64,000 nt of DNA from Lentisphaeria bacterium (lineage in GTDB: Bacteria > Verrucomicrobiota > Lentisphaeria > Victivallales > UBA1829). The stretch is from NCBI GenBank assembly GCA_017456805.1, contig JAFTIQ010000004.1, forward strand, positions 62,001 through 126,000, written 5' to 3'. Below are positions 1 through 64,000 of this stretch, piece by piece (position 1 is the first letter of the stretch; each line of letters begins with the position of its first letter). The notes under the pieces are model-generated. The model saw only the letters and a program-made list of their open reading frames with translations, was not told the DNA's origin and made no database searches. A program made the translations under genes and the position numbers.

Positions 1-2
1 CG

Positions 3-275
3 GAGATCCGCTCTGCTGCGCCGGCGGCTGAGAAAGATATAGAACTGTGGTGTAAAAAGCAGAAGGTGTACCGTCCGGAACTGTTTATGCAATTTCCGGA
101 AAAACAGCATTTTCTCTCCAGCAGTCCCCGTTTGTACCGGTGGCTTGACCCTGTTTTCCGGATGATCAATTATGATCCGGCGGGGGATACCCCGATCGAA
201 AACCTGCATAAAGATGTCTACAATATTTTACGGGATACGACGAAGTTCGGAATGTCGGAAAACTTCTGGACCTGA
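3..275 (+). CDS. C-terminal part of an unrecognised protein, cut by the left edge
   Basis: The frame is open from the first bases of the window to a TGA at 273-275, so only the last 90 or so residues of a longer protein are visible. The visible part is basic and aromatic, with a run of Trp, Tyr, Phe and Arg residues and no motif I recognise. It reads convincingly as coding, because its codon use resembles the neighbours and a promoter for the next gene begins about 30 bases after its stop. A GTG at 66 could be misread as a start, but the open frame upstream argues against that. Function unknown. Confidence 0.6.
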   Translation, partial: EIRSAAPAAEKDIELWCKKQKVYRPELFMQFPEKQHFLSSSPRLYRWLDPVFRMINYDPAGDTPIENLHKDVYNILRDTTKFGMSENFWT

Positions 276-304
276 TCCTGTTTTGAGCGTACTTGATAAG
301 AAAT

Positions 305-333
305 TTGACAAAGTTGCAAATGTGTGCTACATT
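305..333 (+). promoter_or_regulatory. Promoter of the fabK-like gene
   Basis: TTGACA at 305-310 and TACATT at 328-333 are separated by 17 bases. This is the best match to a housekeeping sigma-70 promoter in the window. The expected transcript start near 340 leaves a leader of about 37 bases before the ATG at 377. Confidence 0.8.
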
Positions 334-376
334 ACAGCAACCTGACAATCTACCAAATTATAGAAAGGAAAATGTT

Positions 377-1402
377 ATGGCAGAATTCAAACAGCTGACT
401 CCCCTGATGAAACGCGGTGCAGATTTTTTGAATGTGAAGTATCCTGTGATCTGCGGTGCGATGACTTGGGTTTCCGAGCCGAAACTTGTTGCAGCAGTCT
501 GTAATGCCGGTTGTTTTGCATGTATTGCCGGGGGGAATGCCCCCACAGATATTTTGAAAAAACAGATCGAAGAAACCAGAAGTCTGACGGATAAACCCTT
601 TGCGGTGAACCTGATCACCATTGCACCTGCTTACAAAGAACATCTTGCAATGCTGAAAGAGGTCAGAGTTCCCTACATTGTGTTTGCCGGAAGTTTCCCG
701 AAAGAAAAAGAGATCATCGAAGCCAAGGAAACCGGGGCAAAAGTCATGTGTTTTGCCTCCACGATCTCCATTGCGGAACGGATGATCAAATACGGTGCCG
801 ATGCCATTATTCTGGAAGGAAGTGAAGCCGGCGGGCACATCGGGCATGTTTCAACGGTCATTCTGATGCAGCAGGTGCTGTTCAAGTTTGCGGATCAGGT
901 GCCTATCTTTATCGCCGGCGGCATGTCTACCGGTAAGATGATGGCTCATGCATTGCTCATGGGGGCAGCCGGGATCCAGATGGGAACCCGTTTTGTGATG
1001 ACGGAAGAGTGCAATGTTCATCCTGCATTCAAGGATGTGTTCCGCAGAGCGGCAGCGCGCGATGCTGTTTCCACGCCGCAGTTCGATTCCAAACTTCCGG
1101 TGGTGGCGGTCCGTTCTCTCCGGAACAAGGGGCTTGACAATTTCGGCAAACTTCAGCTGAAGCTTCTGAAAGAGCTGGAAGCCGGAACAGTACATCGTGC
1201 GGATGCTCAGGCAGAAGTGGAAAAGTACTGGATTGGAGCATTGCGCCGTGCGGCAGTGGAAGGGGATATCGACCATGGTTCTTTGATGGCTGGTCAGTCT
1301 GTCGGACTTGTGGATGAGATCATGCCTGTCAAAGCTTTGATCAATGAAATTCTGACGGATGCGGATGCAGAATTGGTCGCAGTAAAAAATAAACTTGCAT
1401 AA
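377..1402 (+). CDS. fabK: Enoyl-ACP reductase FabK / nitronate monooxygenase family flavoprotein
   Basis: A 341-residue FMN-dependent TIM-barrel protein of the FabK/2-nitropropane dioxygenase family. The family signature is clear: PVICGAM near residues 23-29, the EGSEAGGHIG loop at 147-156 (phosphate and FMN contact), IAGG at 179-182 and QMGTRF at 201-206. FabK reduces enoyl-ACP in fatty acid elongation, whereas other members oxidise nitronates; sequence alone does not fully separate them. The neighbours lpxC and fabZ, which draw on the same acyl-ACP pool, favour FabK. The ATG at 377 has an AGAAAGGA ribosome site 8 bases upstream. An in-frame extension back to 293 would overlap the promoter and is rejected. 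Confidence 0.8.
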   Translation: MAEFKQLTPLMKRGADFLNVKYPVICGAMTWVSEPKLVAAVCNAGCFACIAGGNAPTDILKKQIEETRSLTDKPFAVNLITIAPAYKEHLAMLKEVRVPYIVFAGSFPKEKEIIEAKETGAKVMCFASTISIAERMIKYGADAIILEGSEAGGHIGHVSTVILMQQVLFKFADQVPIFIAGGMSTGKMMAHALLMGAAGIQMGTRFVMTEECNVHPAFKDVFRRAAARDAVSTPQFDSKLPVVAVRSLRNKGLDNFGKLQLKLLKELEAGTVHRADAQAEVEKYWIGALRRAAVEGDIDHGSLMAGQSVGLVDEIMPVKALINEILTDADAELVAVKNKLA

Positions 1403-1424
1403 ATTTCATTGATCCGCTTGAAAA

Positions 1425-1454
1425 ATCCCGGAATGTGTGTTATTGTTCCGGGAT
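1425..1454 (+). other. Perfect 9-bp hairpin between fabK and lpxC
   Basis: ATCCCGGAA at 1425-1433 is complementary to TTCCGGGAT at 1446-1454, with a 12-base loop. No T-run follows, so it is not a classical terminator. It may be an RNA processing or stability element, or an attenuator. Confidence 0.5.
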
Positions 1455-1473
1455 ATTCAACGAATTGGAGATA

Positions 1474-2328
1474 ATGAAGAATATGGATTGCCAGAATACT
1501 GTCAAGAAAGAGGTGTTTGTATCCGGGATCGCTTTGCATACCGGAGTCAGAGCAAACTTGCGGATCCTGCCTGCTGAGGCAAATACAGGGATCATCTTCC
1601 GCCGGGTCGATATGCCCGGGAAGCCAGCTGTCAAAGCCTTTGCCGGAAATGTGATCGATGTTCGCCGTGCAACCACGATTGCATCCCGGGAAACAGGTGC
1701 TTTTGTCGTTACGGTTGAACACGTTATGGCATCTTTGCATGCTGCGAAAATAGATAATGCCGTTGTGGAAATGGATGGACCGGAACCGCCGATTGCGGAT
1801 GGTTCTGCCAAAGCGTTTTTTGAAGGGATCATGGAAGCCGGGATTCAGCCTCAGGATGCACCTGCCCGTTATTGGACCGCAAAAGAGCCGATTACTGTAA
1901 AGGAAGGAAATGCGGAACTCTATCTGGAACCTTCTGATAAATTCGAGATAGACTGTTCCATCGCCTTCGGCGGAACGGATCTTTCCAAACAGCAGTATTA
2001 TTGTGACGTTACAACAGAATCGTTCGGAAAAGAGCTCTTTGATTCCAGAACGTTTTGTGTATATCAGGAACTTGCACAGCTCATTGCTGCCGGATTGGTT
2101 AAGGGCGGCAGTCTGGAATGTGCAGTTGTTATGCATGATGGCGCAATCATTTCCAAAGATGGTCTGCGGCATCCCAATGAATTTGTCCGGCATAAAATGA
2201 TGGACCTCGTCGGAGATATCTATCTTGTCGGAGCACGCGTGAAAGCAAAAGTGACGGCGGTGAAAGCGGGTCATCCGTCTCATGTCAAATTGGCGCAAAT
2301 GATGCTTGCGCAGTCCAATCCCGTTTGA
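1474..2328 (+). CDS. lpxC: UDP-3-O-acyl-N-acetylglucosamine deacetylase
   Basis: LpxC carries out the committed, zinc-dependent deacetylation of lipid A synthesis in the cytosol. The 284-residue protein has the family landmarks: LHTG at 21-24, the EHVMASLHA zinc and catalytic segment with E82 and H83, RHKMMD with zinc ligands H240 and D244, and a late catalytic His in AGHPSH (H267). It is slightly shorter than the usual 300 residues. GGAG at 1467-1470 lies only 3 bases before the ATG at 1474; the ATG at 1483 is a possible alternative with 12-base spacing. It is followed after 13 bases by a fabZ-type gene, the common pairing of lipid A and fatty acid steps. In Bacteroidetes and some other phyla the two are fused, but here they are separate. 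Confidence 0.92.
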   Translation: MKNMDCQNTVKKEVFVSGIALHTGVRANLRILPAEANTGIIFRRVDMPGKPAVKAFAGNVIDVRRATTIASRETGAFVVTVEHVMASLHAAKIDNAVVEMDGPEPPIADGSAKAFFEGIMEAGIQPQDAPARYWTAKEPITVKEGNAELYLEPSDKFEIDCSIAFGGTDLSKQQYYCDVTTESFGKELFDSRTFCVYQELAQLIAAGLVKGGSLECAVVMHDGAIISKDGLRHPNEFVRHKMMDLVGDIYLVGARVKAKVTAVKAGHPSHVKLAQMMLAQSNPV

Positions 2329-2341
2329 AAGGATGTGAAAC

Positions 2342-3250
2342 ATGTCTGAAATTTTGAGCCGCTTTGAAATCGCCCAGCAGATCCCCTGCCAGGAAAGTTT
2401 TATCATGCTGGACCGGGTGATGATCGAAAGCCCCACCAAGATCGTCGGGGTGAAAGCTGTATCTCTCGGTGAATGGTATTTCATGGGACATTTCCCCGGA
2501 CTTCCCATTATGCCCGGAGTGCTTCAGGTGGAAGCCTTCTCTCAGCTGGCAGAACTCCTCGCATGGAAAAAGCTCGACCCCAACCGTCAGGGCGATGTCT
2601 ATATGAAAACCCTTAAAAAAGTGAAATTCCGCCGTCCGAATAATCCCGGAGACCGTGTGAAATTCACTGTGGAACAGACCAACGAAACCTCTGATTCCAT
2701 CGAATATACCTGTACTGCTGAAAACAACGGCGGCGCAAGTTCCCAGGCAATTCTCACCATGGGCGTCCGCCCCAAAGAAGCTCCGGTCATGCCGGATCTC
2801 TTCAATGAATTTGATAAAGCTGAAACCTCCGTTATGGATGTCAATCAGATTGCCGAAGTGATTCCCCACAGATATCCGTTCCTGCTGGTGGATTATGTTT
2901 CCCGCGTGGAAGGCAGCCGTGTCTTCGGTGTGAAAAACGCTTGCTCCGATGAACGCTCTTTCCGCCGTTATGCAGATGGTTACTCTGTCATGTCCGGTTC
3001 TGTTCATCCGGAAATCGTTGCCCAGGCAGGCTGTATCAGCGTGCTGAGCCGGGAAGCCAACCGCGGAAAAAAAGCATTTTTCATGGCAATTGACAATACA
3101 GAATATCTGAAACCTGTCCGTCCCGGGGATCAGCTGATCCTTGACGTTGAAATTCCCGAAACCAAATCCAAGTTCGGAAAAGGACAGGGCTGTATGCTTG
3201 TTAACGGCGAAGTTGTAACAAAATCGGAGATCATGTTCGCTCTCGGCTGA
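2342..3250 (+). CDS. fabZ: Tandem hot-dog 3-hydroxyacyl-ACP dehydratase (FabZ-like, two domains)
   Basis: A 302-residue protein made of two FabZ-type hot-dog domains, against about 150 residues for ordinary FabZ. Domain 1 (about 1-145) has the complete active-site signature around GHFPGLPIMPGV with catalytic H50 and E64. Domain 2 (about 165-302) starts with the typical IPHRYPFLLVD segment at 174-184, but the aligned active-site stretch (about 210-230) has Tyr in place of His while keeping a Glu (E224). By alignment only domain 1 should be a normal dehydratase site; domain 2 may complete the fold or bind acyl-ACP. It lies directly after lpxC and probably shares its transcript. Confidence 0.88.
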   Translation: MSEILSRFEIAQQIPCQESFIMLDRVMIESPTKIVGVKAVSLGEWYFMGHFPGLPIMPGVLQVEAFSQLAELLAWKKLDPNRQGDVYMKTLKKVKFRRPNNPGDRVKFTVEQTNETSDSIEYTCTAENNGGASSQAILTMGVRPKEAPVMPDLFNEFDKAETSVMDVNQIAEVIPHRYPFLLVDYVSRVEGSRVFGVKNACSDERSFRRYADGYSVMSGSVHPEIVAQAGCISVLSREANRGKKAFFMAIDNTEYLKPVRPGDQLILDVEIPETKSKFGKGQGCMLVNGEVVTKSEIMFALG

Positions 3251-3283
3251 TAATGCCGATTTGATTCCGGAAAGGGATTCGTT

Positions 3284-5509
3284 ATGGGAAACCGCAAAAA
3301 AATGATCGGGGCATGTGAAAACAGCGTGCCGGAATCGCTTTTTGCCGGAACTCTGGCGGATCCCCATTCTGTTTTAGGGATCCATGACTGGAACGATGGA
3401 AAAATCGTCCGGGTCTATGATCCCCTTGCCAGTACCGTTGAGATTCTTACCGGTACTGATTTTTCGAAGACCCTTCCCATGAAAGATGAGGGCAGGGGAC
3501 TTTTTACCGCGTTCTTCAAGCGGAAAAAATTTTTCCCTTACCGTTTGAAAAAAACATTTTCTGACGGCTCCGTATTTGAATCTGCCGATCCATACAGTTT
3601 TTTGCCCGGGATCGGGGAGATGGATACGTATCTTTTTAATGCCGGTGAGCATCGGAATGTTTACGAAATGATGGGCGCGCACTGCCGGGTTCGGGAAGAG
3701 GTTTCCGGAGTGGAGTTTACGGTCTGGGCTCCCAATGCCGCCCGGGTTTCCGTTGTTGGAGATTTCAACTGCTGGGATGGCAGACGCGGAATGATGCGGC
3801 TGATGGGAAATTCCGGTGTCTGGGAGTTGTTCGTTCCCGGAGTTTGCGCCGGTGACCTTTACAAATTTGAGATCTGCACCCGGAACGGGGATGTTTTTAC
3901 GAAACTGGATCCCTATGCACGGCAGACTCAGCAGCGGCCGGAGACTGCCGGGATCGTTCCGGAGCATGAAACGTTCCAGTGGTCAGATAACTCCTGGATG
4001 GAGAAACGGCGTTCCGTCAATCCAATGAACGGGCCCATGAATATTTATGAAGTTCATTTGGGTTCCTGGGGCAATCCTTCTCTCAGGAAACTTTCTGCGA
4101 AGGAAGAATTTCATAATTACCGGGAGATTGCGGATGTCCTGGGCGAATATCTTGTTGAGATGGGATATACTCATGTGGAACTGCTGCCGATCTGTGAACA
4201 TCCGCTGGATCAATCCTGGGGCTATCAGGTGACAGGTTTTTACTCTCCCACTTCCCGTTACGGGACCCCGGAAGATTTTGCTTATTTTGTTGATCACATG
4301 CATTCGCTTGGAATCGGAGTTTTGCTGGATTGGGTTCCGGCTCATTTTCCGAAAGATGCATTTTCGCTTGGTCGGTTTGATGGGACTGCACTGTATGAAC
4401 ATGCAGATCCCCGTCAGGGAGAGCATCGGGACTGGGGAACGTACATTTTCAATTACGGACGGTGCGAAGTCCGTAATTTCCTGTTGGGCAGTGCATTATA
4501 CTGGATGGATCGTTTCCATATTGACGGATTGCGTGTGGATGCAGTGGCTTCCATGCTGTACTTGGATTATTCCCGGAATGCGGAAGATTGGATTCCCAAT
4601 CAATATGGCGGAAATGAAAATCTGGAAGCAGTGGCGTTTCTGCGCCGTTTGAATGAATTGACCAATGAACTGTTCCCCGGAACGGTGATGATCGCAGAAG
4701 AATCCACCTCCTGGCCCGGAGTTTCCAAACCCACCTATCTCGGCGGACTTGGTTTTACATTCAAATGGAACATGGGCTGGATGCATGATTCTCTGGAATA
4801 TTTCAAGCTTGATCCGGTGTACCGGAGTTATAATCACGGCAAGCTGACCTTTTCGCTGATGTATGCTTTTTCGGAAAATTTTGTGCTTCCGCTGAGTCAT
4901 GATGAGGTGGTTCACGGAAAATATTCCCTTCTGAACAAAATGCCCGGGGATTATCAGCAGAAATTTGCGAATCTGCGGGCACTCTATGCTTATATGGCAA
5001 CGCATCCCGGCAAAAAATTACTGTTCATGGGTGGTGAATTTGCCCAGTGGATCGAATGGAACTCCAATCAGGCATTGGATTGGAATCTGCTGGAATATCC
5101 CCAGCACAAAGCAATGCAGAATCTGGTAAAGGAATTGAATTTGTTCTACCGGGAAAATAAGGCTCTCTGGAGCGATGATTTTTCCAATGCCGGGTTCCAA
5201 TGGCTGGACGGCGGAGATGTGCATCAATCAATTGCCTCTTATATCCGCTGGGATAAAGAACGGAAAGATCCGGTGGTCGTGATCCTGAATTTAACCCCCG
5301 TCGTCCGGGATTGTTATACGACAGGGATCCCTCTGCCCGGAGAATGGGTGGAGGTGTTTAATACAGATTCTCAGAGATTTGGCGGAACAAATCTGCTGAA
5401 TGAGGGTGTCTACACAGCTGAACCGGGAATTTATCATGGTCAGGATCAGCATATAACGATTCGGCTCCCCTGGCTTGGCGCGGTGATCCTGAAACGGAAA
5501 AAAGATTGA
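3284..5509 (+). CDS. glgB: 1,4-alpha-glucan branching enzyme
   Basis: GH13 branching enzyme of 741 residues, the full bacterial length with two N-terminal beta-sandwich modules (an early module, then a CBM48 with EFTVWAPNA and VVGDFNCWDG) before the catalytic barrel. The four conserved regions are visible: the DWVPAHFP region, GLRVDAV with the nucleophile Asp, IAEEST with the acid/base Glu, and LSHDEVVHG with the third Asp. It transfers alpha-1,4 chains to make alpha-1,6 branches in glycogen. Start ATG at 3284 follows GGAAAGGG. No other glycogen gene is in the window. Confidence 0.95.
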   Translation: MGNRKKMIGACENSVPESLFAGTLADPHSVLGIHDWNDGKIVRVYDPLASTVEILTGTDFSKTLPMKDEGRGLFTAFFKRKKFFPYRLKKTFSDGSVFESADPYSFLPGIGEMDTYLFNAGEHRNVYEMMGAHCRVREEVSGVEFTVWAPNAARVSVVGDFNCWDGRRGMMRLMGNSGVWELFVPGVCAGDLYKFEICTRNGDVFTKLDPYARQTQQRPETAGIVPEHETFQWSDNSWMEKRRSVNPMNGPMNIYEVHLGSWGNPSLRKLSAKEEFHNYREIADVLGEYLVEMGYTHVELLPICEHPLDQSWGYQVTGFYSPTSRYGTPEDFAYFVDHMHSLGIGVLLDWVPAHFPKDAFSLGRFDGTALYEHADPRQGEHRDWGTYIFNYGRCEVRNFLLGSALYWMDRFHIDGLRVDAVASMLYLDYSRNAEDWIPNQYGGNENLEAVAFLRRLNELTNELFPGTVMIAEESTSWPGVSKPTYLGGLGFTFKWNMGWMHDSLEYFKLDPVYRSYNHGKLTFSLMYAFSENFVLPLSHDEVVHGKYSLLNKMPGDYQQKFANLRALYAYMATHPGKKLLFMGGEFAQWIEWNSNQALDWNLLEYPQHKAMQNLVKELNLFYRENKALWSDDFSNAGFQWLDGGDVHQSIASYIRWDKERKDPVVVILNLTPVVRDCYTTGIPLPGEWVEVFNTDSQRFGGTNLLNEGVYTAEPGIYHGQDQHITIRLPWLGAVILKRKKD

Positions 5510-5531
5510 AATCATAAGGAAAGGAGCTGTA

Positions 5532-6440
5532 ATGAAAAAGATCAGAACATTGACTTTTGGAACACTGCTTGTGTTTTGTATATTTTGTTTTACCGGATGC
5601 GGAGACTATACGGGAAAAGAGAAGAGTCATCCTTTATTTGTAAAAGCGGAAGCCAGCACCGTCGCCGGGAATTATAAGGAAGCCGCTCAGTATTTTGAGG
5701 AATTTCTTTATGTTTGCCCCCGCTCTGCGCTGACTCATTACAAGCTGGCCGCTCTTTACGGAGATAATCTTGATGATCCTTTCCGTGCGGTGTATCACTA
5801 CGGGAAATATCTCGAACTTTCTCCTGCGTCTGCGGATTCCGAGGATGTACAGAAATTTTCCGAGGCATGCCGGAAACGTTTGTTTGAAAAACTTTCAAAA
5901 GAATATGAAACCGTTGAGACCGGAAGGGCTTATGCGGAAGTTACCAGATTGCGGCTTCATTTGCAGAAATATGTTGAGTATGCCGGCAAACTGCGGGCTC
6001 AGAATGAACAGATGAGAAAAATCATTCAGGATCGGAAGTTCGTCCGGGAAGTCACTGTCCAGCCCCTCCGGACATCCAATCAGCCGCAAACTCCGCCTCA
6101 GAAACCAGCACAGACTCCGGCTCAGGCAGCCGCAGGAAATGATCCTTTTGCACAAGGTACTGTTGATGTGCGGACAACTCCTCCGGGAACTCAGCAGGGG
6201 GCAAAACCTGCGGCTCAGCCCGCCGCCAAACCCGCCGCTCAGCCTGCCGCTCAGCCTGCCGCGGGACCCAGAATTTATGTCGTTCAGAAGGGCGATACTT
6301 TGTCCAAAATCTCCAAGACTATGTATGGAACCAGTAAATATTATCCCAACATCATGAAGGCGAACAAGGATGTGATCGGGCCCAAAGGGATCGTTTATCC
6401 CGGTATGAAACTGAAAATTCCTGCAATCGGGGGCCGATGA
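5532..6440 (+). CDS. Lipoprotein with TPR-like region, Pro/Ala linker and C-terminal LysM
   Basis: A 302-residue exported lipoprotein. The N-terminus is a lipoprotein signal peptide ending in CFTGC (lipidated C23). Residues about 35-110 look like TPR helices, with repeated Ala, Tyr and Leu spacing. A helical, possibly coiled-coil stretch follows, then a low-complexity linker rich in Pro, Ala and Gln with KPAAQPA repeats. The end (about 248-298) is a LysM domain starting YVVQKGDTLSKIS, which binds peptidoglycan. The layout fits an envelope scaffold anchored in the outer membrane and touching the cell wall. The next lipoprotein gene overlaps it by 4 bases. No specific function is assigned. Confidence 0.82.
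   Translation: MKKIRTLTFGTLLVFCIFCFTGCGDYTGKEKSHPLFVKAEASTVAGNYKEAAQYFEEFLYVCPRSALTHYKLAALYGDNLDDPFRAVYHYGKYLELSPASADSEDVQKFSEACRKRLFEKLSKEYETVETGRAYAEVTRLRLHLQKYVEYAGKLRAQNEQMRKIIQDRKFVREVTVQPLRTSNQPQTPPQKPAQTPAQAAAGNDPFAQGTVDVRTTPPGTQQGAKPAAQPAAKPAAQPAAQPAAGPRIYVVQKGDTLSKISKTMYGTSKYYPNIMKANKDVIGPKGIVYPGMKLKIPAIGGR
6197..6267 (+). repeat. In-gene repeat coding for KPAAQPA-type linker
   Basis: Short, imperfect GC-rich repeats encoding Pro-Ala-Ala-Gln units inside the LysM lipoprotein. They form a flexible periplasmic linker and could vary in copy number between strains. Confidence 0.7.
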
Positions 6441-7000
6441 TGAGATATTGTTTTCTGACAGCTCTTTTTCTGAGTTTTCTGACAGCCTGTATCCGGGTGG
6501 ATCTTCCCGAGACGGAAGGAAAGCAAACGGTTCAATACACCCTTCAGCTTCCTGCCGATTTCAAATGCAAGCCCAAGATGGTGTATGTTCTGTTTTTTAC
6601 CTCAGAGACTCCGGCAAAGTTCAAGATGTTCTCCCGGAAAGGAAATGAGGTGCAGCAGGATTCTTTTGCAAAATGGGAATCCGTCCCTTCTGATATGCTG
6701 ATGTCTGCCTACCGGAACCTGTTTCAGTGTGATGATGAAACGAAAGCTCTCTACCTTTTGGAAGGAGATGTGCTTGCGTTTGAACGGGATCTTGTCAAAC
6801 AGAAAGCTGTTTTGAAAGTGGTGTATCGTGTAAAATCCCGTTCAAATGGGAAAAATGTATTGACAGTTACGCTGAGTAATGAGACTGCATTATCCGGCGG
6901 GAGCCCCGGGGATTTCGCAGCGGCAATGTCCCAGGCTTTTTCTGCGCAGGCAGCAGAACTTTGGAAGCTGATTTCCAATCTTCCAAAGTCGGCTGAATGA
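6437..7000 (+). CDS. Small lipoprotein of unknown function
   Basis: A 187-residue protein with a lipoprotein signal peptide ending FLTAC (C18). The rest is a soluble domain with alternating beta strands and no catalytic motif that I recognise. The length and small domain could suit a secretion-system or envelope accessory lipoprotein, but I cannot place it in a family. Its ATG overlaps the stop of the LysM lipoprotein gene (ATGA), so the two are probably translated together and work in the same compartment. Confidence 0.7.
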   Translation: MMRYCFLTALFLSFLTACIRVDLPETEGKQTVQYTLQLPADFKCKPKMVYVLFFTSETPAKFKMFSRKGNEVQQDSFAKWESVPSDMLMSAYRNLFQCDDETKALYLLEGDVLAFERDLVKQKAVLKVVYRVKSRSNGKNVLTVTLSNETALSGGSPGDFAAAMSQAFSAQAAELWKLISNLPKSAE

Positions 7001-7031
7001 GAGATTCATGTAAGGAAAGTATGGTGCAAGA

Positions 7032-7787
7032 ATGAATCATCAAAATATTTTCAATTCAATAGCAGCCATTTGCAATTTCTTTTACAGGAAAGAAGTTCCG
7101 GCTGAACATGATGAGGAGCTGCAGTTCTGGCTGTCCCCGGCGGCGGGATTACTGCCCGGTTTGGCTGCTGCGGTTTTCGGCGCCGTGTTTGTATTTTTTA
7201 TGGGAGATTTCTCCGGCGGGATCATCAGTGCGCTGGTGCTTCCTCTTTTCTTTGAAATTCTGACTGGCTGGCGCGGGCTGGATGCTGTGATTGCTGTGCT
7301 TGATCAGAAATTGTCCGGGAAAAGATTCACACAAATTTCTGCTTTAGAGAAACTTAATGTCATGTCGCGCCCCCAGACAATGATTCTGTTTTTCAGTGTT
7401 TATGTGTTCCGGATGGTATGTTTCGGTTTTCTTGCCGCTTCAGGGAATGCAGTCTGGTTTATTTATGCCTTTGGCGGAGCCTATCTGATCCGCGGGGAAC
7501 TTTATACGGATGAAGTTCCGGAGCTGGAAGATCAGAAATATTGGAATTGGGTTGTTTATTTATTCTGTATTGCTGCTGCGGCATTGCTTTCGTTCCATTG
7601 GAGCGCGATTTATTCTCTGCCGGTGGCAGTGGTCGGCACGATTCTGATTTTGATAGGGATCCGGAAATTTTTTGAGAATCTTTCTGTGCCCCATCAATCC
7701 TGGATGTATGATTTCTGGGGATATGTTGCGGAAAGCGGGCTTTTATTGATCGGTCTGATTCTTTTCGGGAGATCTTTCAATGGCTGA
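7032..7787 (+). CDS. Integral membrane protein, possibly distantly CobS-like
   Basis: A 251-residue polytopic membrane protein with about six hydrophobic segments. The segment TGWRGLDAV near residues 76-84, placed between two hydrophobic helices, faintly resembles the GLDG region of cobalamin synthase CobS, and a glycine-rich first helix fits that family. The usual acidic motif is incomplete, so this is weak and no cobalamin gene is nearby. It overlaps the following glycosyltransferase gene by 8 bases, which points to a shared transcript. Treat it as a membrane protein of unknown function. Confidence 0.6.
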   Translation: MNHQNIFNSIAAICNFFYRKEVPAEHDEELQFWLSPAAGLLPGLAAAVFGAVFVFFMGDFSGGIISALVLPLFFEILTGWRGLDAVIAVLDQKLSGKRFTQISALEKLNVMSRPQTMILFFSVYVFRMVCFGFLAASGNAVWFIYAFGGAYLIRGELYTDEVPELEDQKYWNWVVYLFCIAAAALLSFHWSAIYSLPVAVVGTILILIGIRKFFENLSVPHQSWMYDFWGYVAESGLLLIGLILFGRSFNG

Positions 7788-8880
7788 GTTATTGATTCCT
7801 TCTATTGGAGAAATTCCTGAATTTGAACGGATCGCGCCTGTCAAGGAAGATTGGCGGAATGGTGTTTTGGTTCGGACTCCGAACTGGCTGGGTGATGCTG
7901 TCATGGCGATCCCGGCGATTCTTCAGTTGAAACAGATCCTGCCCGATTATTGCGGATTGTTTGTCCTGACTCCAAAGCCGCTGGCTGCTTTGTTTGAGGC
8001 ATTGCCGATGGTGAATCAGGTCGTTCCGCTGGAAGATGCTCATGCATTTATGAGCAGAAAAGAGCGGAAACTCGTCCGGTCTCTTTCCGCCGGGATTTGT
8101 GTTCTGTTCAATAATTCTTTCCGGGATGCAGTGAGTCTGAAGCTTTGCGGGATCCCCAAGCTTTACGGCGCAAATGCCAGATTCCGGAAAACATTGCTTC
8201 ATCGGACGTTCGACTTCCCCCCCCGGATCGATTTTGCGCTGAATAAGCCTCATCAGGCAGCGAAATATTTATCGATCGTTCAGGCAATGGGCGCCCCGGA
8301 ATGGGATGGCGTCATGCCGGAATTTTCCGAACAGGTTTACCCTGAATCAATGAAAGATGTGATTTTCTCCGCCTTGAAAACAGATCGTCCGATTCTGACG
8401 CTTGCCGCCGGTGCCGCCTATGGCAGCGCAAAACGGTGGCATACGGATTCTTTCCGGGAAGTTTGCCGGAAGAAACTTGAGGAAGGATGCCGGATTATTA
8501 TGCTCGGCGGGAAGAGCGAGCGGGATGCCGCTGCGGAAATCATTGCCGGACTGGATGAAAAAGAGTGTTTCAATCTTGCCGGAGAAACCGGGATCCATGA
8601 GCTGATTCATGTGCTGAAACATGCCTCCGGATGTTTGGCGAACGACAGCGGAGTGATGCATCTTGCCGCAGCGGTCGGGACTCCCGGAGTTGCGCCTTTC
8701 GGACCGACTGACCCGGTCGCAACTTCGCCTCTCTCAAAGCGTTGGCGGATCGTTTTTGAAAAACGGGCATGTTCGCCTTGTTTCAAACGGGTCTGTCCTT
8801 ATGGAACAAAAGTCTGTTTTGATCCCGTAACGCCGGAGCTTGTTTCCGGGGCGTTATCGGAAGTTATGAATCAAAAGTGA
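7780..8880 (+). CDS. waaF: Glycosyltransferase family 9, lipopolysaccharide heptosyltransferase II-like
   Basis: A 366-residue GT9 enzyme with the WaaF pattern. VRTPNWLGDAVMA near residues 31-43 is the acceptor-side N-terminal motif; LAAGAAYGSAKRWH near 206-219 and the NDSGVMHLAAA plus FGPTDP segments near 288-310 are the ADP-heptose-binding side. The C-terminal Cys pair region CSPCF...CPYG is also typical. The family adds heptose to the inner core of lipopolysaccharide on the cytosolic face of the inner membrane. It ends the plus-strand run and converges on copA with only 6 bases between stops. Confidence 0.88.
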   Translation: MAELLIPSIGEIPEFERIAPVKEDWRNGVLVRTPNWLGDAVMAIPAILQLKQILPDYCGLFVLTPKPLAALFEALPMVNQVVPLEDAHAFMSRKERKLVRSLSAGICVLFNNSFRDAVSLKLCGIPKLYGANARFRKTLLHRTFDFPPRIDFALNKPHQAAKYLSIVQAMGAPEWDGVMPEFSEQVYPESMKDVIFSALKTDRPILTLAAGAAYGSAKRWHTDSFREVCRKKLEEGCRIIMLGGKSERDAAAEIIAGLDEKECFNLAGETGIHELIHVLKHASGCLANDSGVMHLAAAVGTPGVAPFGPTDPVATSPLSKRWRIVFEKRACSPCFKRVCPYGTKVCFDPVTPELVSGALSEVMNQK

Positions 8881-8886
8881 GCCGGA

Positions 8887-11064
8887 TCACTTCCACCGGA
8901 AGAGCCGGAGTGCGTTGCAGACAACCGTTACCGAACTGCAAGCCATTGCCGCCGCCCCTGCAATCGGACTGAGCTGCCATTCAAACCAGGGATAGAATAC
9001 TCCTGCTGCAAGCGGAATACAGATGATATTATAGAGGAATGCCCAGAACAGATTCTGGCGGATCGTCCGCATCGTTGCCCGGCTCAAACCGATCGCTTTG
9101 GAAATCCCGGTCAAATCTGAACGCATCAGAACGATCTGGGCAGATTCCATCGCAATATTTGTTCCGGAGGAAAGGCTGATCCCAAGATCCGCGGCTGCAA
9201 GTGACGGCGCATCATTGATTCCATCGCCGACCATTGCAACCACATTCCCGCTTTCTTTATACTTCTTGATCTTATCCAGTTTTTCCTGCGGGAGCAATCC
9301 GGCAAAGAACATGGCAATTCCGGTTTTTTCTGAAATTGCCCGGACAGATGAGGGCTGATCTCCGCTCAGAATTACCGGGTGGATCTTCATTTTTCCAAGC
9401 TCCCGGATCATTTCCTTCGCTTCCGGACGGAGCGGATCGGAGAAAAGAATCGCGCCGCACAGTTTTCCGTCGACAGCGGCAAATACATACGGTCTTCCTT
9501 CCGGCAATGGAAAATGTTCCACCGGGACACCATGTTTTTTCATCAATGCCTGATTCCCGAGAAGAATCTTGTGTTCTTTTGTTTCCGCTTCGATCCCGAG
9601 TCCGGGCAATTCTGAAAAGGCGGTCGTCTGCTGCAGCGGAATGGATTTCTCCTTCTGGTATTTCGCAACGGCTTTGGATAATGGATGAGCAGAACATTCT
9701 GCTGCGCTGCCCACGCAGGAAAGCATCTCATCTTCCGGAAATCCTGCATTGCTGACCGGTATGATCTCGTCCACTTCCGGAGTCCCGTACGTCAGCGTCC
9801 CTGTCTTGTCAAACATGACCATATCGATTTTTTCAGCAGTTTCCAGAGCATCTCCGTTCCGGATGAGGATTCCCAGTTTTGCTCCGCGCCCGACTCCGGC
9901 AATGACAGCTGTCGGAGTGGCAAGTCCCAGAGCACACGGGCAGGCGATCACGAGTACCGCCAGCGTAAACCCGAGAGATTTCGCAAACGTCGCATCCGCA
10001 GCAAAGAACCAGATGGCGAAAGTGAGCAGTGCAATAAAGATCACACCCCAGACAAAATAACCGGAAACGGTATCCGCCAATTTTGCAATTTTCGGTTTCG
10101 TGGATTGCGCTGCCTGAACCATTTCGATGATATTGGCAAGAGTCGTCTCTTTTCCTGTACGGTCAGCCCGGAAAAGAATGGATCCGTTATTGACCAGCGA
10201 GCCTCCGGTTACGCGGTCGCCGGCCTTTTTTTCCACCGGCATGGATTCCCCGGTCAGCATGGATTCATCCACACTTCCGGCTCCTTCTGTGATGATCCCG
10301 TCAACAGGAATTTTGTTCCCGGGAGAGACTCGGATGATGTCACCGGGTTTGAGCTCTTCTGCTTTTACTGTTTTTACAGAACCGTCTTTCTGAATAAGAT
10401 CAGCCGTTTCCGGGGTGAGTTTCATCAATTCGCGGATCGCCCCGGAGGCTTTTCCTTTCGATCTGGATTCAAGAAGTTTTCCAAGCATGATCAGGAAAAT
10501 AATCATCCCGGCGGTATCAAAATAAAGATGTTCAAATTCCTTCGTGAACAGGAGATAAATACTGTAAAGTACCGCGCTGCCCGTGCTGAGGGCTACCAGC
10601 GTGTCCATATTCGGATGGAATTTGATCAGGGATGAGAAACCATTTTTATAAAAACTTCTTCCGGCATAAAGAACAGGGATCAGTAAAAGAATTTGAATCA
10701 CAACATTCCATCCGCTGCTGACATTGAACCAGGGCAATCTCAGCATTTCATGCATTGCTGCCCAGGAAAGCAGAATCGAAAAGATACATGCCAGAAGAAA
10801 TCGCAGAAAATAGCTTTTTGTTTCTTCTTCCGCCTTTACAAAGCCGGATTTTTTGACCGGTTCCGCTTGAAAACCTGCCTTTTTTACGGCATTAATAATA
10901 TCTGATTCCCTGATTTTTTCCGGATCAGCCTCCAGCGACATCGTATTGGTGGCGATATTGACAGAGCAATTCCGGATTCCGTCAAGCTTTTCTATTTTCT
11001 TCTGCAAATTTGCGGCGCATCCGGCGCAGCGCATACCTTTAACTGTAAAATTACATTTGTTCAT
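8887..11064 (-). CDS. copA: Copper-translocating P1B-type ATPase
   Basis: A 725-residue heavy-metal exporter. One N-terminal HMA domain carries the CAGC metal site (C13, C16), followed by the P1B core: the membrane [10 protein letters not shown] motif that defines Cu+ transport, the phosphorylation site DKTGT, a TGES actuator motif and the hinge [11 protein letters not shown]. It pumps Cu+ out of the cytosol. It is the last gene of a minus-strand run, 11 bases after hemW, with an AAGGA ribosome site before its ATG. No copper-responsive repressor is visible beside it, so its control is unclear. Confidence 0.95.
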
Positions 11065-11075
11065 AGTTCTATTCC

Positions 11076-12158
11076 TTATCCGATCAATGTTTCAGCGATT
11101 GCGTTCCAGCACAGTAAGCCATGCCTGGTTGGTTTGACAGCATGATCAGAAAAAATGATCAGTCCATCTTCTGCGAGCTGTTTGATTTCCGGCAGAAAAT
11201 CCTGCCAGTCAAATTCCTCTTTGCCCCAGCCGCGAACGGTCCGGAGTCCCATCATAAAGATTTCCCGTTTTCTGAGATCTTCCGGAATGGAATCAATTTC
11301 CGGGGGGGCTCCATCCAGCCAATCCCGGAGCGGTGCGGCATTTGTAAAGCGATCTGTTCCATCAAAAGAACAGGCTGAGGGGCCCAGTCCGAGATAGGTT
11401 TTACCATGCCAGACATTCTGGTTGTGCCGACATTCTCCGCCGGGCAGGGCGTGATTGGAAATTTCATATCTCGGCATTCCGTGGTGCTCCAGAAAATCTC
11501 CGGCGAACTCCCACATTTCCGCCTGCAATTCTTCCGGAAGAAGCGATTCCTCTCCATATTTTTCTGTGAAGGGCGTTCCCGGTTCCGGGATCAGCATATA
11601 GGCAGAGATGTGTTCCGGCTGATAAGAAAGAGCTTGCTTCAGATCATCTTCCCACTGCTTCATGGATTGTCCCGGCAATGCACAAATCAAATCCAATCCG
11701 ATCCGCAGAATGGAGGTGTGTGCCCGCAATAAATGAAAGGTTTGCTCCACTTGATCCGGCGTTGTTTTCCGCCCGATTTTCCGCAAAAGTTCCGGCTGAA
11801 ACGATTGAACCCCCATGCTGATCCGGTTTACTGTTCCGGAAAGAATCGCTGCTTTTTCAGGGGTAAGTGACCCGGGATTACATTCGCTTGTGATCTCAGC
11901 ATTTTCAGCAAGAGGAAGGGTTCTGATCCATTGCATCAGTTTTTGAAGGACATCCGGGGGGAGGGCAGTTGGGGTTCCCCCGCCCAGATATACGGTTTCC
12001 AACGGCTTGGAAAAGGTGTGGACTGCGGAATCCTGCTGAATTTTTTTCAGCCATTGATTCGCAGCTTCCGGATTCACTTCCGGTTCGGAATAAAACGCGC
12101 AATAATCACATTTTCCATTGCAGAACGGGACATGGATATAAAGATTTTCCGGAGTCAT
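11076..12158 (-). CDS. hemW: Radical SAM heme chaperone HemW (HemN-like)
   Basis: A 360-residue radical SAM protein with the 4Fe-4S motif CNGKCDYC near the N-terminus (C13, C17, C20) and the LYIHVPFC lead-in typical of HemW/HemN. The YLGGGTPT glycine-rich SAM motif follows near residue 58. HemW proteins bind heme and were often misnamed coproporphyrinogen oxidases; true HemN has a longer N-terminus that is absent here. Its start overlaps the stop of the upstream secreted-protein gene by 4 bases. Heme delivery and copper export are encoded back to back. Confidence 0.9.
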
Positions 12159-12613
12159 TTTCCTGAATCTGCTTTTTTGAGAGCCTTCAGAAGTTCAGCT
12201 TTCTGAGCCTGAGAAAGCCCTTTGAAATACCCCAGAAGCCCCTGATAATTCGTCGCTTTGTGAGAAAGTGCGCTGACATGTCCATCCTGCCAGAGCACAT
12301 TGATTTTGCCCGCATGATTTCCGATCGCTTCGATCACACAGGGAATCGCATGTTTATTATTGCCGGAGATTCTGCCGAGATAAATATATTTTTTATTGGT
12401 CTGAGGGCATTTCAAGACACCTTGGGAAATCGCCGGGAGCTCTTCCAGTTTGTTCGGAAATTGATTATGATCAACCAAATACATTGTAAATCCAACACCG
12501 ATCTGTTTCAGATTGGAAGCACATTGCTGAGTCTTTGCAGCCCCAATGCCGCGGAATTGTGCAAAAGCAAAAACGAAGACCGTACAGAGAATGAGAGTAA
12601 GCATTTTTTTCAT
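12155..12613 (-). CDS. Small secreted protein with pseudopilin-like (H-x-DG) pattern
   Basis: A 152-residue protein with a cleavable signal peptide (residues 1 to about 25). The mature part has CASNLKQIGVGFTMYLVDHN near residue 31 and VLWQDGHVSAL near 107-117, the same order as the NLKQIGLAL and DGHV elements of DUF1559-type pseudopilins abundant in Planctomycetes and Lentisphaerae. The N-terminal prepilin cleavage motif itself is not obvious, so it may be a soluble derivative. AGAAAGG lies 8 bases before the ATG. It sits between mlaD and hemW without a known role there. Confidence 0.65.
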   Translation of the reverse strand: MKKMLTLILCTVFVFAFAQFRGIGAAKTQQCASNLKQIGVGFTMYLVDHNQFPNKLEELPAISQGVLKCPQTNKKYIYLGRISGNNKHAIPCVIEAIGNHAGKINVLWQDGHVSALSHKATNYQGLLGYFKGLSQAQKAELLKALKKADSGK

Positions 12614-12647
12614 AAGAATAACCTTTCTGTTAAAGAGTTATAGAACT

Positions 12648-13619
12648 TTATTGTTTCCCGCGAATGATGGACTGGGGATTTTCTTCCAGGGTTTGCAGCA
12701 ATTCACTGAGCCGGTCAAGAGCGGATCCAAGCCGGAGAAGCGTTTCCCGGATCACCCGTTTATTTTCTGAGACTGTCGTGCTGGCATCCCGGATCGCTTC
12801 TGTTGTTTCTCCGACGCGGGCTTCCCCAACTGTTTTTTCAAGGGTCGTGACCAGTTTCCTGGTAGCCTCGAGAGTTGCCTGTGTTTCTGTTGTGAGCCGT
12901 TCCAGCCGTTCCGGAGTAACTGTTCCATTGATATTTTTCACAGTTACTTCCAGTTCTCTGGTCAGAGAATCCAGATTTTTGATTGCTGATTCCAGTTTCG
13001 GATTGGAGATCAGGCGATCCGCTGAATCCAGAACCCGTTCCGTTCTCGCAGCAATGCCTTTGAAGTCAATCGCGGCGACTTTTTCCAGTGTGAGAAGAAG
13101 GCGTTTCCGCAAGTCGATCATCGTGGACGGTCTGGAGGGCATATAGAAAAGTCCTTCAGAATGGAATCCCGGAGTGGCAAAATTTGTCAGTTCATTTTTA
13201 TTTTCGATATAATCAAGCCCGATGCTTTTTCCACCGGTGATCCCATTCATCTGAAGCTGGGCACACAAGCCTTTGGAGATCTCGGTTTTCATCAAATGAT
13301 AAAAATTTTCCTCTGTGACTTCTGTTTCCACTTCTCCGCCCAGAGGCTGCATCCGCACTTTATTGACTTCGATTTCCATATCCACGCGGATCAGTTTGTC
13401 ATGCATACTGATCGTAATATCTTTCACTCTGCCGATGGACACTCCCCGCAGCTGAACGGTTGAACCCACTTCAAGCCCCTGAACGCTTTCTTCAAACAGG
13501 GTCACAATGTGGACCTTCTTCTGTCCGTAATCGAAAAGCCCGAAAACAACAAACAGAAAACAGACGATGACAAAAGAGAGAATCAGAAACAAGCCGAGTT
13601 TGAATTTATCCGTTTCCAT
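12648..13619 (-). CDS. mlaD: MlaD family (MCE domain) lipid-transport substrate-binding protein
   Basis: A 323-residue inner-membrane-anchored periplasmic protein. One N-terminal membrane helix (about 8-30) is followed by an MCE domain (about 35-115) with VQGLEVGSTVQLRGVSIGRV. A long helical C-terminal tail (about 165-310) may form a coiled-coil barrel extension, as in longer MCE proteins. With MlaF and MlaE upstream it makes the ABC system that moves phospholipids between outer and inner membranes. The short E. coli MlaD lacks this tail. Confidence 0.88.
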   Translation of the reverse strand: METDKFKLGLFLILSFVIVCFLFVVFGLFDYGQKKVHIVTLFEESVQGLEVGSTVQLRGVSIGRVKDITISMHDKLIRVDMEIEVNKVRMQPLGGEVETEVTEENFYHLMKTEISKGLCAQLQMNGITGGKSIGLDYIENKNELTNFATPGFHSEGLFYMPSRPSTMIDLRKRLLLTLEKVAAIDFKGIAARTERVLDSADRLISNPKLESAIKNLDSLTRELEVTVKNINGTVTPERLERLTTETQATLEATRKLVTTLEKTVGEARVGETTEAIRDASTTVSENKRVIRETLLRLGSALDRLSELLQTLEENPQSIIRGKQ

Positions 13620-13624
13620 AAAAA

Positions 13625-14380
13625 TTAAACCTTTCCTCTGTTAAGAAAACTGTGAATGAATGGATCTTTACAATGATCCCGCAGCTCCGCAGGACTCCCC
13701 TCTGCAAGGATCCCTTTCCCGGATGAATCAAGAAATATCACCCGGTCAGCAACCGTGAAAATACTGTCAAGTTCATGGGTGACGATCATGATCGCCGCAT
13801 TGAATTTATCCCGGATCTCCAGAATGAGCTTGTCCAAATTTGCGGAGTTTAACGGATCCAGCCCGGCGGACGGTTCATCCAGAAAAATGATTCCCGGATC
13901 CAAAGCAAGTGCCCGGGCGACAGCTCCGCGTTTGACCATCCCTCCGGAGAGATCCAGCGGCATTTTTTCTCCCGCATTTTCCAATCCGACGATCCGGAGT
14001 TTTTCCGCAACGATTTCCTGGATCTCCTCTTCTGAATAATCTGTATATTCCTGAAGCGGAAGCGCAATATTTTCAGCCAGAGTATAGGAACGGAACAAGG
14101 CTCCGTTCTGAAACGCAACCCCGATTTTCCGGAGAATTTTCCGCTTCGTCAGCTGATCACAATGAATGATGCTTTCTCCATCCAGTTCTATATCTCCATC
14201 GATCGCCGGAAGAAGACCGATCATCGTTTTCAGCATAGTGCTTTTCCCGCATCCGGAACCGCCAAGCAGTGCCACGATCTCTCCCCGGTGAACCTCAAAT
14301 GAGACATGATTCTGAACCGGTTTCCCGGCATATCCGGCAGTAACATCTGTTAATTTGATGGCTGGTTTTTCCATGATCAC
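13625..14380 (-). CDS. mlaF: Phospholipid ABC transporter ATP-binding protein
   Basis: A 251-residue ABC ATPase. Walker A is GGSGCGKST (near 36-44), the signature is LSGGMVKRGAVARAL with the MVKR variant characteristic of MlaF, Walker B is IIFLDEPSAGLDP, and the switch His is in VTHE. The ATG at 14380 overlaps the mlaE stop (ATGA), so the two are coupled. It energises the MlaE permease. Confidence 0.93.
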   Translation of the reverse strand: MIMEKPAIKLTDVTAGYAGKPVQNHVSFEVHRGEIVALLGGSGCGKSTMLKTMIGLLPAIDGDIELDGESIIHCDQLTKRKILRKIGVAFQNGALFRSYTLAENIALPLQEYTDYSEEEIQEIVAEKLRIVGLENAGEKMPLDLSGGMVKRGAVARALALDPGIIFLDEPSAGLDPLNSANLDKLILEIRDKFNAAIMIVTHELDSIFTVADRVIFLDSSGKGILAEGSPAELRDHCKDPFIHSFLNRGKV

Positions 14381-15216
14381 GCTCCGTAAAACAGCACATT
14401 GAACATTTTTGCCATCATAAAATCAGCAACGATCACAGCGATGATCCCGGTAACAACGGAGGCTGTTGTTGCTCTGCCGACTCCCAGTGCATCATCTTTT
14501 GCCTGAAATCCTCTCATACATGCAATGGAGGTGATGATGATCGAAAAAACAAATCCTTTGACAACGCTTTCGAGAAAAAATTCAGGGGAAACCCAGTCAA
14601 CAGTCTGCTGATAATAGGTTTGCGCCGGAATTCCGAGACTGAATACCCCGACCATCATCCCTCCGATGATCCCGACGATATCACCGATCAGAGTCAGGAT
14701 CGGCACCATCACCATCATGGAAAGCAATTTGGGGATCACCAGAAATCTCCATGGAGAGAAGCCCATTGTCAGCATGGCGTTGATCTCTTCTGTGGATTTC
14801 ATGGTAGCGATTTCTGCGGTAAAAGCGGAACCTGCGCGCCCCGTTGCAATGATTGCAATCATCAGGGGGCCGAGTTCACGGACAATCGAACAGCCGACCA
14901 GAGGAGCGAGGAACATGTCCGCTCCATATTTGTGCATTTGAACAGCACTCTGATATCCGATGATCAGCCCCATGAGAAGGCAGATCAAAATGCTGATCGG
15001 CAAGGCGTCGGGACCGCACATGTTCATGTAGTAAAGGGTTTCCCGGCGTCTGAGAGTGGATGGATGACGGATGAGATGACAAATCGCCTCCGCCATATCT
15101 CCGGTAAATCTTGTAAAATCTTTGAGATCTTTGAGCAGACTGTATACGTTATCCCCAGTCTGTTCAATGAAATAGACTGCCGAGGATAAAAACTGGTCTG
15201 CTCTTTTGTCGTGCAT
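14377..15216 (-). CDS. mlaE: Phospholipid ABC transporter permease
   Basis: A 279-residue MlaE/YrbE permease with five or six membrane segments. Typical family strings are GSSxxQ-like coupling segment near residue 95, LGPLMIAIIATGRAGSAFTAEIATMKSTEEINAM in the central part, and a conserved RGF...GVGRATTASVV near the C-terminus. It is 21 bases downstream of the NYN/cold-shock gene and probably transcribed with it. It precedes mlaF and mlaD, giving the order E-F-D. Confidence 0.92.
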   Translation of the reverse strand: MHDKRADQFLSSAVYFIEQTGDNVYSLLKDLKDFTRFTGDMAEAICHLIRHPSTLRRRETLYYMNMCGPDALPISILICLLMGLIIGYQSAVQMHKYGADMFLAPLVGCSIVRELGPLMIAIIATGRAGSAFTAEIATMKSTEEINAMLTMGFSPWRFLVIPKLLSMMVMVPILTLIGDIVGIIGGMMVGVFSLGIPAQTYYQQTVDWVSPEFFLESVVKGFVFSIIITSIACMRGFQAKDDALGVGRATTASVVTGIIAVIVADFMMAKMFNVLFYGA

Positions 15217-15237
15217 CTCAAATCTTCCCGGAGCGGA

Positions 15238-16221
15238 TTATTCTCCGGGGGCTTGTTCGGGTGTTTCCGGCTGCGGCGGAGGATAACATCCGGGACGGGT
15301 GATATGTCTTGCACATTCGCCCCGTTCATTTGTTCCGAATTCGAATTCCAAATGTTCGCCGAGCGCCAATTCATTGAAATCCAATCCTTCCAAATCTTCC
15401 CAGAAGAAGAACAGGTTTTTCGTTGTGAAATCTGTTCCCAGGAATCCATAGCCGTTTTTCAGCTGAAGGATCTGACCGGTGCAGCGTCCTTCCGGCGGAG
15501 GAACTGCCGGAGCTGATGTCATTTGCTGCATTCCATAGAATCCTGATTCGTCATCAGAATAAAACTTTTCTTCTTTATAGGAAGGTGCCACGAACATGGA
15601 AGCAAGCTCTTCCTGATTGAATTCCGGATCTTCTCCGTCAATGATCTTGTGCATCCAAACCGGATAGGTCACTTCGTTCATCATCTTTGTGGAGGTTGCA
15701 GTATAACGGGAATTTCCGTTTTCATCAAGATACTCAAAATCCCATCCGAGAACCATGACTCTGGTCCCGAGAGAATTGAGTTTGCGAACCAGCGGGACAT
15801 AATCTCCGTCACTTGCGATCAGGACCACCACATCGAACTTCTTGTAAATTGTAAGTTCGAGGACTTCCAGGGAAAGGCTGACATCCACCCCTTTTTCTCC
15901 GCTGCGGGTAACAGGAAGATAGTGGGTGACAACACCTTCGCGCATCAGAATATCATCAAACATACGTTCATTCAGAAGAATCTGCCGTGCATTTGCTTCC
16001 ATTGCAGGCAATCTTCCGCGGAAGTAATGACAATCAACGATCTGGCAAAACTTTTCGTTCGCATTTTCCAATCTGCCAATATAGCGGCGGATAAAATCAT
16101 GCAGTCCGGAGATACTTAAGCGGGCTCTTTTTTCATGAGCATAGCAATAGTAATTGCTCACATGATAGAAATAGTTCCCATCGTAGAAAATACCAATTTT
16201 TAACAGTCTAGAGTCTCTCAT
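15238..16221 (-). CDS. NYN-domain (LabA/DUF88-type) ribonuclease-like protein with cold-shock domain
   Basis: A 327-residue cytosolic protein. The N-terminal two thirds is a NYN/PIN-like domain: IGIFYDGNYFYH (first Asp), a KGVDVSLSLEVLEL segment with a second Asp, and VVLIASDGDYVPLVRKL with two further acidic residues. The C-terminal part (about 255-312) resembles a cold-shock OB fold, with GQILQLKNGYGFLG and FFFWEDLEG. NYN domains are metal-dependent RNases, so an RNA-binding nuclease is likely. The start at 16221 has GGAG 8 bases upstream; the longer form from 16251 has no ribosome site. It heads the transcript containing mlaEFD, hemW and copA. Confidence 0.8.
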   Translation of the reverse strand: MRDSRLLKIGIFYDGNYFYHVSNYYCYAHEKRARLSISGLHDFIRRYIGRLENANEKFCQIVDCHYFRGRLPAMEANARQILLNERMFDDILMREGVVTHYLPVTRSGEKGVDVSLSLEVLELTIYKKFDVVVLIASDGDYVPLVRKLNSLGTRVMVLGWDFEYLDENGNSRYTATSTKMMNEVTYPVWMHKIIDGEDPEFNQEELASMFVAPSYKEEKFYSDDESGFYGMQQMTSAPAVPPPEGRCTGQILQLKNGYGFLGTDFTTKNLFFFWEDLEGLDFNELALGEHLEFEFGTNERGECARHITRPGCYPPPQPETPEQAPGE

Positions 16222-16280
16222 TTTCTCATCTCCATTAAGAGGATCCTTCATCGTGCTTTTTCAGGAATCATCCACTCCTT

Positions 16281-16301
16281 GTAAATAACCTTTTTATTTA
16301 C
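16281..16301 (-). promoter_or_regulatory. Perfect inverted repeat in the NYN-gene leader
   Basis: GTAAATAA at 16281-16288 and TTATTTAC at 16294-16301 form an exact 8-bp inverted repeat with a 5-base loop. It lies about 10-30 bases after the predicted transcript start and just before the coding region. It could be a repressor operator or a weak AU hairpin sensed at low temperature. Confidence 0.45.
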
Positions 16302-16317
16302 AATCAGATGCTCCGGA

Positions 16318-16346
16318 AATATAAGTCCGCATATCGGATTTTTCAA
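16318..16346 (-). promoter_or_regulatory. Promoter of the NYN-mla-hemW-copA run
   Basis: On the minus strand TTGAAA (16346-16341) and TATATT (16323-16318) are separated by exactly 17 bases. It gives a leader of about 90 bases to the ATG at 16221. Confidence 0.8.
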
Positions 16347-16601
16347 GTTTATTTTTACAAAAAAACACCCTTTTTTTATAGAAAAATCAAAATATTTTAC
16401 ACAATAAAAAACAAATACCTAATTTTTGTCAGATTGTTATACATGTGTATTTTTATATTTTCTCTTTTTTTTTCGTTTCAGGTGACTGGAATGCATCAGG
16501 GGATACTTGCGGAATTTCTTGACGGAGAGTCAGAAACAGAAAAATTGGAAGATCCAAAAAATTCAAGCATCCCCGGAAAATAAAACGCTCTATCTCTTCA
16601 T

Positions 16602-17957
16602 TTATAATTTCTTGTTTTGCCATCTGCCAAACAGTAGAAACAGAAGACAGGAGAGAACAATGGTGCTCTGATAGAGGATCTCCGATGACCATGCAACGGC
16701 CGGGGATGGTTTGCGGCAGAAAATGACAAACCATACAAACGCCACATAAATTACCAGATTGAAACATTCAATCACAACAGTTGTCTTGATGGAGCCCGTT
16801 CCGGAAACTGCATTGAACAGAATAAAGGCTCCGATCTGAATAAAACTCCCGATACACATGACGTAAACCGCATTCACTGATGCCGCAATCAACCCCGGAT
16901 CATCTGTGTATATCCTCAAACAGCATTCCGGGAAAAGAGCGTATGCAATCAGCAGCGGAACAACAAGCAGATACGCTGAAATCATGATTTTTCCGATCAG
17001 ACGCCAGACTTGTGAAATCTTGTTTTCCCCGATAAGATTGCTGACCAGTGAGTTTGTGGAAGTCGCAAATGCATGAATGATAATAAAGGGCAGGGCGGAA
17101 AGCGATCTGACTATGTTTATCACCGCAAGTGGGCGTTCTCCAAGCCGTTCCACAGCGATAAAAAAGAAAAACCAGATCCCCACGGAAATAAATGGCTGAA
17201 GCATCATCCAGAAGGAAACGGAAAACACTTTTTTGAGAATCCCCGGAGAAAAAACAGCAGAGATCGCGTTGAACCCATATTTTTTCAAATCAATGAATTT
17301 CACCGTGTAAAAAATATAACAGCACAGGGCGATCGCTTCGGCAATACTGGAGGCAAGTGCCGCCCCCGCAATTCCCATCTCCGGCAATCCGAATTTTCCG
17401 AAAATCAATCCATAGTTCAGCAGAATGTTGGATAATACCATGGCAATCGAACAGTAAGTCAGAATTTTCGTTTGAGCGATCCCTACATAAAACGCCCGGA
17501 AAATAGATACGGCAAAGGCAAAAAACATACCGTATGTACGCCAATCCAAATATTGAATGGTGGCTTTGCAGATCTCATCGGATTGAATCATCAGCGGCAG
17601 CAGGGACGGCGAGAAAAATTTGATTGCTGCCATCAAAAGCAGGGAAAGCAGAATCAGAAAGAATCCGCCGGCATAGCAGATATGCCCGGTTTTCCGGAAA
17701 TTCTTTTCCCCGTTTCTGCGGGCAATGAGAATCTGTGCTCCGAAACTGAATCCGCTTCCCAGAACAAAGAATGCAAGAAAATATACGGATCCGAGAGCAG
17801 AGGCTCCCAGCGCAACTTCACTGACTCTTCCGAGAAACGCGGTGTCCGTCAACCCGATAACATGCTCCACGAGCATACTGACAAGAATCGGCATGGTTAC
17901 TGCACATATTTTTTGATAGGAGTAACACCCTTTTTTATCAAATTCAGCAGTAATCAT
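16602..17957 (-). CDS. MATE family multidrug/metabolite exporter
   Basis: A 451-residue inner-membrane protein with 12 hydrophobic segments in two similar halves, the MATE fold. The first helix has the family string SMLVEHVIGLTDTAFLG, and each half carries a short conserved turn (for example SNILLNYGLIFGKFG at about 178-192). MATE proteins export drugs or metabolites using sodium or proton gradients; the substrate cannot be read from sequence. It is a stand-alone gene with its own promoter, next to the remnant of an AraC-type regulator that may once have controlled it. It is not closely similar to the MATE gene at 59304. Confidence 0.9.
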   Translation of the reverse strand: MITAEFDKKGCYSYQKICAVTMPILVSMLVEHVIGLTDTAFLGRVSEVALGASALGSVYFLAFFVLGSGFSFGAQILIARRNGEKNFRKTGHICYAGGFFLILLSLLLMAAIKFFSPSLLPLMIQSDEICKATIQYLDWRTYGMFFAFAVSIFRAFYVGIAQTKILTYCSIAMVLSNILLNYGLIFGKFGLPEMGIAGAALASSIAEAIALCCYIFYTVKFIDLKKYGFNAISAVFSPGILKKVFSVSFWMMLQPFISVGIWFFFFIAVERLGERPLAVINIVRSLSALPFIIIHAFATSTNSLVSNLIGENKISQVWRLIGKIMISAYLLVVPLLIAYALFPECCLRIYTDDPGLIAASVNAVYVMCIGSFIQIGAFILFNAVSGTGSIKTTVVIECFNLVIYVAFVWFVIFCRKPSPAVAWSSEILYQSTIVLSCLLFLLFGRWQNKKL

Positions 17958-18000
17958 TTTCTTCCCGTTCTTATTTTCAGATATACTGTTAATATATTAT

Positions 18001-18029
18001 AATATACTTCGGGAATGAGCATTTTTCAA
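18001..18029 (-). promoter_or_regulatory. Promoter of the first MATE gene
   Basis: Minus strand TTGAAA (18029-18024), 17-base spacer, TATATT (18006-18001), then an AT-rich start region; the ATG is at 17957. Confidence 0.8.
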
Positions 18030-18086
18030 ATAGGCTTTTTTATACCGTTTCAGAATTGATATAACAGTGCACAATCCAATTATTTT

Positions 18087-18263
18087 ATGAATTTGAAATT
18101 GGAAGAAAGTGCAAGATTGCTTCAGCAAAAAAGATTCAAAATTTATGAAATCGCGAAAAAGCTCAACTTCAACATATCAACCTGTTTTTGTGCCGTATTC
18201 CGGAAAAAGTCCGGAATGACTCCACTGGAGTATGAAAAATCATTTTCCGTTATTGAGAAATAA
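18087..18263 (+). pseudogene. Remnant of an AraC-family regulator (second helix-turn-helix only)
   Basis: A 58-residue frame matches the C-terminal DNA-binding half of AraC/XylS regulators: a leading LLQQKRFKIYEIAKKLNF segment, then a recognition-helix region with FRKKSGMTPLEYEKSF. A full AraC domain has two helix-turn-helices in about 100 residues, and whole proteins are 250 or more. Here a stop lies just upstream in frame (18057-18059), the first helix-turn-helix is missing and no ribosome site is evident. It overlaps the 3' end of the subtilisin-HD gene by 24 bases on the opposite strand. It is most likely a decayed gene end, though a short expressed DNA-binding peptide cannot be excluded. 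Confidence 0.65.
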
Positions 18264-19796
18264 CTTTTGCTTTTTTAACTTTGTCTTTAATTGCCGGATC
18301 GCTTTTTCCCTGCCGGCTTTCCGTTCAGCTTCCAGCCATCTTTGATGAAATTTATGAGCAGAGAGAAATTCAATTTCCTGTTCCAGCCATTCTTTATCTG
18401 ACAAAGAGTGTCCGGCGGCTTCTTTCTCTTTTCGCAGTAATTCCGATTTTTTCAGGTATTCATTGAGCCCGACATGTCCCAGATCTGCATCGCAGAGGAT
18501 CCGTTCCGGAAGCGTTTTCGGGGCGCAGGGATAGGCTGTTGCAGAAATGAGAGTTTGGATCCGTTTGATCTCTTTGGCTGTATAACCGAATTCCGGCAGG
18601 ATCTTTTCTGCCTTTTTGACAGCAATCTTTTCGTTATCAGAATATTGCTCCAGATATCCGGTGTCGTGAAGAAGAGCAGCCGTAAGCAGGCATTTCTTAT
18701 CCCTGTCTGTCAATGAGGTATAATGCTGCATAAACAGATGGACATGCGAGAGAACTTCTTTTGTATGCCGCGCATTATGATAGATATATGCTTTGGGAAG
18801 ATTGGTTGTCAGCTGCCGGATAATGAGATTGCCGAGCCGTTTATCCATGCCGGAAAACAGGGAGAAAATGTTTTTGCAGTCCGGACATTTCACAAAGGAG
18901 AACGCTTCATGAACGTTCAGGATCCGTTGGCAGTAAGGGCAGCGATACCGGCATTGTGCCGATTTTCTGCCGGAATTTCCGGAATGTTCCGCCACTTCAA
19001 GAGGATTCGGTTCTTGAATGGAACGGAAACTGTTTTTCTGAGAATGATATTTCAGGATCGCTTTGATTTCAAAGAGTTCCAGTTCGGGATATTTTCCGAG
19101 CAGCAGAGCAGCATTTCCGGAAACCATCGGCGTTGCAAAACTGGTTCCTGTTAAACGGTAATATCCGCCGCCGTGAAGTGCAGCCAGAACATTTTCCCCG
19201 TGAGCGGCAAATTCAATGGGCTGCTCATCGATGTGCTCTATATAATAAGGATTATTTTCATAAGAGTGGTTATCCACACTGATGCAGCTGGAAAGTTCTG
19301 CCGGGAAACCGAGATCTCCGGATTTCACAGTGTTCCGTTTTGAGGCAATAACGATTTTATGTTTCTGATAAGCCTGTTCCAGAAGCTGGGCGATCTCATT
19401 GCGGTATTTTGCCAGACATACCAAACTCATATTAATGATTTTAGCATCGCTTTCGATGGCGGCTTTCAATCCGGCCAGCATGATCTTACCGGTTCCGGAG
19501 AACGTGGAGTTCAATACTTTGAAATCCAGAATTCTGACATTCGGCGCGATTTTGGCGATAATGCTTGCGACTGCTGTTCCGTGTCCGGCAGCATCATTGT
19601 TATGATTTTGCGGAAGGGCTTTTTGAACGATGGTTCCGTTTTCTTCCTGAAATTCCCAGGCACCTGCAACTTTTTTTCTCAGAACTTCATGAGTGGAATC
19701 GATACCGCTGTCAATCACGGCGACCTTCACGGGGCGGAGTGGGTGCTTCCTCAGCTCCGGAAATGATTCTTTCAGGATGTCGGAGAGGAACATCAT
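18240..19796 (-). CDS. Cytosolic subtilisin-like protease fused to a zinc ribbon and an HD hydrolase domain
   Basis: A 518-residue three-part protein. Residues about 20-260 are an S8 subtilase with an intact triad: D29 in VAVIDSGID, H72 in GHGTAVA, S219 in GTSFATPM, plus N155 in the oxyanion region. A four-Cys zinc ribbon follows (CPYC at 286-289, CPDC at 304-307). The end (about 335-480) is an HD phosphohydrolase with YHNARHT (H340, H344), LLHDTGY (H377, D378) and later Asp residues at 436/438. There is no signal peptide or propeptide, so it should act in the cytosol. It overlaps the GAF gene by 4 bases and ends an operon led by a sigma factor. I know of no characterised protein with this layout. 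Confidence 0.85.
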   Translation of the reverse strand: MMFLSDILKESFPELRKHPLRPVKVAVIDSGIDSTHEVLRKKVAGAWEFQEENGTIVQKALPQNHNNDAAGHGTAVASIIAKIAPNVRILDFKVLNSTFSGTGKIMLAGLKAAIESDAKIINMSLVCLAKYRNEIAQLLEQAYQKHKIVIASKRNTVKSGDLGFPAELSSCISVDNHSYENNPYYIEHIDEQPIEFAAHGENVLAALHGGGYYRLTGTSFATPMVSGNAALLLGKYPELELFEIKAILKYHSQKNSFRSIQEPNPLEVAEHSGNSGRKSAQCRYRCPYCQRILNVHEAFSFVKCPDCKNIFSLFSGMDKRLGNLIIRQLTTNLPKAYIYHNARHTKEVLSHVHLFMQHYTSLTDRDKKCLLTAALLHDTGYLEQYSDNEKIAVKKAEKILPEFGYTAKEIKRIQTLISATAYPCAPKTLPERILCDADLGHVGLNEYLKKSELLRKEKEAAGHSLSDKEWLEQEIEFLSAHKFHQRWLEAERKAGREKAIRQLKTKLKKQKLFLNNGK

Positions 19797-20422
19797 TTAA
19801 GCTCACCCAGCGATTTCAGGATTTGCAGGATCGTTTCCGGATTTGCCGGGTGTTTTTGAATCAAATCAACCGCTGATTTCGCGGCTTTCATTTCAAGATT
19901 GCTCTGCTCGGTCAGTTGGTTGAGTTCTCCGGTGAGGCAGTTTGAGAGCTGCTGTTCCTGAGAGATGATGATTGCTCCCAATTCAGCCAGCATGGAAAAA
20001 TTCTGACAATCTGCATTGGTAAAAGATTTTTCTTTGTCAAAAGAGACTGCTGTTATGACCCCGATGAGCTCATCATCCAGCATGACCGGCGCGGCGATCA
20101 CACAGTTTGGAGAACCATCATTTTCCACCGCAAAAAAGTCTCCGCCGGAAGCTCTTGCAGCGGTCTGGATCTCGCAAGTCATTGCCGCCATCCCGGTGAT
20201 CCCTTTCCCCATGGGAACCGTTTTCCCCACCAGATGTTCCGGGGCATTGTTGCCAATGGTTGCAGCGAATTGCAGATCATTCTGTTCCTTCCGGTAAATC
20301 AGAAGGGAACCCTCTTCTGCGCCAAGAAGTTTCAAACCGAGTGAAATCAGCAGTTGAAACGCCGATTTGATTTTTTCCGGGTTTTGGAGCCCCGCCAATA
20401 ACAAAATTCTGCTGCTTTCCAT
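19793..20422 (-). CDS. GAF-domain sensor protein
   Basis: A 209-residue soluble protein with one GAF domain (about 15-155), recognisable from EEGSLLIYR, PMGKGITGMAA, and a PVMLDDELIGVITAVSFDKEKSFTNADCQNFSMLAELGA tail pattern. GAF domains bind cyclic nucleotides, heme, other small ligands, or proteins. The remaining C-terminal part is helical and may dimerise. No enzymatic output domain is attached, so it probably passes a signal to a partner. Its stop overlaps the start of the subtilisin-HD gene, making that protein the obvious partner. Confidence 0.8.
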   Translation of the reverse strand: MESSRILLLAGLQNPEKIKSAFQLLISLGLKLLGAEEGSLLIYRKEQNDLQFAATIGNNAPEHLVGKTVPMGKGITGMAAMTCEIQTAARASGGDFFAVENDGSPNCVIAAPVMLDDELIGVITAVSFDKEKSFTNADCQNFSMLAELGAIIISQEQQLSNCLTGELNQLTEQSNLEMKAAKSAVDLIQKHPANPETILQILKSLGELK

Positions 20423-20436
20423 ATAAAGGCCTTTCT

Positions 20437-21060
20437 TTACAATTCAGGATGTCCGGGGATCTTTTTCTGATCCCGGAAGCAGAATGCCACTTCCGGATTG
20501 TGGAACGATTCTTTCAGAACCTGATATGATATTTCTGCTTTCCCGTTGATAACTTCCAGTGGAATTCCGCAGAGAATGAGTTGTCCGGAGATCTTTAAAT
20601 CAGTTGGCGTTTCCACCGTAATTTTAAGTGTTTCCGTAAGTTGTGCCGGAATATAAAGTTTCGCAAGCCATTGCTCATATTTCTGATCTGAATCAGAAGC
20701 AAAGGTTATGACGGTGCTGGTTTCACTTGCTGCAACGACTTCTGACTTTTCGAGTACGTCAAACAGTTTGGAGATGTAATCAGTGAATTTCTGCCATTTT
20801 TCAGAGTCGCCCGCTTGATTTCGTCCTATATTCTGAATCAATTCCTGAATATGCTGTTTCATGTTCTGCGGGATATTACTGTTTTTCCGGGATTTCCTTC
20901 TGATAACAGCTTTTGCTGCAAATTGACAAAGATCTTTGCATTTCGGGCAGGTCGCAATGTGGAGGAAATATTCTTTATTCTCTTTTTTCAGCAATTTCCC
21001 TTCAATAAATTCCGCCAGAATATTGGCATCAGGACATAATTTGTTTTCTGTACAGATCAT
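20437..21060 (-). CDS. Soluble zinc-finger anti-sigma-like protein
   Basis: A 207-residue protein whose N-terminus matches the zf-HC2 anti-sigma fold: C9, then H34-x3-C38-x2-C41, within a helical region of about 60 residues. There is no transmembrane helix, unlike classical membrane-bound anti-sigmas of this type. The rest (about 110-207) looks like a beta-rich domain of unknown function. The gene overlaps the sigma factor stop by 4 bases, the usual arrangement of sigma/anti-sigma pairs. I infer that it binds the sigma factor. Confidence 0.75.
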   Translation of the reverse strand: MICTENKLCPDANILAEFIEGKLLKKENKEYFLHIATCPKCKDLCQFAAKAVIRRKSRKNSNIPQNMKQHIQELIQNIGRNQAGDSEKWQKFTDYISKLFDVLEKSEVVAASETSTVITFASDSDQKYEQWLAKLYIPAQLTETLKITVETPTDLKISGQLILCGIPLEVINGKAEISYQVLKESFHNPEVAFCFRDQKKIPGHPEL

Positions 21061-21662
21061 TTTTTTCTCTCATTCATTTTTTTTAATTGTTTCATTTTCG
21101 TTTTTGCACGACTATTCATCTGATCAACATTTTCGGATGATTTGTTCAGGAACAATGCCACTTCTTTTGAGGAAAGTTTCAAACTGTTCCGCATCAAAAG
21201 TACCCATGCCTGCTGCGGATTATCATCCCACAATGCAGAAAGAAGCTTGTTTGCATAATTCATTTCATCCGTTAATTCAACAGAATCTGATCTCGTTTTA
21301 CTGACTATTTGTGTACACAAACAGTCATTTTCTGACAGCTCGCAGGGAATTTTTCCTGAAGTTTCTTTGATTTCATACCTTTGCGCCTCGCGAATGATGA
21401 TAAAAAGATAAGTTGTGAATGCTGAATCAAAGCGGAAAAGCCGGAGTTTCCGGAAATCATTTTTCCTGAGAAGCAGCCAGACCCGGGTCACAAGGGAATC
21501 CGGCGGTATATTGTATTTTGCACAAATGCGGGCATATTTCGGATATCGCGTCATTGGAGTAACAAGTTCCACCAGAAGATAATTCCAGGCAGCCGGATCA
21601 TTTTGCAGCAGACAAGCAACAAAATCCCGGTCACTTATCAATTCAAATGGATTTTTTTTCAT
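21057..21662 (-). CDS. ECF-type sigma-70 family factor
   Basis: A 201-residue protein with region 2 near residues 25-100 (FRFDSAFTTYLFIIIREAQR resembles the core-binding and -10 recognition helix) and region 4 near 150-195 (LKLSSKEVALFLNKSSENVDQMNSRAK, a helix-turn-helix for -35 recognition). Regions 1 and 3 are missing, as in ECF factors. The start at 21662 has GGAG 6 bases upstream, and the longer frame to 21737 reaches into the promoter. It is the first gene of the sigma / zinc-finger / GAF / subtilisin-HD operon. Confidence 0.8.
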   Translation of the reverse strand: MKKNPFELISDRDFVACLLQNDPAAWNYLLVELVTPMTRYPKYARICAKYNIPPDSLVTRVWLLLRKNDFRKLRLFRFDSAFTTYLFIIIREAQRYEIKETSGKIPCELSENDCLCTQIVSKTRSDSVELTDEMNYANKLLSALWDDNPQQAWVLLMRNSLKLSSKEVALFLNKSSENVDQMNSRAKTKMKQLKKMNERKK

Positions 21663-21708
21663 TATTAACTCCAAAAGGACTCCCCCGGCAGAACAAAAGA
21701 CGCGTGAG

Positions 21709-21737
21709 AATATAATACATTTATCCGTATATTGCAA
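21709..21737 (-). promoter_or_regulatory. Promoter of the sigma-subtilisin operon
   Basis: Minus strand TTGCAA (21737-21732), 17 bases, TATATT (21714-21709). It has the housekeeping shape rather than an ECF-type promoter, so the operon may not depend on its own sigma factor. It is divergent from pyrE. Confidence 0.75.
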
Positions 21738-21814
21738 GCGCGGCTTTCAGAAAAATATGAAATATTTTCAAAAATGCCCGACAATGGTGAAACGAAAAAA
21801 AATCCAAATCAACC

Positions 21815-21842
21815 TTGCTATTGTCCGGAACCGTGTTATATT
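21815..21842 (+). promoter_or_regulatory. Promoter of pyrE
   Basis: TTGCTA at 21815-21820, 16 bases, TATATT at 21837-21842 preceded by GTGT. Leader of about 30 bases. Confidence 0.7.
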
Positions 21843-21878
21843 AACCACCAATACCAGAAAAAGAGAAAGGATCCAGAT

Positions 21879-22553
21879 ATGGAACAGTACAAGAAAGATT
21901 TTATTGAATTCATGATCGATTGCCAGGTTTTGAAATTTGGCGACTTCGTGACAAAAAGCGGAAGAAAAACTCCTTTTTTTGTAAATACAGGATTTTACCG
22001 GACAGGCGCCCAGTTGAAAAAATTGGGGGAATATTATGCTCAGGCAATTAATGATACCTTCGGCGTGGAATTCGATGTGCTCTTCGGACCTGCTTATAAA
22101 GGAATTCCCCTTTCCGTAACAGCAAGTATGGCTCTCTCCGATAAGTACGGCGCGGATATCCGGTACTGTTCCAACCGGAAAGAAGTCAAAGATCACGGCG
22201 ATAAGGGGATCCTTCTTGGCGGACCTGTCGGAGATGGGGATAAAGTTGTTATTATTGAAGATGTTACAACGGCAGGAACCTCCATCGGGGAAACTCTCCC
22301 GATCCTTCAGGCTCAGGGAAATGTCAATATCCTCGGTCTGGTGGTCAGCGTCGACCGCATGGAACGCGGGCAGGGCGAAAAGAGTGCTCTCTCTGAAATT
22401 TCCGAAAAGTATGGTCTGAAAACTTGTGCAATCGTCACAATGAAAGAAGTGATCGAACATCTTTACAACCGTCCTTACAAGGGAAAAGTGATCATTGATG
22501 ACACCCTCATGGCTGCGATCAATGCCTACTATGACCAGTACGGTGCAAAATAA
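21879..22553 (+). CDS. pyrE: Orotate phosphoribosyltransferase
   Basis: A 224-residue type I phosphoribosyltransferase. The PRPP-binding loop VVIIEDVTTAGTSIGE lies near residues 122-137, and FGPAYKGIPL near 70-79 with the upstream KSGRKTPFFVNTG are typical of OPRT. It converts orotate and PRPP to OMP in pyrimidine synthesis. The ATG at 21879 follows AGAAAGG by 8 bases; the longer frame from 21732 would run through the promoter. It is monocistronic, with a strong terminator after it. Confidence 0.93.
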   Translation: MEQYKKDFIEFMIDCQVLKFGDFVTKSGRKTPFFVNTGFYRTGAQLKKLGEYYAQAINDTFGVEFDVLFGPAYKGIPLSVTASMALSDKYGADIRYCSNRKEVKDHGDKGILLGGPVGDGDKVVIIEDVTTAGTSIGETLPILQAQGNVNILGLVVSVDRMERGQGEKSALSEISEKYGLKTCAIVTMKEVIEHLYNRPYKGKVIIDDTLMAAINAYYDQYGAK

Positions 22554-22571
22554 ATTGCGTTATTGATTCCG

Positions 22572-22601
22572 GCGGCAGATTTTTTTCTGCCGCTTTTTTT
22601 T
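22572..22601 (+). terminator. Rho-independent terminator of pyrE
   Basis: GCGGCAG (22572-22578) pairs with CTGCCGC (22587-22593) around an eight-base loop and is followed by eight T. Confidence 0.9.
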
Positions 22602-22612
22602 GCCCTTGAAAC

Positions 22613-22640
22613 TTGAAAATCCGAAAAAATGGTGTAAATT
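22613..22640 (+). promoter_or_regulatory. Promoter of the small zinc-ribbon gene
   Basis: TTGAAA at 22613-22618, 16 bases, TAAATT at 22635-22640 preceded by GTG. The transcript should start within a few bases of the ATG at 22650, so the message would be nearly leaderless. Confidence 0.6.
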
Positions 22641-22649
22641 CTCCCCATT

Positions 22650-22913
22650 ATGAAAAAGCCCCCCAGAAAAATGAAAAACCTGCAGCTGAAGGAAGGAAGA
22701 ATCATCTGTCCCTCCTGCGGTGAACTGTTGTCGCATCACGACATTGAATCCTATGCCCGCTGTCCCTTTTGCGATCATCAGTTCGTGTTCAACGGTGAGA
22801 TGGAGGATTTTCTGTTGAGATCCGTGATCGAAAACTGGAGTCAGTCAAATCTGGCAGGACAGACACAGCAATTTCCCTCAGAACAGGATGTGAAACACTC
22901 CAATTGGATCTGA
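22650..22913 (+). CDS. Small zinc-ribbon protein
   Basis: An 87-residue basic-to-neutral protein with two CxxC pairs (CPSC near residues 20-23 and CPFC near 38-41), the spacing of a zinc ribbon, in a frame that also holds a His pair between them. The same CP-C/CP-C ribbon style appears inside the subtilisin-HD protein 3 kb away. No catalytic domain. It precedes the serpin gene by 31 bases and may share its transcript. Role unknown; it could bind nucleic acid or protein. Confidence 0.75.
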   Translation: MKKPPRKMKNLQLKEGRIICPSCGELLSHHDIESYARCPFCDHQFVFNGEMEDFLLRSVIENWSQSNLAGQTQQFPSEQDVKHSNWI

Positions 22914-22944
22914 CGGGAGCTGCCGAACAAGAAAAGGTGTTGAA

Positions 22945-24123
22945 ATGAAATTCAGATTATTGCTGGTATTCGCTTTCGTTTCCGTTACTCTTTTTTCCGC
23001 TGCTCCGGAAGAACTGATGAACCGGAAACTTTATATTCTGACCTGGCGCGGGGTTCAGGAAAAGCCCAATGAAAATCTTTTCTATTCTCCTTACAGCATT
23101 CAGCAGGCCATGGGGATGCTCTCTCTCGGCGCAAGCGGAAAAACAAAAGAACAGATCGATCAGGTGTTCGGTTTCACTCCGGAATCTTTAGAGTGGTTCG
23201 CAAAAAATAAACAGATCCTCTCCGGAAAAAATCAAACCTTCTTCTTTCAGACAAATCTGATTCTTGCCGATAGAAATCTGAAATATGATCCGGCGTTCCG
23301 GAATTCTGCCGGAAAATATTTTGATGGAAATTTCCTGCTTCTGGATTTCGTATTCAAATCCCGGATCACTGCTTTACTGAACCGTATGATAGCTGTCCGC
23401 AGCGGAAACCTGATCAAAGATCCGTTTTCCGAACATGATTTTTCCCCGGAAATGATCATGCTGCTGGCAAATATTCTCGCTTTCAAAGCTCCATGGGAAT
23501 TTGAATTTGATAAATCCCGGACAACTTCTCAGCCTTTTCTTTCCGCCGGACAGAAAAAGACAACGGTTGAATTGATGCACCAGAAAAGTTTTCTGCCCTA
23601 TTTTCACGATGCTTCCAAAAAGATCCACGGGGTGAGTCTGCCTTATAAAGATAACCGGTTTGAGATGATTATTCTGATGACGACCAAGCCGGACGTTGAT
23701 GTTTCTGTGATTCCCCAGGCGCTTTCCGAAGGAGCTCTTGAAAAGTGGAGCAAGGCTTTTTCCGATAAAAAACAGACGAATCTCTATTTCCCCAAGTTCA
23801 AGCTGTCTGTCAAAACCGATTTCTCAGAACTTCTGAAGAGTTGCGGGGTCCGTGATGCGTTTCTGTTGACGAAGGCGGATTTTTCCAGACTCGGAAATGA
23901 AAATCTTTGTGTGGACAACATTCTGCATATTGCACAGATCGAAGTGGATGAAACCGGAACGGAAGCTGCTGCGGCAACTGTGATTCCTGTTGTAGAAAAG
24001 GCGGCTGCTCCTGCCGGATCACACTATTTCCGGGTGGATCGTCCATTCTGTTTTCTGATTCGATACAAACCGGCGAACGCCATTCTTTTTCTGGGTGTGA
24101 TCCATCAGCTTCCGGGAAAATAA
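22945..24123 (+). CDS. Secreted inhibitory-type serpin
   Basis: A 392-residue serpin with a cleavable signal peptide (about 1-20). Conserved parts are ENLFYSPYSIQQAMGML-type helix B, ILANILAFKAPWEFEF with the breach region, and the reactive loop hinge ETGTEAAAATVIP near 343-355, whose small residues are expected only in inhibitory serpins that insert the loop. The C-terminal FRVDRPFCFLIR and ILFLGVI are typical. The loop after the hinge (VVEKAAAP) does not clearly reveal the target protease. Bacterial serpins can block host or competitor proteases outside the cell. ATG preceded by AAAAGG. Confidence 0.92.
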   Translation: MKFRLLLVFAFVSVTLFSAAPEELMNRKLYILTWRGVQEKPNENLFYSPYSIQQAMGMLSLGASGKTKEQIDQVFGFTPESLEWFAKNKQILSGKNQTFFFQTNLILADRNLKYDPAFRNSAGKYFDGNFLLLDFVFKSRITALLNRMIAVRSGNLIKDPFSEHDFSPEMIMLLANILAFKAPWEFEFDKSRTTSQPFLSAGQKKTTVELMHQKSFLPYFHDASKKIHGVSLPYKDNRFEMIILMTTKPDVDVSVIPQALSEGALEKWSKAFSDKKQTNLYFPKFKLSVKTDFSELLKSCGVRDAFLLTKADFSRLGNENLCVDNILHIAQIEVDETGTEAAAATVIPVVEKAAAPAGSHYFRVDRPFCFLIRYKPANAILFLGVIHQLPGK

Positions 24124-24208
24124 TTCTCTGATTTTTACATAACTCAGAGCTCAGCTCGGAATAATCGGAATATTTTCTGAAAAACATGGAACTTTTTCGG
24201 GAAAAGGA

Positions 24209-24237
24209 TTGTATTTTTTTCTTAAGTGTGCTATATT
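24209..24237 (+). promoter_or_regulatory. Promoter of the TM1266-like gene and probably of the nitrogenase-like operon
   Basis: TTGTAT at 24209-24214, 17 bases, TATATT at 24232-24237 preceded by GTGC. I see no second promoter in the 178 bases before the first nifH-like gene, so this may drive the whole cluster. Confidence 0.7.
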
Positions 24238-24296
24238 ACTCTGCAGTGATCCGGAAGAACCGTTCTCCGCTGCAGCAAAAAAGAAAGGCTGATACA

Positions 24297-24542
24297 ATGG
24301 AAAACAGAGTCGCACTGCTTGCTATTCTTGTCGGAAGTTCTGATTCCGCAGAGGATATCAATGGGATCCTTCATGATTTCAATCAATGGATCATTGGAAG
24401 AATGGGGTTGCCATACCGGGAAAAAAATACGCATATCATCAGCATTATGATGGACGCTCCAGTGGATAAAATCAATGCCCTTGCCGGGAAACTCGGCAGG
24501 ATCCCCGGAGTGACCGCAAAAGCTGTATATGCAGAAAAATAA
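24297..24542 (+). CDS. TM1266-type putative hydrogenase-system regulator
   Basis: An 81-residue protein with the pattern of the TM1266 family (small ferredoxin-fold/ACT-like proteins annotated as iron-only hydrogenase system regulators): an N-terminal VALLAILVG strand, FNQWIIGRMGLPYREKN in the middle and a GRIPGVTAKAVY strand at the end. In other bacteria these genes sit beside FeFe-hydrogenase maturation genes. Here it precedes nitrogenase-like and hyp genes instead. ATG at 24297 follows AAGAAAGG; the longer frame from 24186 overlaps the promoter. Its biochemical role is not established. Confidence 0.8.
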   Translation: MENRVALLAILVGSSDSAEDINGILHDFNQWIIGRMGLPYREKNTHIISIMMDAPVDKINALAGKLGRIPGVTAKAVYAEK

Positions 24543-24720
24543 GGGGGATTTGAAAAAAAATCTCCGGCTAAGAACTGACCTTTCCATGACACCTTTCAGG
24601 AAGCTGTCACGGCGAGCTCAGAAAACAGATAATTGCTCCTGACGTCAAAACACCGTTGCGGCGGAAGATTCCTCAGATTTACTGTCCTGATGTTGGGAGC
24701 CGACAGAAAGGTTCCTGAAC
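24543..24720 (+). promoter_or_regulatory. Possible structured leader before the first nifH-like gene
   Basis: This 178-base gap contains several complementary stretches: GGGGATTT with AAATCTCC (24544-24565), TGACA with TGTCA (24587-24591 and 24605-24609), GCTCC with GGAGC (24635-24639 and 24696-24700), and CTGTC with GACAG (24682-24686 and 24702-24706). CCTTTC at 24579-24584 could pair with GAAAGG at 24706-24711, which holds the ribosome site of the ATG at 24721. That would allow control of translation. I cannot assign it to a known riboswitch class. Confidence 0.4.
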
Positions 24721-25482
24721 ATGCTGAAGTTTACTTTTTACGGAAAAGGCGGGATCGGAAAATCCACGACTGTCTCCAATCTTTCTGCCGTGTTTGCTCA
24801 AAAAGGATTGCGGGTCATGCAGATCGGCTGCGATCCCAAAGCGGATTCCACATCCTTGCTTCATAACGGAGTGAAAATCCCTGCCGTATTGGATTTGATC
24901 CGGGAACGCAATCATGATTTTACGCTGGAAGAAATGGTTTATACCGGTGACGGAGGGGTGCTTTGTGTGGAAGCCGGAGGTCCTGTTCCCGGGCTCGGCT
25001 GTGCCGGACGGGGGATCATTGCCGCGTTGGAAAAGCTGGAACAGAAGGGAGCGTATGACGTCTATAAACCGGATGTTGTGCTTTATGATGTGCTGGGAGA
25101 TGTGGTTTGCGGCGGTTTCACGATGCCCATGCGGAAGGGGTATGCCGATCAGGTTTATATTCTGACCTCCGGAGAAAAAATGTCGATTTATGCCGCGGCG
25201 AATATTGCAATGGCTGTTGAAAATTTCCGGGGCAGGGGATATGCTCCCCTGGGCGGTTTGATCCTGAACCGCAGAAATGTGGAAGAGGAAGAACAGAATG
25301 TTCTGCGTCTTGCCGGAGATTTTCATACTTCGATCGTGGGTGATATTGCGTTGAGTGAAGAGATCCGGAAGGCAGAGAAACTCGGGAAAACCGTTGTGGA
25401 AGCGTTTCCGGAATCCGAAGCGGCACGGCAGTTCCGGGCATTGGCTGAAATGCTTTTGCAAAATGGAGGTTCCCCATGCTGA
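24721..25482 (+). CDS. NifH-like iron protein, module 1
   Basis: A 253-residue nitrogenase reductase homologue. P-loop GKGGIGKST at 8-16; the two 4Fe-4S ligands that bridge the dimer are C94 in PGLGCAGRG and C130 in [19 protein letters not shown] near 37-44 is switch I. All are intact, so it should be an ATP-driven electron donor to a NifDK-like partner. It is shorter than true NifH (about 290) and closer in size to group IV-type Fe proteins. AAAGG ribosome site 9 bases before the ATG. Its stop overlaps the NifD-like start by 7 bases. Confidence 0.92.
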   Translation: MLKFTFYGKGGIGKSTTVSNLSAVFAQKGLRVMQIGCDPKADSTSLLHNGVKIPAVLDLIRERNHDFTLEEMVYTGDGGVLCVEAGGPVPGLGCAGRGIIAALEKLEQKGAYDVYKPDVVLYDVLGDVVCGGFTMPMRKGYADQVYILTSGEKMSIYAAANIAMAVENFRGRGYAPLGGLILNRRNVEEEEQNVLRLAGDFHTSIVGDIALSEEIRKAEKLGKTVVEAFPESEAARQFRALAEMLLQNGGSPC

Positions 25483-26813
25483 AACGGATCGGCAGAAATG
25501 AAGATATGACCGGTGCGGAAACGGCGATTCGCAATGCCGTATTTCCGGCGCCGTTTGCTGCCGGTTTGGAATTCAGTGCGCCTGCGCGCGGACCCTGGAA
25601 CATTGTTCATACTGGGATGCTGATCCCGGAATCGCATCAGATTTTTATCTGTGCCCGTGGATGTTTGCGGGGCGTGATCCTCACCGCTGCGGAAATGAAT
25701 GCCATGAACCGGATGTCATGGGTCTCTCTGGAAGAAAATGATTTTTTCACCGGCAGAATGGAAAATGATGCGGTGGAACGGTGCAGTCATATTTTGAGTC
25801 AGATGCCGGAGAAACCGAAGGCGGTTCTTTTGTTTATCAGCTGTGTTCAGCTTTTTACCGGGTTTGATTTTGATCTGGTTCTGGATCAGCTGCGGGCGCA
25901 GTTCCCGGAAATCGATTTTATTGATTGTTACATGCATCCGACTATGAGGAAGAGCGGTTTGACCCCTGATCAACTCATGCGTCAGCAATTATTTGCGCCC
26001 TTGAAGCCGGTTCCGGCGAATCCCCGATCCGTTGCGATCCTCGGCAATGATTTGACAACGGATCCGGAAAGTTATCTTTGCAGAACGATTACCGGGAATG
26101 GATTTGAGCTGCAGGATATCACTCTTTGCCCGGATTATCAGGCGTATCAGAAAATCGGGGAAAGTTCTCTGATGATTGCCACATATCCCCCCGCGAAAGC
26201 CGGTGCGGAACATCTTGCAAAACGGCTCGGCAGAAAGTTCCTCTATCTTCCGATCAGTTATTCTTATAACGAAATTATTGAGGAGCAAAATCTTCTTGCT
26301 GAAGCACTTGGGATTCCTCCGGATGATCCGTCATTGCGCGTTGCCGCCGCAGAAAAAGCTCTGGCAAAGGCAAAAGAAATCATCGGAGATATGGCGATAG
26401 AGATTGATTATACTGCCGCGCCGCGTCCTTTGGGATTGGCCCGGCTGCTGCTGGATCACGGCTTCCGTGTGAAACGCGTTTATGCAGATGTGTTTATCGG
26501 AGAGGAAAAGGAAGCGTTTGATGATTTGCAGCGCCGTTATCCGGATTTGATTTTAACTGCCACGGTTCATGCAAAGATGAGGTTTGCCGGGAAGGGGAGC
26601 CGGGGAAATGAACCGGTTCTTGCGATCGGAGAAAAAGCCGCATATTTCAGCGGAAGCCGTCATTTCGTGAATATGATTGCCGGCGGCGGAGGTCATGGCT
26701 TTGAGGGGATCATCGGTTTGACCGAACGGATGATCGATGCGTTTCAGAATGAAAAAGATACAGAAAAAATCATTCAGCTCAAAGGGCTTGGATGTGAAAG
26801 CTGCCTGATATGA
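25476..26813 (+). CDS. NifD-like nitrogenase component 1 subunit, module 1
   Basis: A 445-residue component 1-type protein. The N-terminal part has WNIVHTGMLIPESHQIFICARGCLRGV with C59 and C63, and C123 lies in FISCVQLFTGFDFD, which matches the third P-cluster Cys position of NifD (ECPIGLIGDDI type). No Cys corresponds to the FeMo-cofactor ligand C275 of Azotobacter NifD. Near the end, H396 and H407 in RHFVNMIAGGGGHGFEG sit where NifD has its MHSWDY...YHGYDG histidines. The protein finishes with an unusual CESC tail (C440, C443). It is not a standard nitrogenase; substrate unknown. Confidence 0.85.
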   Translation: MLKRIGRNEDMTGAETAIRNAVFPAPFAAGLEFSAPARGPWNIVHTGMLIPESHQIFICARGCLRGVILTAAEMNAMNRMSWVSLEENDFFTGRMENDAVERCSHILSQMPEKPKAVLLFISCVQLFTGFDFDLVLDQLRAQFPEIDFIDCYMHPTMRKSGLTPDQLMRQQLFAPLKPVPANPRSVAILGNDLTTDPESYLCRTITGNGFELQDITLCPDYQAYQKIGESSLMIATYPPAKAGAEHLAKRLGRKFLYLPISYSYNEIIEEQNLLAEALGIPPDDPSLRVAAAEKALAKAKEIIGDMAIEIDYTAAPRPLGLARLLLDHGFRVKRVYADVFIGEEKEAFDDLQRRYPDLILTATVHAKMRFAGKGSRGNEPVLAIGEKAAYFSGSRHFVNMIAGGGGHGFEGIIGLTERMIDAFQNEKDTEKIIQLKGLGCESCLI

Positions 26814-27955
26814 AACAGACTGCCAGAATCATTTCAATTTATGCGTCAGATACAGCTGGAATCTGTTCCATGCTGTATGAACTGGGCGGAATGACAATTG
26901 TTCACGATGCCTCCGGGTGCAATTCAACGTATTCGACTCATGATGAACCCCGCTGGTATCAGCATGACAGTATGATCTATATTTCCGCATTGACAGAAAC
27001 CGATGCCATTTTGGGAAATGATGCCCGGCTGATCGACGATATCGTCAGAGCTGCAAGTGAACTGCATCCGCGTTTTATTGCGCTTTGCGGTTCTCCCATG
27101 CCGCTGATGATCGGCACAGATTTTGATGCTCTTGCGGAAGAACTGGAACGAAAGACCGGATTGCCCGTGTTTGGGTTTCATACGAATGGGATGAACAGTT
27201 ATCTTGATGGTGCATCTCATGCGCTTTGCGCTTATCTGGAACGGTTTGCAGAAGATCGGGGCAGAGAGAAACGCTGCGTGAATATCATCGGCGCAACGCC
27301 CCTTGATTTTTCTCTGAACGGTTCTGTGGGAGCGATCCGGGCGTGGCTGCGGGAAAATGATTTTACAGTCAGTTCCTGTATGGCAATGGAGAGTGATCCG
27401 GAAGAGATTGCCGGTGCAGGACGTGCCAGTGTAAATCTTGTGGTATCCTCCTGCGGCATTGCGGCAGCGGAGTATTTACAGAAACGTTTTGCGACTCCAT
27501 GGGTTTCCGGGATTCCCTTTGGGAAAGGTTTTTCCAGGGAGCTCTTGAAGGCATTGAACGAGGCTGAAAAAACGGGTGAGAACAGGTTTCCTCATTTGGA
27601 TCGGCATGTACCGGAGCAGGGGGGCGTTTCTGTTGTTGGCGAGAGTATTGCGGCATCATCTTTTGCTGCTGCGCTTGAGCTGGATTGCGGAATTCCTGCC
27701 CGGGTTTTGTGTCCGGAATGTCTTCAGCCCGCCCAAATAACCGGCATGGACCGGGTGATTGATTGTGAAGATTCGATGGCGAACGCCTTTTCGGAATCGG
27801 AAATCGTGGTTGCGGATCCATTATTTGAACCGATTTGTCCTGCCGGAGTCAGATTTATCCGGCGTCCTCATGAAGCATTTTCCGGCAGATGCTTTTCCAG
27901 GGAGAACTTGAATGATATTTGCCGGGAATTGAAACGGGAGATGTTGGGATTATGA
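26810..27955 (+). CDS. NifK-like nitrogenase component 1 subunit, module 1
   Basis: A 381-residue component 1 protein, shorter than NifK. C19 ([13 protein letters not shown]), C37 ([19 protein letters not shown]) and C93 ([18 protein letters not shown]) have the order and spacing of the three P-cluster Cys of NifK (70, 95, 153), so an interface cluster with the NifD-like partner is likely. The rest has repeated Rossmann-like strands ([25 protein letters not shown]). ATGA overlap with the NifD-like gene upstream and the NifH-like gene downstream. Confidence 0.85.
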
Positions 27956-28707
27956 TCAAGATAGCGATTTACGGAAAAGGCGGGATCGGGAAGTCCACTG
28001 TGACCTCCAACCTTGCGGCAGCGTTTGCGCGTCTCGGGAAGAAAGTGATTCAGATCGGCTGTGATCCGAAGGCGGATTCCACCATCAATCTGCTGAATGG
28101 AAATCCTGTTATGCCGGTGATGAATTATCTCCGGGAATATGATAAGGAACCGGAATCGATCGCAGAGATCGCCAAAGAAGGATTCGGCGGGATCCTCTGT
28201 ATTGAAACCGGGGGACCGACGCCCGGACTCGGCTGTGCCGGACGGGGGATCATTACCACATTCAGTCTGCTGGAAGATTTGAAATTATTCGAAGTTTATA
28301 AGCCGGATGTTGTCCTTTATGACGTTCTCGGGGATGTCGTTTGCGGGGGCTTTGCCGCACCCATCCGGGAGAATTATGCGGATCATGTGCTGATTGTAAC
28401 TTCCGGTGAAAAAATGGCACTTTATGCGGCAAATAATATCAACAGTGCAGTTCAGAATTTTGCGGACCGTGCGTATGCCAAAGTGTTCGGCCTTGTCTTG
28501 AACCGGCGGAGTGTGGAAAAAGAAGAGGAAAAAGTCCGTGCGTTTGCCGATGCCAACGGATTGAAGATTGTGGCGGATATTCCCCGGAGCAATGATATCA
28601 TCCATTGGGAAGATCAAGGGAAAACAGTTGTGGAAGGAGCTCCGGAATTGCCTGTCAGCCAACAGTTTCTTGCATTGGCGGGAAAATTTCTCCATGAGGA
28701 AAAATGA
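27952..28707 (+). CDS. NifH-like iron protein, module 2
   Basis: A 251-residue paralogue of the first NifH-like protein with intact P-loop GKGGIGKST (8-16), C95 in PGLGCAGRG and C131 in [11 protein letters not shown]. The ATG at 27952 overlaps the previous stop as ATGA; an in-frame start at 27919 would overlap more and lacks the family N-terminus. Two different reductases in one operon suggest each serves its own component 1 pair, or that one acts in cofactor assembly as NifH does for NifEN. Which is which cannot be read from sequence. Confidence 0.92.
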
Positions 28708-30008
28708 CGATGGGAAAAGAGGCTTATTTTATTACAGCAAGAGATCTTGCCGCATTGGGAAAGAATCAGATTCCCTCCGAATTGGTATCTGCAACGCATC
28801 TGATTTACAGTTCTCCAGCGACACTTGCGTTCAATTCCCCCGGGGCTCAGGGGTTCGGTGTAAAACGGGCAGGCTTGGCGGTCCCGGGATCTGTCATGCT
28901 GCTGGTCGCTCCCAGATGCTGCGGAAGAAACACCTCTGCGCTGGGAACTGATGGGGCTTACGCGGACCGGTTTTTCTATCTGCTGCTGGATGATACAGAT
29001 ATTGTGACAGGCAGACATCTGATGAGGATCCCGGATGCTGTCAAAGAGGTTTGTGAATCCTGCGGGACGTTTCCGAGCGCAGTGATGATTTGTATTACCT
29101 GTGTGGATGCTCTTCTTGGAACGGATATGGACCGGGTGTGCCGGAAGGCTTCCGAGCGCGCCGGTGTTCCTGTTGTGCCCTGTTATATGTATGCGCTCAC
29201 ACGGGAAGGGCGGGTTCCGCCTATGACATCTGTCCGGAAAAGTGTTTATTCTCTCCTGAAGAAACAGCCGAAAAAGCCGGAATCTGTTAACTTGCTGGGA
29301 TATTTTTCTCCGCTGCGGGATGACAGTGAACTCTATCACCTGCTCAAACAGGGCGGGATCAAAACGATCCGGGAGATCTCCCGCTGCAAAGATTTTGCAG
29401 AATATCAGGCAATGTCGGAAGCGAATTTCAATCTTGTTCTGAATCCGGAAGCCCGTTATGCTGCGCTGGATCTGGAACAGCGGCTGGAGATCCCGTTCAT
29501 TGAATTGGCAAGAGTCTATCAGATTGAAAAAATCAGAAATCAGTACCGTCTTCTTGCCCAGGCTGCGGGATTGGTATTTGATGATCAGCCTTATTATCAG
29601 GAGGCGGAATCGGAGGTCAAAGCGTGTTTGGAATCCTTCGGGGCTCTGAAATTTTCCGTCGGAGAATGGTGCAATGCAGATCCCTTTGAATTATCGCTCT
29701 CCCTTCTGAGATACGGGTTCCAAGTGAAAGAGATTTTCGGAACAGTCGGAAGCGGAAATTTTGTTTTTATCAAACGGATTGCTGAACTCAGCCCGGAAAC
29801 GAAGATCTATTCCAATCTTTCGCCCTCGATGATCTCTTACCGTGAACAGGAAAAACCGGATTTTGTCATCGGTCAGGATGCAATGTATTATCATCCGCAA
29901 GTGCCGGGATTGCGCTGGAACGGAGAGGCACAGCCCTTCGGATATTCCGGAGTGACAGCTCTGTTCCGTGAAATTTCAAAGGTTTTGAAAGGGGGATCCG
30001 GAAAATGA
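28704..30008 (+). CDS. NifD-like nitrogenase component 1 subunit, module 2
   Basis: A 434-residue paralogue of the module 1 NifD-like protein, but clearly divergent. It has an adjacent Cys pair C72-C73 (VAPRCCGRN) where module 1 has CARGC, and C133 in [13 protein letters not shown] matching the third cluster Cys, with an extra C130. The C-terminal glycine/His segment of module 1 is replaced by [13 protein letters not shown] with no His, and the CESC tail is absent. It starts with an ATGA overlap; the ATG six bases further is an alternative. Likely partner of the following NifK-like protein. Confidence 0.8.
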
Positions 30009-31051
30009 AAATGTTATTGAAACGCTTATCTCCATTTGCGCCGGATCATTCCGGAGCAGTGTCTGTTTTGTTTGAACTTGGCGGCTTGATCGTGATTTGC
30101 GATGCCGGTGGATGCACCGGGAATATTTGCGGTTTCGATGAACCCCGCTGGTTTACCTCAAAATGTGCCTTGTTCAGTGCGGCTCTGCGGGATATGGATG
30201 CGATTCTGGGGCGGGATGAATATCTTGTCCGGAAATGTGCCTCTGCATTGGAGGATACGGGTTCTGACTTTACCGCGCTGATTTCCACTCCTGTTCCTGC
30301 CGTGATTGCAACCGATTTCAAGGCGTTGAAACGGATGGTGGAACGGAGAACCGGAAAACCGGTAATTGCTGTCCCTGCCGCCGGGACCGGGCTTTATGAT
30401 GCCGGAGCGGAATTTGCTTATCTGGAATTGATGAAAACCTTTGCGGTGGAATCCTTTGCAGTAGAATCCGGAAGAGCCGGTATTCTGGGAGTGACCCCTC
30501 TTGATTTCAGCCGGACAGATGCCGGACTTGCTGTTGCGGAAAAATTTTATGCTTCCGGTTGGAAAAAAGTGTTCTGCTATGGAATGGGGGCAGGGTTGGA
30601 AACGATCCGGACCGCTTCGGCTGCCGAGAAAAATTTTGTTGTTTCCCCATCCGGGCTGGCAGCTGCGGAATATTTGAAACAGAAGTTCGGAACACCTTAT
30701 GAAGTGATGTGCCCGTACCTGCCGGAATCACTGGAAAAAGAGCTGGAATCTTTGCAGGGGAAACGGGTTTTTGTGATCCATCAGCAGTTTGCGGCAAATG
30801 AGATCCGCCGCAGAGTCGGGGAGAATGTGACAGTCGGTTCCTTCTTCCGGATGGAAAAAGCGTTTATGAGACCGGAAGATATTGCGTTTTCCGGCGAGGA
30901 GCACTTCCTGAGTTATTTTGAAGAACATCACTGCGATGTTGTGATCGGGGATCCGAAATTCCGGAGATTGGTTGCCGGGAAGTGTGAACGGTTCATTCCG
31001 TTCTGTCATTTTGCGGTTTCCGGACAGCTTGAGGAGGGGCATAGCTTATGA
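30005..31051 (+). CDS. NifK-like nitrogenase component 1 subunit, module 2
   Basis: A 348-residue paralogue of the module 1 NifK-like protein, recognised by VLFELGGLIVICDAGGC and GFDEPRWF (about 21-50). Of the three P-cluster-type Cys of module 1 only C37 remains: position 19 is Val (SGAVS) and the third is Ile-Ser (ALISTPVP). New Cys C32 and C42 flank C37. So the interface cluster must be different or absent. Overlaps hypF as ATGA, so translation passes directly from nitrogenase-like to Hyp genes. Confidence 0.8.
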   Translation: MKMLLKRLSPFAPDHSGAVSVLFELGGLIVICDAGGCTGNICGFDEPRWFTSKCALFSAALRDMDAILGRDEYLVRKCASALEDTGSDFTALISTPVPAVIATDFKALKRMVERRTGKPVIAVPAAGTGLYDAGAEFAYLELMKTFAVESFAVESGRAGILGVTPLDFSRTDAGLAVAEKFYASGWKKVFCYGMGAGLETIRTASAAEKNFVVSPSGLAAAEYLKQKFGTPYEVMCPYLPESLEKELESLQGKRVFVIHQQFAANEIRRRVGENVTVGSFFRMEKAFMRPEDIAFSGEEHFLSYFEEHHCDVVIGDPKFRRLVAGKCERFIPFCHFAVSGQLEEGHSL

Positions 31052-33324
31052 GAGAAACGGATTTGATCCGTGTTTACGGCATCGTTCAGGGCGTTGGTTT
31101 CCGACCGTTTACAGATCGGCTGGCAGCGCGTTTTTCCCTGAACGGAAGTGTTGCCAATAAGGGGTCTTATGTGGAGATCCATCTTCAGGGAGCTCCTGAG
31201 CAGCGCCGTGAATTTCTCTCAGCTCTTGAGTTGGAAGCCCCGCCGAGATCCGCCATTTTGCGGGTGGATGTCAAGACCGTAATGGAGCCGGAATATACAG
31301 GGTTTGAGATCATCGAAAGCGAAAAGGAAACCGGCGCGATCTTTGTCTCGCCGGATATCGCAACCTGTCCGTTGTGCAAACAGGAATTGTTTGATCCGGA
31401 AAACCGGAGATATTTGCACCCCTTCATCAACTGTACTGCCTGCGGTCCCCGGCTGACGATTCTTGAATCCATGCCTTATGACCGGGAACGGACTACGATG
31501 AAGGAATTTCCCATGTGTCCGGAGTGTGCCGGAGAATATGATTCCCCCGGGAGCCGCCGTTATGATGCACAGCCGGTGTGCTGCAATGATTGCGGTCCGG
31601 AGGTTTATCTTGTGGGAAGAACTGAACGCGGGGCTGAGGCAATCCGGATCGCAAAACAGGCGATTCTTGACGGCAAAGTCCTGGCTGTCAAAGGAATCGG
31701 CGGTTTCCATCTGTGCTGCAATGCCTTTGACGAAACAGCCGTCATGCGCTTGAGAACCCTCAAACACCGTCCGGTGAAACCCTTTGCTTTGATGATGCGG
31801 GATCTGGAAACGATCAAATCTCATTGTCACGTTCCGGAGCACCTGCTTCCGCTGCTGGATGGACACCAGAAGCCGATCATTCTGTTAAATAAAAAATCGG
31901 AAAGCTCTTTGCCGGAAGCACTTGCGCCTGGAAATCCGAAACTTGGCGTGTTCCTTCCCTATACTCCGCTGCACATGCTGCTGTTTCATCGGGACGGTTT
32001 GGAAATGCCGGAAGCTTTGGTTATGACCAGCGGCAATGTTTCAGGAGCTCCGATCTGCCGTTCAGATGAGGATGCCCTTTCTGAAATCTCCTCTTTCTGT
32101 GATCTGATTCTTTCCCATAACCGGAAAATCCTGCTCCGTGCAGATGATTCTGTGATGGACACCTTCCGGGAAGAACCTTATATGATCCGGCGTTCCCGTG
32201 GCTATGCACCGCTTCCGAAAATGCTTTCCGGCGAATGGCATGGAAAGGTTCTCGGGATCGGCGGAGAACTCAAAAACACCTTTTGTCTGGGGCATGATTC
32301 GCTGTTTTATCTTTCGCCTTATCTTGGCGATATGGAAGATATCCGGACCGTTAATGCCCTGCAGGAATCTGTCAGCCGAATGGAATCGCTGCTCGAAATT
32401 CAGCCTCAGCTGATCGCCTGTGACCTGCATCCGCGTTACCATACAACAGAAGTTGCTGAATCATTCGGGATCCCGGTCATGAAAATACAGCATCATTATG
32501 CCCACATCCTTTCCTGTATGGCTGAGAATGATTTTCACCAGCCGGTCATTGGGGTTTCTTTTGACGGGACCGGATATGGGACCGATGGGACGATCTGGGG
32601 CGGAGAAGTGCTTTATTCTGATTATCAAGGCTTTGAACGGTCTGCACGGATCATGCCGTTCCTTCAGGCAGGCGGAGATGCTTCCGCAAAAGAAGGCTGG
32701 CGGATCGCTGCTGCAATGATCCAATCCCTGTTCCCGGAACGGGCTGCTGAAATTGTGGAAACTCTCGGTATCTGTTCCGGGCAGGAACGGAAAATGATTG
32801 CTCTTATGACAGAAAAACGTTTGAACACTGTCGTGTCCACCAGCTGCGGACGGCTGTTTGATGCGGTCAGCGCGATTCTGGGGCTCTGCCGCCGTTCCTC
32901 TTTTGAGGGCGAAGCTGCTGTGAAATTGCAGTTCGCCGCGGAATCTTCCCCGGATGTTTCTATGGAAAATATTCCGGAGAATATTGTACATGAAGGCATT
33001 TTGACCATGCGGACGGATCTGCTGGTCAGAGAGTTGATCGAACAGCGTCTTTCCGGAGAATCCCCCCGGAGATGCGCCCGGAGGTTCCATGGGAAACTTG
33101 CCGGGATGATCGCTCAAACCTGTGCTCAGCTGCGGGAGCATTATCAATCCAATACCTGTGCTCTGAGCGGTGGAGTGTTTCAGAATACCCTGCTGCTGGA
33201 GGAGACGGTTTCCCGTTTGGAACGGCTTGGTTTTACTGTGTTGAAACATCAGCTTGTTCCGCCGAATGATGGGGGGATTGCTTTGGGGCAGGCGGCTGCA
33301 GCTATGAAAAAATTAAACTCGTAA
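31048..33324 (+). CDS. hypF: Carbamoyltransferase HypF
   Basis: A 758-residue, full-length HypF. Order: acylphosphatase domain (VYGIVQGVGFRPFTDRLA near 9-26), two zinc fingers (CPLC...CTAC about 107-134, CPEC...CNDC about 156-182), a YrdC-like domain (KGIGGFHLCCNA onwards) and a Kae1-like domain with HHYAHI metal ligands near residue 480 and SGGVFQN near the end. It uses carbamoyl phosphate and ATP to carbamoylate the C-terminal Cys of HypE, giving the cyanide of Fe(CN)2CO. It begins with ATGA on the NifK-like gene. Confidence 0.95.
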   Translation: MRETDLIRVYGIVQGVGFRPFTDRLAARFSLNGSVANKGSYVEIHLQGAPEQRREFLSALELEAPPRSAILRVDVKTVMEPEYTGFEIIESEKETGAIFVSPDIATCPLCKQELFDPENRRYLHPFINCTACGPRLTILESMPYDRERTTMKEFPMCPECAGEYDSPGSRRYDAQPVCCNDCGPEVYLVGRTERGAEAIRIAKQAILDGKVLAVKGIGGFHLCCNAFDETAVMRLRTLKHRPVKPFALMMRDLETIKSHCHVPEHLLPLLDGHQKPIILLNKKSESSLPEALAPGNPKLGVFLPYTPLHMLLFHRDGLEMPEALVMTSGNVSGAPICRSDEDALSEISSFCDLILSHNRKILLRADDSVMDTFREEPYMIRRSRGYAPLPKMLSGEWHGKVLGIGGELKNTFCLGHDSLFYLSPYLGDMEDIRTVNALQESVSRMESLLEIQPQLIACDLHPRYHTTEVAESFGIPVMKIQHHYAHILSCMAENDFHQPVIGVSFDGTGYGTDGTIWGGEVLYSDYQGFERSARIMPFLQAGGDASAKEGWRIAAAMIQSLFPERAAEIVETLGICSGQERKMIALMTEKRLNTVVSTSCGRLFDAVSAILGLCRRSSFEGEAAVKLQFAAESSPDVSMENIPENIVHEGILTMRTDLLVRELIEQRLSGESPRRCARRFHGKLAGMIAQTCAQLREHYQSNTCALSGGVFQNTLLLEETVSRLERLGFTVLKHQLVPPNDGGIALGQAAAAMKKLNS

Positions 33325-33336
33325 GGAGAATGAAAT

Positions 33337-33546
33337 ATGTGTGTCGGACTTTCTGCAAAAGTATTACGGATCGAAGATGGAACAGCTTTGATCGATGCCT
33401 CCGGGGCTCAGAGAGAAGTCAGTGCTGATTTGCTGGATGATTTGGAGCCGGGAGATTATGTGATGGTTCATGCCGGGATCGCGATCGCCAAGATCACGGG
33501 AGAAAAAGTAGAGGTGCAGGATGCTGAAAGCAAAGAAAATTGTTGA
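33337..33546 (+). CDS. hypC: Hydrogenase maturation chaperone HypC
   Basis: A 69-residue HypC/HybG/HupF protein. The invariant Cys2 is present in MCVGLSAKV (usually MCLGxPxxV), and VSADLLDDLEPGDYVMVHAGIAIAKI matches the OB-like core. HypC binds iron with HypD and normally carries it to the large hydrogenase subunit; here its client is unknown. It follows hypF by 12 bases with an AAGGAG site, and overlaps hypD by 26 bases. Confidence 0.9.
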   Translation: MCVGLSAKVLRIEDGTALIDASGAQREVSADLLDDLEPGDYVMVHAGIAIAKITGEKVEVQDAESKENC

Positions 33547-34555
33547 ATCGTACACCGGGCGTCCTCTGCGGATCATGGAAGTTTGCGGAACGCATACCCA
33601 TGAGATCTTCCGTCAGGGAATCCGGAAAATCCTGCCGGAGAATATCAAACTGATCTCCGGACCGGGCTGTCCTGTCTGTGTGACCCCTGTAGGGTACATT
33701 GATAAAGCGATTGCGCTGGCATTGAGGGAAAATACAGTGATCTGTACCTTTGGCGATCTGATCCGGGTTCCCGGAACGGAGATGAGTCTTGCCGGGGCAA
33801 GAGCAAAAGGCGCGGAACTGAAAGCTGTTTATTCGCCCATGGATGCACTCAAACTGGCAGAAGAAAATCCGGAAAAACAAGTGATCTTTTTATCTGTCGG
33901 ATTTGAAACGACCGTTCCCGGATCCTGTCTGGCTGTCAAAAAAGCAAAAAAGAAAAATGTTGCCAATTTTTCTCTTCTGACTGCCAATAAAACCATGCCT
34001 ATGGCATACAATGCGCTGCAAAACAGTGCAGATGCATTCCTTTTTCCCGGACATGTGAGTGTGATCACCGGAACAAAATTATATGAAGATCTGCGGGAAA
34101 AAGGGATCTCCGGTGTTGTTGCCGGGTTTACAGCAGAAGAGGTTTTAACCGCCCTGGCAGTGATCATTCAGGAATCAGAAAAAGGAAAGCCCTTCTTCCG
34201 GAATTGCTATCCCTCGGTGGTGAAAGAGGAGGGAAATCCTCTGGCTGTTCAAGTGACAAATGAAGTCATGGAGGCATGTGATTCCGAATGGAGAGGGCTC
34301 GGCGTGATTCCCCAATCCGGCTTGAAGCTCCGGGCAGAATATCAGGAATTTGATGCGGAACTCCGTTTTGCACTTCCGCCGATGGATGGCAGAGGAAATC
34401 CTGCCTGCCGCTGCGGGGAGATCCTGCGCGGGGATTGCTGTCCGAAAGATTGCCCGCTGTTCGGAAAAGTTTGTACCCCGCTGAACCCTGTCGGGGCATG
34501 TATGGTTTCCGGAGAGGGAACCTGTTCTGCTTACTACCAATATGGAGATCTTTGA
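33521..34555 (+). CDS. hypD: Fe(CN)2CO assembly protein HypD
   Basis: A 344-residue HypD with the family motifs: MEVCGTHTHEIFRQG near 19-33, GPGCPVCVTP near 47-56, SVGFETTVPG near 127-136, and the C-terminal 4Fe-4S cysteines in CRCGE...CCPKDCPLF...C. HypD with HypC is the scaffold on which cyanide and CO ligands are put on iron. The ATG at 33521 lies within hypC, a common overlap. Confidence 0.95.
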   Translation: MLKAKKIVESYTGRPLRIMEVCGTHTHEIFRQGIRKILPENIKLISGPGCPVCVTPVGYIDKAIALALRENTVICTFGDLIRVPGTEMSLAGARAKGAELKAVYSPMDALKLAEENPEKQVIFLSVGFETTVPGSCLAVKKAKKKNVANFSLLTANKTMPMAYNALQNSADAFLFPGHVSVITGTKLYEDLREKGISGVVAGFTAEEVLTALAVIIQESEKGKPFFRNCYPSVVKEEGNPLAVQVTNEVMEACDSEWRGLGVIPQSGLKLRAEYQEFDAELRFALPPMDGRGNPACRCGEILRGDCCPKDCPLFGKVCTPLNPVGACMVSGEGTCSAYYQYGDL

Positions 34556-34556
34556 T

Positions 34557-35567
34557 ATGACACAAGATACTGTTACACTCGCTCATGGAGCCGGCGGAAG
34601 TCAGACCTCTGAACTGATCGACCGCGTTTTCAAGGCACATTTTGCCAATCCCGATTTTACCGGTGATGATGCCGCTGTTCTTTCCCTCACCGGAAAGAAA
34701 ATGGCATTCTCCACCGATGGATTTATCGTTTCCCCCTTTGAGTTTCCCGGCGGGAATATCGGAAAACTCAGCATTTGCGGAACCGTGAACGACCTTGCCT
34801 GTATGGGCGCAAAACCGAAATATCTTTCCTGTGCATTCGTGATCGAAGAAGGGTTCCCGATGGATAAACTGGAAGAGATCGCATCTGCAATGGAAAAGAC
34901 AGCCGCAGAAGCAGGCGTCCGGATTGTGGCGGGCGATACAAAAGTCGCCGGAAAAGGACAGGTCGATAAGATCTTTATCACAACTTCCGGCGTCGGGGAA
35001 ATTATGGAAAATGCTCATACTTCCGGAGCATTCGCAAAGCCGGGAGATGCAATCATCGTGACCGGTGATGTCGGGCGGCACGGTTGTACGATCCTGCTGG
35101 CAAGAAATGAATTCGGAATCGAAGCTTCTGATGTTGACAGCGATTGCGCTCCTCTCTGGGGGACTGTGGAAGCCATGTTCCAGACGACTTCCGATATTCA
35201 TGTGATCCGTGATGCCACCCGCGGCGGTGTGGGAACCGTCCTTTATGAAATCGCCGAACAGAGCAAAGTCGGGATCCGGCTTGATGCAAAATCTGTTCCC
35301 GTGGCGGATGGGGTCAAGGGCGTTTGCGGAATGTTGGGATTGGAACCGCTTTATCTGGCGTGTGAAGGACGTCTCGTGGTGTTCGCTCCGGCAGAAGTTG
35401 CTCCGGCTTTGGTGGAAACTCTGCGGAAATGCCCCTATTCCAAGAATGCGGCAATCATCGGTGAAGTCACTGCGGAACAGGTCGGAAAAGTCGTGATGAC
35501 AACTGAAATCGGTGCTCAGACTCTGCTGCCCCGTCCGGGCGGTGAACTGCTCCCCAGAATTTGCTGA
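34557..35567 (+). CDS. hypE: Hydrogenase maturation dehydratase HypE
   Basis: A 336-residue HypE of the PurM/ThiL ATPase fold. LAHGAGGSQTSELI opens the protein, GDDAAVL and GDTKVAGKG are nucleotide-binding segments, and it ends in PRIC with the C-terminal Cys that HypF carbamoylates and HypE dehydrates to thiocyanate. The start at 34557 has GGAG 9 bases upstream and lies just after the hypD stop; ATG 34542 is an alternative. It is the last gene of the cluster and converges on murD. Confidence 0.95.
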   Translation: MTQDTVTLAHGAGGSQTSELIDRVFKAHFANPDFTGDDAAVLSLTGKKMAFSTDGFIVSPFEFPGGNIGKLSICGTVNDLACMGAKPKYLSCAFVIEEGFPMDKLEEIASAMEKTAAEAGVRIVAGDTKVAGKGQVDKIFITTSGVGEIMENAHTSGAFAKPGDAIIVTGDVGRHGCTILLARNEFGIEASDVDSDCAPLWGTVEAMFQTTSDIHVIRDATRGGVGTVLYEIAEQSKVGIRLDAKSVPVADGVKGVCGMLGLEPLYLACEGRLVVFAPAEVAPALVETLRKCPYSKNAAIIGEVTAEQVGKVVMTTEIGAQTLLPRPGGELLPRIC

Positions 35568-35573
35568 GGAGAC

Positions 35574-36899
35574 TCACTCGCTCAGAAGGGCTTTGACCAA
35601 TTTCTGAAAATGTTCTCCCCGCGCCTTGTAACTCTTGAAGAAGTCAAAACTTGCACAGGCAGGGGAGAGCAGGACAACATCCCCTGAAACCGCATGATCA
35701 CATGCTTCCTTCACAGCTTCTTCAAAGGTCTCAAAACGGGTGCAGGGCAGAGCGGATTTTAAATCTTCTTCGATCCGGGCTCCTGCATGACCGCAAATAT
35801 AAGCATGTTTGATTTTTCCGGAATCTTCTGCAATGCACCGGAAATCCATTGCTTTATCAGAACCGCCCAGAATCAGAAGGACATTTCTCTCCCCGCCGAC
35901 TGTCCGCAGCGCAGCGTTGACAGAATGGGGATTCGTCGCTTTCGAGTCATCAATATAACGGATCCCGTTCTTTTCCGCAAAACATTCCAGCCGGTGAGAA
36001 TCAGGCGTAAAACCGGAAATCGTCTTCCGGATTTCTTCTGAAAATAAAACTTCTTCTCCGGCAACTGTCCGGAGCAAAGCAAGAGCCGCAAGCGTGTTTT
36101 CCGCATTGTGATCTCCTTTTAACGGACAGTCACTCCAGCGGTATATTTTTTTCCCCCGGAAGCAGAGATCCCCCCCGATCCGACAGAAATCTGCATCGGA
36201 AACAGCGGAAAATGTCATCGGCTTTTCCCCGGGATAACAGGTTTCCCATTGCGGAAGAAGATTGCTGTTGAGGACACAGTTCTGTTCTGTCCGGTTCAGA
36301 TTCCGGAACAGCTGAAACTTGGCTTCAGCATAGCCTCCCATAGAACCGTGCCGGTTGATATGGTCGCTTGCCAGATTCAGAATTGCTCCGGAAAACGGAG
36401 AATAGGATTCCATGCTTTCCAATTGAAAAGAGCTGGTTTCCACGACAAGAACATCCAGTTTCCGGATCCCTTTTTTCAGTTCCAGCGCGACATCGCTCAA
36501 TGCCGTGCCGATATTTCCTGCGGATTCACAGCGCAATCCGGCACTTTGGATCAAAGCAGTGGTTAATTCCGTCGTCGTAGTCTTTCCGTTTGTTCCGGTG
36601 ATGGCGACGATTTTACAAGGCAGATCAGAAGCGGCGAACTCCAATTCACCGAGGATCGGAGTTCCGGCAGCGCGGACTGCTTCCGCCATTGCTGAATGGA
36701 TCGGGATTCCCGGGCTGATCACCGCAAAATCATATTTTTTCAAGGGTACTTCCGGAGTCCAGTTTGCGATCAGATGATAATTTTCCGGGACTGCCGGTTC
36801 TTTTTCATCAAGAACTGTGACCTGGTACTGAAGGTGATTCGCGAGTCTGGCTGCCGCCTGACCGCTGATGCCGAAGCCGAGAATCAGAACCTCTTTCAT
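35574..36899 (-). CDS. murD: UDP-N-acetylmuramoylalanine-D-glutamate ligase
   Basis: A 441-residue Mur ligase. ILGFGISGQAAARL is the N-terminal UDP-binding site, ITGTNGKTTTTELT (about 100-113) the ATP P-loop, and ASDHINRHGSM the central domain motif characteristic of MurD (LDHxDRH type). It adds D-Glu to UDP-MurNAc-L-Ala in the cytosol. The ATG at 36899 overlaps the stop of the hydrolase-like gene (ATGA); the TTG at 36908 is a weaker option. It ends a minus-strand run from aspS. Confidence 0.93.
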   Translation of the reverse strand: MKEVLILGFGISGQAAARLANHLQYQVTVLDEKEPAVPENYHLIANWTPEVPLKKYDFAVISPGIPIHSAMAEAVRAAGTPILGELEFAASDLPCKIVAITGTNGKTTTTELTTALIQSAGLRCESAGNIGTALSDVALELKKGIRKLDVLVVETSSFQLESMESYSPFSGAILNLASDHINRHGSMGGYAEAKFQLFRNLNRTEQNCVLNSNLLPQWETCYPGEKPMTFSAVSDADFCRIGGDLCFRGKKIYRWSDCPLKGDHNAENTLAALALLRTVAGEEVLFSEEIRKTISGFTPDSHRLECFAEKNGIRYIDDSKATNPHSVNAALRTVGGERNVLLILGGSDKAMDFRCIAEDSGKIKHAYICGHAGARIEEDLKSALPCTRFETFEEAVKEACDHAVSGDVVLLSPACASFDFFKSYKARGEHFQKLVKALLSE

Positions 36900-37630
36900 A
36901 TTTTGCAATAATCTTTCCAGGTTTGGATGGCTGATTGTGCCAATTCTTCGGTATCATCCCCGGTAAAGTCAGATCTTCCGGAGAGCCCTTTGGCGATGCC
37001 GCCGTTATCCCGGATTTTCTGCAAAAGCAGATGGGTATTTTGATCGATCGGAAACGCAGGATCTTTTTCATCGTAAATAACAGTCACCGGACATTGCCGT
37101 TTGATGATGGAGTCAAGATTTTCAATGGGGTTCCATTCCGGAATGACGCGGTAATCATCTGTGAGAACACCGGCTTTTCTGCAGAGTTCCCGATCGGAAG
37201 GAAGTTTGGGCCAGGTCGTCAGATTGCAAAGAGGATTTTCCAGGATCAGCATAGCTGTCAGTTCCGGATTTCTGATTGCCCAGTTCAATGCCGGGAATGC
37301 ACCGCGGCTGTAAGATTCCAGGATCGGAGCTTTGGAGAAATTCAGCGTTTCAGTGAGATAATGATAGAATTTTGTCATGCGGTCCATTGCTTCGGGACCT
37401 CCGGCAAGATCAGAAATATTGATATGAGCCAAATGGACTCCATGACGGAGCATTGCGAGGTCAAGGGAGTGATCTGCATTCAGGAATCTGACCCGCCAGA
37501 TCCAAGGAGTTCCTTTGAGAGGAGAATCTGCTTTTACGATCACACATTCCACTCCATCCAGTTCAAACCGGAAGGAATCATAGCCGTGCCAAAGTTCTTT
37601 TTTTCCGGGAAAAGAAATATTCTGATTCAT
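36896..37630 (-). CDS. Alpha/beta-hydrolase-like protein
   Basis: A 244-residue protein with an alpha/beta hydrolase outline. The nucleophile-elbow-like segment is ESYSRGAFPALNWA near 110-123 (S-x-S-x-G form), followed by LILENPLCN and a VTVIYDEKDPAFPI strand-turn carrying the likely acid residue near 193-207. A catalytic His is not obvious at the end. It shares a transcript with murD and the lytic transglycosylase, which could suggest an envelope-related esterase, but the substrate is unknown. Confidence 0.65.
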   Translation of the reverse strand: MNQNISFPGKKELWHGYDSFRFELDGVECVIVKADSPLKGTPWIWRVRFLNADHSLDLAMLRHGVHLAHINISDLAGGPEAMDRMTKFYHYLTETLNFSKAPILESYSRGAFPALNWAIRNPELTAMLILENPLCNLTTWPKLPSDRELCRKAGVLTDDYRVIPEWNPIENLDSIIKRQCPVTVIYDEKDPAFPIDQNTHLLLQKIRDNGGIAKGLSGRSDFTGDDTEELAQSAIQTWKDYCKI

Positions 37631-37634
37631 AATT

Positions 37635-38237
37635 CTATTTTATCTCCCAAGTCTGTTTATACGTTTCATAACGGTCAAGAATCTCATTGACGTATGCATG
37701 AGTTGAGGCAATTGCAATTCTTGACCTGACGTCTCCGTTCGGGTCTGCCGGTTTCCACTTGTTGGCCCTTGTCAGCCCGGCATTATATTCGCATAAGGCG
37801 AGTGCATAACAATCGCGGTACTTGCTCCATCGCCGGACGGAACGGGCAAGATACCAGGAACCAATTTCGATGTTCAGTTTCGGATTGAATAATGCTCCCT
37901 TGCTGGGAACCGGTTTCCCCATGGCTCTTGCCCAATCGGTTGCCGCATTTTCCTGCATGACCTGCATCAATCCGATCTCTCCGGCTTTTCCCACGGATCT
38001 TGGATTGAATCGGCTTTCACGCCAGATAACAGCTTTGACAAGGCGGGGATCAATCTGGTTCCGGCGGGATGCTTCAAGAATGATCTTGTCATAAGCATCG
38101 TTTCCGCCGGTGTAATCAGTGAACCAGGAAATCCCTTTCCAGAACAAACCTGCCACGGCTGCGGCTGACAGAATGAGCAGCAGCATAATCAATCTGCTGT
38201 GCTGTTTCCGATTTGATTTGTTCCGGGGCCGGACCAT
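37635..38237 (-). CDS. Membrane-anchored lytic transglycosylase (SLT domain)
   Basis: A 200-residue protein with a basic N-terminus, one membrane helix (about 16-36) and an SLT domain. The catalytic Glu is in VIWRESRFNP near 68-77, followed by GLMQVM (about 88-93) and the ALCEYNAGLTRANKW segment near 147-161. It cleaves peptidoglycan in the periplasm. Length and layout fit the Slt70 C-terminal domain alone. It follows aspS by 21 bases. Confidence 0.9.
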   Translation of the reverse strand: MVRPRNKSNRKQHSRLIMLLLILSAAAVAGLFWKGISWFTDYTGGNDAYDKIILEASRRNQIDPRLVKAVIWRESRFNPRSVGKAGEIGLMQVMQENAATDWARAMGKPVPSKGALFNPKLNIEIGSWYLARSVRRWSKYRDCYALALCEYNAGLTRANKWKPADPNGDVRSRIAIASTHAYVNEILDRYETYKQTWEIK

Positions 38238-38258
38238 TCCTGGTATCCTTTCTGAGGA

Positions 38259-40130
38259 TTATTTCGCAGCATCTCCTGCGGTTGTATTGTTTGCCGCAGC
38301 TTCGATCTCGCGGATTCTGGCTGCTTCTGCATACAGTTTCTTGAAGGTTTCTTCGAACTTCAATTCCTGGGGCAGAGGAATGATGCGGAGTTCACGCAGC
38401 TGTTTCATATCGACAGTTGCAGGTGCGTTCATCATAAGGTCCTGTGCCTGCTGGTTGAAGGGGAATGCGATCACTTCACGGATGTTCGGTTCGTCGCAGA
38501 GCAGCATTGCCATACGGTCGACTCCGGGAGCGATTCCTCCGTGGGGAGGTGCACCAAGCTTGAATGCTTTGATCATGCCGCCGAATTTTTCATCAACAAC
38601 ACTCTTGTCGTAACCGGCGATTTCGAATGCCTTGTACATGATTTCGGGACGGTGGTTACGGATCGCACCGCTGGAAAGCTCGATTCCGTTACAGACAATG
38701 TCGTACTGATAAGCATTGATGGTAAGGGGATCCATAGTTTCCAGAGCTTCCATTCCGCCCTGAGGCATGGAGAACGGGTTGTGGCTGAACACGGGCTTGC
38801 CGGTTTCTTCATCCAGTTCAAACATGGGGAAGTCAACGATCCAGCACATCTTGAATTCATCATCACTGATGAGACCAAGACGTTTGCCGAGTTCTGTTCT
38901 GACCTGTCCGCCGACTTCAAGAGCAAGGTTTTCTTTGTCAGCGAGGAAGAACATCACATCGCCATCCTGGATGTTTCCGGCAGCTTTCAGAGCATCCAGC
39001 TCTTCCCGTGCCATGAATTTGACGATGGGGCTCTTTTCTTCATTGCCTGTCCAGATGATGTAAGCCATACCTTTGGCTCCGCATTCTTTGGCAAAGTCGA
39101 TCATGCTGTCATAGAAACTGCGGGGCTGTCCTGCAATTCCGGGAACCTTGATTGCTTTGACTTTTCCGCCGTTTTCAACGACAGATGCGAATGCTTTGAA
39201 TCCGCTTTTGGCGAAGATATCAGAGACATCCTGAATGAACAGGGGGTTCCGGAGATCGGGCTTGTCGGAGCCGTATTTCTGCATGGCTTCACGATAGGGG
39301 ATCCGCGGGAACGGAGCAGGATTCAGTTTCTTGCTGGAGAATTTCGGGAAGATTTCCATGAAGAGACTTTCGATCACAGCAAAGATATCATCCTGTGTCG
39401 CAAAGCTCATTTCCATATCGAGCTGATAGAATTCGCCGGGAGAACGGTCTGCGCGGGCATCTTCATCGCGGAAGCAGGGGGCAATCTGGAAATATTTGTC
39501 AAATCCGGCGATCATCAGCAGCTGTTTGAACTGCTGAGGAGCCTGGGGCAGAGCATAGAATTGACCGGGGTGGACACGGCTGGGAACCAGATAGTCGCGG
39601 GCACCTTCCGGGGAGCTGCTGGTCAGAATCGGAGTCTGAATTTCATTGAATCCGAGTCCGGTCATAAAACGGCGGATCTCAGAGATCAGTTTGGAACGCA
39701 GCATGATGTTGCTGTGAAGTTTTTCTTTCCGCAGGTCAAGGAAACGATAGGCAAGACGGGTCGCTTCCGGAGCCTGTTCTTCTTTGGCGATCTGGAACGG
39801 GATTACATCACATTCGCCCAGAATGACCATATCTTCCGCCACCAGTTCGATTTCTCCGGTAGCAAGTTTCGGGTTGACGGTTTCTGCCGCTCTGGTAACA
39901 ACTGTACCGGTGAAGCAGACAACGGTTTCCACGCGCCATTTATCCAGTTCCTGATAGAAGGATTTGTTGGGGTCAATGACAACCTGGGTCTTGCCGTAAT
40001 GGTCCCGAAGGTCGATGAAAATAACTCCGCCATGGTCGCGGACACTGTGGATCCATCCGGAAATCCGGACTGTTTTTCCGGCATCAGCTTTGGTAAGCTC
40101 GCCGCATGTGTGGGTTCTGAACTCGTGCAT
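38259..40130 (-). CDS. aspS: Aspartyl-tRNA synthetase
   Basis: A 623-residue class IIb synthetase of bacterial type. N-terminal OB anticodon-binding domain (about 1-105 with [24 protein letters not shown]), motif 2 in [22 protein letters not shown], the large GAD insertion (about 290-420), and motif 3 with [14 protein letters not shown]. The C-terminus is a short charged tail. Discriminating versus non-discriminating type cannot be decided here. Confidence 0.96.
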
Positions 40131-40183
40131 TTTTGAATTCCGTTTCTATGTTGTTAAAGTGTTATACATTTCAGAATCAGAGT

Positions 40184-40211
40184 AATATAGCACGTTTTCT
40201 CGTGATTTCAA
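40184..40211 (-). promoter_or_regulatory. Promoter of aspS
   Basis: Minus strand TTGAAA (40211-40206), 16 bases, TATATT (40189-40184) preceded by GTGC. Leader about 50 bases. Confidence 0.7.
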
Positions 40212-40315
40212 AAGAAATATACGTTTTACAAGGGCGTTATTGCATTTTTTTTCAAATTATTTTCAGAGAATGACGCCGATGTGGAGGTTTATCGCAAAAA
40301 AAATCTCTTCTCTGC

Positions 40316-40344
40316 TTGATTTCTCATCGGTTTTGTTGTACTTT
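40316..40344 (+). promoter_or_regulatory. Promoter of the AGE-family epimerase gene
   Basis: TTGATT at 40316-40321, 17 bases, TACTTT at 40339-40344. The in-frame upstream ATG at 40270 lies before this promoter, supporting the start at 40378. Confidence 0.65.
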
Positions 40345-40377
40345 ACCATATCCAAACAACATACCAAGGAGTTTCTC

Positions 40378-41562
40378 ATGGATTGGCAAAAGTATATTGA
40401 CAAGTACGAAAACGAACTGAAAAACAAAGTCATCCCTTTCTGGATGGATCACTGTGTCGATAAAGAATTCGGCGGTTATTTCACAAGTCTTGACCGGGAT
40501 GGTTCTGTTTATGATACCACAAAATATATGTGGATGCAGTGGCGCATTGTTTACATGTTCGCTGAAATCTATCTTGCCGGAGATAAAAATCCGGAATATG
40601 TGAAAATCGCTGAAGAAGGTTTCGATTTCCTTTACAAGCACGGCAGAGACGAAAACGGAATGTATTATTTTGCCATCAACCGGGAAGGTGTGCCCGCAAT
40701 GGCTCCGTACAGCCTCTTTTCCGATTGCTTCGCTGCAATGGGCGGTGCAAAACTTTACAAGATCACCGGGAAACAGATTCATGCTGATGCTGCCGTTGAA
40801 GCGATGAACAACTATCTCAAACGCGCAAAATCCGGCAACAGTGCCCTTCAGTGGAATAAATCCATGGAAGGAAAAACAGCTTATCTTTCTCTCGGTCATT
40901 ACATGATGATGGCAAATCTCGGTTTGATCATGAATGAATGTCTGGGCGGAAATCAGTTTGACGAAGCGATGGACACTGCTGTGGATATGGTGCTCAACAA
41001 GTTCTATTCCCCGGAATTCGGCCTTGTGTTTGAAAATATGCCTGTCAACAGCGATAAGCCCGATCTGGAAAGCAGTATCGGACGCCAGATGAACCCCGGA
41101 CACGTTCTGGAAGCAATGTGGTTCCTGCTCAATTATCTGGAAAATGTTCCCGGTTCAGAAGAAAAAATCAAAGGCATTTTGAAGATCATTTCCAATACCC
41201 TTGAATTCGGCTGGGATAAAGAATTCGGCGGAATTTATTACTTCATGGATGCCCTCGGGAAACCCCATCTGGAACTTCAGCACAATATGAAACTCTGGTG
41301 GGTGCATAACGAAGCAACGCTCGCATGTCTTTATGCTTACAGCGTTTCCAAAGATCAGAAATTCCTTGACTGGTTTGAAAAAGTCGATTCCTGGATGTGG
41401 GCTCACTTCCCCGATCCGGAATATGGCGAATGGTATGCTTATTGCGATCGTCAGGGGAATGTTACCCACTCCCTCAAAGGCGGAAAATGGAAAACCTTCT
41501 TCCATGTCCCCCGTTGTCTGCTCTTCGCGGTTGAGCGCATGAAAAAGATCCAGAAAGGATAA
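40378..41562 (+). CDS. AGE family sugar 2-epimerase
   Basis: A 394-residue (alpha/alpha)6-barrel protein of the N-acylglucosamine / cellobiose / mannose epimerase family. Family strings include FWMDHCVDKEFGGYFTSLDRDG at about 19-40, KYMWMQWRIVYMF, the GRQMNPGHVLEAMWFL catalytic-His region near 233-248, and KLWWVHNEATLACLYAY near 303-319, with the paired His residues expected in the active site. It interconverts epimers at C2, but sequence alone does not choose between GlcNAc, mannose and oligosaccharides. AAGGA 7 bases before the ATG. Confidence 0.87.
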   Translation: MDWQKYIDKYENELKNKVIPFWMDHCVDKEFGGYFTSLDRDGSVYDTTKYMWMQWRIVYMFAEIYLAGDKNPEYVKIAEEGFDFLYKHGRDENGMYYFAINREGVPAMAPYSLFSDCFAAMGGAKLYKITGKQIHADAAVEAMNNYLKRAKSGNSALQWNKSMEGKTAYLSLGHYMMMANLGLIMNECLGGNQFDEAMDTAVDMVLNKFYSPEFGLVFENMPVNSDKPDLESSIGRQMNPGHVLEAMWFLLNYLENVPGSEEKIKGILKIISNTLEFGWDKEFGGIYYFMDALGKPHLELQHNMKLWWVHNEATLACLYAYSVSKDQKFLDWFEKVDSWMWAHFPDPEYGEWYAYCDRQGNVTHSLKGGKWKTFFHVPRCLLFAVERMKKIQKG

Positions 41563-41565
41563 TCA

Positions 41566-41823
41566 TTGGGTTCTTTTATCCATAAATTTTATTTGCTGGG
41601 AGCAGTTTGCTGCTGCTCCCTGCTTTGTTCCTGTGCTTCCCGTCTGACATATCACAGCTTCGGGCGGGAAGTGTTCTGCTGGAAAACAGAAGTTCTGCGG
41701 AAGGAGACTCGTCTTATCCGCGAAAACGGAATGGAAGGACTCCGCATGGTGTTCTGTGTCCTTCCAGCCGTTTTTGATGCGGCGACGTTTCCGTTCCTGA
41801 TTTTGATTCAGCTTTATAAATAG
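41566..41823 (+). CDS. Small YceK-like lipoprotein with TTG start
   Basis: An 85-residue lipoprotein; the signal peptide ends LCSC with lipidated C23. The end, LPAVFDAATFPFLILIQLY, resembles the YceK/YidQ (DUF1375) pattern in which a PxxxxADTxxxPY-type helix closes the protein. The TTG start at 41566 is supported by AGAAAGGA 6 bases upstream, inside the 3' end of the epimerase gene. Function unknown. Confidence 0.65.
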   Translation: MGSFIHKFYLLGAVCCCSLLCSCASRLTYHSFGREVFCWKTEVLRKETRLIRENGMEGLRMVFCVLPAVFDAATFPFLILIQLYK

Positions 41824-41830
41824 TCTTTCT

Positions 41831-42883
41831 TTACCAGATACGGATCGGCAGCCCCAAAACTTTGGAGATTTCGTTCCGTGTGGGATGATCCGGGTGGGTT
41901 CCATTCAGTTTGTTTTTGGTAAATCCGATTGCATAGCCTGTTTCTTTATCCGCGAAACCTTCTGCACCGCAGGCACCTCCGTGACCGAACATTCTTCCGT
42001 AATTTCCTTTCGGACCGCAAAGAGCAAAACCGAGTCCGAATTTATCCCACTGATCATAATCATTGTCTTCCGGGGCACGGCAGATCACGGTTGCTTCTTC
42101 GATTGTTTTTTCGCTGACCAGACGGATTCCATCCATTCCGTTTCCGATCATTGATGCGTACATTTTTGCCAGAGATTCTGCGTTGATACAGCCGTTGCTG
42201 GAAGGGTTCAATCCGTTCAGAACACAGAACTCATTGTGGCTCATCCGGACATCATCCATCATATTGGCGGAGCCGTCAATGAATGCAACATCGTTATCGA
42301 ACTGCTTCTGATCGATTCCGAAGAACATGCCGTTCAGATTCAAGGGATCAATAATTTCCTCCTGAAGAATCTGACGGAACGGTCTGCCGTCAGCAAGCTC
42401 TGCAATTCTTCCGGTCAGTACTCCGTAAGTATATGCATGATAGTGATGCATTCCGCCGATTTTATCCTGGGGGGCACTCTGTTCCAGAATACGGCAGATG
42501 GTTTCCCAATGATACCGGTCTGCCAGAGGAATGTCCGGTGTGGTATAAAGTCCGGCGCGATGAGATAACACATCCCGGATCGTCGTGGATTCTTTTCCAT
42601 TGACTTCGTAGCCTTCCCAGATTTCTGAAACGGGATCATCGAAGCTGATTTTTCCCTGATCTTTCAGGATCATCATCATTGTTGTGCAAATGCCTTTGCC
42701 GACGGAAAACACAGGGAAAAGTGTTTCAGGCGTGATCTTTTTTTTCTGATCCGCAGCGGTATAGCCTGAAACCAGATTGCAGACAGGTTCCCCATAACGG
42801 TAAACACTTAACTGACAACCACATTCTTCTCCGGATTCCACTGATTTGTCGAGTACATCTTGAAGTTTCTTTACGAGATCCAT
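41831..42883 (-). CDS. Serine hydrolase of the class C beta-lactamase/esterase family
   Basis: A 350-residue protein with the penicillin-recognition fold: the SxxK motif is SVGK near residues 61-64 (FSVGKGICTTMMM), the YxN-equivalent is in HYHAYTYGVLTG near 147-158, and a HGGACGAEG segment near 300 corresponds to the third motif. It has no signal peptide, so it is more likely a cytosolic esterase or peptidase (EstB-like) than a beta-lactamase. It is the last gene of the run that starts with the CDF exporter. Confidence 0.85.
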   Translation of the reverse strand: MDLVKKLQDVLDKSVESGEECGCQLSVYRYGEPVCNLVSGYTAADQKKKITPETLFPVFSVGKGICTTMMMILKDQGKISFDDPVSEIWEGYEVNGKESTTIRDVLSHRAGLYTTPDIPLADRYHWETICRILEQSAPQDKIGGMHHYHAYTYGVLTGRIAELADGRPFRQILQEEIIDPLNLNGMFFGIDQKQFDNDVAFIDGSANMMDDVRMSHNEFCVLNGLNPSSNGCINAESLAKMYASMIGNGMDGIRLVSEKTIEEATVICRAPEDNDYDQWDKFGLGFALCGPKGNYGRMFGHGGACGAEGFADKETGYAIGFTKNKLNGTHPDHPTRNEISKVLGLPIRIW

Positions 42884-42905
42884 AGGACTCTCTCCTTTAT
42901 TTTTA

Positions 42906-44105
42906 TCAAATTGTTATGATCGGTAAATTTCCCAGCTTTCCAGCCAGTTTTTCTGTATCGGAAAGCAGCTGCGGCATCCATTTTGTCCCGGCTTTGGCAA
43001 GAGGAATGTAAACACCGTCTTTCCGGACGCAGGAAAGCTGCAAGGTTTCATCATTCCGGATCGTCAGACTCAAAGCAATCAAATCCGAGCTGTTCAGAAC
43101 ATCCTGCCGTTTCAGTTTTGCCGGAATGGATCTGCTGCTGAAAAAACGGAACCAGTAAATCTTATTTTCTTTCCAGTCAAAGACAACGCCCCGGGGGAAA
43201 ATGGTGGTCCAGATCAGCACAATGATCCCCAGTGCCGCCAGGAGAAAATGCGGCAGCAGAGTGAGACCAAGAAATATGGAAAGCAGCATAAAAAAGAGCT
43301 GTACCAGCAGAACCATGATTGAATGTGCCGGAGGAAACAAACCATAGCGGTCTTCTTTTTCGAGACAGCCGCCGGAGATTTTTCCAATGCCGATCTTACA
43401 TTCCCCGCAAATTGAAAAAATCAGTTTTTCCGATTCCTCCTGAGAGATCCCGGCAAGATATGTTTTCAACTGTTCCGGAATATTGATTTTTTTCAAGCCG
43501 GAGAAGAATGCATAAAGGAAAAAAGGAATTCCGATAAGAATCAGGAAGATCCCGCTGAGTTCCATCAATGCATTGGTTGACCAGAGCAGAAAAATGATTC
43601 CGATCAACCACAGCAGCCCGCCGATCAGAAGACGTCTGAGCATTACATGTTTTCTTGCATAGATCATCCAGTAGTCCAGCCGGTTCAAATCCTGATAGAA
43701 TTCCGGATGATTGCATCCGTTTTCCTTCATCAGAGCGATGAGTTCCTCCTGTTTTTTTCTGGAATACAGCCCCAGTTTCAAAAGTTTTCTTCTGCCGTTT
43801 TTCAGGAAGAGCAGGGGGACTCCCGTGGCATCCGGGGTCTGAGCCGGGGTGATGATCTTCAGCGCAATGATATCGGAATAGTCATATCGGGCAGGGAGAA
43901 GGCAAAAGGAGAAAAAGGTGATCCCTTGTTCGTCTGCCTTTGCAAAATTGATCAGCGCGCAGATCACAAGAACGGTCAGGATGGAAAAGAAGATCACGAC
44001 TTCCGGTGTTCTCCGGAAATAATATACAGATCCTGCGATAGCAAGAACGATTGCCCCGAGGATCAGCGGAGTGGCAATAGAGCCCATAAAAAATTTATTT
44101 TTCAT
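42906..44105 (-). CDS. Membrane protein of unknown function
   Basis: A 399-residue protein with about six hydrophobic segments arranged in three close pairs (about 10-55, 155-205 and 255-300), each pair followed by a soluble stretch. The pairs followed by similar beta-rich segments suggest PH-like (bPH) membrane-anchored domains, but this is only a composition-based guess. There are Cys residues in SICGECKIG near 230. Between the CDF exporter (12 bases) and the serine hydrolase (22 bases) on the same strand. Confidence 0.65.
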   Translation of the reverse strand: MKNKFFMGSIATPLILGAIVLAIAGSVYYFRRTPEVVIFFSILTVLVICALINFAKADEQGITFFSFCLLPARYDYSDIIALKIITPAQTPDATGVPLLFLKNGRRKLLKLGLYSRKKQEELIALMKENGCNHPEFYQDLNRLDYWMIYARKHVMLRRLLIGGLLWLIGIIFLLWSTNALMELSGIFLILIGIPFFLYAFFSGLKKINIPEQLKTYLAGISQEESEKLIFSICGECKIGIGKISGGCLEKEDRYGLFPPAHSIMVLLVQLFFMLLSIFLGLTLLPHFLLAALGIIVLIWTTIFPRGVVFDWKENKIYWFRFFSSRSIPAKLKRQDVLNSSDLIALSLTIRNDETLQLSCVRKDGVYIPLAKAGTKWMPQLLSDTEKLAGKLGNLPIITI

Positions 44106-44117
44106 AGAAGTCCCTTA

Positions 44118-45287
44118 TCAGTTGAATGAGTGGATGAATTCGATTTGGAGAATCGGTTCCGGAAGATATTCCTTCATGGCAAGAGTCAGCTTCTCATGAA
44201 TTTCTTTATTGGTAAGTGTATAGCTGCGGGGGATCAGAAGGTGAAACGAAAAGACCGTTTGGTCATCATTTTTTCTCAGCCGGAAATCATGCACTTTGAA
44301 TTTCGGATCAAGCTCAGCCGTCTTATTTTCCAATCTGACCCGCCACTCTTTGACTTCGGGATCGCTGGGATTATAGGGATCACAATGCAGCAGCAGATGA
44401 ACCGGCATATTTTTTCCGATTTCCACCTCAGCAGCTTCCAGCATGTCGTGAACCTGAAGGATATCTTCTTTCAGATCCACCTCAGCATGAGCTGTTGCAA
44501 AATATTGATTCGGACCGTAGTTGTGCATAATGACATCATGGACTCCGCGGATTCCGCGGCATTGCAGAAGTTTTGTCCGCAATTCTTCCACAAGTTCGGC
44601 ACTGGGCGGTTCTCCAAGAAGCGGATTGCTCGTTTCCCGCAGAACTTTGACTCCGCTGAACAGAACCAGAAGTGCAACAACCGTTCCGGCACAGCCGTCA
44701 ACAGGAAATGTGGTGTATTCGGCGGCAACCGCAGCGGCAATCACAACACTTGTGCAGATGGTGTCGCTCAAACTGTCAACAGCCGCCGCTTTGATCGTAT
44801 CGGAATGGATCTTCTTTCCGATGTGCCGATAGAAGAAAAACAACCAGATTTTGAACAGAAGGGAACCGGCAATCAGCCAAATCAGGAGCTGATTCATTTT
44901 GATCTCATCCGGGGAGAAGATCTTCAGAATGGATTCTTTCAGAAAATCAAGCCCCACCGCAATGATGATGATTGAAACAATGACCCCGGCGACATATTCA
45001 ATTCTTCCGTGCCCGAACGGATGCCCGCTGTCAGCCGGTTTTGAGGATAATTTGAACCCGAAAACCGTCACAACTCCGCTTCCCGCATCTGAAAGATTGT
45101 TGACTGCATCTGCTGCGATCGCCACACTCCCGGAGAGGATTCCGACAGTGAGTTTCAATACAAACAGAAGAATATTTACGGCAATTCCCACATATCCGCT
45201 GAAAATGCCGTATGCGGCTCTGACATTCGGCTTCTCCGGCTGTTCATATCCGGGAACAAAAAGTTTGATCAGTAACTTGGTCAGCAT
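44118..45287 (-). CDS. Cation diffusion facilitator (metal exporter)
   Basis: A 389-residue CDF transporter with six membrane helices and a C-terminal cytosolic ferredoxin-like domain. Helix 2 has the metal site in AIAADAVNNLSDAGSG, followed by HPFGHGRIEY. The helix 5 site is in TIKAAAVDSLSDTI. Such proteins export Zn2+, Fe2+, Mn2+ or others in exchange for protons; the metal cannot be determined. The start at 45287 has GAGG 5 bases upstream. A longer frame to 45377 would begin upstream of the -10 box and is excluded. Confidence 0.9.
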   Translation of the reverse strand: MLTKLLIKLFVPGYEQPEKPNVRAAYGIFSGYVGIAVNILLFVLKLTVGILSGSVAIAADAVNNLSDAGSGVVTVFGFKLSSKPADSGHPFGHGRIEYVAGVIVSIIIIAVGLDFLKESILKIFSPDEIKMNQLLIWLIAGSLLFKIWLFFFYRHIGKKIHSDTIKAAAVDSLSDTICTSVVIAAAVAAEYTTFPVDGCAGTVVALLVLFSGVKVLRETSNPLLGEPPSAELVEELRTKLLQCRGIRGVHDVIMHNYGPNQYFATAHAEVDLKEDILQVHDMLEAAEVEIGKNMPVHLLLHCDPYNPSDPEVKEWRVRLENKTAELDPKFKVHDFRLRKNDDQTVFSFHLLIPRSYTLTNKEIHEKLTLAMKEYLPEPILQIEFIHSFN

Positions 45288-45307
45288 ATTTTCCTCAAAA
45301 CCCTTTT

Positions 45308-45334
45308 CCTGCGGAATCTGAAAAATACCGCAGG
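45308..45334 (-). promoter_or_regulatory. Hairpin in the CDF exporter leader
   Basis: CCTGCGG (45308-45314) pairs exactly with CCGCAGG (45328-45334) around a 13-base AT-rich loop, between the predicted transcript start and the ATG. No T-run follows. It might be an operator or RNA control element. Confidence 0.45.
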
Positions 45335-45365
45335 GAGTGTTTATTCTTTCTCGAAACAATCTGGA

Positions 45366-45394
45366 AATATACATCATTTCTGCTGTTTTTTCAA
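45366..45394 (-). promoter_or_regulatory. Promoter of the CDF exporter operon
   Basis: Minus strand TTGAAA (45394-45389), 17 bases, TATATT (45371-45366). Confidence 0.8.
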
Positions 45395-45449
45395 GCGCGG
45401 CTTAGAACCGATATTTCCAAAAACTTGCTTTTTTTTGTTGGGAATTTAT

Positions 45450-45478
45450 TTGAAATTGATGATTCCAGGAATTAGATT
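45450..45478 (+). promoter_or_regulatory. Promoter of the M20 peptidase gene
   Basis: TTGAAA at 45450-45455, 17 bases, TAGATT at 45473-45478. Confidence 0.65.
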
Positions 45479-45512
45479 ATTATTATCAGAATAAAGAAAG
45501 GAATATTCAAAA

Positions 45513-46823
45513 ATGAATCAGAAAGAAGCTTTATCAGCTGTTAAAAATACCGTGGAACAATATTCTCAGCAAATCCTTGAAGTCGGGGAGCATGTCTGGA
45601 AAAATCCGGAACCGGGATACCGGGAAGAAAAAACGTCAGCTTACCTTGCGGAAAAAATGGAATCTCTCGGGCTGTCCGTCAAACGGAATTTGGCTGTGAC
45701 CGGATTCCGTGCCGATATCGATACCGGAAAGCCGGGACCGACACTTGCAATTCTCGGAGAACTGGATTCTCTGATCCTGCCGAATCATCCCGAATGTGAT
45801 CCCCGGACCGGTGCGGTTCATGCTTGCGGGCATAATGCAAGCTGCGCCTCTCTTTACGGAACAGCAGTCAGTTTGCTGAAATCCGGTGTGCTGGAATCCA
45901 TGTGCGGGAAAATCGCGTTGATTGCAACTCCCGCAGAGGAAGGCATTGAAATGGATTACCGGAAATCTCTGATCCAGCAGGGAAAGATCGGCTCCATTGC
46001 AGGGAAATCCCAGCTGATCCGGGAAGGCGTGTTCGATGATGTGGATCTCTCCTATATGCACCATCTCAGTTCAAAATATGGATATAACGACCACAATGGA
46101 TGCGTCAACAAAAAAATTACCTTCCACGGAAAAAGCTGTCATGCCGCCCGACCTCATGATGGTGCAAATGCCCTGAATGCGGCAACGCTTGCCCTGAATG
46201 CAATCGCCATGCTCCGGGAATCTTACAGCTGCGATCCCTATATCAGAATCCACGGGATCATTACCAACGGCGGCGACACTGTGAACATTATTCCCGATGA
46301 AGTAACCATGGATTATATGCTTCGAGCCCCCTCTCTGGAGAAGATTCTGAACCTGAATGACCGGTTTGACCGTGCGGTTCTTTATGCTGCAAAGGCTGCT
46401 GAATGTGAAGCAACAGTGGAAACACTCAACGGTTATATGCCTTTGCTGGATGATCCGGATCTGGGAGAAATGCTCGGAAAAACCGCAGAAGAACTCTTCC
46501 CCGGAATCAAATATGATTACAATTCCATCTTTTATGCCAGCTGCACCGATATGGGAGATATCGCAACTGTGCTCCCCGCGGTTCACGGGTATACCCCCGG
46601 CTGCTGTGGAACAGGACACGGAACCGATTTCGGAATCGCTGATCCCAAAGCGGCATATCTTGACAGTTCTTTGCTCAGCGGATCTCTGGCGGTCAAGCTG
46701 CTCTTCGGTGATGCCGCACCAGCTGTGAAAATTGCGGCAAAGAAGAAAAATCTCCTTCCGATCCCGGAATATATCAAAATCATCGACAAAATCAACAAAA
46801 CATTGTCAAGCAAGGAGTTGTAA
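45513..46823 (+). CDS. M20 family amidohydrolase (AbgB-like)
   Basis: A 436-residue metallopeptidase of the M20D group. Metal-site segments include GELDSL near 88-93 and HACGHNA near 109-115, then ATPAEEG near 145-151, and HAARPHDGANALNAA in the lid/dimerisation domain. The AAGGAATA ribosome site precedes the ATG. These enzymes cleave amide bonds of N-acyl or aminobenzoyl-amino acids and dipeptides; AbgB-type proteins act on aminobenzoyl-glutamate. Followed by a phosphoesterase fusion starting one base after its stop. Confidence 0.88.
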   Translation: MNQKEALSAVKNTVEQYSQQILEVGEHVWKNPEPGYREEKTSAYLAEKMESLGLSVKRNLAVTGFRADIDTGKPGPTLAILGELDSLILPNHPECDPRTGAVHACGHNASCASLYGTAVSLLKSGVLESMCGKIALIATPAEEGIEMDYRKSLIQQGKIGSIAGKSQLIREGVFDDVDLSYMHHLSSKYGYNDHNGCVNKKITFHGKSCHAARPHDGANALNAATLALNAIAMLRESYSCDPYIRIHGIITNGGDTVNIIPDEVTMDYMLRAPSLEKILNLNDRFDRAVLYAAKAAECEATVETLNGYMPLLDDPDLGEMLGKTAEELFPGIKYDYNSIFYASCTDMGDIATVLPAVHGYTPGCCGTGHGTDFGIADPKAAYLDSSLLSGSLAVKLLFGDAAPAVKIAAKKKNLLPIPEYIKIIDKINKTLSSKEL

Positions 46824-46824
46824 T

Positions 46825-48291
46825 GTGAAAGCAGCGGTTATTGCAGACTTGCATTTGACGGATAATCCGGCATCTGTCAAGCTGTCTGTTCTGGATTGGG
46901 CATTGGAAAGAATCGCTGATCTGAAGGTGGACTGCCTGATCGGGATCGGCGATTTGACTGCCACTGGGACCGCCGTACAGACAAATTATCTGATGTCGCG
47001 GATCCGGAAATGCGGGATACCGTTCTTTGCTGTTCCGGGGAATGCTGAGCTCCGAAGCCGGGAGCAGGGGGAAGCCGCTCAAACGCTTCCGCCGCCGGAA
47101 GATTTTCCAGTGCTGCTCATCGATTCTTCCCGGGATTGTCCGGCAGAAAACGATCTGTATCGTCTGGCAGAACTTCCGGAGAATGCCCGAAAACTGCTTG
47201 CAACACATTGTCCGCCGCAATATTGGAAAAACGGAAAAGAGATTTTTGAATCAGCCTGCCGGAGAAATGCTGTGTCCCGTGTGATCGCCGGACATCTTCA
47301 TGATGACCGCCCCGGATGTATGCGCGGTCTGGATCCGGATAAGGCTTCCGGCGGCCCACCGATGTTCTCTGTCGTTGAGCAAAAAAACGATGGCTCCTGG
47401 CTGAAACTGGATCATGTCATGCCCGGGGTCGATCCCGGTGACTGGACCAAAGAGGAAAAGTCAATGTTTCTGGATTTCCTTGGTGTGGCTGCCCTCCGGG
47501 AACCGATCGAAACGCTGGAAGCTGCTGCCCGGCTGAATATTCCGGTCGTGGAGCTTCGTTTCGGATATCCTCTGGATTATACCGATGACATGGATTCCGC
47601 ACTGAAAATATGGCGTTCCAATGGAGGAAAAATCCTCTCAGTTCATCTTCCGGAGGTGAAACCGGATGATACAGAGGCTCTTGATATGGTCACAAAATCG
47701 GCTGAATTTTCTTTGCGTGCCGGATGCGACCGTGTTACGATCCATGTGCCCCGGATTACTGCCTCGGAATATCCTGGCCGGAAAGATGAAATCGTAAAAC
47801 TGTATCTCAAGCTTCTGGAACCACTTCTGAATCAGAAGATAGAGATCGGAATAGAAAATCTTCATACAAGCAAAGGGAAAACTGCTGATGAAGAGCGGAA
47901 TTTCGGTTGTACTCCGTTAGAATGCCGGGATTTTATTACAGCATTGAGAACAGCTTCCGGATCGGATTTATTCGGATTGCATTTGGATCTCGGACATGCC
48001 AGAAACAATGCCCCGTTTTCCGCGGTTTGGAACGTCAGCGATTATTTCAATGTGCCGGGTCTGCCGATCAATGGTTATCATATTCATCAGGTGAAAGTGT
48101 TGGAAGACGGTACAATGCAGAATCATGCTCCAATGACTGATTTTTATGGAAAATTGATTTCCATGAGCAGCTTTTTTCTTGCGTATAGACAGAGAGTACT
48201 TTCTCCCGGGATTCCTATGATTCTGGAAATCAATCTTCCGGGGGGCGGGATCCTTTCCTGGAAAAAATTCTCCTCTGAAATGTCCTGTTAG
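46825..48291 (+). CDS. Calcineurin-like phosphoesterase fused to a xylose-isomerase-like TIM barrel
   Basis: A 488-residue two-domain protein. Residues 1 to about 195 are a metallophosphoesterase: VIADLHLTD (Asp/His), GIGDL, PGNAE (normally GNHE, so the His is Ala here) and AGHLHDD. Residues about 215-488 match the AP endonuclease 2 / xylose isomerase-like barrel with IEIGIENLHT, LHLDLGHARNN, YHIHQVK and LEINLPG carrying the metal Glu, Asp and His residues. The GTG start at 46825 has AAGGAG 7 bases upstream. The substrate is unknown; the fusion suggests two steps on one sugar phosphate or related compound. Confidence 0.8.
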   Translation: MKAAVIADLHLTDNPASVKLSVLDWALERIADLKVDCLIGIGDLTATGTAVQTNYLMSRIRKCGIPFFAVPGNAELRSREQGEAAQTLPPPEDFPVLLIDSSRDCPAENDLYRLAELPENARKLLATHCPPQYWKNGKEIFESACRRNAVSRVIAGHLHDDRPGCMRGLDPDKASGGPPMFSVVEQKNDGSWLKLDHVMPGVDPGDWTKEEKSMFLDFLGVAALREPIETLEAAARLNIPVVELRFGYPLDYTDDMDSALKIWRSNGGKILSVHLPEVKPDDTEALDMVTKSAEFSLRAGCDRVTIHVPRITASEYPGRKDEIVKLYLKLLEPLLNQKIEIGIENLHTSKGKTADEERNFGCTPLECRDFITALRTASGSDLFGLHLDLGHARNNAPFSAVWNVSDYFNVPGLPINGYHIHQVKVLEDGTMQNHAPMTDFYGKLISMSSFFLAYRQRVLSPGIPMILEINLPGGGILSWKKFSSEMSC

Positions 48292-48303
48292 AGTTTCAGT
48301 AAT

Positions 48304-48332
48304 TTGAAAAAACAAGGAAGCTCGTGTATATT
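48304..48332 (+). promoter_or_regulatory. Promoter of the HAD phosphatase gene
   Basis: TTGAAA at 48304-48309, 17 bases, TATATT at 48327-48332 preceded by GTG. Confidence 0.8.
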
Positions 48333-48372
48333 ACCTGATCAGGCAGTAATGAACGGAAGAGAAAGGTGGTTT

Positions 48373-49020
48373 ATGCTGAAACTGGTTGCATTTGATTTTG
48401 ATGGCACGCTGGCTGACAGCGTGGATTTTTGTCTGGCTGTTTATCTCTCTGTCTTTCAGAAATTTATGGGGGAGAAAGCTCCGGACCGGGAACAGATCTA
48501 TCAAACGTTCGGCATGAATGAGCCCGGAGTGATCCGGCATTTTCTCGGAGATGCAAGCCCCGAAGCAGAACAGGAATTCTACCGGCTGCACCGTCAGCTC
48601 CATGCAGAAATGTGCCCCGAACCTTATCCCGGAATCCTTCCGTTCCTGGATTTTCTGAAAGAAAAAGGAATTCAGTTGACGATCCTGACCGGAAGAGCAG
48701 AAACAACATGTCAGATCTCTATGGAATGTCTCAATATGGGACACTATTTTTCCAGATATCAGTACGGTTCTCCTGTAAAAAATGACAAGTGTGCACAGTT
48801 GTTGAAACTGATGGAAGAAACCGGGCTTACCCGGGATGAAATCGTTTATGTCGGGGATGCTGTATCTGATGCGGAGGCATGCAAAGCCGCGAACGTGACT
48901 TGTCTTTCCGCTGCGTGGGCAAAAACTGCCCGGATCGGAGAGTTGGAACGGATTAATTCCGGTTTGATATTCCGCTCTGTGGAAGAAATGCAGAATTATA
49001 TTTCAGAACATTTGCTTTGA
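48373..49020 (+). CDS. HAD-superfamily phosphatase (phosphoglycolate phosphatase-like)
   Basis: A 215-residue HAD hydrolase. Motif I is FDFDGTLADS with nucleophile D9, motif II is ILTGRAE near 99-105, and motif III/IV is VYVGDAVSDAEAC near 157-169. The helical cap between motifs I and II resembles phosphoglycolate phosphatase or beta-phosphoglucomutase. Substrate not determined. The ATG at 48373 follows AAAGGTGG; the upstream in-frame extension overlaps the promoter. Confidence 0.85.
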   Translation: MLKLVAFDFDGTLADSVDFCLAVYLSVFQKFMGEKAPDREQIYQTFGMNEPGVIRHFLGDASPEAEQEFYRLHRQLHAEMCPEPYPGILPFLDFLKEKGIQLTILTGRAETTCQISMECLNMGHYFSRYQYGSPVKNDKCAQLLKLMEETGLTRDEIVYVGDAVSDAEACKAANVTCLSAAWAKTARIGELERINSGLIFRSVEEMQNYISEHLL

Positions 49021-49044
49021 GTCTTGAAATTATCTCTTTTGAGC

Positions 49045-49074
49045 AAAAAAAAGAGGGAGCCCCACAACTCCCTC
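49045..49074 (-). terminator. Terminator of the SIMPL-domain gene
   Basis: GAGGGAG (49053-49059) and CTCCCTC (49068-49074) form a 7-bp stem; on the minus strand it is followed by eight T. It ends the minus-strand gene and may also stop the HAD transcript. Confidence 0.85.
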
Positions 49075-49087
49075 TGAGAAACCGATA

Positions 49088-49822
49088 TTACTCAACCTTG
49101 AATTCCAGTGTAACGACTGCTTTCACTTCCTTCATGATTGTTGTTTTATCATATTCACCATAGCTGCTGATATCGCTGGAGGCAGGAGCGGTGATTTGGA
49201 ACACTCCCTGAGAAGCATCGATAAGATCCCCGACTCTTCCTTTTGAGTTGGAGGCCAGAACGTTTGCCCGGGCTGTTGCGTTGATGGTTGCTTCTTTCAG
49301 CAGTTCCATTTTATATTTGTCAAGATCCAGAATGACGTAGGAGGGACTGAAAGAAGTGAATCCGAATCCTTCTTTGATCAAAGAGGTTGATTCTCTGCTG
49401 AGCCGTTCAACGACATGAACCTTTGAAGAGGCAACCTTGAACGTCTGGGAAATACTGTAATGGGAAAATTCCTGAGATCTGTTTCCCTGAGCATCAGTAA
49501 TCGTTTTGAAAACAGCTTCGGAATAAATTCTTCCGAAAGAGATTTCTTCGATTTTGAGTCCGGATTTGATGAGGTAGATTTTTACTTTGTTCTGAACATT
49601 TTCCAGTTTTTTGAGAGCTGTCGCCTGATTTTTGTCGGTAACAGAGAAATTGCCGCTCCAATGGGCAAAATCAGACTCCACTAACCGCATGGCAGATCCT
49701 TTTACACGGATACTGTTATTTTTAGAAACTTTAACAGCCGCCTGTCCGATGATGTAGGCGGAAAGAGCCAGCCCGAATGCCAGGGTCGCACCGAGTAAAA
49801 ACATAGCACATTTGTTTTGCAT
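49088..49822 (-). CDS. SIMPL-domain (DUF541) membrane-anchored periplasmic protein
   Basis: A 244-residue protein with an N-terminal membrane helix (about 6-26) and a SIMPL/DUF541 domain: SIRVKGSAMRLVESDFAHWSG (the usual VxGxG opening), alternating ALKKLENVQNKV helix and SYVILDLDKYKMELLKEAT segment. Related proteins (YggE, BP26) are periplasmic and linked to stress or interaction with kinases; no catalytic site is known. The start at 49822 is preferred because the 49882 ATG lies at the transcript start; a start at 49843 is also possible. Confidence 0.78.
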   Translation of the reverse strand: MQNKCAMFLLGATLAFGLALSAYIIGQAAVKVSKNNSIRVKGSAMRLVESDFAHWSGNFSVTDKNQATALKKLENVQNKVKIYLIKSGLKIEEISFGRIYSEAVFKTITDAQGNRSQEFSHYSISQTFKVASSKVHVVERLSRESTSLIKEGFGFTSFSPSYVILDLDKYKMELLKEATINATARANVLASNSKGRVGDLIDASQGVFQITAPASSDISSYGEYDKTTIMKEVKAVVTLEFKVE

Positions 49823-49882
49823 AATGATTTTTTTTCCTTTCATTTTTTTTGATGATTTTAAAGATTTTTTTGTGGGGGTCAT

Positions 49883-49910
49883 ACTATAAATGCAAAGAGA
49901 AAAAAATCAA
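49883..49910 (-). promoter_or_regulatory. Promoter of the SIMPL-domain gene
   Basis: Minus strand TTGATT (49910-49905), 16 bases, TATAGT (49888-49883). Confidence 0.5.
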
Positions 49911-49939
49911 GATAAAAACTCTTTTTTTTTCTAAAAAAT

Positions 49940-49968
49940 TTGAAGTATTGTCAAGGTGGGTGTATATT
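49940..49968 (+). promoter_or_regulatory. Promoter of the metK operon
   Basis: TTGAAG at 49940-49945, 17 bases, TATATT at 49963-49968 preceded by GTG. The leader is only about 45 bases, too short for a SAM riboswitch. Confidence 0.75.
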
Positions 49969-50019
49969 ATATAAATAGGATAAGGGAAAATCATTGAAAA
50001 AGAATGGAGAATAAGAAAA

Positions 50020-51213
50020 ATGAGCAAAATTCGCGCAGAACACATTTTTACCTCGGAATCCGTTTCTGAGGGGCATCCTGATAAAGTGTCTGATCAGATT
50101 TCAGATGCAATTCTTGATGCCTGTCTGGAACAGGATCCTGAAAGCCGTGTCGCCTGTGAAACTCTTTGTACGACCGACCTGGTAGTCCTTTCCGGAGAAA
50201 TCACCACAAAAGCCAAAGTCGATTGGGAAGGAATTGCCAGAAATGTGATCCGTGAAATCGGTTACAATTCCGATGATCTCGGGTTCTGTGCAGACAGCTG
50301 TGATGTGAAAGTTTATATCCATAAACAGTCCCCGGATATTTCTCAAGGGGTCACTGTCGGGGAAGGGCTTCATAAAGAACAGGGTGCCGGCGACCAGGGA
50401 ATGATGTTCGGATATGCCTGCAATGAAACAGAATCCTATATGCCCGCAACGATTCATTATGCCCACCGGATCGTGGAAGAATTGGCGCGGCTCCGGAAAG
50501 CTGATCCCAAAACCTATTATTTTCTCCGCCCTGACTCCAAATCTCAGGTTTCCATGCTTTACAAAGATGGAAAGCCGGTTTGCGTGAAAGCAATCGTTGT
50601 ATCTCATCAGCATACCCCTGACATGGAACGGGAACAGCTGGAAGCTCTGGTTAAAGATGTGGTGAAAAAAGTCATTCCCGCTCAGTTCCTGAACTGCGGA
50701 ATTGAATGGCACATCAACCCCACCGGACGCTTCGTTCTCGGCGGACCTGCCGGAGATACCGGTTTGACCGGACGGAAAATCATTGTGGATACCTATGGCG
50801 GAGTCGGTTCTCACGGCGGCGGTGCATTCTCCGGAAAAGACCCCTCCAAAGTGGACCGTTCTGCGGCTTATATGTGCCGTTATATTGCAAAAAATATCGT
50901 CGCTGCCGGGTTGGCTGAAAAATGCGAAGTCCAGGTCGCTTACGCGATCGGGGTCGCTCAGCCCGTTTCTGTCAACGTGGATACTTACGGAACCGGAAAG
51001 CTTGCAGCAGAGGCTTATGAAGCGATCGTCCGCAAAGTCTTTGATCTGACTCCTGCCGGAATTTTGGAAACCCTTCAGCTGAAGCATCCCGGAAAAGGAA
51101 ACTGGAGCTATCGGAAATATTGCACATACGGTCATTTCGGAAGAACCGGTGTGCCCTGGGAAGAACTTGATAAAGTGGAACTTCTCCGGAAAGAGGCTGA
51201 ACAGTACAAATGA
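50020..51213 (+). CDS. metK: S-adenosylmethionine synthetase
   Basis: A 397-residue Met[22 protein letters not shown] opens it with the ATP-site His, [12 protein letters not shown] near 125-136 and [18 protein letters not shown] near 267-284 are the two PROSITE-type signatures. It makes SAM from methionine and ATP. It overlaps the next gene by 4 bases and heads an activated methyl cycle operon. Confidence 0.97.
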
Positions 51214-52199
51214 GTCGAACACCCACAGTTCTCGGTTTCGGAACCGCAATTCTGGATTTGCTGGTTCGTGTGGATGATTCTTTCATAACAGAACATTCCG
51301 GCGGTGGAAAAGGCGGCATGATCCTTGTGGATGAGGCTGCCTGCAGCAACATGCTTTCTCTTTTGCCGGAATGTAAAGTCGCCCCCGGCGGATCTGCCGG
51401 AAACACCCTTGCCGGTTTGCTCCGGCTCGGAATCGGCGGCCGTATGCTGGGAAAAGTCGGCAGAGACGAACAGGGCGATCTTTACAGGGACCGTTTCGCC
51501 AAGCTGGGCGGGGATATTTCTTCCTTCAAATTTTCTGAAACGACCCGCACCGGTTGCTGTATTTGTCTTGTGACGCCGGATTCTGAACGGACCATGAGAA
51601 CGTATCTCGGAGCTGCATCTGAAATGACAGAGGCGGATTTCCGGCCGGAGGATCTTGAAGGTGTGGATCTGATCCATTTGGAAGGATATCAATTGTACAG
51701 TCCGGGCATGTTTGAACGGCTGCTTTCCGAAGCAAAAAAACGGAATATCCCTGTCAGTTTTGATTTCTCTTCCTATGAGATCGTGAAGACTTTCCGGGAT
51801 CGCATTGCAGATTTGCTCAACGATGTTTCCATCATCTTTGCCAATGAAGAAGAAGCTGCGGAATTTGTCGGAAGAGATAAATTTACACCGGAATACGCTC
51901 TTGATGTCCTTTCCGGTTATTGCAATACCGCCGTTGTGAAACTTGGAAAAAAAGGTGCATTGCTCCGCCGGAACGGCGAGACTGTGTTTGTCAATGCAGA
52001 ACTTGTCAATGCTGTTGATACCACCGGGGCAGGGGACTTGTGGCAGGCTGGGTTCCTTTATGGATATCTGACCGGAAGATCTCTTGAGACCTGCGGAAAA
52101 CTCGGAGCTGCTCTCGGTGCAGAAGTCGTCAGTGTGCTCGGCGGATCTGTTCCTGAAGAGGGCTGGCAGCGGATTATTCAGAAATTTAACTTGAAATAA
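51210..52199 (+). CDS. PfkB family kinase, probable adenosine kinase
   Basis: A 329-residue ribokinase-fold sugar/nucleoside kinase. The [15 protein letters not shown] substrate segment is near 57-71, and the catalytic [13 protein letters not shown] with the base Asp is near 271-283. Its position between metK and ahcY strongly suggests adenosine kinase, which removes the adenosine made by AhcY and pulls that reversible reaction forward. By sequence alone it is a general PfkB kinase. Overlaps metK (ATGA). Confidence 0.85.
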
Positions 52200-52211
52200 A
52201 GGATATGGAAC

Positions 52212-53633
52212 ATGGCGAAAAAGAAATTTGAAGATTACAAGATCCGTGATATCGGTCTTGCAGATTTTGGCAGAAAAGAACTTGATATTGCAGAAAAAGA
52301 AATGCCCGGATTGATGGCTGTCCGCGAACAGTACGGCAAGAAAAAACCGCTGAAGGGCGTCAAGATCATGGGTTCTCTGCACATGACGATTCAGACTGCC
52401 GCTTTGATTGAAACTCTTGCGGCTCTCGGCGCAGATGTACGCTGGGCATCCTGCAATATTTTTTCTACTCAGGATCATGCCGCAGCCGCAATCGCAAAAG
52501 ATGGAATTCCTGTTTTTGCATGGAAAGGCGAAACACTGGAAGAATATTGGGATTGCACCTATCGCGCAATGACTTGGCCCGATGGTTCCGGTCCGGATCA
52601 GATCGTGGATGACGGCGGTGATGCAACTCTTTTGATCCATTGGGGTGTGCGCGGGGAAGATGATCCCAAGTTCCTGAGCCGCAAACCCGGCTCCGAAGAA
52701 GAAAAGGTGATCCTGAATCTCCTGAAAAAAGTCCGCAAGGAAGATCCGAAACACTGGCATAAAGTCGCAAAGAAGATCCGCGGCGTCTCCGAAGAAACAA
52801 CAACAGGTGTTCACCGCTTGATTCAGATGGAAGAAAAAGGCGAACTTCTCTTCCCCGCAATCAACGTTAACGACTCTGTGACAAAATCCAAATTTGACAA
52901 TATTTACGGCTGCCGTCACTCTCTGACTGACGGGATCAAGCGCGCTCTTGATGTGATGCTTGCCGGAAAAGAAGCTGTTGTCTGCGGATTCGGTGATGTG
53001 GGCAAAGGCTGTGCTGAAGCTCTTGCCAATGAACATGCCCGTGTGACGGTGACCGAAATCGACCCGATTTGTGCGCTTCAGGCTTGCATGGCAGGCTACA
53101 AAGTCGCTCCCGTGGAAGATTGCCTGAAAACAGCAGATCTCTATGTTACCTGCACCGGGAACTGTCATATCATTACTGCCGAACACATGGCTAAGATGAA
53201 AGATCAGGCAATCGTCTGCAATATCGGACACTTTGATAATGAGATCGAAGTTGCCAAACTGAAAGCGGTCAAAGGGATCAAGGTCCTTGAGATCAAAGGA
53301 AGCGAATGTCCTGTTCACCGCTATACTTTCCCGGATGGACACAGCATTTATCTGCTGGCGGAAGGCCGCCTGGTCAACCTCGGCTGCGCAACCGGGCATC
53401 CGAACTTTGTGATGAGCTGTTCTTTCTCCAATCAGACCCTTGCTCAGATCAAGATTGCAAAGGAAAAACTGAAAACCGCTGTTTACACTCTGCCCAAAGA
53501 ACTGGATGAAGAAGTGGCACGTCTCCACTTGAGTAAACTCGGCGCAAAACTGACCACTCTCTCTCAGGAACAGGCTGATTACATCGGCGTTCCGAAAGAC
53601 GGTCCGTTCAAACCTGATACTTACAGATATTAA
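52212..53633 (+). CDS. ahcY: S-adenosylhomocysteine hydrolase
   Basis: A 473-residue NAD-dependent hydrolase. [15 protein letters not shown] near 53-67, the [10 protein letters not shown] site, [18 protein letters not shown] (substrate Lys/Asp/His region), and the NAD-binding [16 protein letters not shown] near 256-271 are all present. The long insert is typical of the bacterial type. It splits S-adenosylhomocysteine to adenosine and homocysteine, completing the methyl cycle with the two genes upstream. Confidence 0.97.
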
Positions 53634-53645
53634 GGAATCGTTCAA

Positions 53646-54410
53646 ATGGAATTTTTCTTTGGAGATTTCTCCAATGTTCAGATTCTCATTTTGATCGTAG
53701 CCGCAATTTTAATAGGGATCAACAAGACCGGGATTCCCGGTTTGGGATTGATCCCTGTTATTATGCTGGTATTTACGTTCGAAACGGGAATTTCCACCGG
53801 TTTGCAGCTGATGATGCTCTGCATGGCAGATTTGGCGGCAGTTGCTTATTATCACAAAACAGCGAATTGGAAGATCATCGGGAAACTGCTGCCTGCGGCA
53901 TTGTGCGGGATCGTGATCGGCTCCTGCGTAATCCACAAGCTGGATCAAAATGCTATGATGCTTTTGATGGGGATCGTGATCCTTATCCTGAGCGGGATCA
54001 GTGTTGTCCGCGAGATCTGGTGGACCGATGCGGAAAAAATTCCGTCCCACTGGAGTTTTGCGGTAGCCACCGGATTGCTTGCCGGTTTTTCCACCCAGAT
54101 CGCCAATGCCGCCGGCCCGATCATGGCATTGTACCTGCTTGCGATGCGTATGCCGAAAATGGAATATATGGGGACCGCTGCATGGTATTTCATGATTCTG
54201 AACTGGATCAAACTTCCGATTTTTGCGTGGGAAGGACGAATTACGCTTGCTTCCGTCAAGGCTGACCTGGCAATGATTCCCTTCCTTTTGATCGGGGCTG
54301 TTCTTGGGATCGTTATGCTGAATAAAATGCCGAAAACCGTTTTCAACTGGATCATCCTGATCCTTTCCGCAGTAGCTTCCGTTTATATGATCGTCAAGTC
54401 CGTGATTTGA
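53646..54410 (+). CDS. TSUP (TauE/SafE) family membrane exporter
   Basis: A 254-residue membrane protein with about eight helices in two repeats. NKTGIPGLGLIPVIML near 25-40 and the second-half FSTQIANAAGPIMALYLLAMRMPK near 149-172 are TSUP hallmarks. Known members export sulfite, sulfoacetate or related sulfur compounds. It follows ahcY by 12 bases, so a sulfur compound related to the methionine/homocysteine cycle is a reasonable guess. Confidence 0.87.
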   Translation: MEFFFGDFSNVQILILIVAAILIGINKTGIPGLGLIPVIMLVFTFETGISTGLQLMMLCMADLAAVAYYHKTANWKIIGKLLPAALCGIVIGSCVIHKLDQNAMMLLMGIVILILSGISVVREIWWTDAEKIPSHWSFAVATGLLAGFSTQIANAAGPIMALYLLAMRMPKMEYMGTAAWYFMILNWIKLPIFAWEGRITLASVKADLAMIPFLLIGAVLGIVMLNKMPKTVFNWIILILSAVASVYMIVKSVI

Positions 54411-54432
54411 CAATTTTGTGCCTGAATTTCAA

Positions 54433-54467
54433 GGATGAGTTCCTTCCGTGGAGCCCATCCTTTTTTT
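54433..54467 (+). terminator. Terminator after the metK-ahcY-TSUP operon
   Basis: GGATG (54433-54437) pairs with CATCC (54456-54460) and is followed by seven T. The stem is short and imperfect above five pairs. Confidence 0.6.
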
Positions 54468-54512
54468 ATTTTTCTGTTCAAAAAAACGACGGAATCAAAA
54501 AAATAATCAAAA

Positions 54513-54530
54513 AATTAGTTTTATCTAATT
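54513..54530 (+). promoter_or_regulatory. Candidate metal-repressor operator of feoAB
   Basis: AATTAG (54513-54518) and CTAATT (54525-54530) form a 6-bp inverted repeat with a 6-base centre. It abuts and overlaps the -35 box at 54529. The TTAG...CTAA arms recall DtxR/IdeR-type iron operators; a Fur site is the alternative. Confidence 0.45.
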
Positions 54531-54556
54531 GAAAAAAGAAAAAAGTGATGTATATT
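54529..54556 (+). promoter_or_regulatory. Promoter of feoAB
   Basis: TTGAAA at 54529-54534, 16 bases, TATATT at 54551-54556; a second TATAAT at 54561-54566 could serve a shifted start. Confidence 0.65.
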
Positions 54557-54567
54557 ATAATATAATG

Positions 54568-54592
54568 TGCGTGAAAGAAGGATTTTTACGCA
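54568..54592 (+). other. Leader hairpin upstream of feoA
   Basis: TGCGTGAAA (54568-54576) pairs with TTTTACGCA (54584-54592), 9 pairs with one G-T, in the roughly 100-base leader. It has no T-run. Role unknown. Confidence 0.4.
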
Positions 54593-54660
54593 GTGATTTT
54601 GGAATATTAGCTGATACAAAGTTTTGAATAAAACTCAGTCAACAAAACAGGAGTTGGAAG

Positions 54661-54972
54661 ATGGCTGAAAAAAAATGTTCGTGCGGATGCGGTTGTTCCG
54701 CCGGAAAAACAAAAGAATATCATGTTCCTGCTGAGAACGGGGAAGCAACCCTCGCAGAGCTGCCGGTCGGAACAAAGGCAACGATCGTAAAGATCATGCC
54801 GAAAGCCCGTGGCAGAAAGAAATTTGCGGATGTGGGAATCGTTCCCGGAAGTGAATTGCTGATCGAAGCTCATGCTCCATTCGGCGGGCTGATCCGCGTA
54901 AAAGTAATGGAAACAAGCATGGCTCTTCATAAAGATGAAGCCGCAAATATTGTGATGAAACCCGAGGAGTAA
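54661..54972 (+). CDS. feoA: Ferrous iron transport protein FeoA with a Cys-rich N-terminus
   Basis: A 103-residue FeoA. The SH3-like core (about 30-100) has LAELPVGTKATIV, FADVGIVPGSELLIEA and KDEAANIVM. Unusually it begins with four Cys in seven residues (C6, C8, C10, C12), a possible metal or cluster site not in E. coli FeoA. FeoA is the cytosolic helper of FeoB, which follows after 7 bases. Ribosome site AGGAG. Confidence 0.88.
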   Translation: MAEKKCSCGCGCSAGKTKEYHVPAENGEATLAELPVGTKATIVKIMPKARGRKKFADVGIVPGSELLIEAHAPFGGLIRVKVMETSMALHKDEAANIVMKPEE

Positions 54973-54979
54973 ACAGGAT

Positions 54980-57130
54980 ATGAATCGGAATTTTCGAATT
55001 GCCCTTGCGGGAAATCCCAACTGCGGAAAAACCACAATTTTCAATGCTTTGACCGGTGCCAGACAGCATGTGGGAAATTATCCCGGCGTGACAGTGGAAA
55101 GCAAATCCGGGAAGTTCGTTCTGAATGGATCTGAAATCGAATTGATCGATTTGCCCGGAGTTTATTCTCTCTCTTCCAGCTCTCCCGAAGAGGAAGTTGT
55201 ATTCAATGAACTGACTCAGCCCGGGATCGACCTGATCATCAACGTAGTGGATTCCACCATTCCTCAGCGCAGTCTTTACCTGACGACTCAGCTTGCCGAA
55301 CTTCATATCCCCATGCTTCTTGCCTTCAATATGGCTGATGATGCAGAACGGAAGGGACTGAAATATAATTTTCAGAAGCTGGAAAAATATTTCGGTTCCC
55401 CCATTGTGCAGACCATCGGCAGCAAATCCAGCGGGGTTCAGAACCTTTTGAAACAGCTGAGCAAAACTCTCGATGAACTGGAAGATCATGGCGTGCCGAT
55501 GCTCTCCTATGGTGCAGATATCGATGATGCAATCAATGCTGTTTCCGAAAAAATCGATGCACTGGATCTGGAAATCTGCAAACACATTCCTTCCCGTTTT
55601 TATGCGATCAAACTTCTGGAACATGACAGTTCCGCAATGAAGATCACAGAGCTTCAGCCGATCCATGAGGAAGTGGAAGCTCAGATCAAGCATTTGTGGG
55701 AAAAACATGCGATCAAGGCGGAAACCTTCATGGCTGACTGCCGTTATGCCATGCTCGCCGGAGCATGCCGCGATACGATTTCCAAAACCGGTGAAAAACG
55801 CCGGGAAATCTCTGATAAAATCGACTTGGTCATGACCAACAAGTTCCTTGGATTCCCGATTTTCCTTGTTATCATGTATCTGACATTCTGGTTCACCTTC
55901 ACCTGTGCTGATCCGCTGATGGGGTATATTGAAGAATTCTTCGGCTGGCTCGGAGATGTGATCAAAGGGTATTGGTCCGAAGAAAATCTGCCCTATTTGC
56001 GCAGTCTGATCACCGATGGGATCATCGGCGGAGTCGGCGGAGTGATCGTCTTCCTGCCCAATATTCTTTTCCTGTTCTTTGTGATCGCAATTCTGGAAGA
56101 GTCCGGTTACATGTCCCGCGCAGCGTTTGTGATGGATGGGATCATGCGGAAATTCGGACTTCAGGGCAAATCTTTTGTTCCTCTTGTCCTCGGATTCGGC
56201 TGTACTGTTCCGGCCGTTATGGCAACCAGAACCATTGAATCCCAGCGGGATCGAACTGTCACGATCATGGTTCTCCCGTTGATGAGCTGCGGCGCAAGAC
56301 TTCCGATTTACGCATTGATCATACCGGCGTTTTTTGCCCAGTACCGGGCGTTCACCATGTGGGGGATCTATGTGATCGGAATCATCATTGCCCTGATCGC
56401 TGCCCGTATTATGAAAGGAACGCTTTTCAAAGGCGACGGCGAAGTCTATCTGATGGAACTTCCGCCTTACCGTATGCCCACCTTCCAGAGTTTGATGCTC
56501 CACATGTGGGATCGCGGAAAGATGTATCTTCAGAAAGCAGGTACTATCATTCTGGCAACCAGCGTGATCCTTTATATCTGCAATACCTATCCTGAAAAGA
56601 AAGAGTTTTCTCAGGATTATGATGCAAAGATCGAAGCAGTTCAGAATGATACCAAACTGACCGATGAAGAAAAAAAAGAACAGACTGCTGCCCTCGATAA
56701 TGAAAAATCCGCAGAAGCGATGGAGTACACGATCTCCGGAAGAGTCGGAAAAGCTCTGGAACCCATCTTCAGACCTCTTGGCTTTGATTGGAAGATCGCC
56801 ACAGCCACGATCGGCGCACTCGCAGCAAAGGAAGTCTTTGTCTCTCAGATGGGAATCCTTTATTCCGAAGGCGAAGCGGATGAAGAATCCGTAACCCTGC
56901 GGGAAAAAATGCGGAAGGTTTATACTCCGCTTCAGGCATTCTGTATCATGCTGTTCTGTCTGCTTTCCATCCCCTGTCTGGCAACGCTGGCGATCATTCG
57001 CCGGGAATTGAACTCATGGAAGATGATGTTCGCAGAAGGAATCGGCTTGTTCCTGCTTGCTTATATTACGACAATGATCGTATATCAGCTGGGAACGATT
57101 TTCAAGATCGGGACAAATCTGCTTGGATAA
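54980..57130 (+). CDS. feoB: Ferrous iron transporter FeoB
   Basis: A 716-residue Fe2+ importer. The N-terminal G domain has G1 GNPNCGKTTIFN at 10-21, G3 DLPGVYS and G4-like NMAD; the GDI helix region follows, then two Gate motifs in the membrane part (for example GFGCTVPAVMATR and the later GALAAKEVFV). The order and length match FeoB, with a charged cytosolic loop (about 530-580). GTP-dependent uptake of Fe2+, in line with an anaerobic life and with the iron demand of the nitrogenase-like cluster. Confidence 0.95.
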   Translation: MNRNFRIALAGNPNCGKTTIFNALTGARQHVGNYPGVTVESKSGKFVLNGSEIELIDLPGVYSLSSSSPEEEVVFNELTQPGIDLIINVVDSTIPQRSLYLTTQLAELHIPMLLAFNMADDAERKGLKYNFQKLEKYFGSPIVQTIGSKSSGVQNLLKQLSKTLDELEDHGVPMLSYGADIDDAINAVSEKIDALDLEICKHIPSRFYAIKLLEHDSSAMKITELQPIHEEVEAQIKHLWEKHAIKAETFMADCRYAMLAGACRDTISKTGEKRREISDKIDLVMTNKFLGFPIFLVIMYLTFWFTFTCADPLMGYIEEFFGWLGDVIKGYWSEENLPYLRSLITDGIIGGVGGVIVFLPNILFLFFVIAILEESGYMSRAAFVMDGIMRKFGLQGKSFVPLVLGFGCTVPAVMATRTIESQRDRTVTIMVLPLMSCGARLPIYALIIPAFFAQYRAFTMWGIYVIGIIIALIAARIMKGTLFKGDGEVYLMELPPYRMPTFQSLMLHMWDRGKMYLQKAGTIILATSVILYICNTYPEKKEFSQDYDAKIEAVQNDTKLTDEEKKEQTAALDNEKSAEAMEYTISGRVGKALEPIFRPLGFDWKIATATIGALAAKEVFVSQMGILYSEGEADEESVTLREKMRKVYTPLQAFCIMLFCLLSIPCLATLAIIRRELNSWKMMFAEGIGLFLLAYITTMIVYQLGTIFKIGTNLLG

Positions 57131-57151
57131 GCTGTTGAACTGAGAGTTTGC

Positions 57152-57187
57152 GGGCGGTCTCCACTTCCTCCGGAGCCGCCCTTTTTT
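57152..57187 (+). terminator. Terminator of feoAB
   Basis: GGGCGG (57152-57157) pairs with CCGCCC (57176-57181), extended by CTCC/GGAG inside, and is followed by six T. It overlaps the end of the converging transporter gene. Confidence 0.9.
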
Positions 57188-58157
57188 ATGCCTGCGTGCA
57201 GATCAGTACCAACCCGCTGAGACAGACGATCAATGCAGCCAGCTGAACCGGTTTGACTTTTTCTTTCAGCAGCCAGATACTGGACAAGGTAAAGCTGATG
57301 ATACAGCTGCCCACCATCATCGGGTAGCACATGCCGCCAAGACCTTTTTCTGCCATCACATCCATACCCGGATAATGAAGCGTGTAGGCAAAAATAAGAC
57401 TGAACAATTGCAGCACAGCGATATATTTCCACAACGTGAAGTTTTTCACATTCTTTTTGATTTGATCCCAGCGATCCCTGTTCATCAGAACGAGATTCCA
57501 AATGACAGCCATTGCAAGCGTTCCGCCTGCTGCACAGAGAGACCGCATAATGCTGGGCACATTTCTTGCCTCTTCAAAATAGGAAGGCATCGTTGAAATG
57601 TTCTGCTGGATCGCTGCCAGAGTCATGGCTGAAAATGCCAGCAATTTCCATTTGATCCCGCCTTGATTTTTATTATCTTTCGTGAAGGCAAACAGAACCA
57701 GAGCCCCCAGCAGCAGGATGATCCCGGCACCCCGCAGGAAAGTCAACTCCACTCCAAAGAACAGAATTCCGCCTATAAATGGAAAAATCAGGGCAGACTG
57801 AATGATTGACCAAATCACGCCATTGGGGCCAAGCTGCATCGCTTTGGACATCAGTTGCAGCATTACAAAATTAATTGCAGAACCCACAAAATAAGCAAGA
57901 CAGGTCAGAAACGTCACCTTCAGAGAAGCTGTCGAATAGGCAGAGGTCGCAATCAGAATAATGGCACTCACAATAACGGAAAAAAGCCCGCCGCCCATCT
58001 GAACCAGACTCGGTTCAATTCCCTTCTTCGGCGCATCTCCCATGACCAGTCCCACCAGACACCAGGAGCTTCCTACAATCACCATCGCGATGATTCCAAA
58101 CGCTATTGAACTGAAAAATGGGATCGTATGAAGAAAATCCAGAATATATTGAAACAT
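57186..58157 (-). CDS. DMT-superfamily transporter, copy 1
   Basis: A 323-residue inner-membrane protein with ten hydrophobic segments in two halves, the EamA/DMT layout. The string IAMVIVGSSWCLVGLVMGDAPKKGI near 22-46 is shared with the adjacent gene, as are QLGPNGVIWSIIQSA and SYFEEARNVPSIMR. The first helices and PNG segment recall the sugar and rhamnose transporter branches, but substrate is unproven. It is the second of a tandem pair 14 bases apart. Confidence 0.82.
   Translation of the reverse strand: MFQYILDFLHTIPFFSSIAFGIIAMVIVGSSWCLVGLVMGDAPKKGIEPSLVQMGGGLFSVIVSAIILIATSAYSTASLKVTFLTCLAYFVGSAINFVMLQLMSKAMQLGPNGVIWSIIQSALIFPFIGGILFFGVELTFLRGAGIILLLGALVLFAFTKDNKNQGGIKWKLLAFSAMTLAAIQQNISTMPSYFEEARNVPSIMRSLCAAGGTLAMAVIWNLVLMNRDRWDQIKKNVKNFTLWKYIAVLQLFSLIFAYTLHYPGMDVMAEKGLGGMCYPMMVGSCIISFTLSSIWLLKEKVKPVQLAALIVCLSGLVLICTQA
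58030..58070. repeat. 41-base identical tract, copy 1 (tandem DMT genes)
   Basis: These bases are identical to 59010-59050 in the neighbouring paralogue, while surrounding codons differ at many third positions. This points to recent duplication or gene conversion. Confidence 0.8.
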
Positions 58158-58171
58158 TTTTCAACCCATTC

Positions 58172-59137
58172 TTATTTTGTGCAAATCAAAATCAATCCGC
58201 TGATACAGACAATCAGGGCTCCCAGCTGGTAAAGATTGAACTTCTCCTTCAGCAGTACAACGCTGGAAATGGTGAAACTTACAATGCAGCTTCCCACCAT
58301 CATCGGATAACTCATCCCGCCCATGCCGTGATCCGCCATCACATTCATCCCGGGATAATGAAGCGTGTAAGAGAAGAATAAATTGAAGAACTGAAGCGCA
58401 AGGGTATATTTCCACAACATGCCGTTTTTCAAATTGCTTTTGATCTTTTCCCAATGTGCACGGTTCATCCGGAAGAGATTCCAGATGACAGCCGCTAACA
58501 CAAATCCGAACTCTGCTGCAAGAACTCGCACAATACTGGGGACTTTATCCGCTTCGGGAAAATAAGAAGGCAGGACAGAAAGATTTTGCTGGATCGCTGT
58601 AATCACCAATCCGGCAATCGCCAGAAGTTTCCATTTTCCGCCATTGCTGGAGTTGTCTTTTGTAAACGCAAACAGTACCAGCGCAGCCAGAAGAAGGATG
58701 ATCCCGAGACAGCGCAAAATGGTGAATTTGACCTCAAAAAAGATCATTCCGACCATGAACGGAAATACCATTGCCGATTGAATGATTGACCAGATCACCC
58801 CGTTCGGACCGCATTGCATCGCCCGGGACATCAGTTCCAGCATAAGAAAATTCAGAACAGAGGAAAGGATCAGAACCAACGATACCAGCAGCGTTATTTT
58901 CACTGATGCCGTGGAATAATCAGATGTGGCAACCATGATAATAATGCTTGCTGCCGTTGCAACAATGCCGCCCCACAGCTGCACAAGACTGGAATCAATC
59001 CCTTTTTTGGGCGCATCTCCCATGACCAGTCCCACCAGACACCAGGAGCTGCCGACGATCACCATCGCAATAATCCCGAACGCTACCGAACTGAAAAATG
59101 GGATCGAACTGAAAAACTGAACAATTTCATGAAGCAT
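58172..59137 (-). CDS. DMT-superfamily transporter, copy 2
   Basis: A 322-residue paralogue of the downstream gene with the same ten-helix layout and shared strings (VIVGSSWCLVGLVMGDAPKKGI near 24-45, GPNGVIWSIIQSAM). The start at 59137 has GAGGAG upstream with good spacing; the frame back to 59191 overlaps the promoter and is rejected. First gene of the pair; both probably move the same class of solute. The GH78 operon at 60742 lies nearby on the same strand, making a sugar a fair guess. Confidence 0.82.
   Translation of the reverse strand: MLHEIVQFFSSIPFFSSVAFGIIAMVIVGSSWCLVGLVMGDAPKKGIDSSLVQLWGGIVATAASIIIMVATSDYSTASVKITLLVSLVLILSSVLNFLMLELMSRAMQCGPNGVIWSIIQSAMVFPFMVGMIFFEVKFTILRCLGIILLLAALVLFAFTKDNSSNGGKWKLLAIAGLVITAIQQNLSVLPSYFPEADKVPSIVRVLAAEFGFVLAAVIWNLFRMNRAHWEKIKSNLKNGMLWKYTLALQFFNLFFSYTLHYPGMNVMADHGMGGMSYPMMVGSCIVSFTISSVVLLKEKFNLYQLGALIVCISGLILICTK
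59010..59050. repeat. 41-base identical tract, copy 2 (tandem DMT genes)
   Basis: Identical to 58030-58070 in the adjacent paralogue; both copies encode the conserved GLVMGDAPK region. Confidence 0.8.
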
Positions 59138-59166
59138 TTCTTTCTCCTCTTTTATAAAATTCTTAT

Positions 59167-59195
59167 AATATACACTCTCTACGAATATCATTCAA
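59167..59195 (-). promoter_or_regulatory. Promoter of the tandem DMT genes
   Basis: Minus strand TTGAAT (59195-59190), 17 bases, TATATT (59172-59167) preceded by GTG. Divergent from the MATE promoter. Confidence 0.8.
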
Positions 59196-59228
59196 GTTTG
59201 ATTCTATAAAACTATCAGAAAATCATGA

Positions 59229-59256
59229 TTGAAAAAACATGTTTCCGGTGTATATT
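59229..59256 (+). promoter_or_regulatory. Promoter of the second MATE gene
   Basis: TTGAAA at 59229-59234, 16 bases, TATATT at 59251-59256. It overlaps a longer in-frame start at 59229, which is therefore rejected. Confidence 0.7.
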
Positions 59257-59303
59257 ACGGAATTCTGTTTTATAAAAAAAATTCTTCTCAGAAAGTATTG
59301 TTT

Positions 59304-60698
59304 ATGGCTGCTCAAACAAAAATCGTCCGGGATCTGACCAAAGGAAATGTCTTTTGGACAATGATCTCCTTTGCAGCTCCGCTGTTGTTATCAAGCCTGC
59401 TGCAAACGCTTTACAATGTCACCGATATGATCATTATCGGTCATACGGTCGGACGGGACGGACTGGGTGCTGTTTCCATCGGGACAGATATTCTGCATTT
59501 TCTCTGTTTTGCCGCAATGGGATTTTCCAATGCCGGGCAGGTGATCATTTCCCAGCTGATCGGGGCAGGGATGCCGGAACGTGTCCGCAAGACGATCGGG
59601 ACTCTGTTTACGTTTCTTGGGGGAGCGGCAATTGTACTTTCTATCGGGGGGCTTTTTCTTACGGATCAGATCCTGCTTTGGGTGAATACTCCGAAAGAGG
59701 CGTTTTCCATGGCGAAAGAGTATCTGATGATCTGTCTTTCCGGATTGGTTTTTATGTATGGATATAACATTGTCAGTGCCATTTTGCGGGGAATGGGGGA
59801 TTCCAGACACCCCTTGATTTTTGTTGCCGTAGCCGTTTCCCTGAATATTATTCTTGACATCGTTTTTGTCATTTTCCTGCATTGGGATCTGATGGGGGTG
59901 GCTCTGGCAACAGTCATCAGCCAGGCTGTCAGTTTCCTCTGGTCGCTGATTTTTCTCTACCGGAACCGGGTTCAATTCGGATTTTACTTCCGTCCGAAAG
60001 ATTTTCTGATTGATAAGGAAGAGCTGCGGCCGTTGCTGAAACTGGGGATCCCTATGGTGATCCAGAGCGCGGCAATCAGTTTTTCCATGCTGTTTGTAAA
60101 TTCTTATATCAACAGTTACGGTGTGACAGCCTCCGCTATGACAGGCGTCGGAAACAAACTTTCCAGCATCGTGAACATTGTCAATGTGGCATTGTCGACA
60201 GCCGGGAGTTCCATGATCGGACAATGCATTGGCGCAGAGAAGTATGACCGGGTGCCGAAAATATTGCGTGTTTCTTTCGGGACCAATATTCTGATTTCTG
60301 TTTTTGCGGGTGTAATAACGGTGATCTGCCCGGACTGGGTGTTTGGGATGTTCACCAAAGATCCGGATGTGCTGAAGCTTTCTTTGAGTTACATTCCGGT
60401 TCTGCTGCTTCTGTTCGGGGGAGGGGCACTCCGTCCTCCGATGATGTCGCTGATCAATGGTTCCGGAAATTTCAAGCTGAATCTTGCGGTTGCGCTGCTT
60501 GACGGAGTGGTCATGCGGATCTGTTTATCCATGATACTTGGTATGCTGGCAGGTATGGGCGTTTACGGATTCTGGTATGGACACGCCCTTGCCGGGTTCA
60601 CTCCTTTTGTGATCGGCGGCGTTTATTTCCTTACCGGAAAATGGCGGACCCGGAAATATATCATTGAAAAAGCCAATCGGCAATCGCCCCGGAAATAA
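59304..60698 (+). CDS. MATE family exporter (NorM/DinF-like)
   Basis: A 464-residue protein with 12 membrane helices in two halves. SLLQTLYNVTDMIIIGHTVGRDGLGAV near 31-57 is the MATE opening motif; AAISFSMLFVNSYINSYG near 257-274 marks the second half. It resembles the sodium- or proton-coupled multidrug exporters common in gut anaerobes. Substrate unknown. The ATG at 59304 has only a weak AGAAAG site. Confidence 0.88.
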   Translation: MAAQTKIVRDLTKGNVFWTMISFAAPLLLSSLLQTLYNVTDMIIIGHTVGRDGLGAVSIGTDILHFLCFAAMGFSNAGQVIISQLIGAGMPERVRKTIGTLFTFLGGAAIVLSIGGLFLTDQILLWVNTPKEAFSMAKEYLMICLSGLVFMYGYNIVSAILRGMGDSRHPLIFVAVAVSLNIILDIVFVIFLHWDLMGVALATVISQAVSFLWSLIFLYRNRVQFGFYFRPKDFLIDKEELRPLLKLGIPMVIQSAAISFSMLFVNSYINSYGVTASAMTGVGNKLSSIVNIVNVALSTAGSSMIGQCIGAEKYDRVPKILRVSFGTNILISVFAGVITVICPDWVFGMFTKDPDVLKLSLSYIPVLLLLFGGGALRPPMMSLINGSGNFKLNLAVALLDGVVMRICLSMILGMLAGMGVYGFWYGHALAGFTPFVIGGVYFLTGKWRTRKYIIEKANRQSPRK

Positions 60699-60725
60699 AA
60701 AAACTCCGGGCTGGGGGCCCGGAGT
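60697..60725 (-). terminator. Terminator of the GH78 operon
   Basis: ACTCCGGGC (60703-60711) pairs with GCCCGGAGT (60717-60725), a perfect 9-bp stem; on the minus strand it is followed by seven T. Confidence 0.88.
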
Positions 60726-60741
60726 CGATCTGAAACAAATC

Positions 60742-63033
60742 TCAAAGAAGCTTCATGCCGTCTGGAAGTTCGATCTTCCTGACCGGCTCTTCTCCTGTCC
60801 AATCCCATTCTGCACGGATCAAACCGAGAGGGGAGGGGATTGTTCCGGAAGCTTTTTCCCCTTTGGTCATGACCGGATCAAAGCTGACGGTTTTCCAGCC
60901 TGCTTCTTCCGGATGAACTCCGAGGATCAGTTCCGAGAAATGGAAGATCGGATGTGCGCTCCAAGCATGACAAATACTCCAGAAGCCCCGGTCAAGCTGA
61001 TCCGGCCAGCTCTCTGCTGTCGTGGAAAATCCGTGATCCAGAAAATCTTTCCACCAGCGGCGGATGCAATCCAGAATTTCTGCCCGCTTTCCCTTTTTCT
61101 TCATTGCTTCAAAGACATAGAACATGAAGTAGGAGGTGGGCTTGAGCTCGGAATCCCGATGGCTTCCGATAAAGGGAAGCAGGATCTTCTCCATCCAGAA
61201 ATCATGCTGTTCCGGCATGAAATCCTGAAGGATCGCCATCGCCGCGGCATGAGGGGACATGGTTTTGACAGGAGATCCATCCCAATTCAATCCGTCATAA
61301 AGCAAGCCGGTTTTTGAATCGAAAAGATGTTCTTTCATCGCATTGTTCAACGCGGAGATTTCCTGATCCAAACTGTTTTTGCGATCGGTTTCTCCTGCCA
61401 GCTCCGCAAGGGTTGAAGCCGCCTTCAATGACCAGTAATAAATCAGGTTGTAAACGGTCGGAACCCCGTTTTTGAACAGATTCGGACACCAGTCAAGGAA
61501 GAGCCAGTAGCGGTCATCGTAGACCAGCAGTCCATCTTTGTTCAGCAGAGAACGGAAATAGTTCAAAATATCATCGACCGTCTTTTTCAATTCAAAATAC
61601 ATTTTCAGCGAGCCGGTCTGGTTGTAATGCGCCAGAAGGGTAACGATCCACATGGCGGTATAGTCCGGCAGAATACAGCTGTGTCCGTTGCTGGGCGCAA
61701 TTGCATAAGGGAGCCCTTCCGGAGTCCCCTGTGCAGCAATTTGACGGAGTCCCCGTTCGAACAGCCGCGTATCATTTGCCAGCCGGAATGTATTCTGCGC
61801 CTGAACCAGAGCGTCGCCCCACCATTGGGCAGATTCCCGCCAGGGACAATCCGTATAGGCATCCACCATACAGCACCGCTGCGTGTGAACACACATTTCC
61901 CAAATATCGTTGAGAAGCGGATCCGAGCTCAGAAAACTGCCCTTAACATCCAGTGAATACCAGATCCGGCGGGCGGTCAATGTGACTTTCAACGGCTGCT
62001 TGCCCCGGTAGAGCACAACCACATAACGGAATCCCCAGGGAATGGTCAGCTCATGATGATTTTTCCCTTCTTTCAGGATCAGACGTCCGCCGAAAAGAGT
62101 TGCAAACGGATTCTCAGAACTTCCGAAATCCGGGGTCTCGCCTGTCAGAGATTCACAGACAAGATAATCCAGCATATCCCCGTCAGTTGCATTATCAATA
62201 TCAAAAATCGGCTGTCCGACGACTTCTTTCCCGAAATCGATGAGCTGAGCCGTGATTCCGGATGCAAACTGAACGGTATTTCCCTGTTCGGGCGCAGCCT
62301 TCCAGTCCGGTGTTTCTCTGTCATAGATCTTTGCAACATTTTCCAGCTTTTCCCAGCCTTCTGCCGGTTCGTGACAGGAAATGGCAACTCTTCCTGATGC
62401 AGAAATCACCTCTTTTGTCTGCAACGGAATATTCCGTTCCTCAAAGGAGTGCCAGGGCATACAGCCAAGAGAAGCTCCGGGTGTGCTCAGCCAATCTGAA
62501 TCATCATAATTTTCATCAAGCCAATTCCCTTTATCCTCCCGGCAGTCGAAATATTCCTGATATCCATACTGAAAAGAACCGCGGGCGATGTTCGGAATAT
62601 ATCCGGATGCAACTCTTCCTTTCCATTGCTCTCCTGTGGCGAGATCAACAGATCCGACTTTTCCTGACATCAGGAAGCCAGAGGCATTTTCATAGCGGTA
62701 ACAGAAAATGGAAACCCCGAACTGATAGACCAGAACCGCAATGACATTTTTCCCTTTTTTCAGGTAGGGGGCAATGTCGATGCGGTCAAAGGGCCAGTGG
62801 GATTGAAATCCCCGCGCCGGACCATGATTGACGAATGTTCCATTGATCCAAAGATTGTACCTGCTGTCTGCCGTAATATGGATTTCTGTCTGCTCCGGCA
62901 CGGCATCAATTTCAAATGTTCTCCGGAATTGCGCGCGGACATCTCTGCTGTCAACACGGCAACAGGTATGCCACAACCATTTTGCACCAGGAAAAAGTTC
63001 CTGATTCTTCTCTCTTGCGTTCATGTGTACCAT
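60742..63033 (-). CDS. Alpha-L-rhamnosidase-like glycoside hydrolase (GH78)
   Basis: A 763-residue protein. N-terminal beta-sandwich domains (about 15-320, with ITADSRYNLWINGTFVNHGPARG typical of GH78) precede an (alpha/alpha)6 barrel; the catalytic region DCPWRESAQWWGDALVQ carries the general acid and Glu residues of GH78, and a C-terminal beta domain closes it (PLGLIRAEWDW). It should remove terminal alpha-L-rhamnose from glycans. No signal peptide is visible, so it may be cytosolic. Starts 63033 or 63024 are both possible; a frame to 63072 overlaps the upstream gene and is less likely. Confidence 0.85.
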   Translation of the reverse strand: MVHMNAREKNQELFPGAKWLWHTCCRVDSRDVRAQFRRTFEIDAVPEQTEIHITADSRYNLWINGTFVNHGPARGFQSHWPFDRIDIAPYLKKGKNVIAVLVYQFGVSIFCYRYENASGFLMSGKVGSVDLATGEQWKGRVASGYIPNIARGSFQYGYQEYFDCREDKGNWLDENYDDSDWLSTPGASLGCMPWHSFEERNIPLQTKEVISASGRVAISCHEPAEGWEKLENVAKIYDRETPDWKAAPEQGNTVQFASGITAQLIDFGKEVVGQPIFDIDNATDGDMLDYLVCESLTGETPDFGSSENPFATLFGGRLILKEGKNHHELTIPWGFRYVVVLYRGKQPLKVTLTARRIWYSLDVKGSFLSSDPLLNDIWEMCVHTQRCCMVDAYTDCPWRESAQWWGDALVQAQNTFRLANDTRLFERGLRQIAAQGTPEGLPYAIAPSNGHSCILPDYTAMWIVTLLAHYNQTGSLKMYFELKKTVDDILNYFRSLLNKDGLLVYDDRYWLFLDWCPNLFKNGVPTVYNLIYYWSLKAASTLAELAGETDRKNSLDQEISALNNAMKEHLFDSKTGLLYDGLNWDGSPVKTMSPHAAAMAILQDFMPEQHDFWMEKILLPFIGSHRDSELKPTSYFMFYVFEAMKKKGKRAEILDCIRRWWKDFLDHGFSTTAESWPDQLDRGFWSICHAWSAHPIFHFSELILGVHPEEAGWKTVSFDPVMTKGEKASGTIPSPLGLIRAEWDWTGEEPVRKIELPDGMKLL

Positions 63034-63040
63034 CTGTTTT

Positions 63041-64000
63041 TCAATCCAGTTCCACAACGGAAATGGAGTCAATTAATATTCTGTTTTTTGTCCCTTGTTT
63101 TTTATAAAGCGGTCCTTCAAATTTTACACGGCACCAGACATCAAGCGTTTTTCCTCCGAGTTCAAGATACTTGTTCAGCTTTGCCTGAATATTCCAGCTT
63201 CTCAGAACATAGACATAACAACCCTGATGCAGTTTTGTTGTGCTGATATGATACCAGTGATATCCTTCTCCGGCAGGAAGTTCGGTCCATTGACGCATGG
63301 AAAGAGATTTTCCTCCCGGGACGTCATAGGTTCCAGCCTGGAACGGAAGATTATAGTAATTGATGCCGGAAACATAACTTGCTTCAAAAGCACAGCCTTC
63401 CCGGGCATCCCGATCCTTCACCAGACGGATATTCGGGGTCCGGAAAAGAATCAGCTTTGAAGGCGTAAAATGACGAACCGTTTTCCCTTTGAATTCTGCG
63501 GGCTCTTCAATGGGGGTGGTATCCCCTGTCAGAAGTTCCACAAAAGAAATCTGACCTTCCATGATGAGCCGGTCGTCTGCCGGTTTTGAATAACGCTCTG
63601 CCTCCAGAATCCAATATTTCCGCATGTTCGCTGCAAGTTTTTTCTGGTCGATCGGGAAATTCTGAAGCGTTCCGCCGGATTGCTTCCATTCGTTCATATA
63701 TTTTGTGATCATGAACGCAGTGAGCATATTCAGCGGGGCTCTGCAGTTGATGACTCTGCGGAGCAGAACCTGATCATTTCCGACAGCCCGTTCCGCTTCA
63801 TCAAACAATTTGTGCGCCTGAATCAGCTCCTGAACATTCATATAGGCATAACATTCAGCAAAATAGCGGTTCAGCACTCTGTCAGAAAACCGTTTCTGAG
63901 TCTTGTCAAGCAGCTTCCGGTAAGCATCCATCATAGGGGCGGCTTTCCCGAAATAACCGTTCAAAAAGGTTTGACGGTGAGCTTCAAAATCAGAGAAGGG
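63041..64000 (-). CDS. C-terminal part of a DUF4838-like carbohydrate-active protein, cut by the right edge
   Basis: The frame is open through the right edge, so only about 320 C-terminal residues are visible; the TTG at 63964 is not a start. The segment LNGYFGKAAPMMDAYRKLLD near the visible beginning matches the C-terminal helical part of DUF4838 proteins (YYGPAAPYI type). These are glycoside-hydrolase-like and common in Lentisphaerae. A beta-rich end (TLDVWCRVKFEGPLYKK) may be a carbohydrate-binding module. It lies 7 bases before the GH78 gene and is probably co-transcribed with it. Confidence 0.65.
   Translation of the reverse strand, partial: PFSDFEAHRQTFLNGYFGKAAPMMDAYRKLLDKTQKRFSDRVLNRYFAECYAYMNVQELIQAHKLFDEAERAVGNDQVLLRRVINCRAPLNMLTAFMITKYMNEWKQSGGTLQNFPIDQKKLAANMRKYWILEAERYSKPADDRLIMEGQISFVELLTGDTTPIEEPAEFKGKTVRHFTPSKLILFRTPNIRLVKDRDAREGCAFEASYVSGINYYNLPFQAGTYDVPGGKSLSMRQWTELPAGEGYHWYHISTTKLHQGCYVYVLRSWNIQAKLNKYLELGGKTLDVWCRVKFEGPLYKKQGTKNRILIDSISVVELD

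Follow-up and report, generated by a model that had tools for sequence, protein, structure and literature searches.

A nitrogenase-like operon joined to hypFCDE as a putative replacement for HydG in [FeFe]-hydrogenase maturation

In the textbook maturation of [FeFe]-hydrogenase, HydE, HydF and HydG are all required and tyrosine is the source of every CO and CN ligand; HydG, a tyrosine lyase, produces the CO/CN synthon, [Fe(Cys)(CO)2(CN)]-. In the Hyp system of NiFe hydrogenase, HypF and HypE convert carbamoyl phosphate to a cyanide ligand, while HypC and HypD hold a unit of the Fe(CN)2CO type. A third system, NifEN, works on the precursor of the nitrogenase cofactor. The locus described here resembles each of these in part: carrier genomes retain HydE, HydF, HydA and a TM1266-family regulator as in the standard HydE-HydF-HydG pathway, but have two nitrogenase-like complexes and HypFCDE instead of HydG, which is absent from 29 of 30 carriers in one genome set and from 19 of 19 in another.

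Gene order and affiliation of the operon

The window, i.e. the whole stretch of 64,000 nucleotides that was analysed, contains a tight ten-gene operon, H1-D1-K1-H2-D2-K2-hypF-C-D-E, at 24721-35567 on the forward strand (Table 1). It is preceded by a gene for a TM1266-family 'iron-only hydrogenase' regulator (reg), and the equivalog match of this protein to TIGR03959 points to [FeFe]-hydrogenase. The ORF coordinates agree with the two H-D-K modules and hypFCDE of the original prediction, including overlaps of four to seven bases running into hypF: successively 7, 4, 4, 4, 4 and 4 bases from H1 onwards. A 12-base gap then separates hypF from hypC, followed by overlaps of 26 (hypC/hypD) and 14 bases (hypD/hypE). 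For H2 the ATG at 27952, the usual NifH-like start, was adopted, the ORF list having a TTG at 27919. No HydE, HydF or HydG was found in the whole window by tblastn, Rfam and tRNA scans of it gave no matches, and Pfam searches of 39 window proteins, 36 of the 59 listed ORFs among them, agree with the earlier statement that hydrogenase subunits, nifB and further genes of nif assembly are absent.

Table 1. Genes of the operon and the preceding regulator, with the profile matches on which their assignment rests.
Gene and assignment	Position	Strand	Profile match
reg, putative TM1266-family [FeFe]-hydrogenase-system regulator	24186-24542	+	TIGR03959 hyd_TM1266 equivalog, 101 bits (cut-off 60.8); PF21699
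H1, NifH/CfbC-like ATPase reductase, module 1	24721-25482	+	PF00142, 293 bits
D1, nitrogenase component-1-like, module 1	25476-26813	+	PF00148, 38.5 bits; NCBIfam: no match
K1, short component-1-like partner of D1	26810-27955	+	PF00148, 118.8 bits
H2, NifH-like ATPase reductase, module 2	27952-28707	+	PF00142, 294.7 bits
D2, nitrogenase component-1-like, module 2	28704-30008	+	PF00148, 102.1 bits
K2, short component-1-like partner of D2	30005-31051	+	PF00148, 61.2 bits
hypF, carbamoyltransferase	31048-33324	+	TIGR00143, 759 bits (cut-off 466)
hypC, Fe(CN)2CO chaperone	33337-33546	+	PF01455
hypD, Fe-S scaffold for Fe(CN)2CO group	33521-34555	+	TIGR00075, 417 bits (cut-off 193)
hypE, thiocyanate-forming maturase	34542-35567	+	TIGR02124, 418 bits (cut-off 252)

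Fold searches with the nitrogenase-like proteins recover only the common component-1 fold, and databases name the family 'nitrogenase component 1' or hypothetical. NifHDK nitrogenase was rejected as an assignment: the H proteins reach 301 and 300 bits against a nifH cut-off of 394, K1 and D2 reach 31.5 and 29.5 against 654 for nifD, K1 reaches 26.7 against 427 for nifK, and D1 gives nothing. When the D2 profile is compared with a nitrogenase alpha chain, the M-cluster cysteine ligand, NifD Cys275, falls opposite a gap with no conserved D2 cysteine there; judged by position only, D1 likewise appears to lack this ligand. Also rejected were NifEN (NifE scores of 64.7 for K1, 66.8 for D2 and 30 bits for K2, cut-off 505), CfbCD (CfbC 305 and 290 bits, cut-off 402), DPOR (BchL 191 and 207, cut-off 345; BchB 42.7 and 28.6, cut-off 490) and chlorophyllide reductase (BchX 176 and 189 bits, cut-off 331). 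For CfbCD, DPOR and the methylthio-alkane reductase MarHDK, no NCBIfam equivalog cut-off is reached here and the gene partners differ; MAR chains occur among the fold and sequence matches, never as the best, and the trees were built without a MAR reference. The likeness to NifEN and NifH consists of the component-1 fold, NifE chains that rank with the top PDB sequence matches for D2 and K2, and a proposed role as reductive scaffold; the differences are scores far below the NifE cut-off, the shorter K1 and K2 (381 and 348 residues) and an operon with no other nif gene.

Conservation was studied in 80 of 320 related stretches. All ten genes occur together in 55 of these 80 loci, across several phyla, which implies that the neighbourhood is not due to chance; chance was also rejected on the overlapping genes and the order conserved across related loci. 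The originally proposed partnership of hypFCDE with the nitrogenase-like genes is real, and it is conserved. All four hyp genes follow D2 in 53 of the 55 loci with room for them. By tblastn, HydE is found in 34 of the 80 loci, HydF in 26, one or both of hydE and hydF in 45, the regulator in 50 and hydG in none. In 30 of the 34 HydE-bearing loci, 2-17 bases separate the end of the upstream HydE match from H1.

Cysteines 94 and 130 of H1 are present in 65/65 aligned rows, and cysteines 95 and 131 of H2 in 78/78; in two loci (L013 and L017) H1 and D1 share a single reading frame. The K2 cysteines 37 and 42 are found in 31/31 rows, while K1 has Cys19 in 20/21 and Cys37 in 21/21 rows of type 1, and both in 5/5 rows of type 2 (types defined below). 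HypC begins with MCVG in 68/68 relatives, HypD has ten cysteine columns conserved at 1.00 (67 rows), and HypE ends in PRIC in the window and in all 57 relatives longer than 300 residues (three of 60 were shorter and excluded). The Hyp proteins look active, HypC and HypE having kept their terminal motifs.

Distribution of the operon relative to HydG

In a class sample of 393 Clostridia genomes, HydG is above its cut-off in 241, HydF in 260 and D1 (E ≤ 5.5e-137) in 19. HydF is present in each of the 19 D1 carriers and HydG above cut-off in not one of them, whereas none of the 234 genomes with both HydF and HydG has D1 at this threshold; absence in this sample rests on ranking, as at most four first-look candidates were scored per genome and few match-free genomes are listed. 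The equivalent counts for D2 alone are 13/13/0/234 (Fisher p = 3.5e-15, without correction for kinship). These counts depend on several assignments. HydG matches at E ≤ 1e-60 occur in 244 genomes, of which the three weakest (G012, G304 and G305), taken to be those that fall short of the cut-off, were counted as lacking HydG; their matches are probably ThiH. D2 matches with E of 1e-62 to 1e-74 (G147, G155, G260 and G387) and D1-like matches with E of 1e-63 to 1e-109 (the same four genomes, G093 and G161) were assigned to a different family; among the six genomes with the latter, HydF and HydG occur together in four and are both absent from two. D1 matches with E of 1e-12 to 1e-17 (G193, G210, G289, G345, G414 and G419) were left out, and six 'D2' matches with E of 1e-35 to 1e-49 turned out to be D1.

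The second set comprised 30 D2-bearing genomes from the 80 loci, drawn from several phyla and with two common to the Clostridia sample, in which all candidates were scored. [FeFe]-hydrogenase (PF02906) is present in 30/30. HydG, counted only above cut-off as all 30 genomes have some match to its profile at E ≤ 0.001, is found in one, C. drakei, where a TM1266-like regulator gene ends three bases before hydG (locus L081). Matches below the cut-off are common (up to 228 bits, cut-off 312) and are probably ThiH. Among 15 HydA-like ORFs in 14 chosen regions, the HydA motifs TSC[CS]PxW and ExMxC are found in 15/15 and a third, MPCxxK, in 11/15. This genome comparison places the operon where HydG is missing and HydF and HydA are retained, HydE having been counted at the level of loci and HydF in the loci and the Clostridia sample.

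The D1 carriers in the Clostridia sample are of two types: type 1 has D2, and type 2, accounting for 6/19, has neither D2 nor HypD, with a BtuCDF-type importer beside H1-D1-K1 instead. HypD is correspondingly found in 13/13 type-1 and 0/6 type-2 genomes. Four of the six type-2 loci carry the importer ATPase and a TM1266-like regulator domain (above the Pfam cut-off) in a single protein, and in three of the six no HydE was found nearby. As D2 occurs with HypD in every genome searched for both and H1-D1-K1 occurs without it in six of 19 genomes, the modules have distinct roles, module 2 accompanying Hyp and module 1 accompanying HydE and HydF. The original prediction held that relatives in which the nitrogenase-like genes are commonly found apart from hyp would, together with a NiFe-hydrogenase operon elsewhere in the genome that accounts for hyp, weaken their link; such separation is not seen for D2 (13/13 and 30/30 with HypD), but is seen for H1-D1-K1 in the six type-2 genomes.

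Replacement of HydG and its alternatives

The explanation preferred, at a rough probability of 0.78, is that the operon takes the place of HydG as the source of the Fe/CO/CN precursor of the H-cluster, with Hyp and module 2 feeding module 1, and module 1 feeding HydE and HydF. HypF and HypE would supply the cyanide ligand from carbamoyl phosphate, and HypC and HypD would carry an Fe(CN)2CO-type unit. The linkage to hypFCDE suggests that H2-D2-K2 remodels this unit or supplies CO, e.g. from CO2, with H2 giving ATP-driven low-potential electrons to D2-K2 by analogy with NifEN. H1-D1-K1, from its linkage to HydE and HydF, would then pass to HydE an Fe-CO-CN synthon that is the same as, or close to, the one made by HydG, and HydE and HydF would complete H-cluster assembly as usual. 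As HypCD make Fe(CN)2CO but HydE takes Fe(CO)2CN, this route requires an unproven ligand exchange. An iron-cyanide/CO group supplied by Hyp, as first envisaged, gives the natural reason for the hyp link. In type 2, what the importer takes up from outside may be the intermediate itself or an iron complex leading to it. It is more speculative, and on balance unlikely, that the cyanide of the H-cluster comes from carbamoyl phosphate via Hyp rather than from tyrosine and that type-2 genomes import the Fe-cyanide/CO intermediate made by type-1 neighbours as a vitamin-like shared precursor; the first of these would join NiFe and FeFe maturation through nitrogenase-like reductases.

The replacement of HydG by the operon fits the report (PMC9431212) that five of eight Clostridium acetogens have HydE and HydF without a standard HydG. 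Searches of the open PMC literature, taken at the level of their listings, gave no prior description of nitrogenase-like genes linked to HydG loss, and the main text of the C. autoethanogenum transposon-essentiality paper (PMC9004356) yields no match to terms for these genes.

An alternative of low probability is that HydG was replaced by another, unrecognised protein, such as the atypical HydG-like radical SAM proteins proposed in acetogens (PMC9431212), and that the operon serves the same pathway in another capacity, by making some other ligand or by providing iron. Seven of the 26 genomes with HydF and without HydG also lack D1, and these either have gaps or rely on a further route. Of the six inspected, three carry reg-hydE-hydF at a single locus that has neither HydG nor D1, and the neighbours of HydF in these six of the seven offer no clear explanation. 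The frequent HydG-profile matches below cut-off could be read in the same way, as could a related HDK family (L105, L106 and L108) that adjoins importers of the iron-chelate, BtuCDF type, the same as in type-2 loci, has no adjoining hyd or hyp genes and is hosted by genomes that have HydG or lack HydF. The D and H proteins of this family group with D1 and H1 (0.97-0.98), whereas the joint D+K tree places its K with K2 (0.98); these trees include type-2 rows from five of six loci for D and K and four of six for H, and the D2 tree comprises the window and 79 related loci, the eightieth being omitted for length. Against such a substitute stand the cyanide/CO chemistry of HypFCDE, which is exactly what HydG loss removes, and the strict exclusion of D1 and HydG in the Clostridia sample.

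It is improbable that the HydA of these lineages receives from the operon a modified H-cluster that differs in its CN/CO numbers or its bridge. HypCD chemistry, which yields Fe(CN)2CO and not Fe(CO)2CN, would suit this, as would the four of 15 HydA-like ORFs without MPCxxK, but most HydA motifs are intact, the HydE and HydF tested are ordinary equivalogs, far above their cut-offs, and the HydE of R. bicirculans aligns with solved HydE chains across 334 residues. Little credence is likewise given to the division of labour in the original prediction, by which one module is a new end-enzyme with an iron-cyanide/CO group, the other its scaffold, and the Hyd link shared regulation only. The two paralogous modules adjoining hypFCDE and the NifE matches of D2 and K2 are in its favour, and the Hyp partnership it assumed is indeed conserved; the end-enzyme role, however, predicts neither the exclusion of HydG (19/19 against 0/234), nor hydE beside H1, nor module 1 without D2 and HypD in six genomes.

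The idea that hypFCDE work for a NiFe hydrogenase encoded elsewhere, with the nitrogenase-like genes as chance neighbours, is barely credible and already largely refuted, as the large-subunit families PF00374 and PF00346 occur in five and four of the 30 carriers (either in six; HypA is above cut-off in 6/30) but neither in 24/30, R. bicirculans among them, HypD is in 30/30, two genomes with a large subunit (G010 and G018) have a second HypD near it, and the genes overlap in conserved order. The co-occurrence check advised at the outset therefore indicates that NiFe hydrogenase does not explain the link. In C. ljungdahlii and C. ragsdalei, where a NiFe large subunit occurs and there is a single HypD, both systems may draw on the same Hyp proteins. 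Compared with HypABCDEF, the operon has HypF, HypC, HypD and HypE and differs in the absence of hypA and hypB, besides the rarity of HypA and the large subunit in carriers.

The replacement of HydG can be tested in cultured C. ljungdahlii, Ruminococcus bicirculans and Roseburia faecis. If true, many gut anaerobes and syngas-fermenting Clostridium would use an ATP-driven route that borrows Hyp and two nitrogenase-like complexes, and it would become clear how the acetogens of the published puzzle, which have [FeFe]-hydrogenases, manage without a standard HydG. The nitrogenase-like family would gain a function, a new way toward making active hydrogenases would be available, and the finding would bear on hydrogen handling in the rumen and colon.

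Organisation and conservation of the operon

The ten genes of the original prediction, two H-D-K modules followed by hypF, hypC, hypD and hypE, are real and stand in the order stated, with overlaps of 7, 4, 4, 4, 4 and 4 bases running through the six nitrogenase-like genes into hypF. A 12 base gap separates hypF from hypC, and the overlaps of hypC with hypD and of hypD with hypE are 26 and 14 bases. The upstream regulator gene encodes a TM1266-family protein matching an equivalog model whose NCBI name refers to an iron-only hydrogenase system, and 3' of hypE lies a Mur-ligase-like gene on the opposite strand. Elsewhere in the window, one protein, whose gene adjoins that for a GAF protein, has both subtilase and HD domains, and an 837-codon open frame has no Pfam matches.

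A D2 scan of reference genomes gave 320 relatives, 80 of which were retained as loci for counts. All ten genes are found together in 55 of the 80, and many incomplete loci are truncated by contig ends. D1 lies ahead of D2 in 57 loci and behind it in 14, of which 13 have it after hypE. At two loci (L013 and L017), H1 and D1 form a single open frame of about 700 codons, a kind for which a protein record exists in Clostridiaceae bacterium BL-3. The D2 tree, in which 79 loci were placed, contains 52 from Bacillota, 21 from Lentisphaerota and one each from Spirochaetota and Synergistota; the D2 of the window sits among Lentisphaerota, its nearest row having 87% identity.

The predicted co-occurrence of the D and K families with hyp genes holds for D2, as all four hyp genes are present at 53 of the 55 loci with at least 6.5 kb beyond D2 (the remaining two have hypF, C and D), but not for D1, as six of its 19 carriers lack HypD. 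HypD is present in all 30 searched genomes behind D2 loci, as a single copy in 28. The NiFe hydrogenase large-subunit families PF00374 and PF00346 were found in five and four of these genomes respectively and neither in 24, while HypA exceeded its cut-off in six. Two genomes with a large subunit, G010 and G018, encode a second HypD no more than about 7 kb away from that subunit, on the same contig. HypF and HypE derive cyanide from carbamoyl phosphate; this machinery looks functional in the relatives, because the C-terminal PRIC of HypE is kept in 57 of 57 (60 relatives, excluding three short ones) and the N-terminal MCVG of HypC in 68 of 68.

Features at the window and at other loci
Feature	Locus	Position	Strand	Remarks
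Subtilase and HD domain protein	window	18240-19796	minus	
Serpin gene	window	22945-24123		upstream of regulator and operon
TM1266-family protein	window	24186-24542		directly upstream of operon; TIGR03959, 101 bits against cut-off of 60.8; PF21699
837-codon open frame	window	51132-53645	minus	
H1-D1 single frame	L013	6009-8105		
TM1266-like regulator gene ending 3 bases before hydG	L081	1216-2916		C. drakei, both systems present
ATPase-TM1266-like fusion	L100	2187-3296		
ATPase-TM1266-like fusion	L101	5358-6413		
ATPase-TM1266-like fusion	L102	11226-12284		
ATPase-TM1266-like fusion	L104	12266-13321		

[FeFe]-hydrogenase maturation genes and HydG

Clustering of neighbouring genes revealed two families upstream of H1, the scanned members of which are HydF (two proteins, 549 and 577 bits; cut-off 326) and HydE (four proteins, 485-577 bits; cut-off 255). 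Across the 80 loci, tblastn detected HydE at 34, HydF at 26, either or both at 45, the regulator at 50 and HydG at none. The HydE match ends 2-17 bases upstream of H1 at 30 of the 34 HydE loci, the exceptions being L013, L017, L040 and L046. Genome-wide, HydG exceeds its cut-off in just one of the 30 genomes behind D2 loci, C. drakei, and the [FeFe]-hydrogenase family PF02906 is present in all 30. In 15 HydA-like ORFs, from 14 selected PF02906 regions in 11 of these genomes, the L1 and L3 H-cluster motifs are always kept, and MPCxxK also in 11.

Among eight Clostridium acetogens with HydE and HydF, Di Leonardo and colleagues reported that just three have HydG and that five have HypCDEF but no HypAB; they weigh HydG-like proteins of an atypical kind against unknown mechanisms for the ligands, and admit that there is no straightforward explanation (PMC9431212). 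Their text mentions 'nitrogenase' a single time, in the reference list. C. ljungdahlii and C. ragsdalei have the operon and no HydG over the cut-off. No earlier account linking nitrogenase-like genes to HydG loss was found in the open PMC literature, and one may exist in a preprint or subscription paper.

Exclusion was examined in 393 Clostridia and the 30 carriers, G001 and G012 being common to both. Identical settings were used to search the Clostridia for HydG, HydF, D2 and D1, with at most four candidates scored per genome and few of the genomes lacking a match reported, so that an absence here depends on how the candidates were ranked. HydG exceeded its cut-off in 241 and HydF in 260; D2 was found in 13 (E ≤ 1e-170) and D1 in 19 (E ≤ 5.5e-137, the next match being only at 3e-109). 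Every one of the 19 genomes with D1 contains HydF and is without HydG, and D1 at this threshold is found in none of the 234 genomes with both HydF and HydG. The exclusion between D2 and HydG has a Fisher p of 3.5e-15, uncorrected for kinship. The operon without HydG also occurs in Lentisphaerae, Lentisphaeria, Victivallales and Spirochaetaceae genomes of the set of 30, and separate, weaker D1-like proteins are found in four HydG-positive genomes. Of the 26 Clostridia with HydF and no HydG, seven lack D1; a simple one-for-one rule is weakened by these unexplained genomes and by C. drakei, in which both systems occur. Incomplete assemblies may account for some of the absences. Three loci (L158, L160 and L161) have the regulator, hydE and hydF without hydG, in genomes lacking HydG and D1 (G170, G272 and G317), reflecting either gaps or a third route; at L160 an unrelated ABC importer adjoins these genes.

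Two types of carrier and the importer

Thirteen of the 19 D1 genomes have D1, D2 and HypD (type 1), and six have D1 without D2 or HypD (type 2). All six type-2 loci (L099-L104) contain H1, D1 and K1, together with a binding protein (PF01497) and an ATPase (PF00005); the PF01032 permease is seen at the five loci scanned for it, L099-L101, L103 and L104. Together these make up a BtuCDF/FecBCD-type importer. At four loci a TM1266-like domain scoring above the Pfam cut-off is fused to the C-terminal end of its ATPase, and L099, L101, L102 and L104 have a separate regulator gene. HydE is found at L099, L100 and L103, and HydF at the first two. In trees with five type-2 rows for D and K and four for H, these cluster with H1 (0.94), D1 (0.93) and K1 (0.91). 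Module 2 is thus paired with Hyp and module 1 with HydE/HydF, and carriers without module 2 and Hyp have an importer instead.

A related HDK family (L105, L106, L108 and, in part, L107) also adjoins an importer of this type, recognised at L105 and L106 by Pfam or NCBIfam matches. At L105, L106 and L108 no hyd or hyp genes were found beside this family, and the host Clostridia have HydG or lack HydF. Its D groups with D1 (0.98) and its H with H1 (0.97), and its K joins K2 in the joint tree (0.98).

A possible route to the H-cluster

In the textbook route (PMC11736057), HydG cleaves tyrosine to give [Fe(Cys)(CO)2(CN)]-, which passes to HydE and afterwards, in diiron form, to HydF. Operon carriers must obtain their CN and CO differently. 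The product of HypCDEF is given as Fe(CN)2CO in the acetogen study (PMC9431212). H2D2K2 might remodel this Hyp-made unit or add CO, H1D1K1 would then present the product to HydE, and HydE and HydF would act in the usual way. The order of H2D2K2 before H1D1K1 is tentative, and the fuller reading, in which type-2 strains would import an intermediate, seems rather unlikely. All functional claims are based on genome comparison, which suggests, with a probability of roughly 0.78, that the operon replaces HydG.
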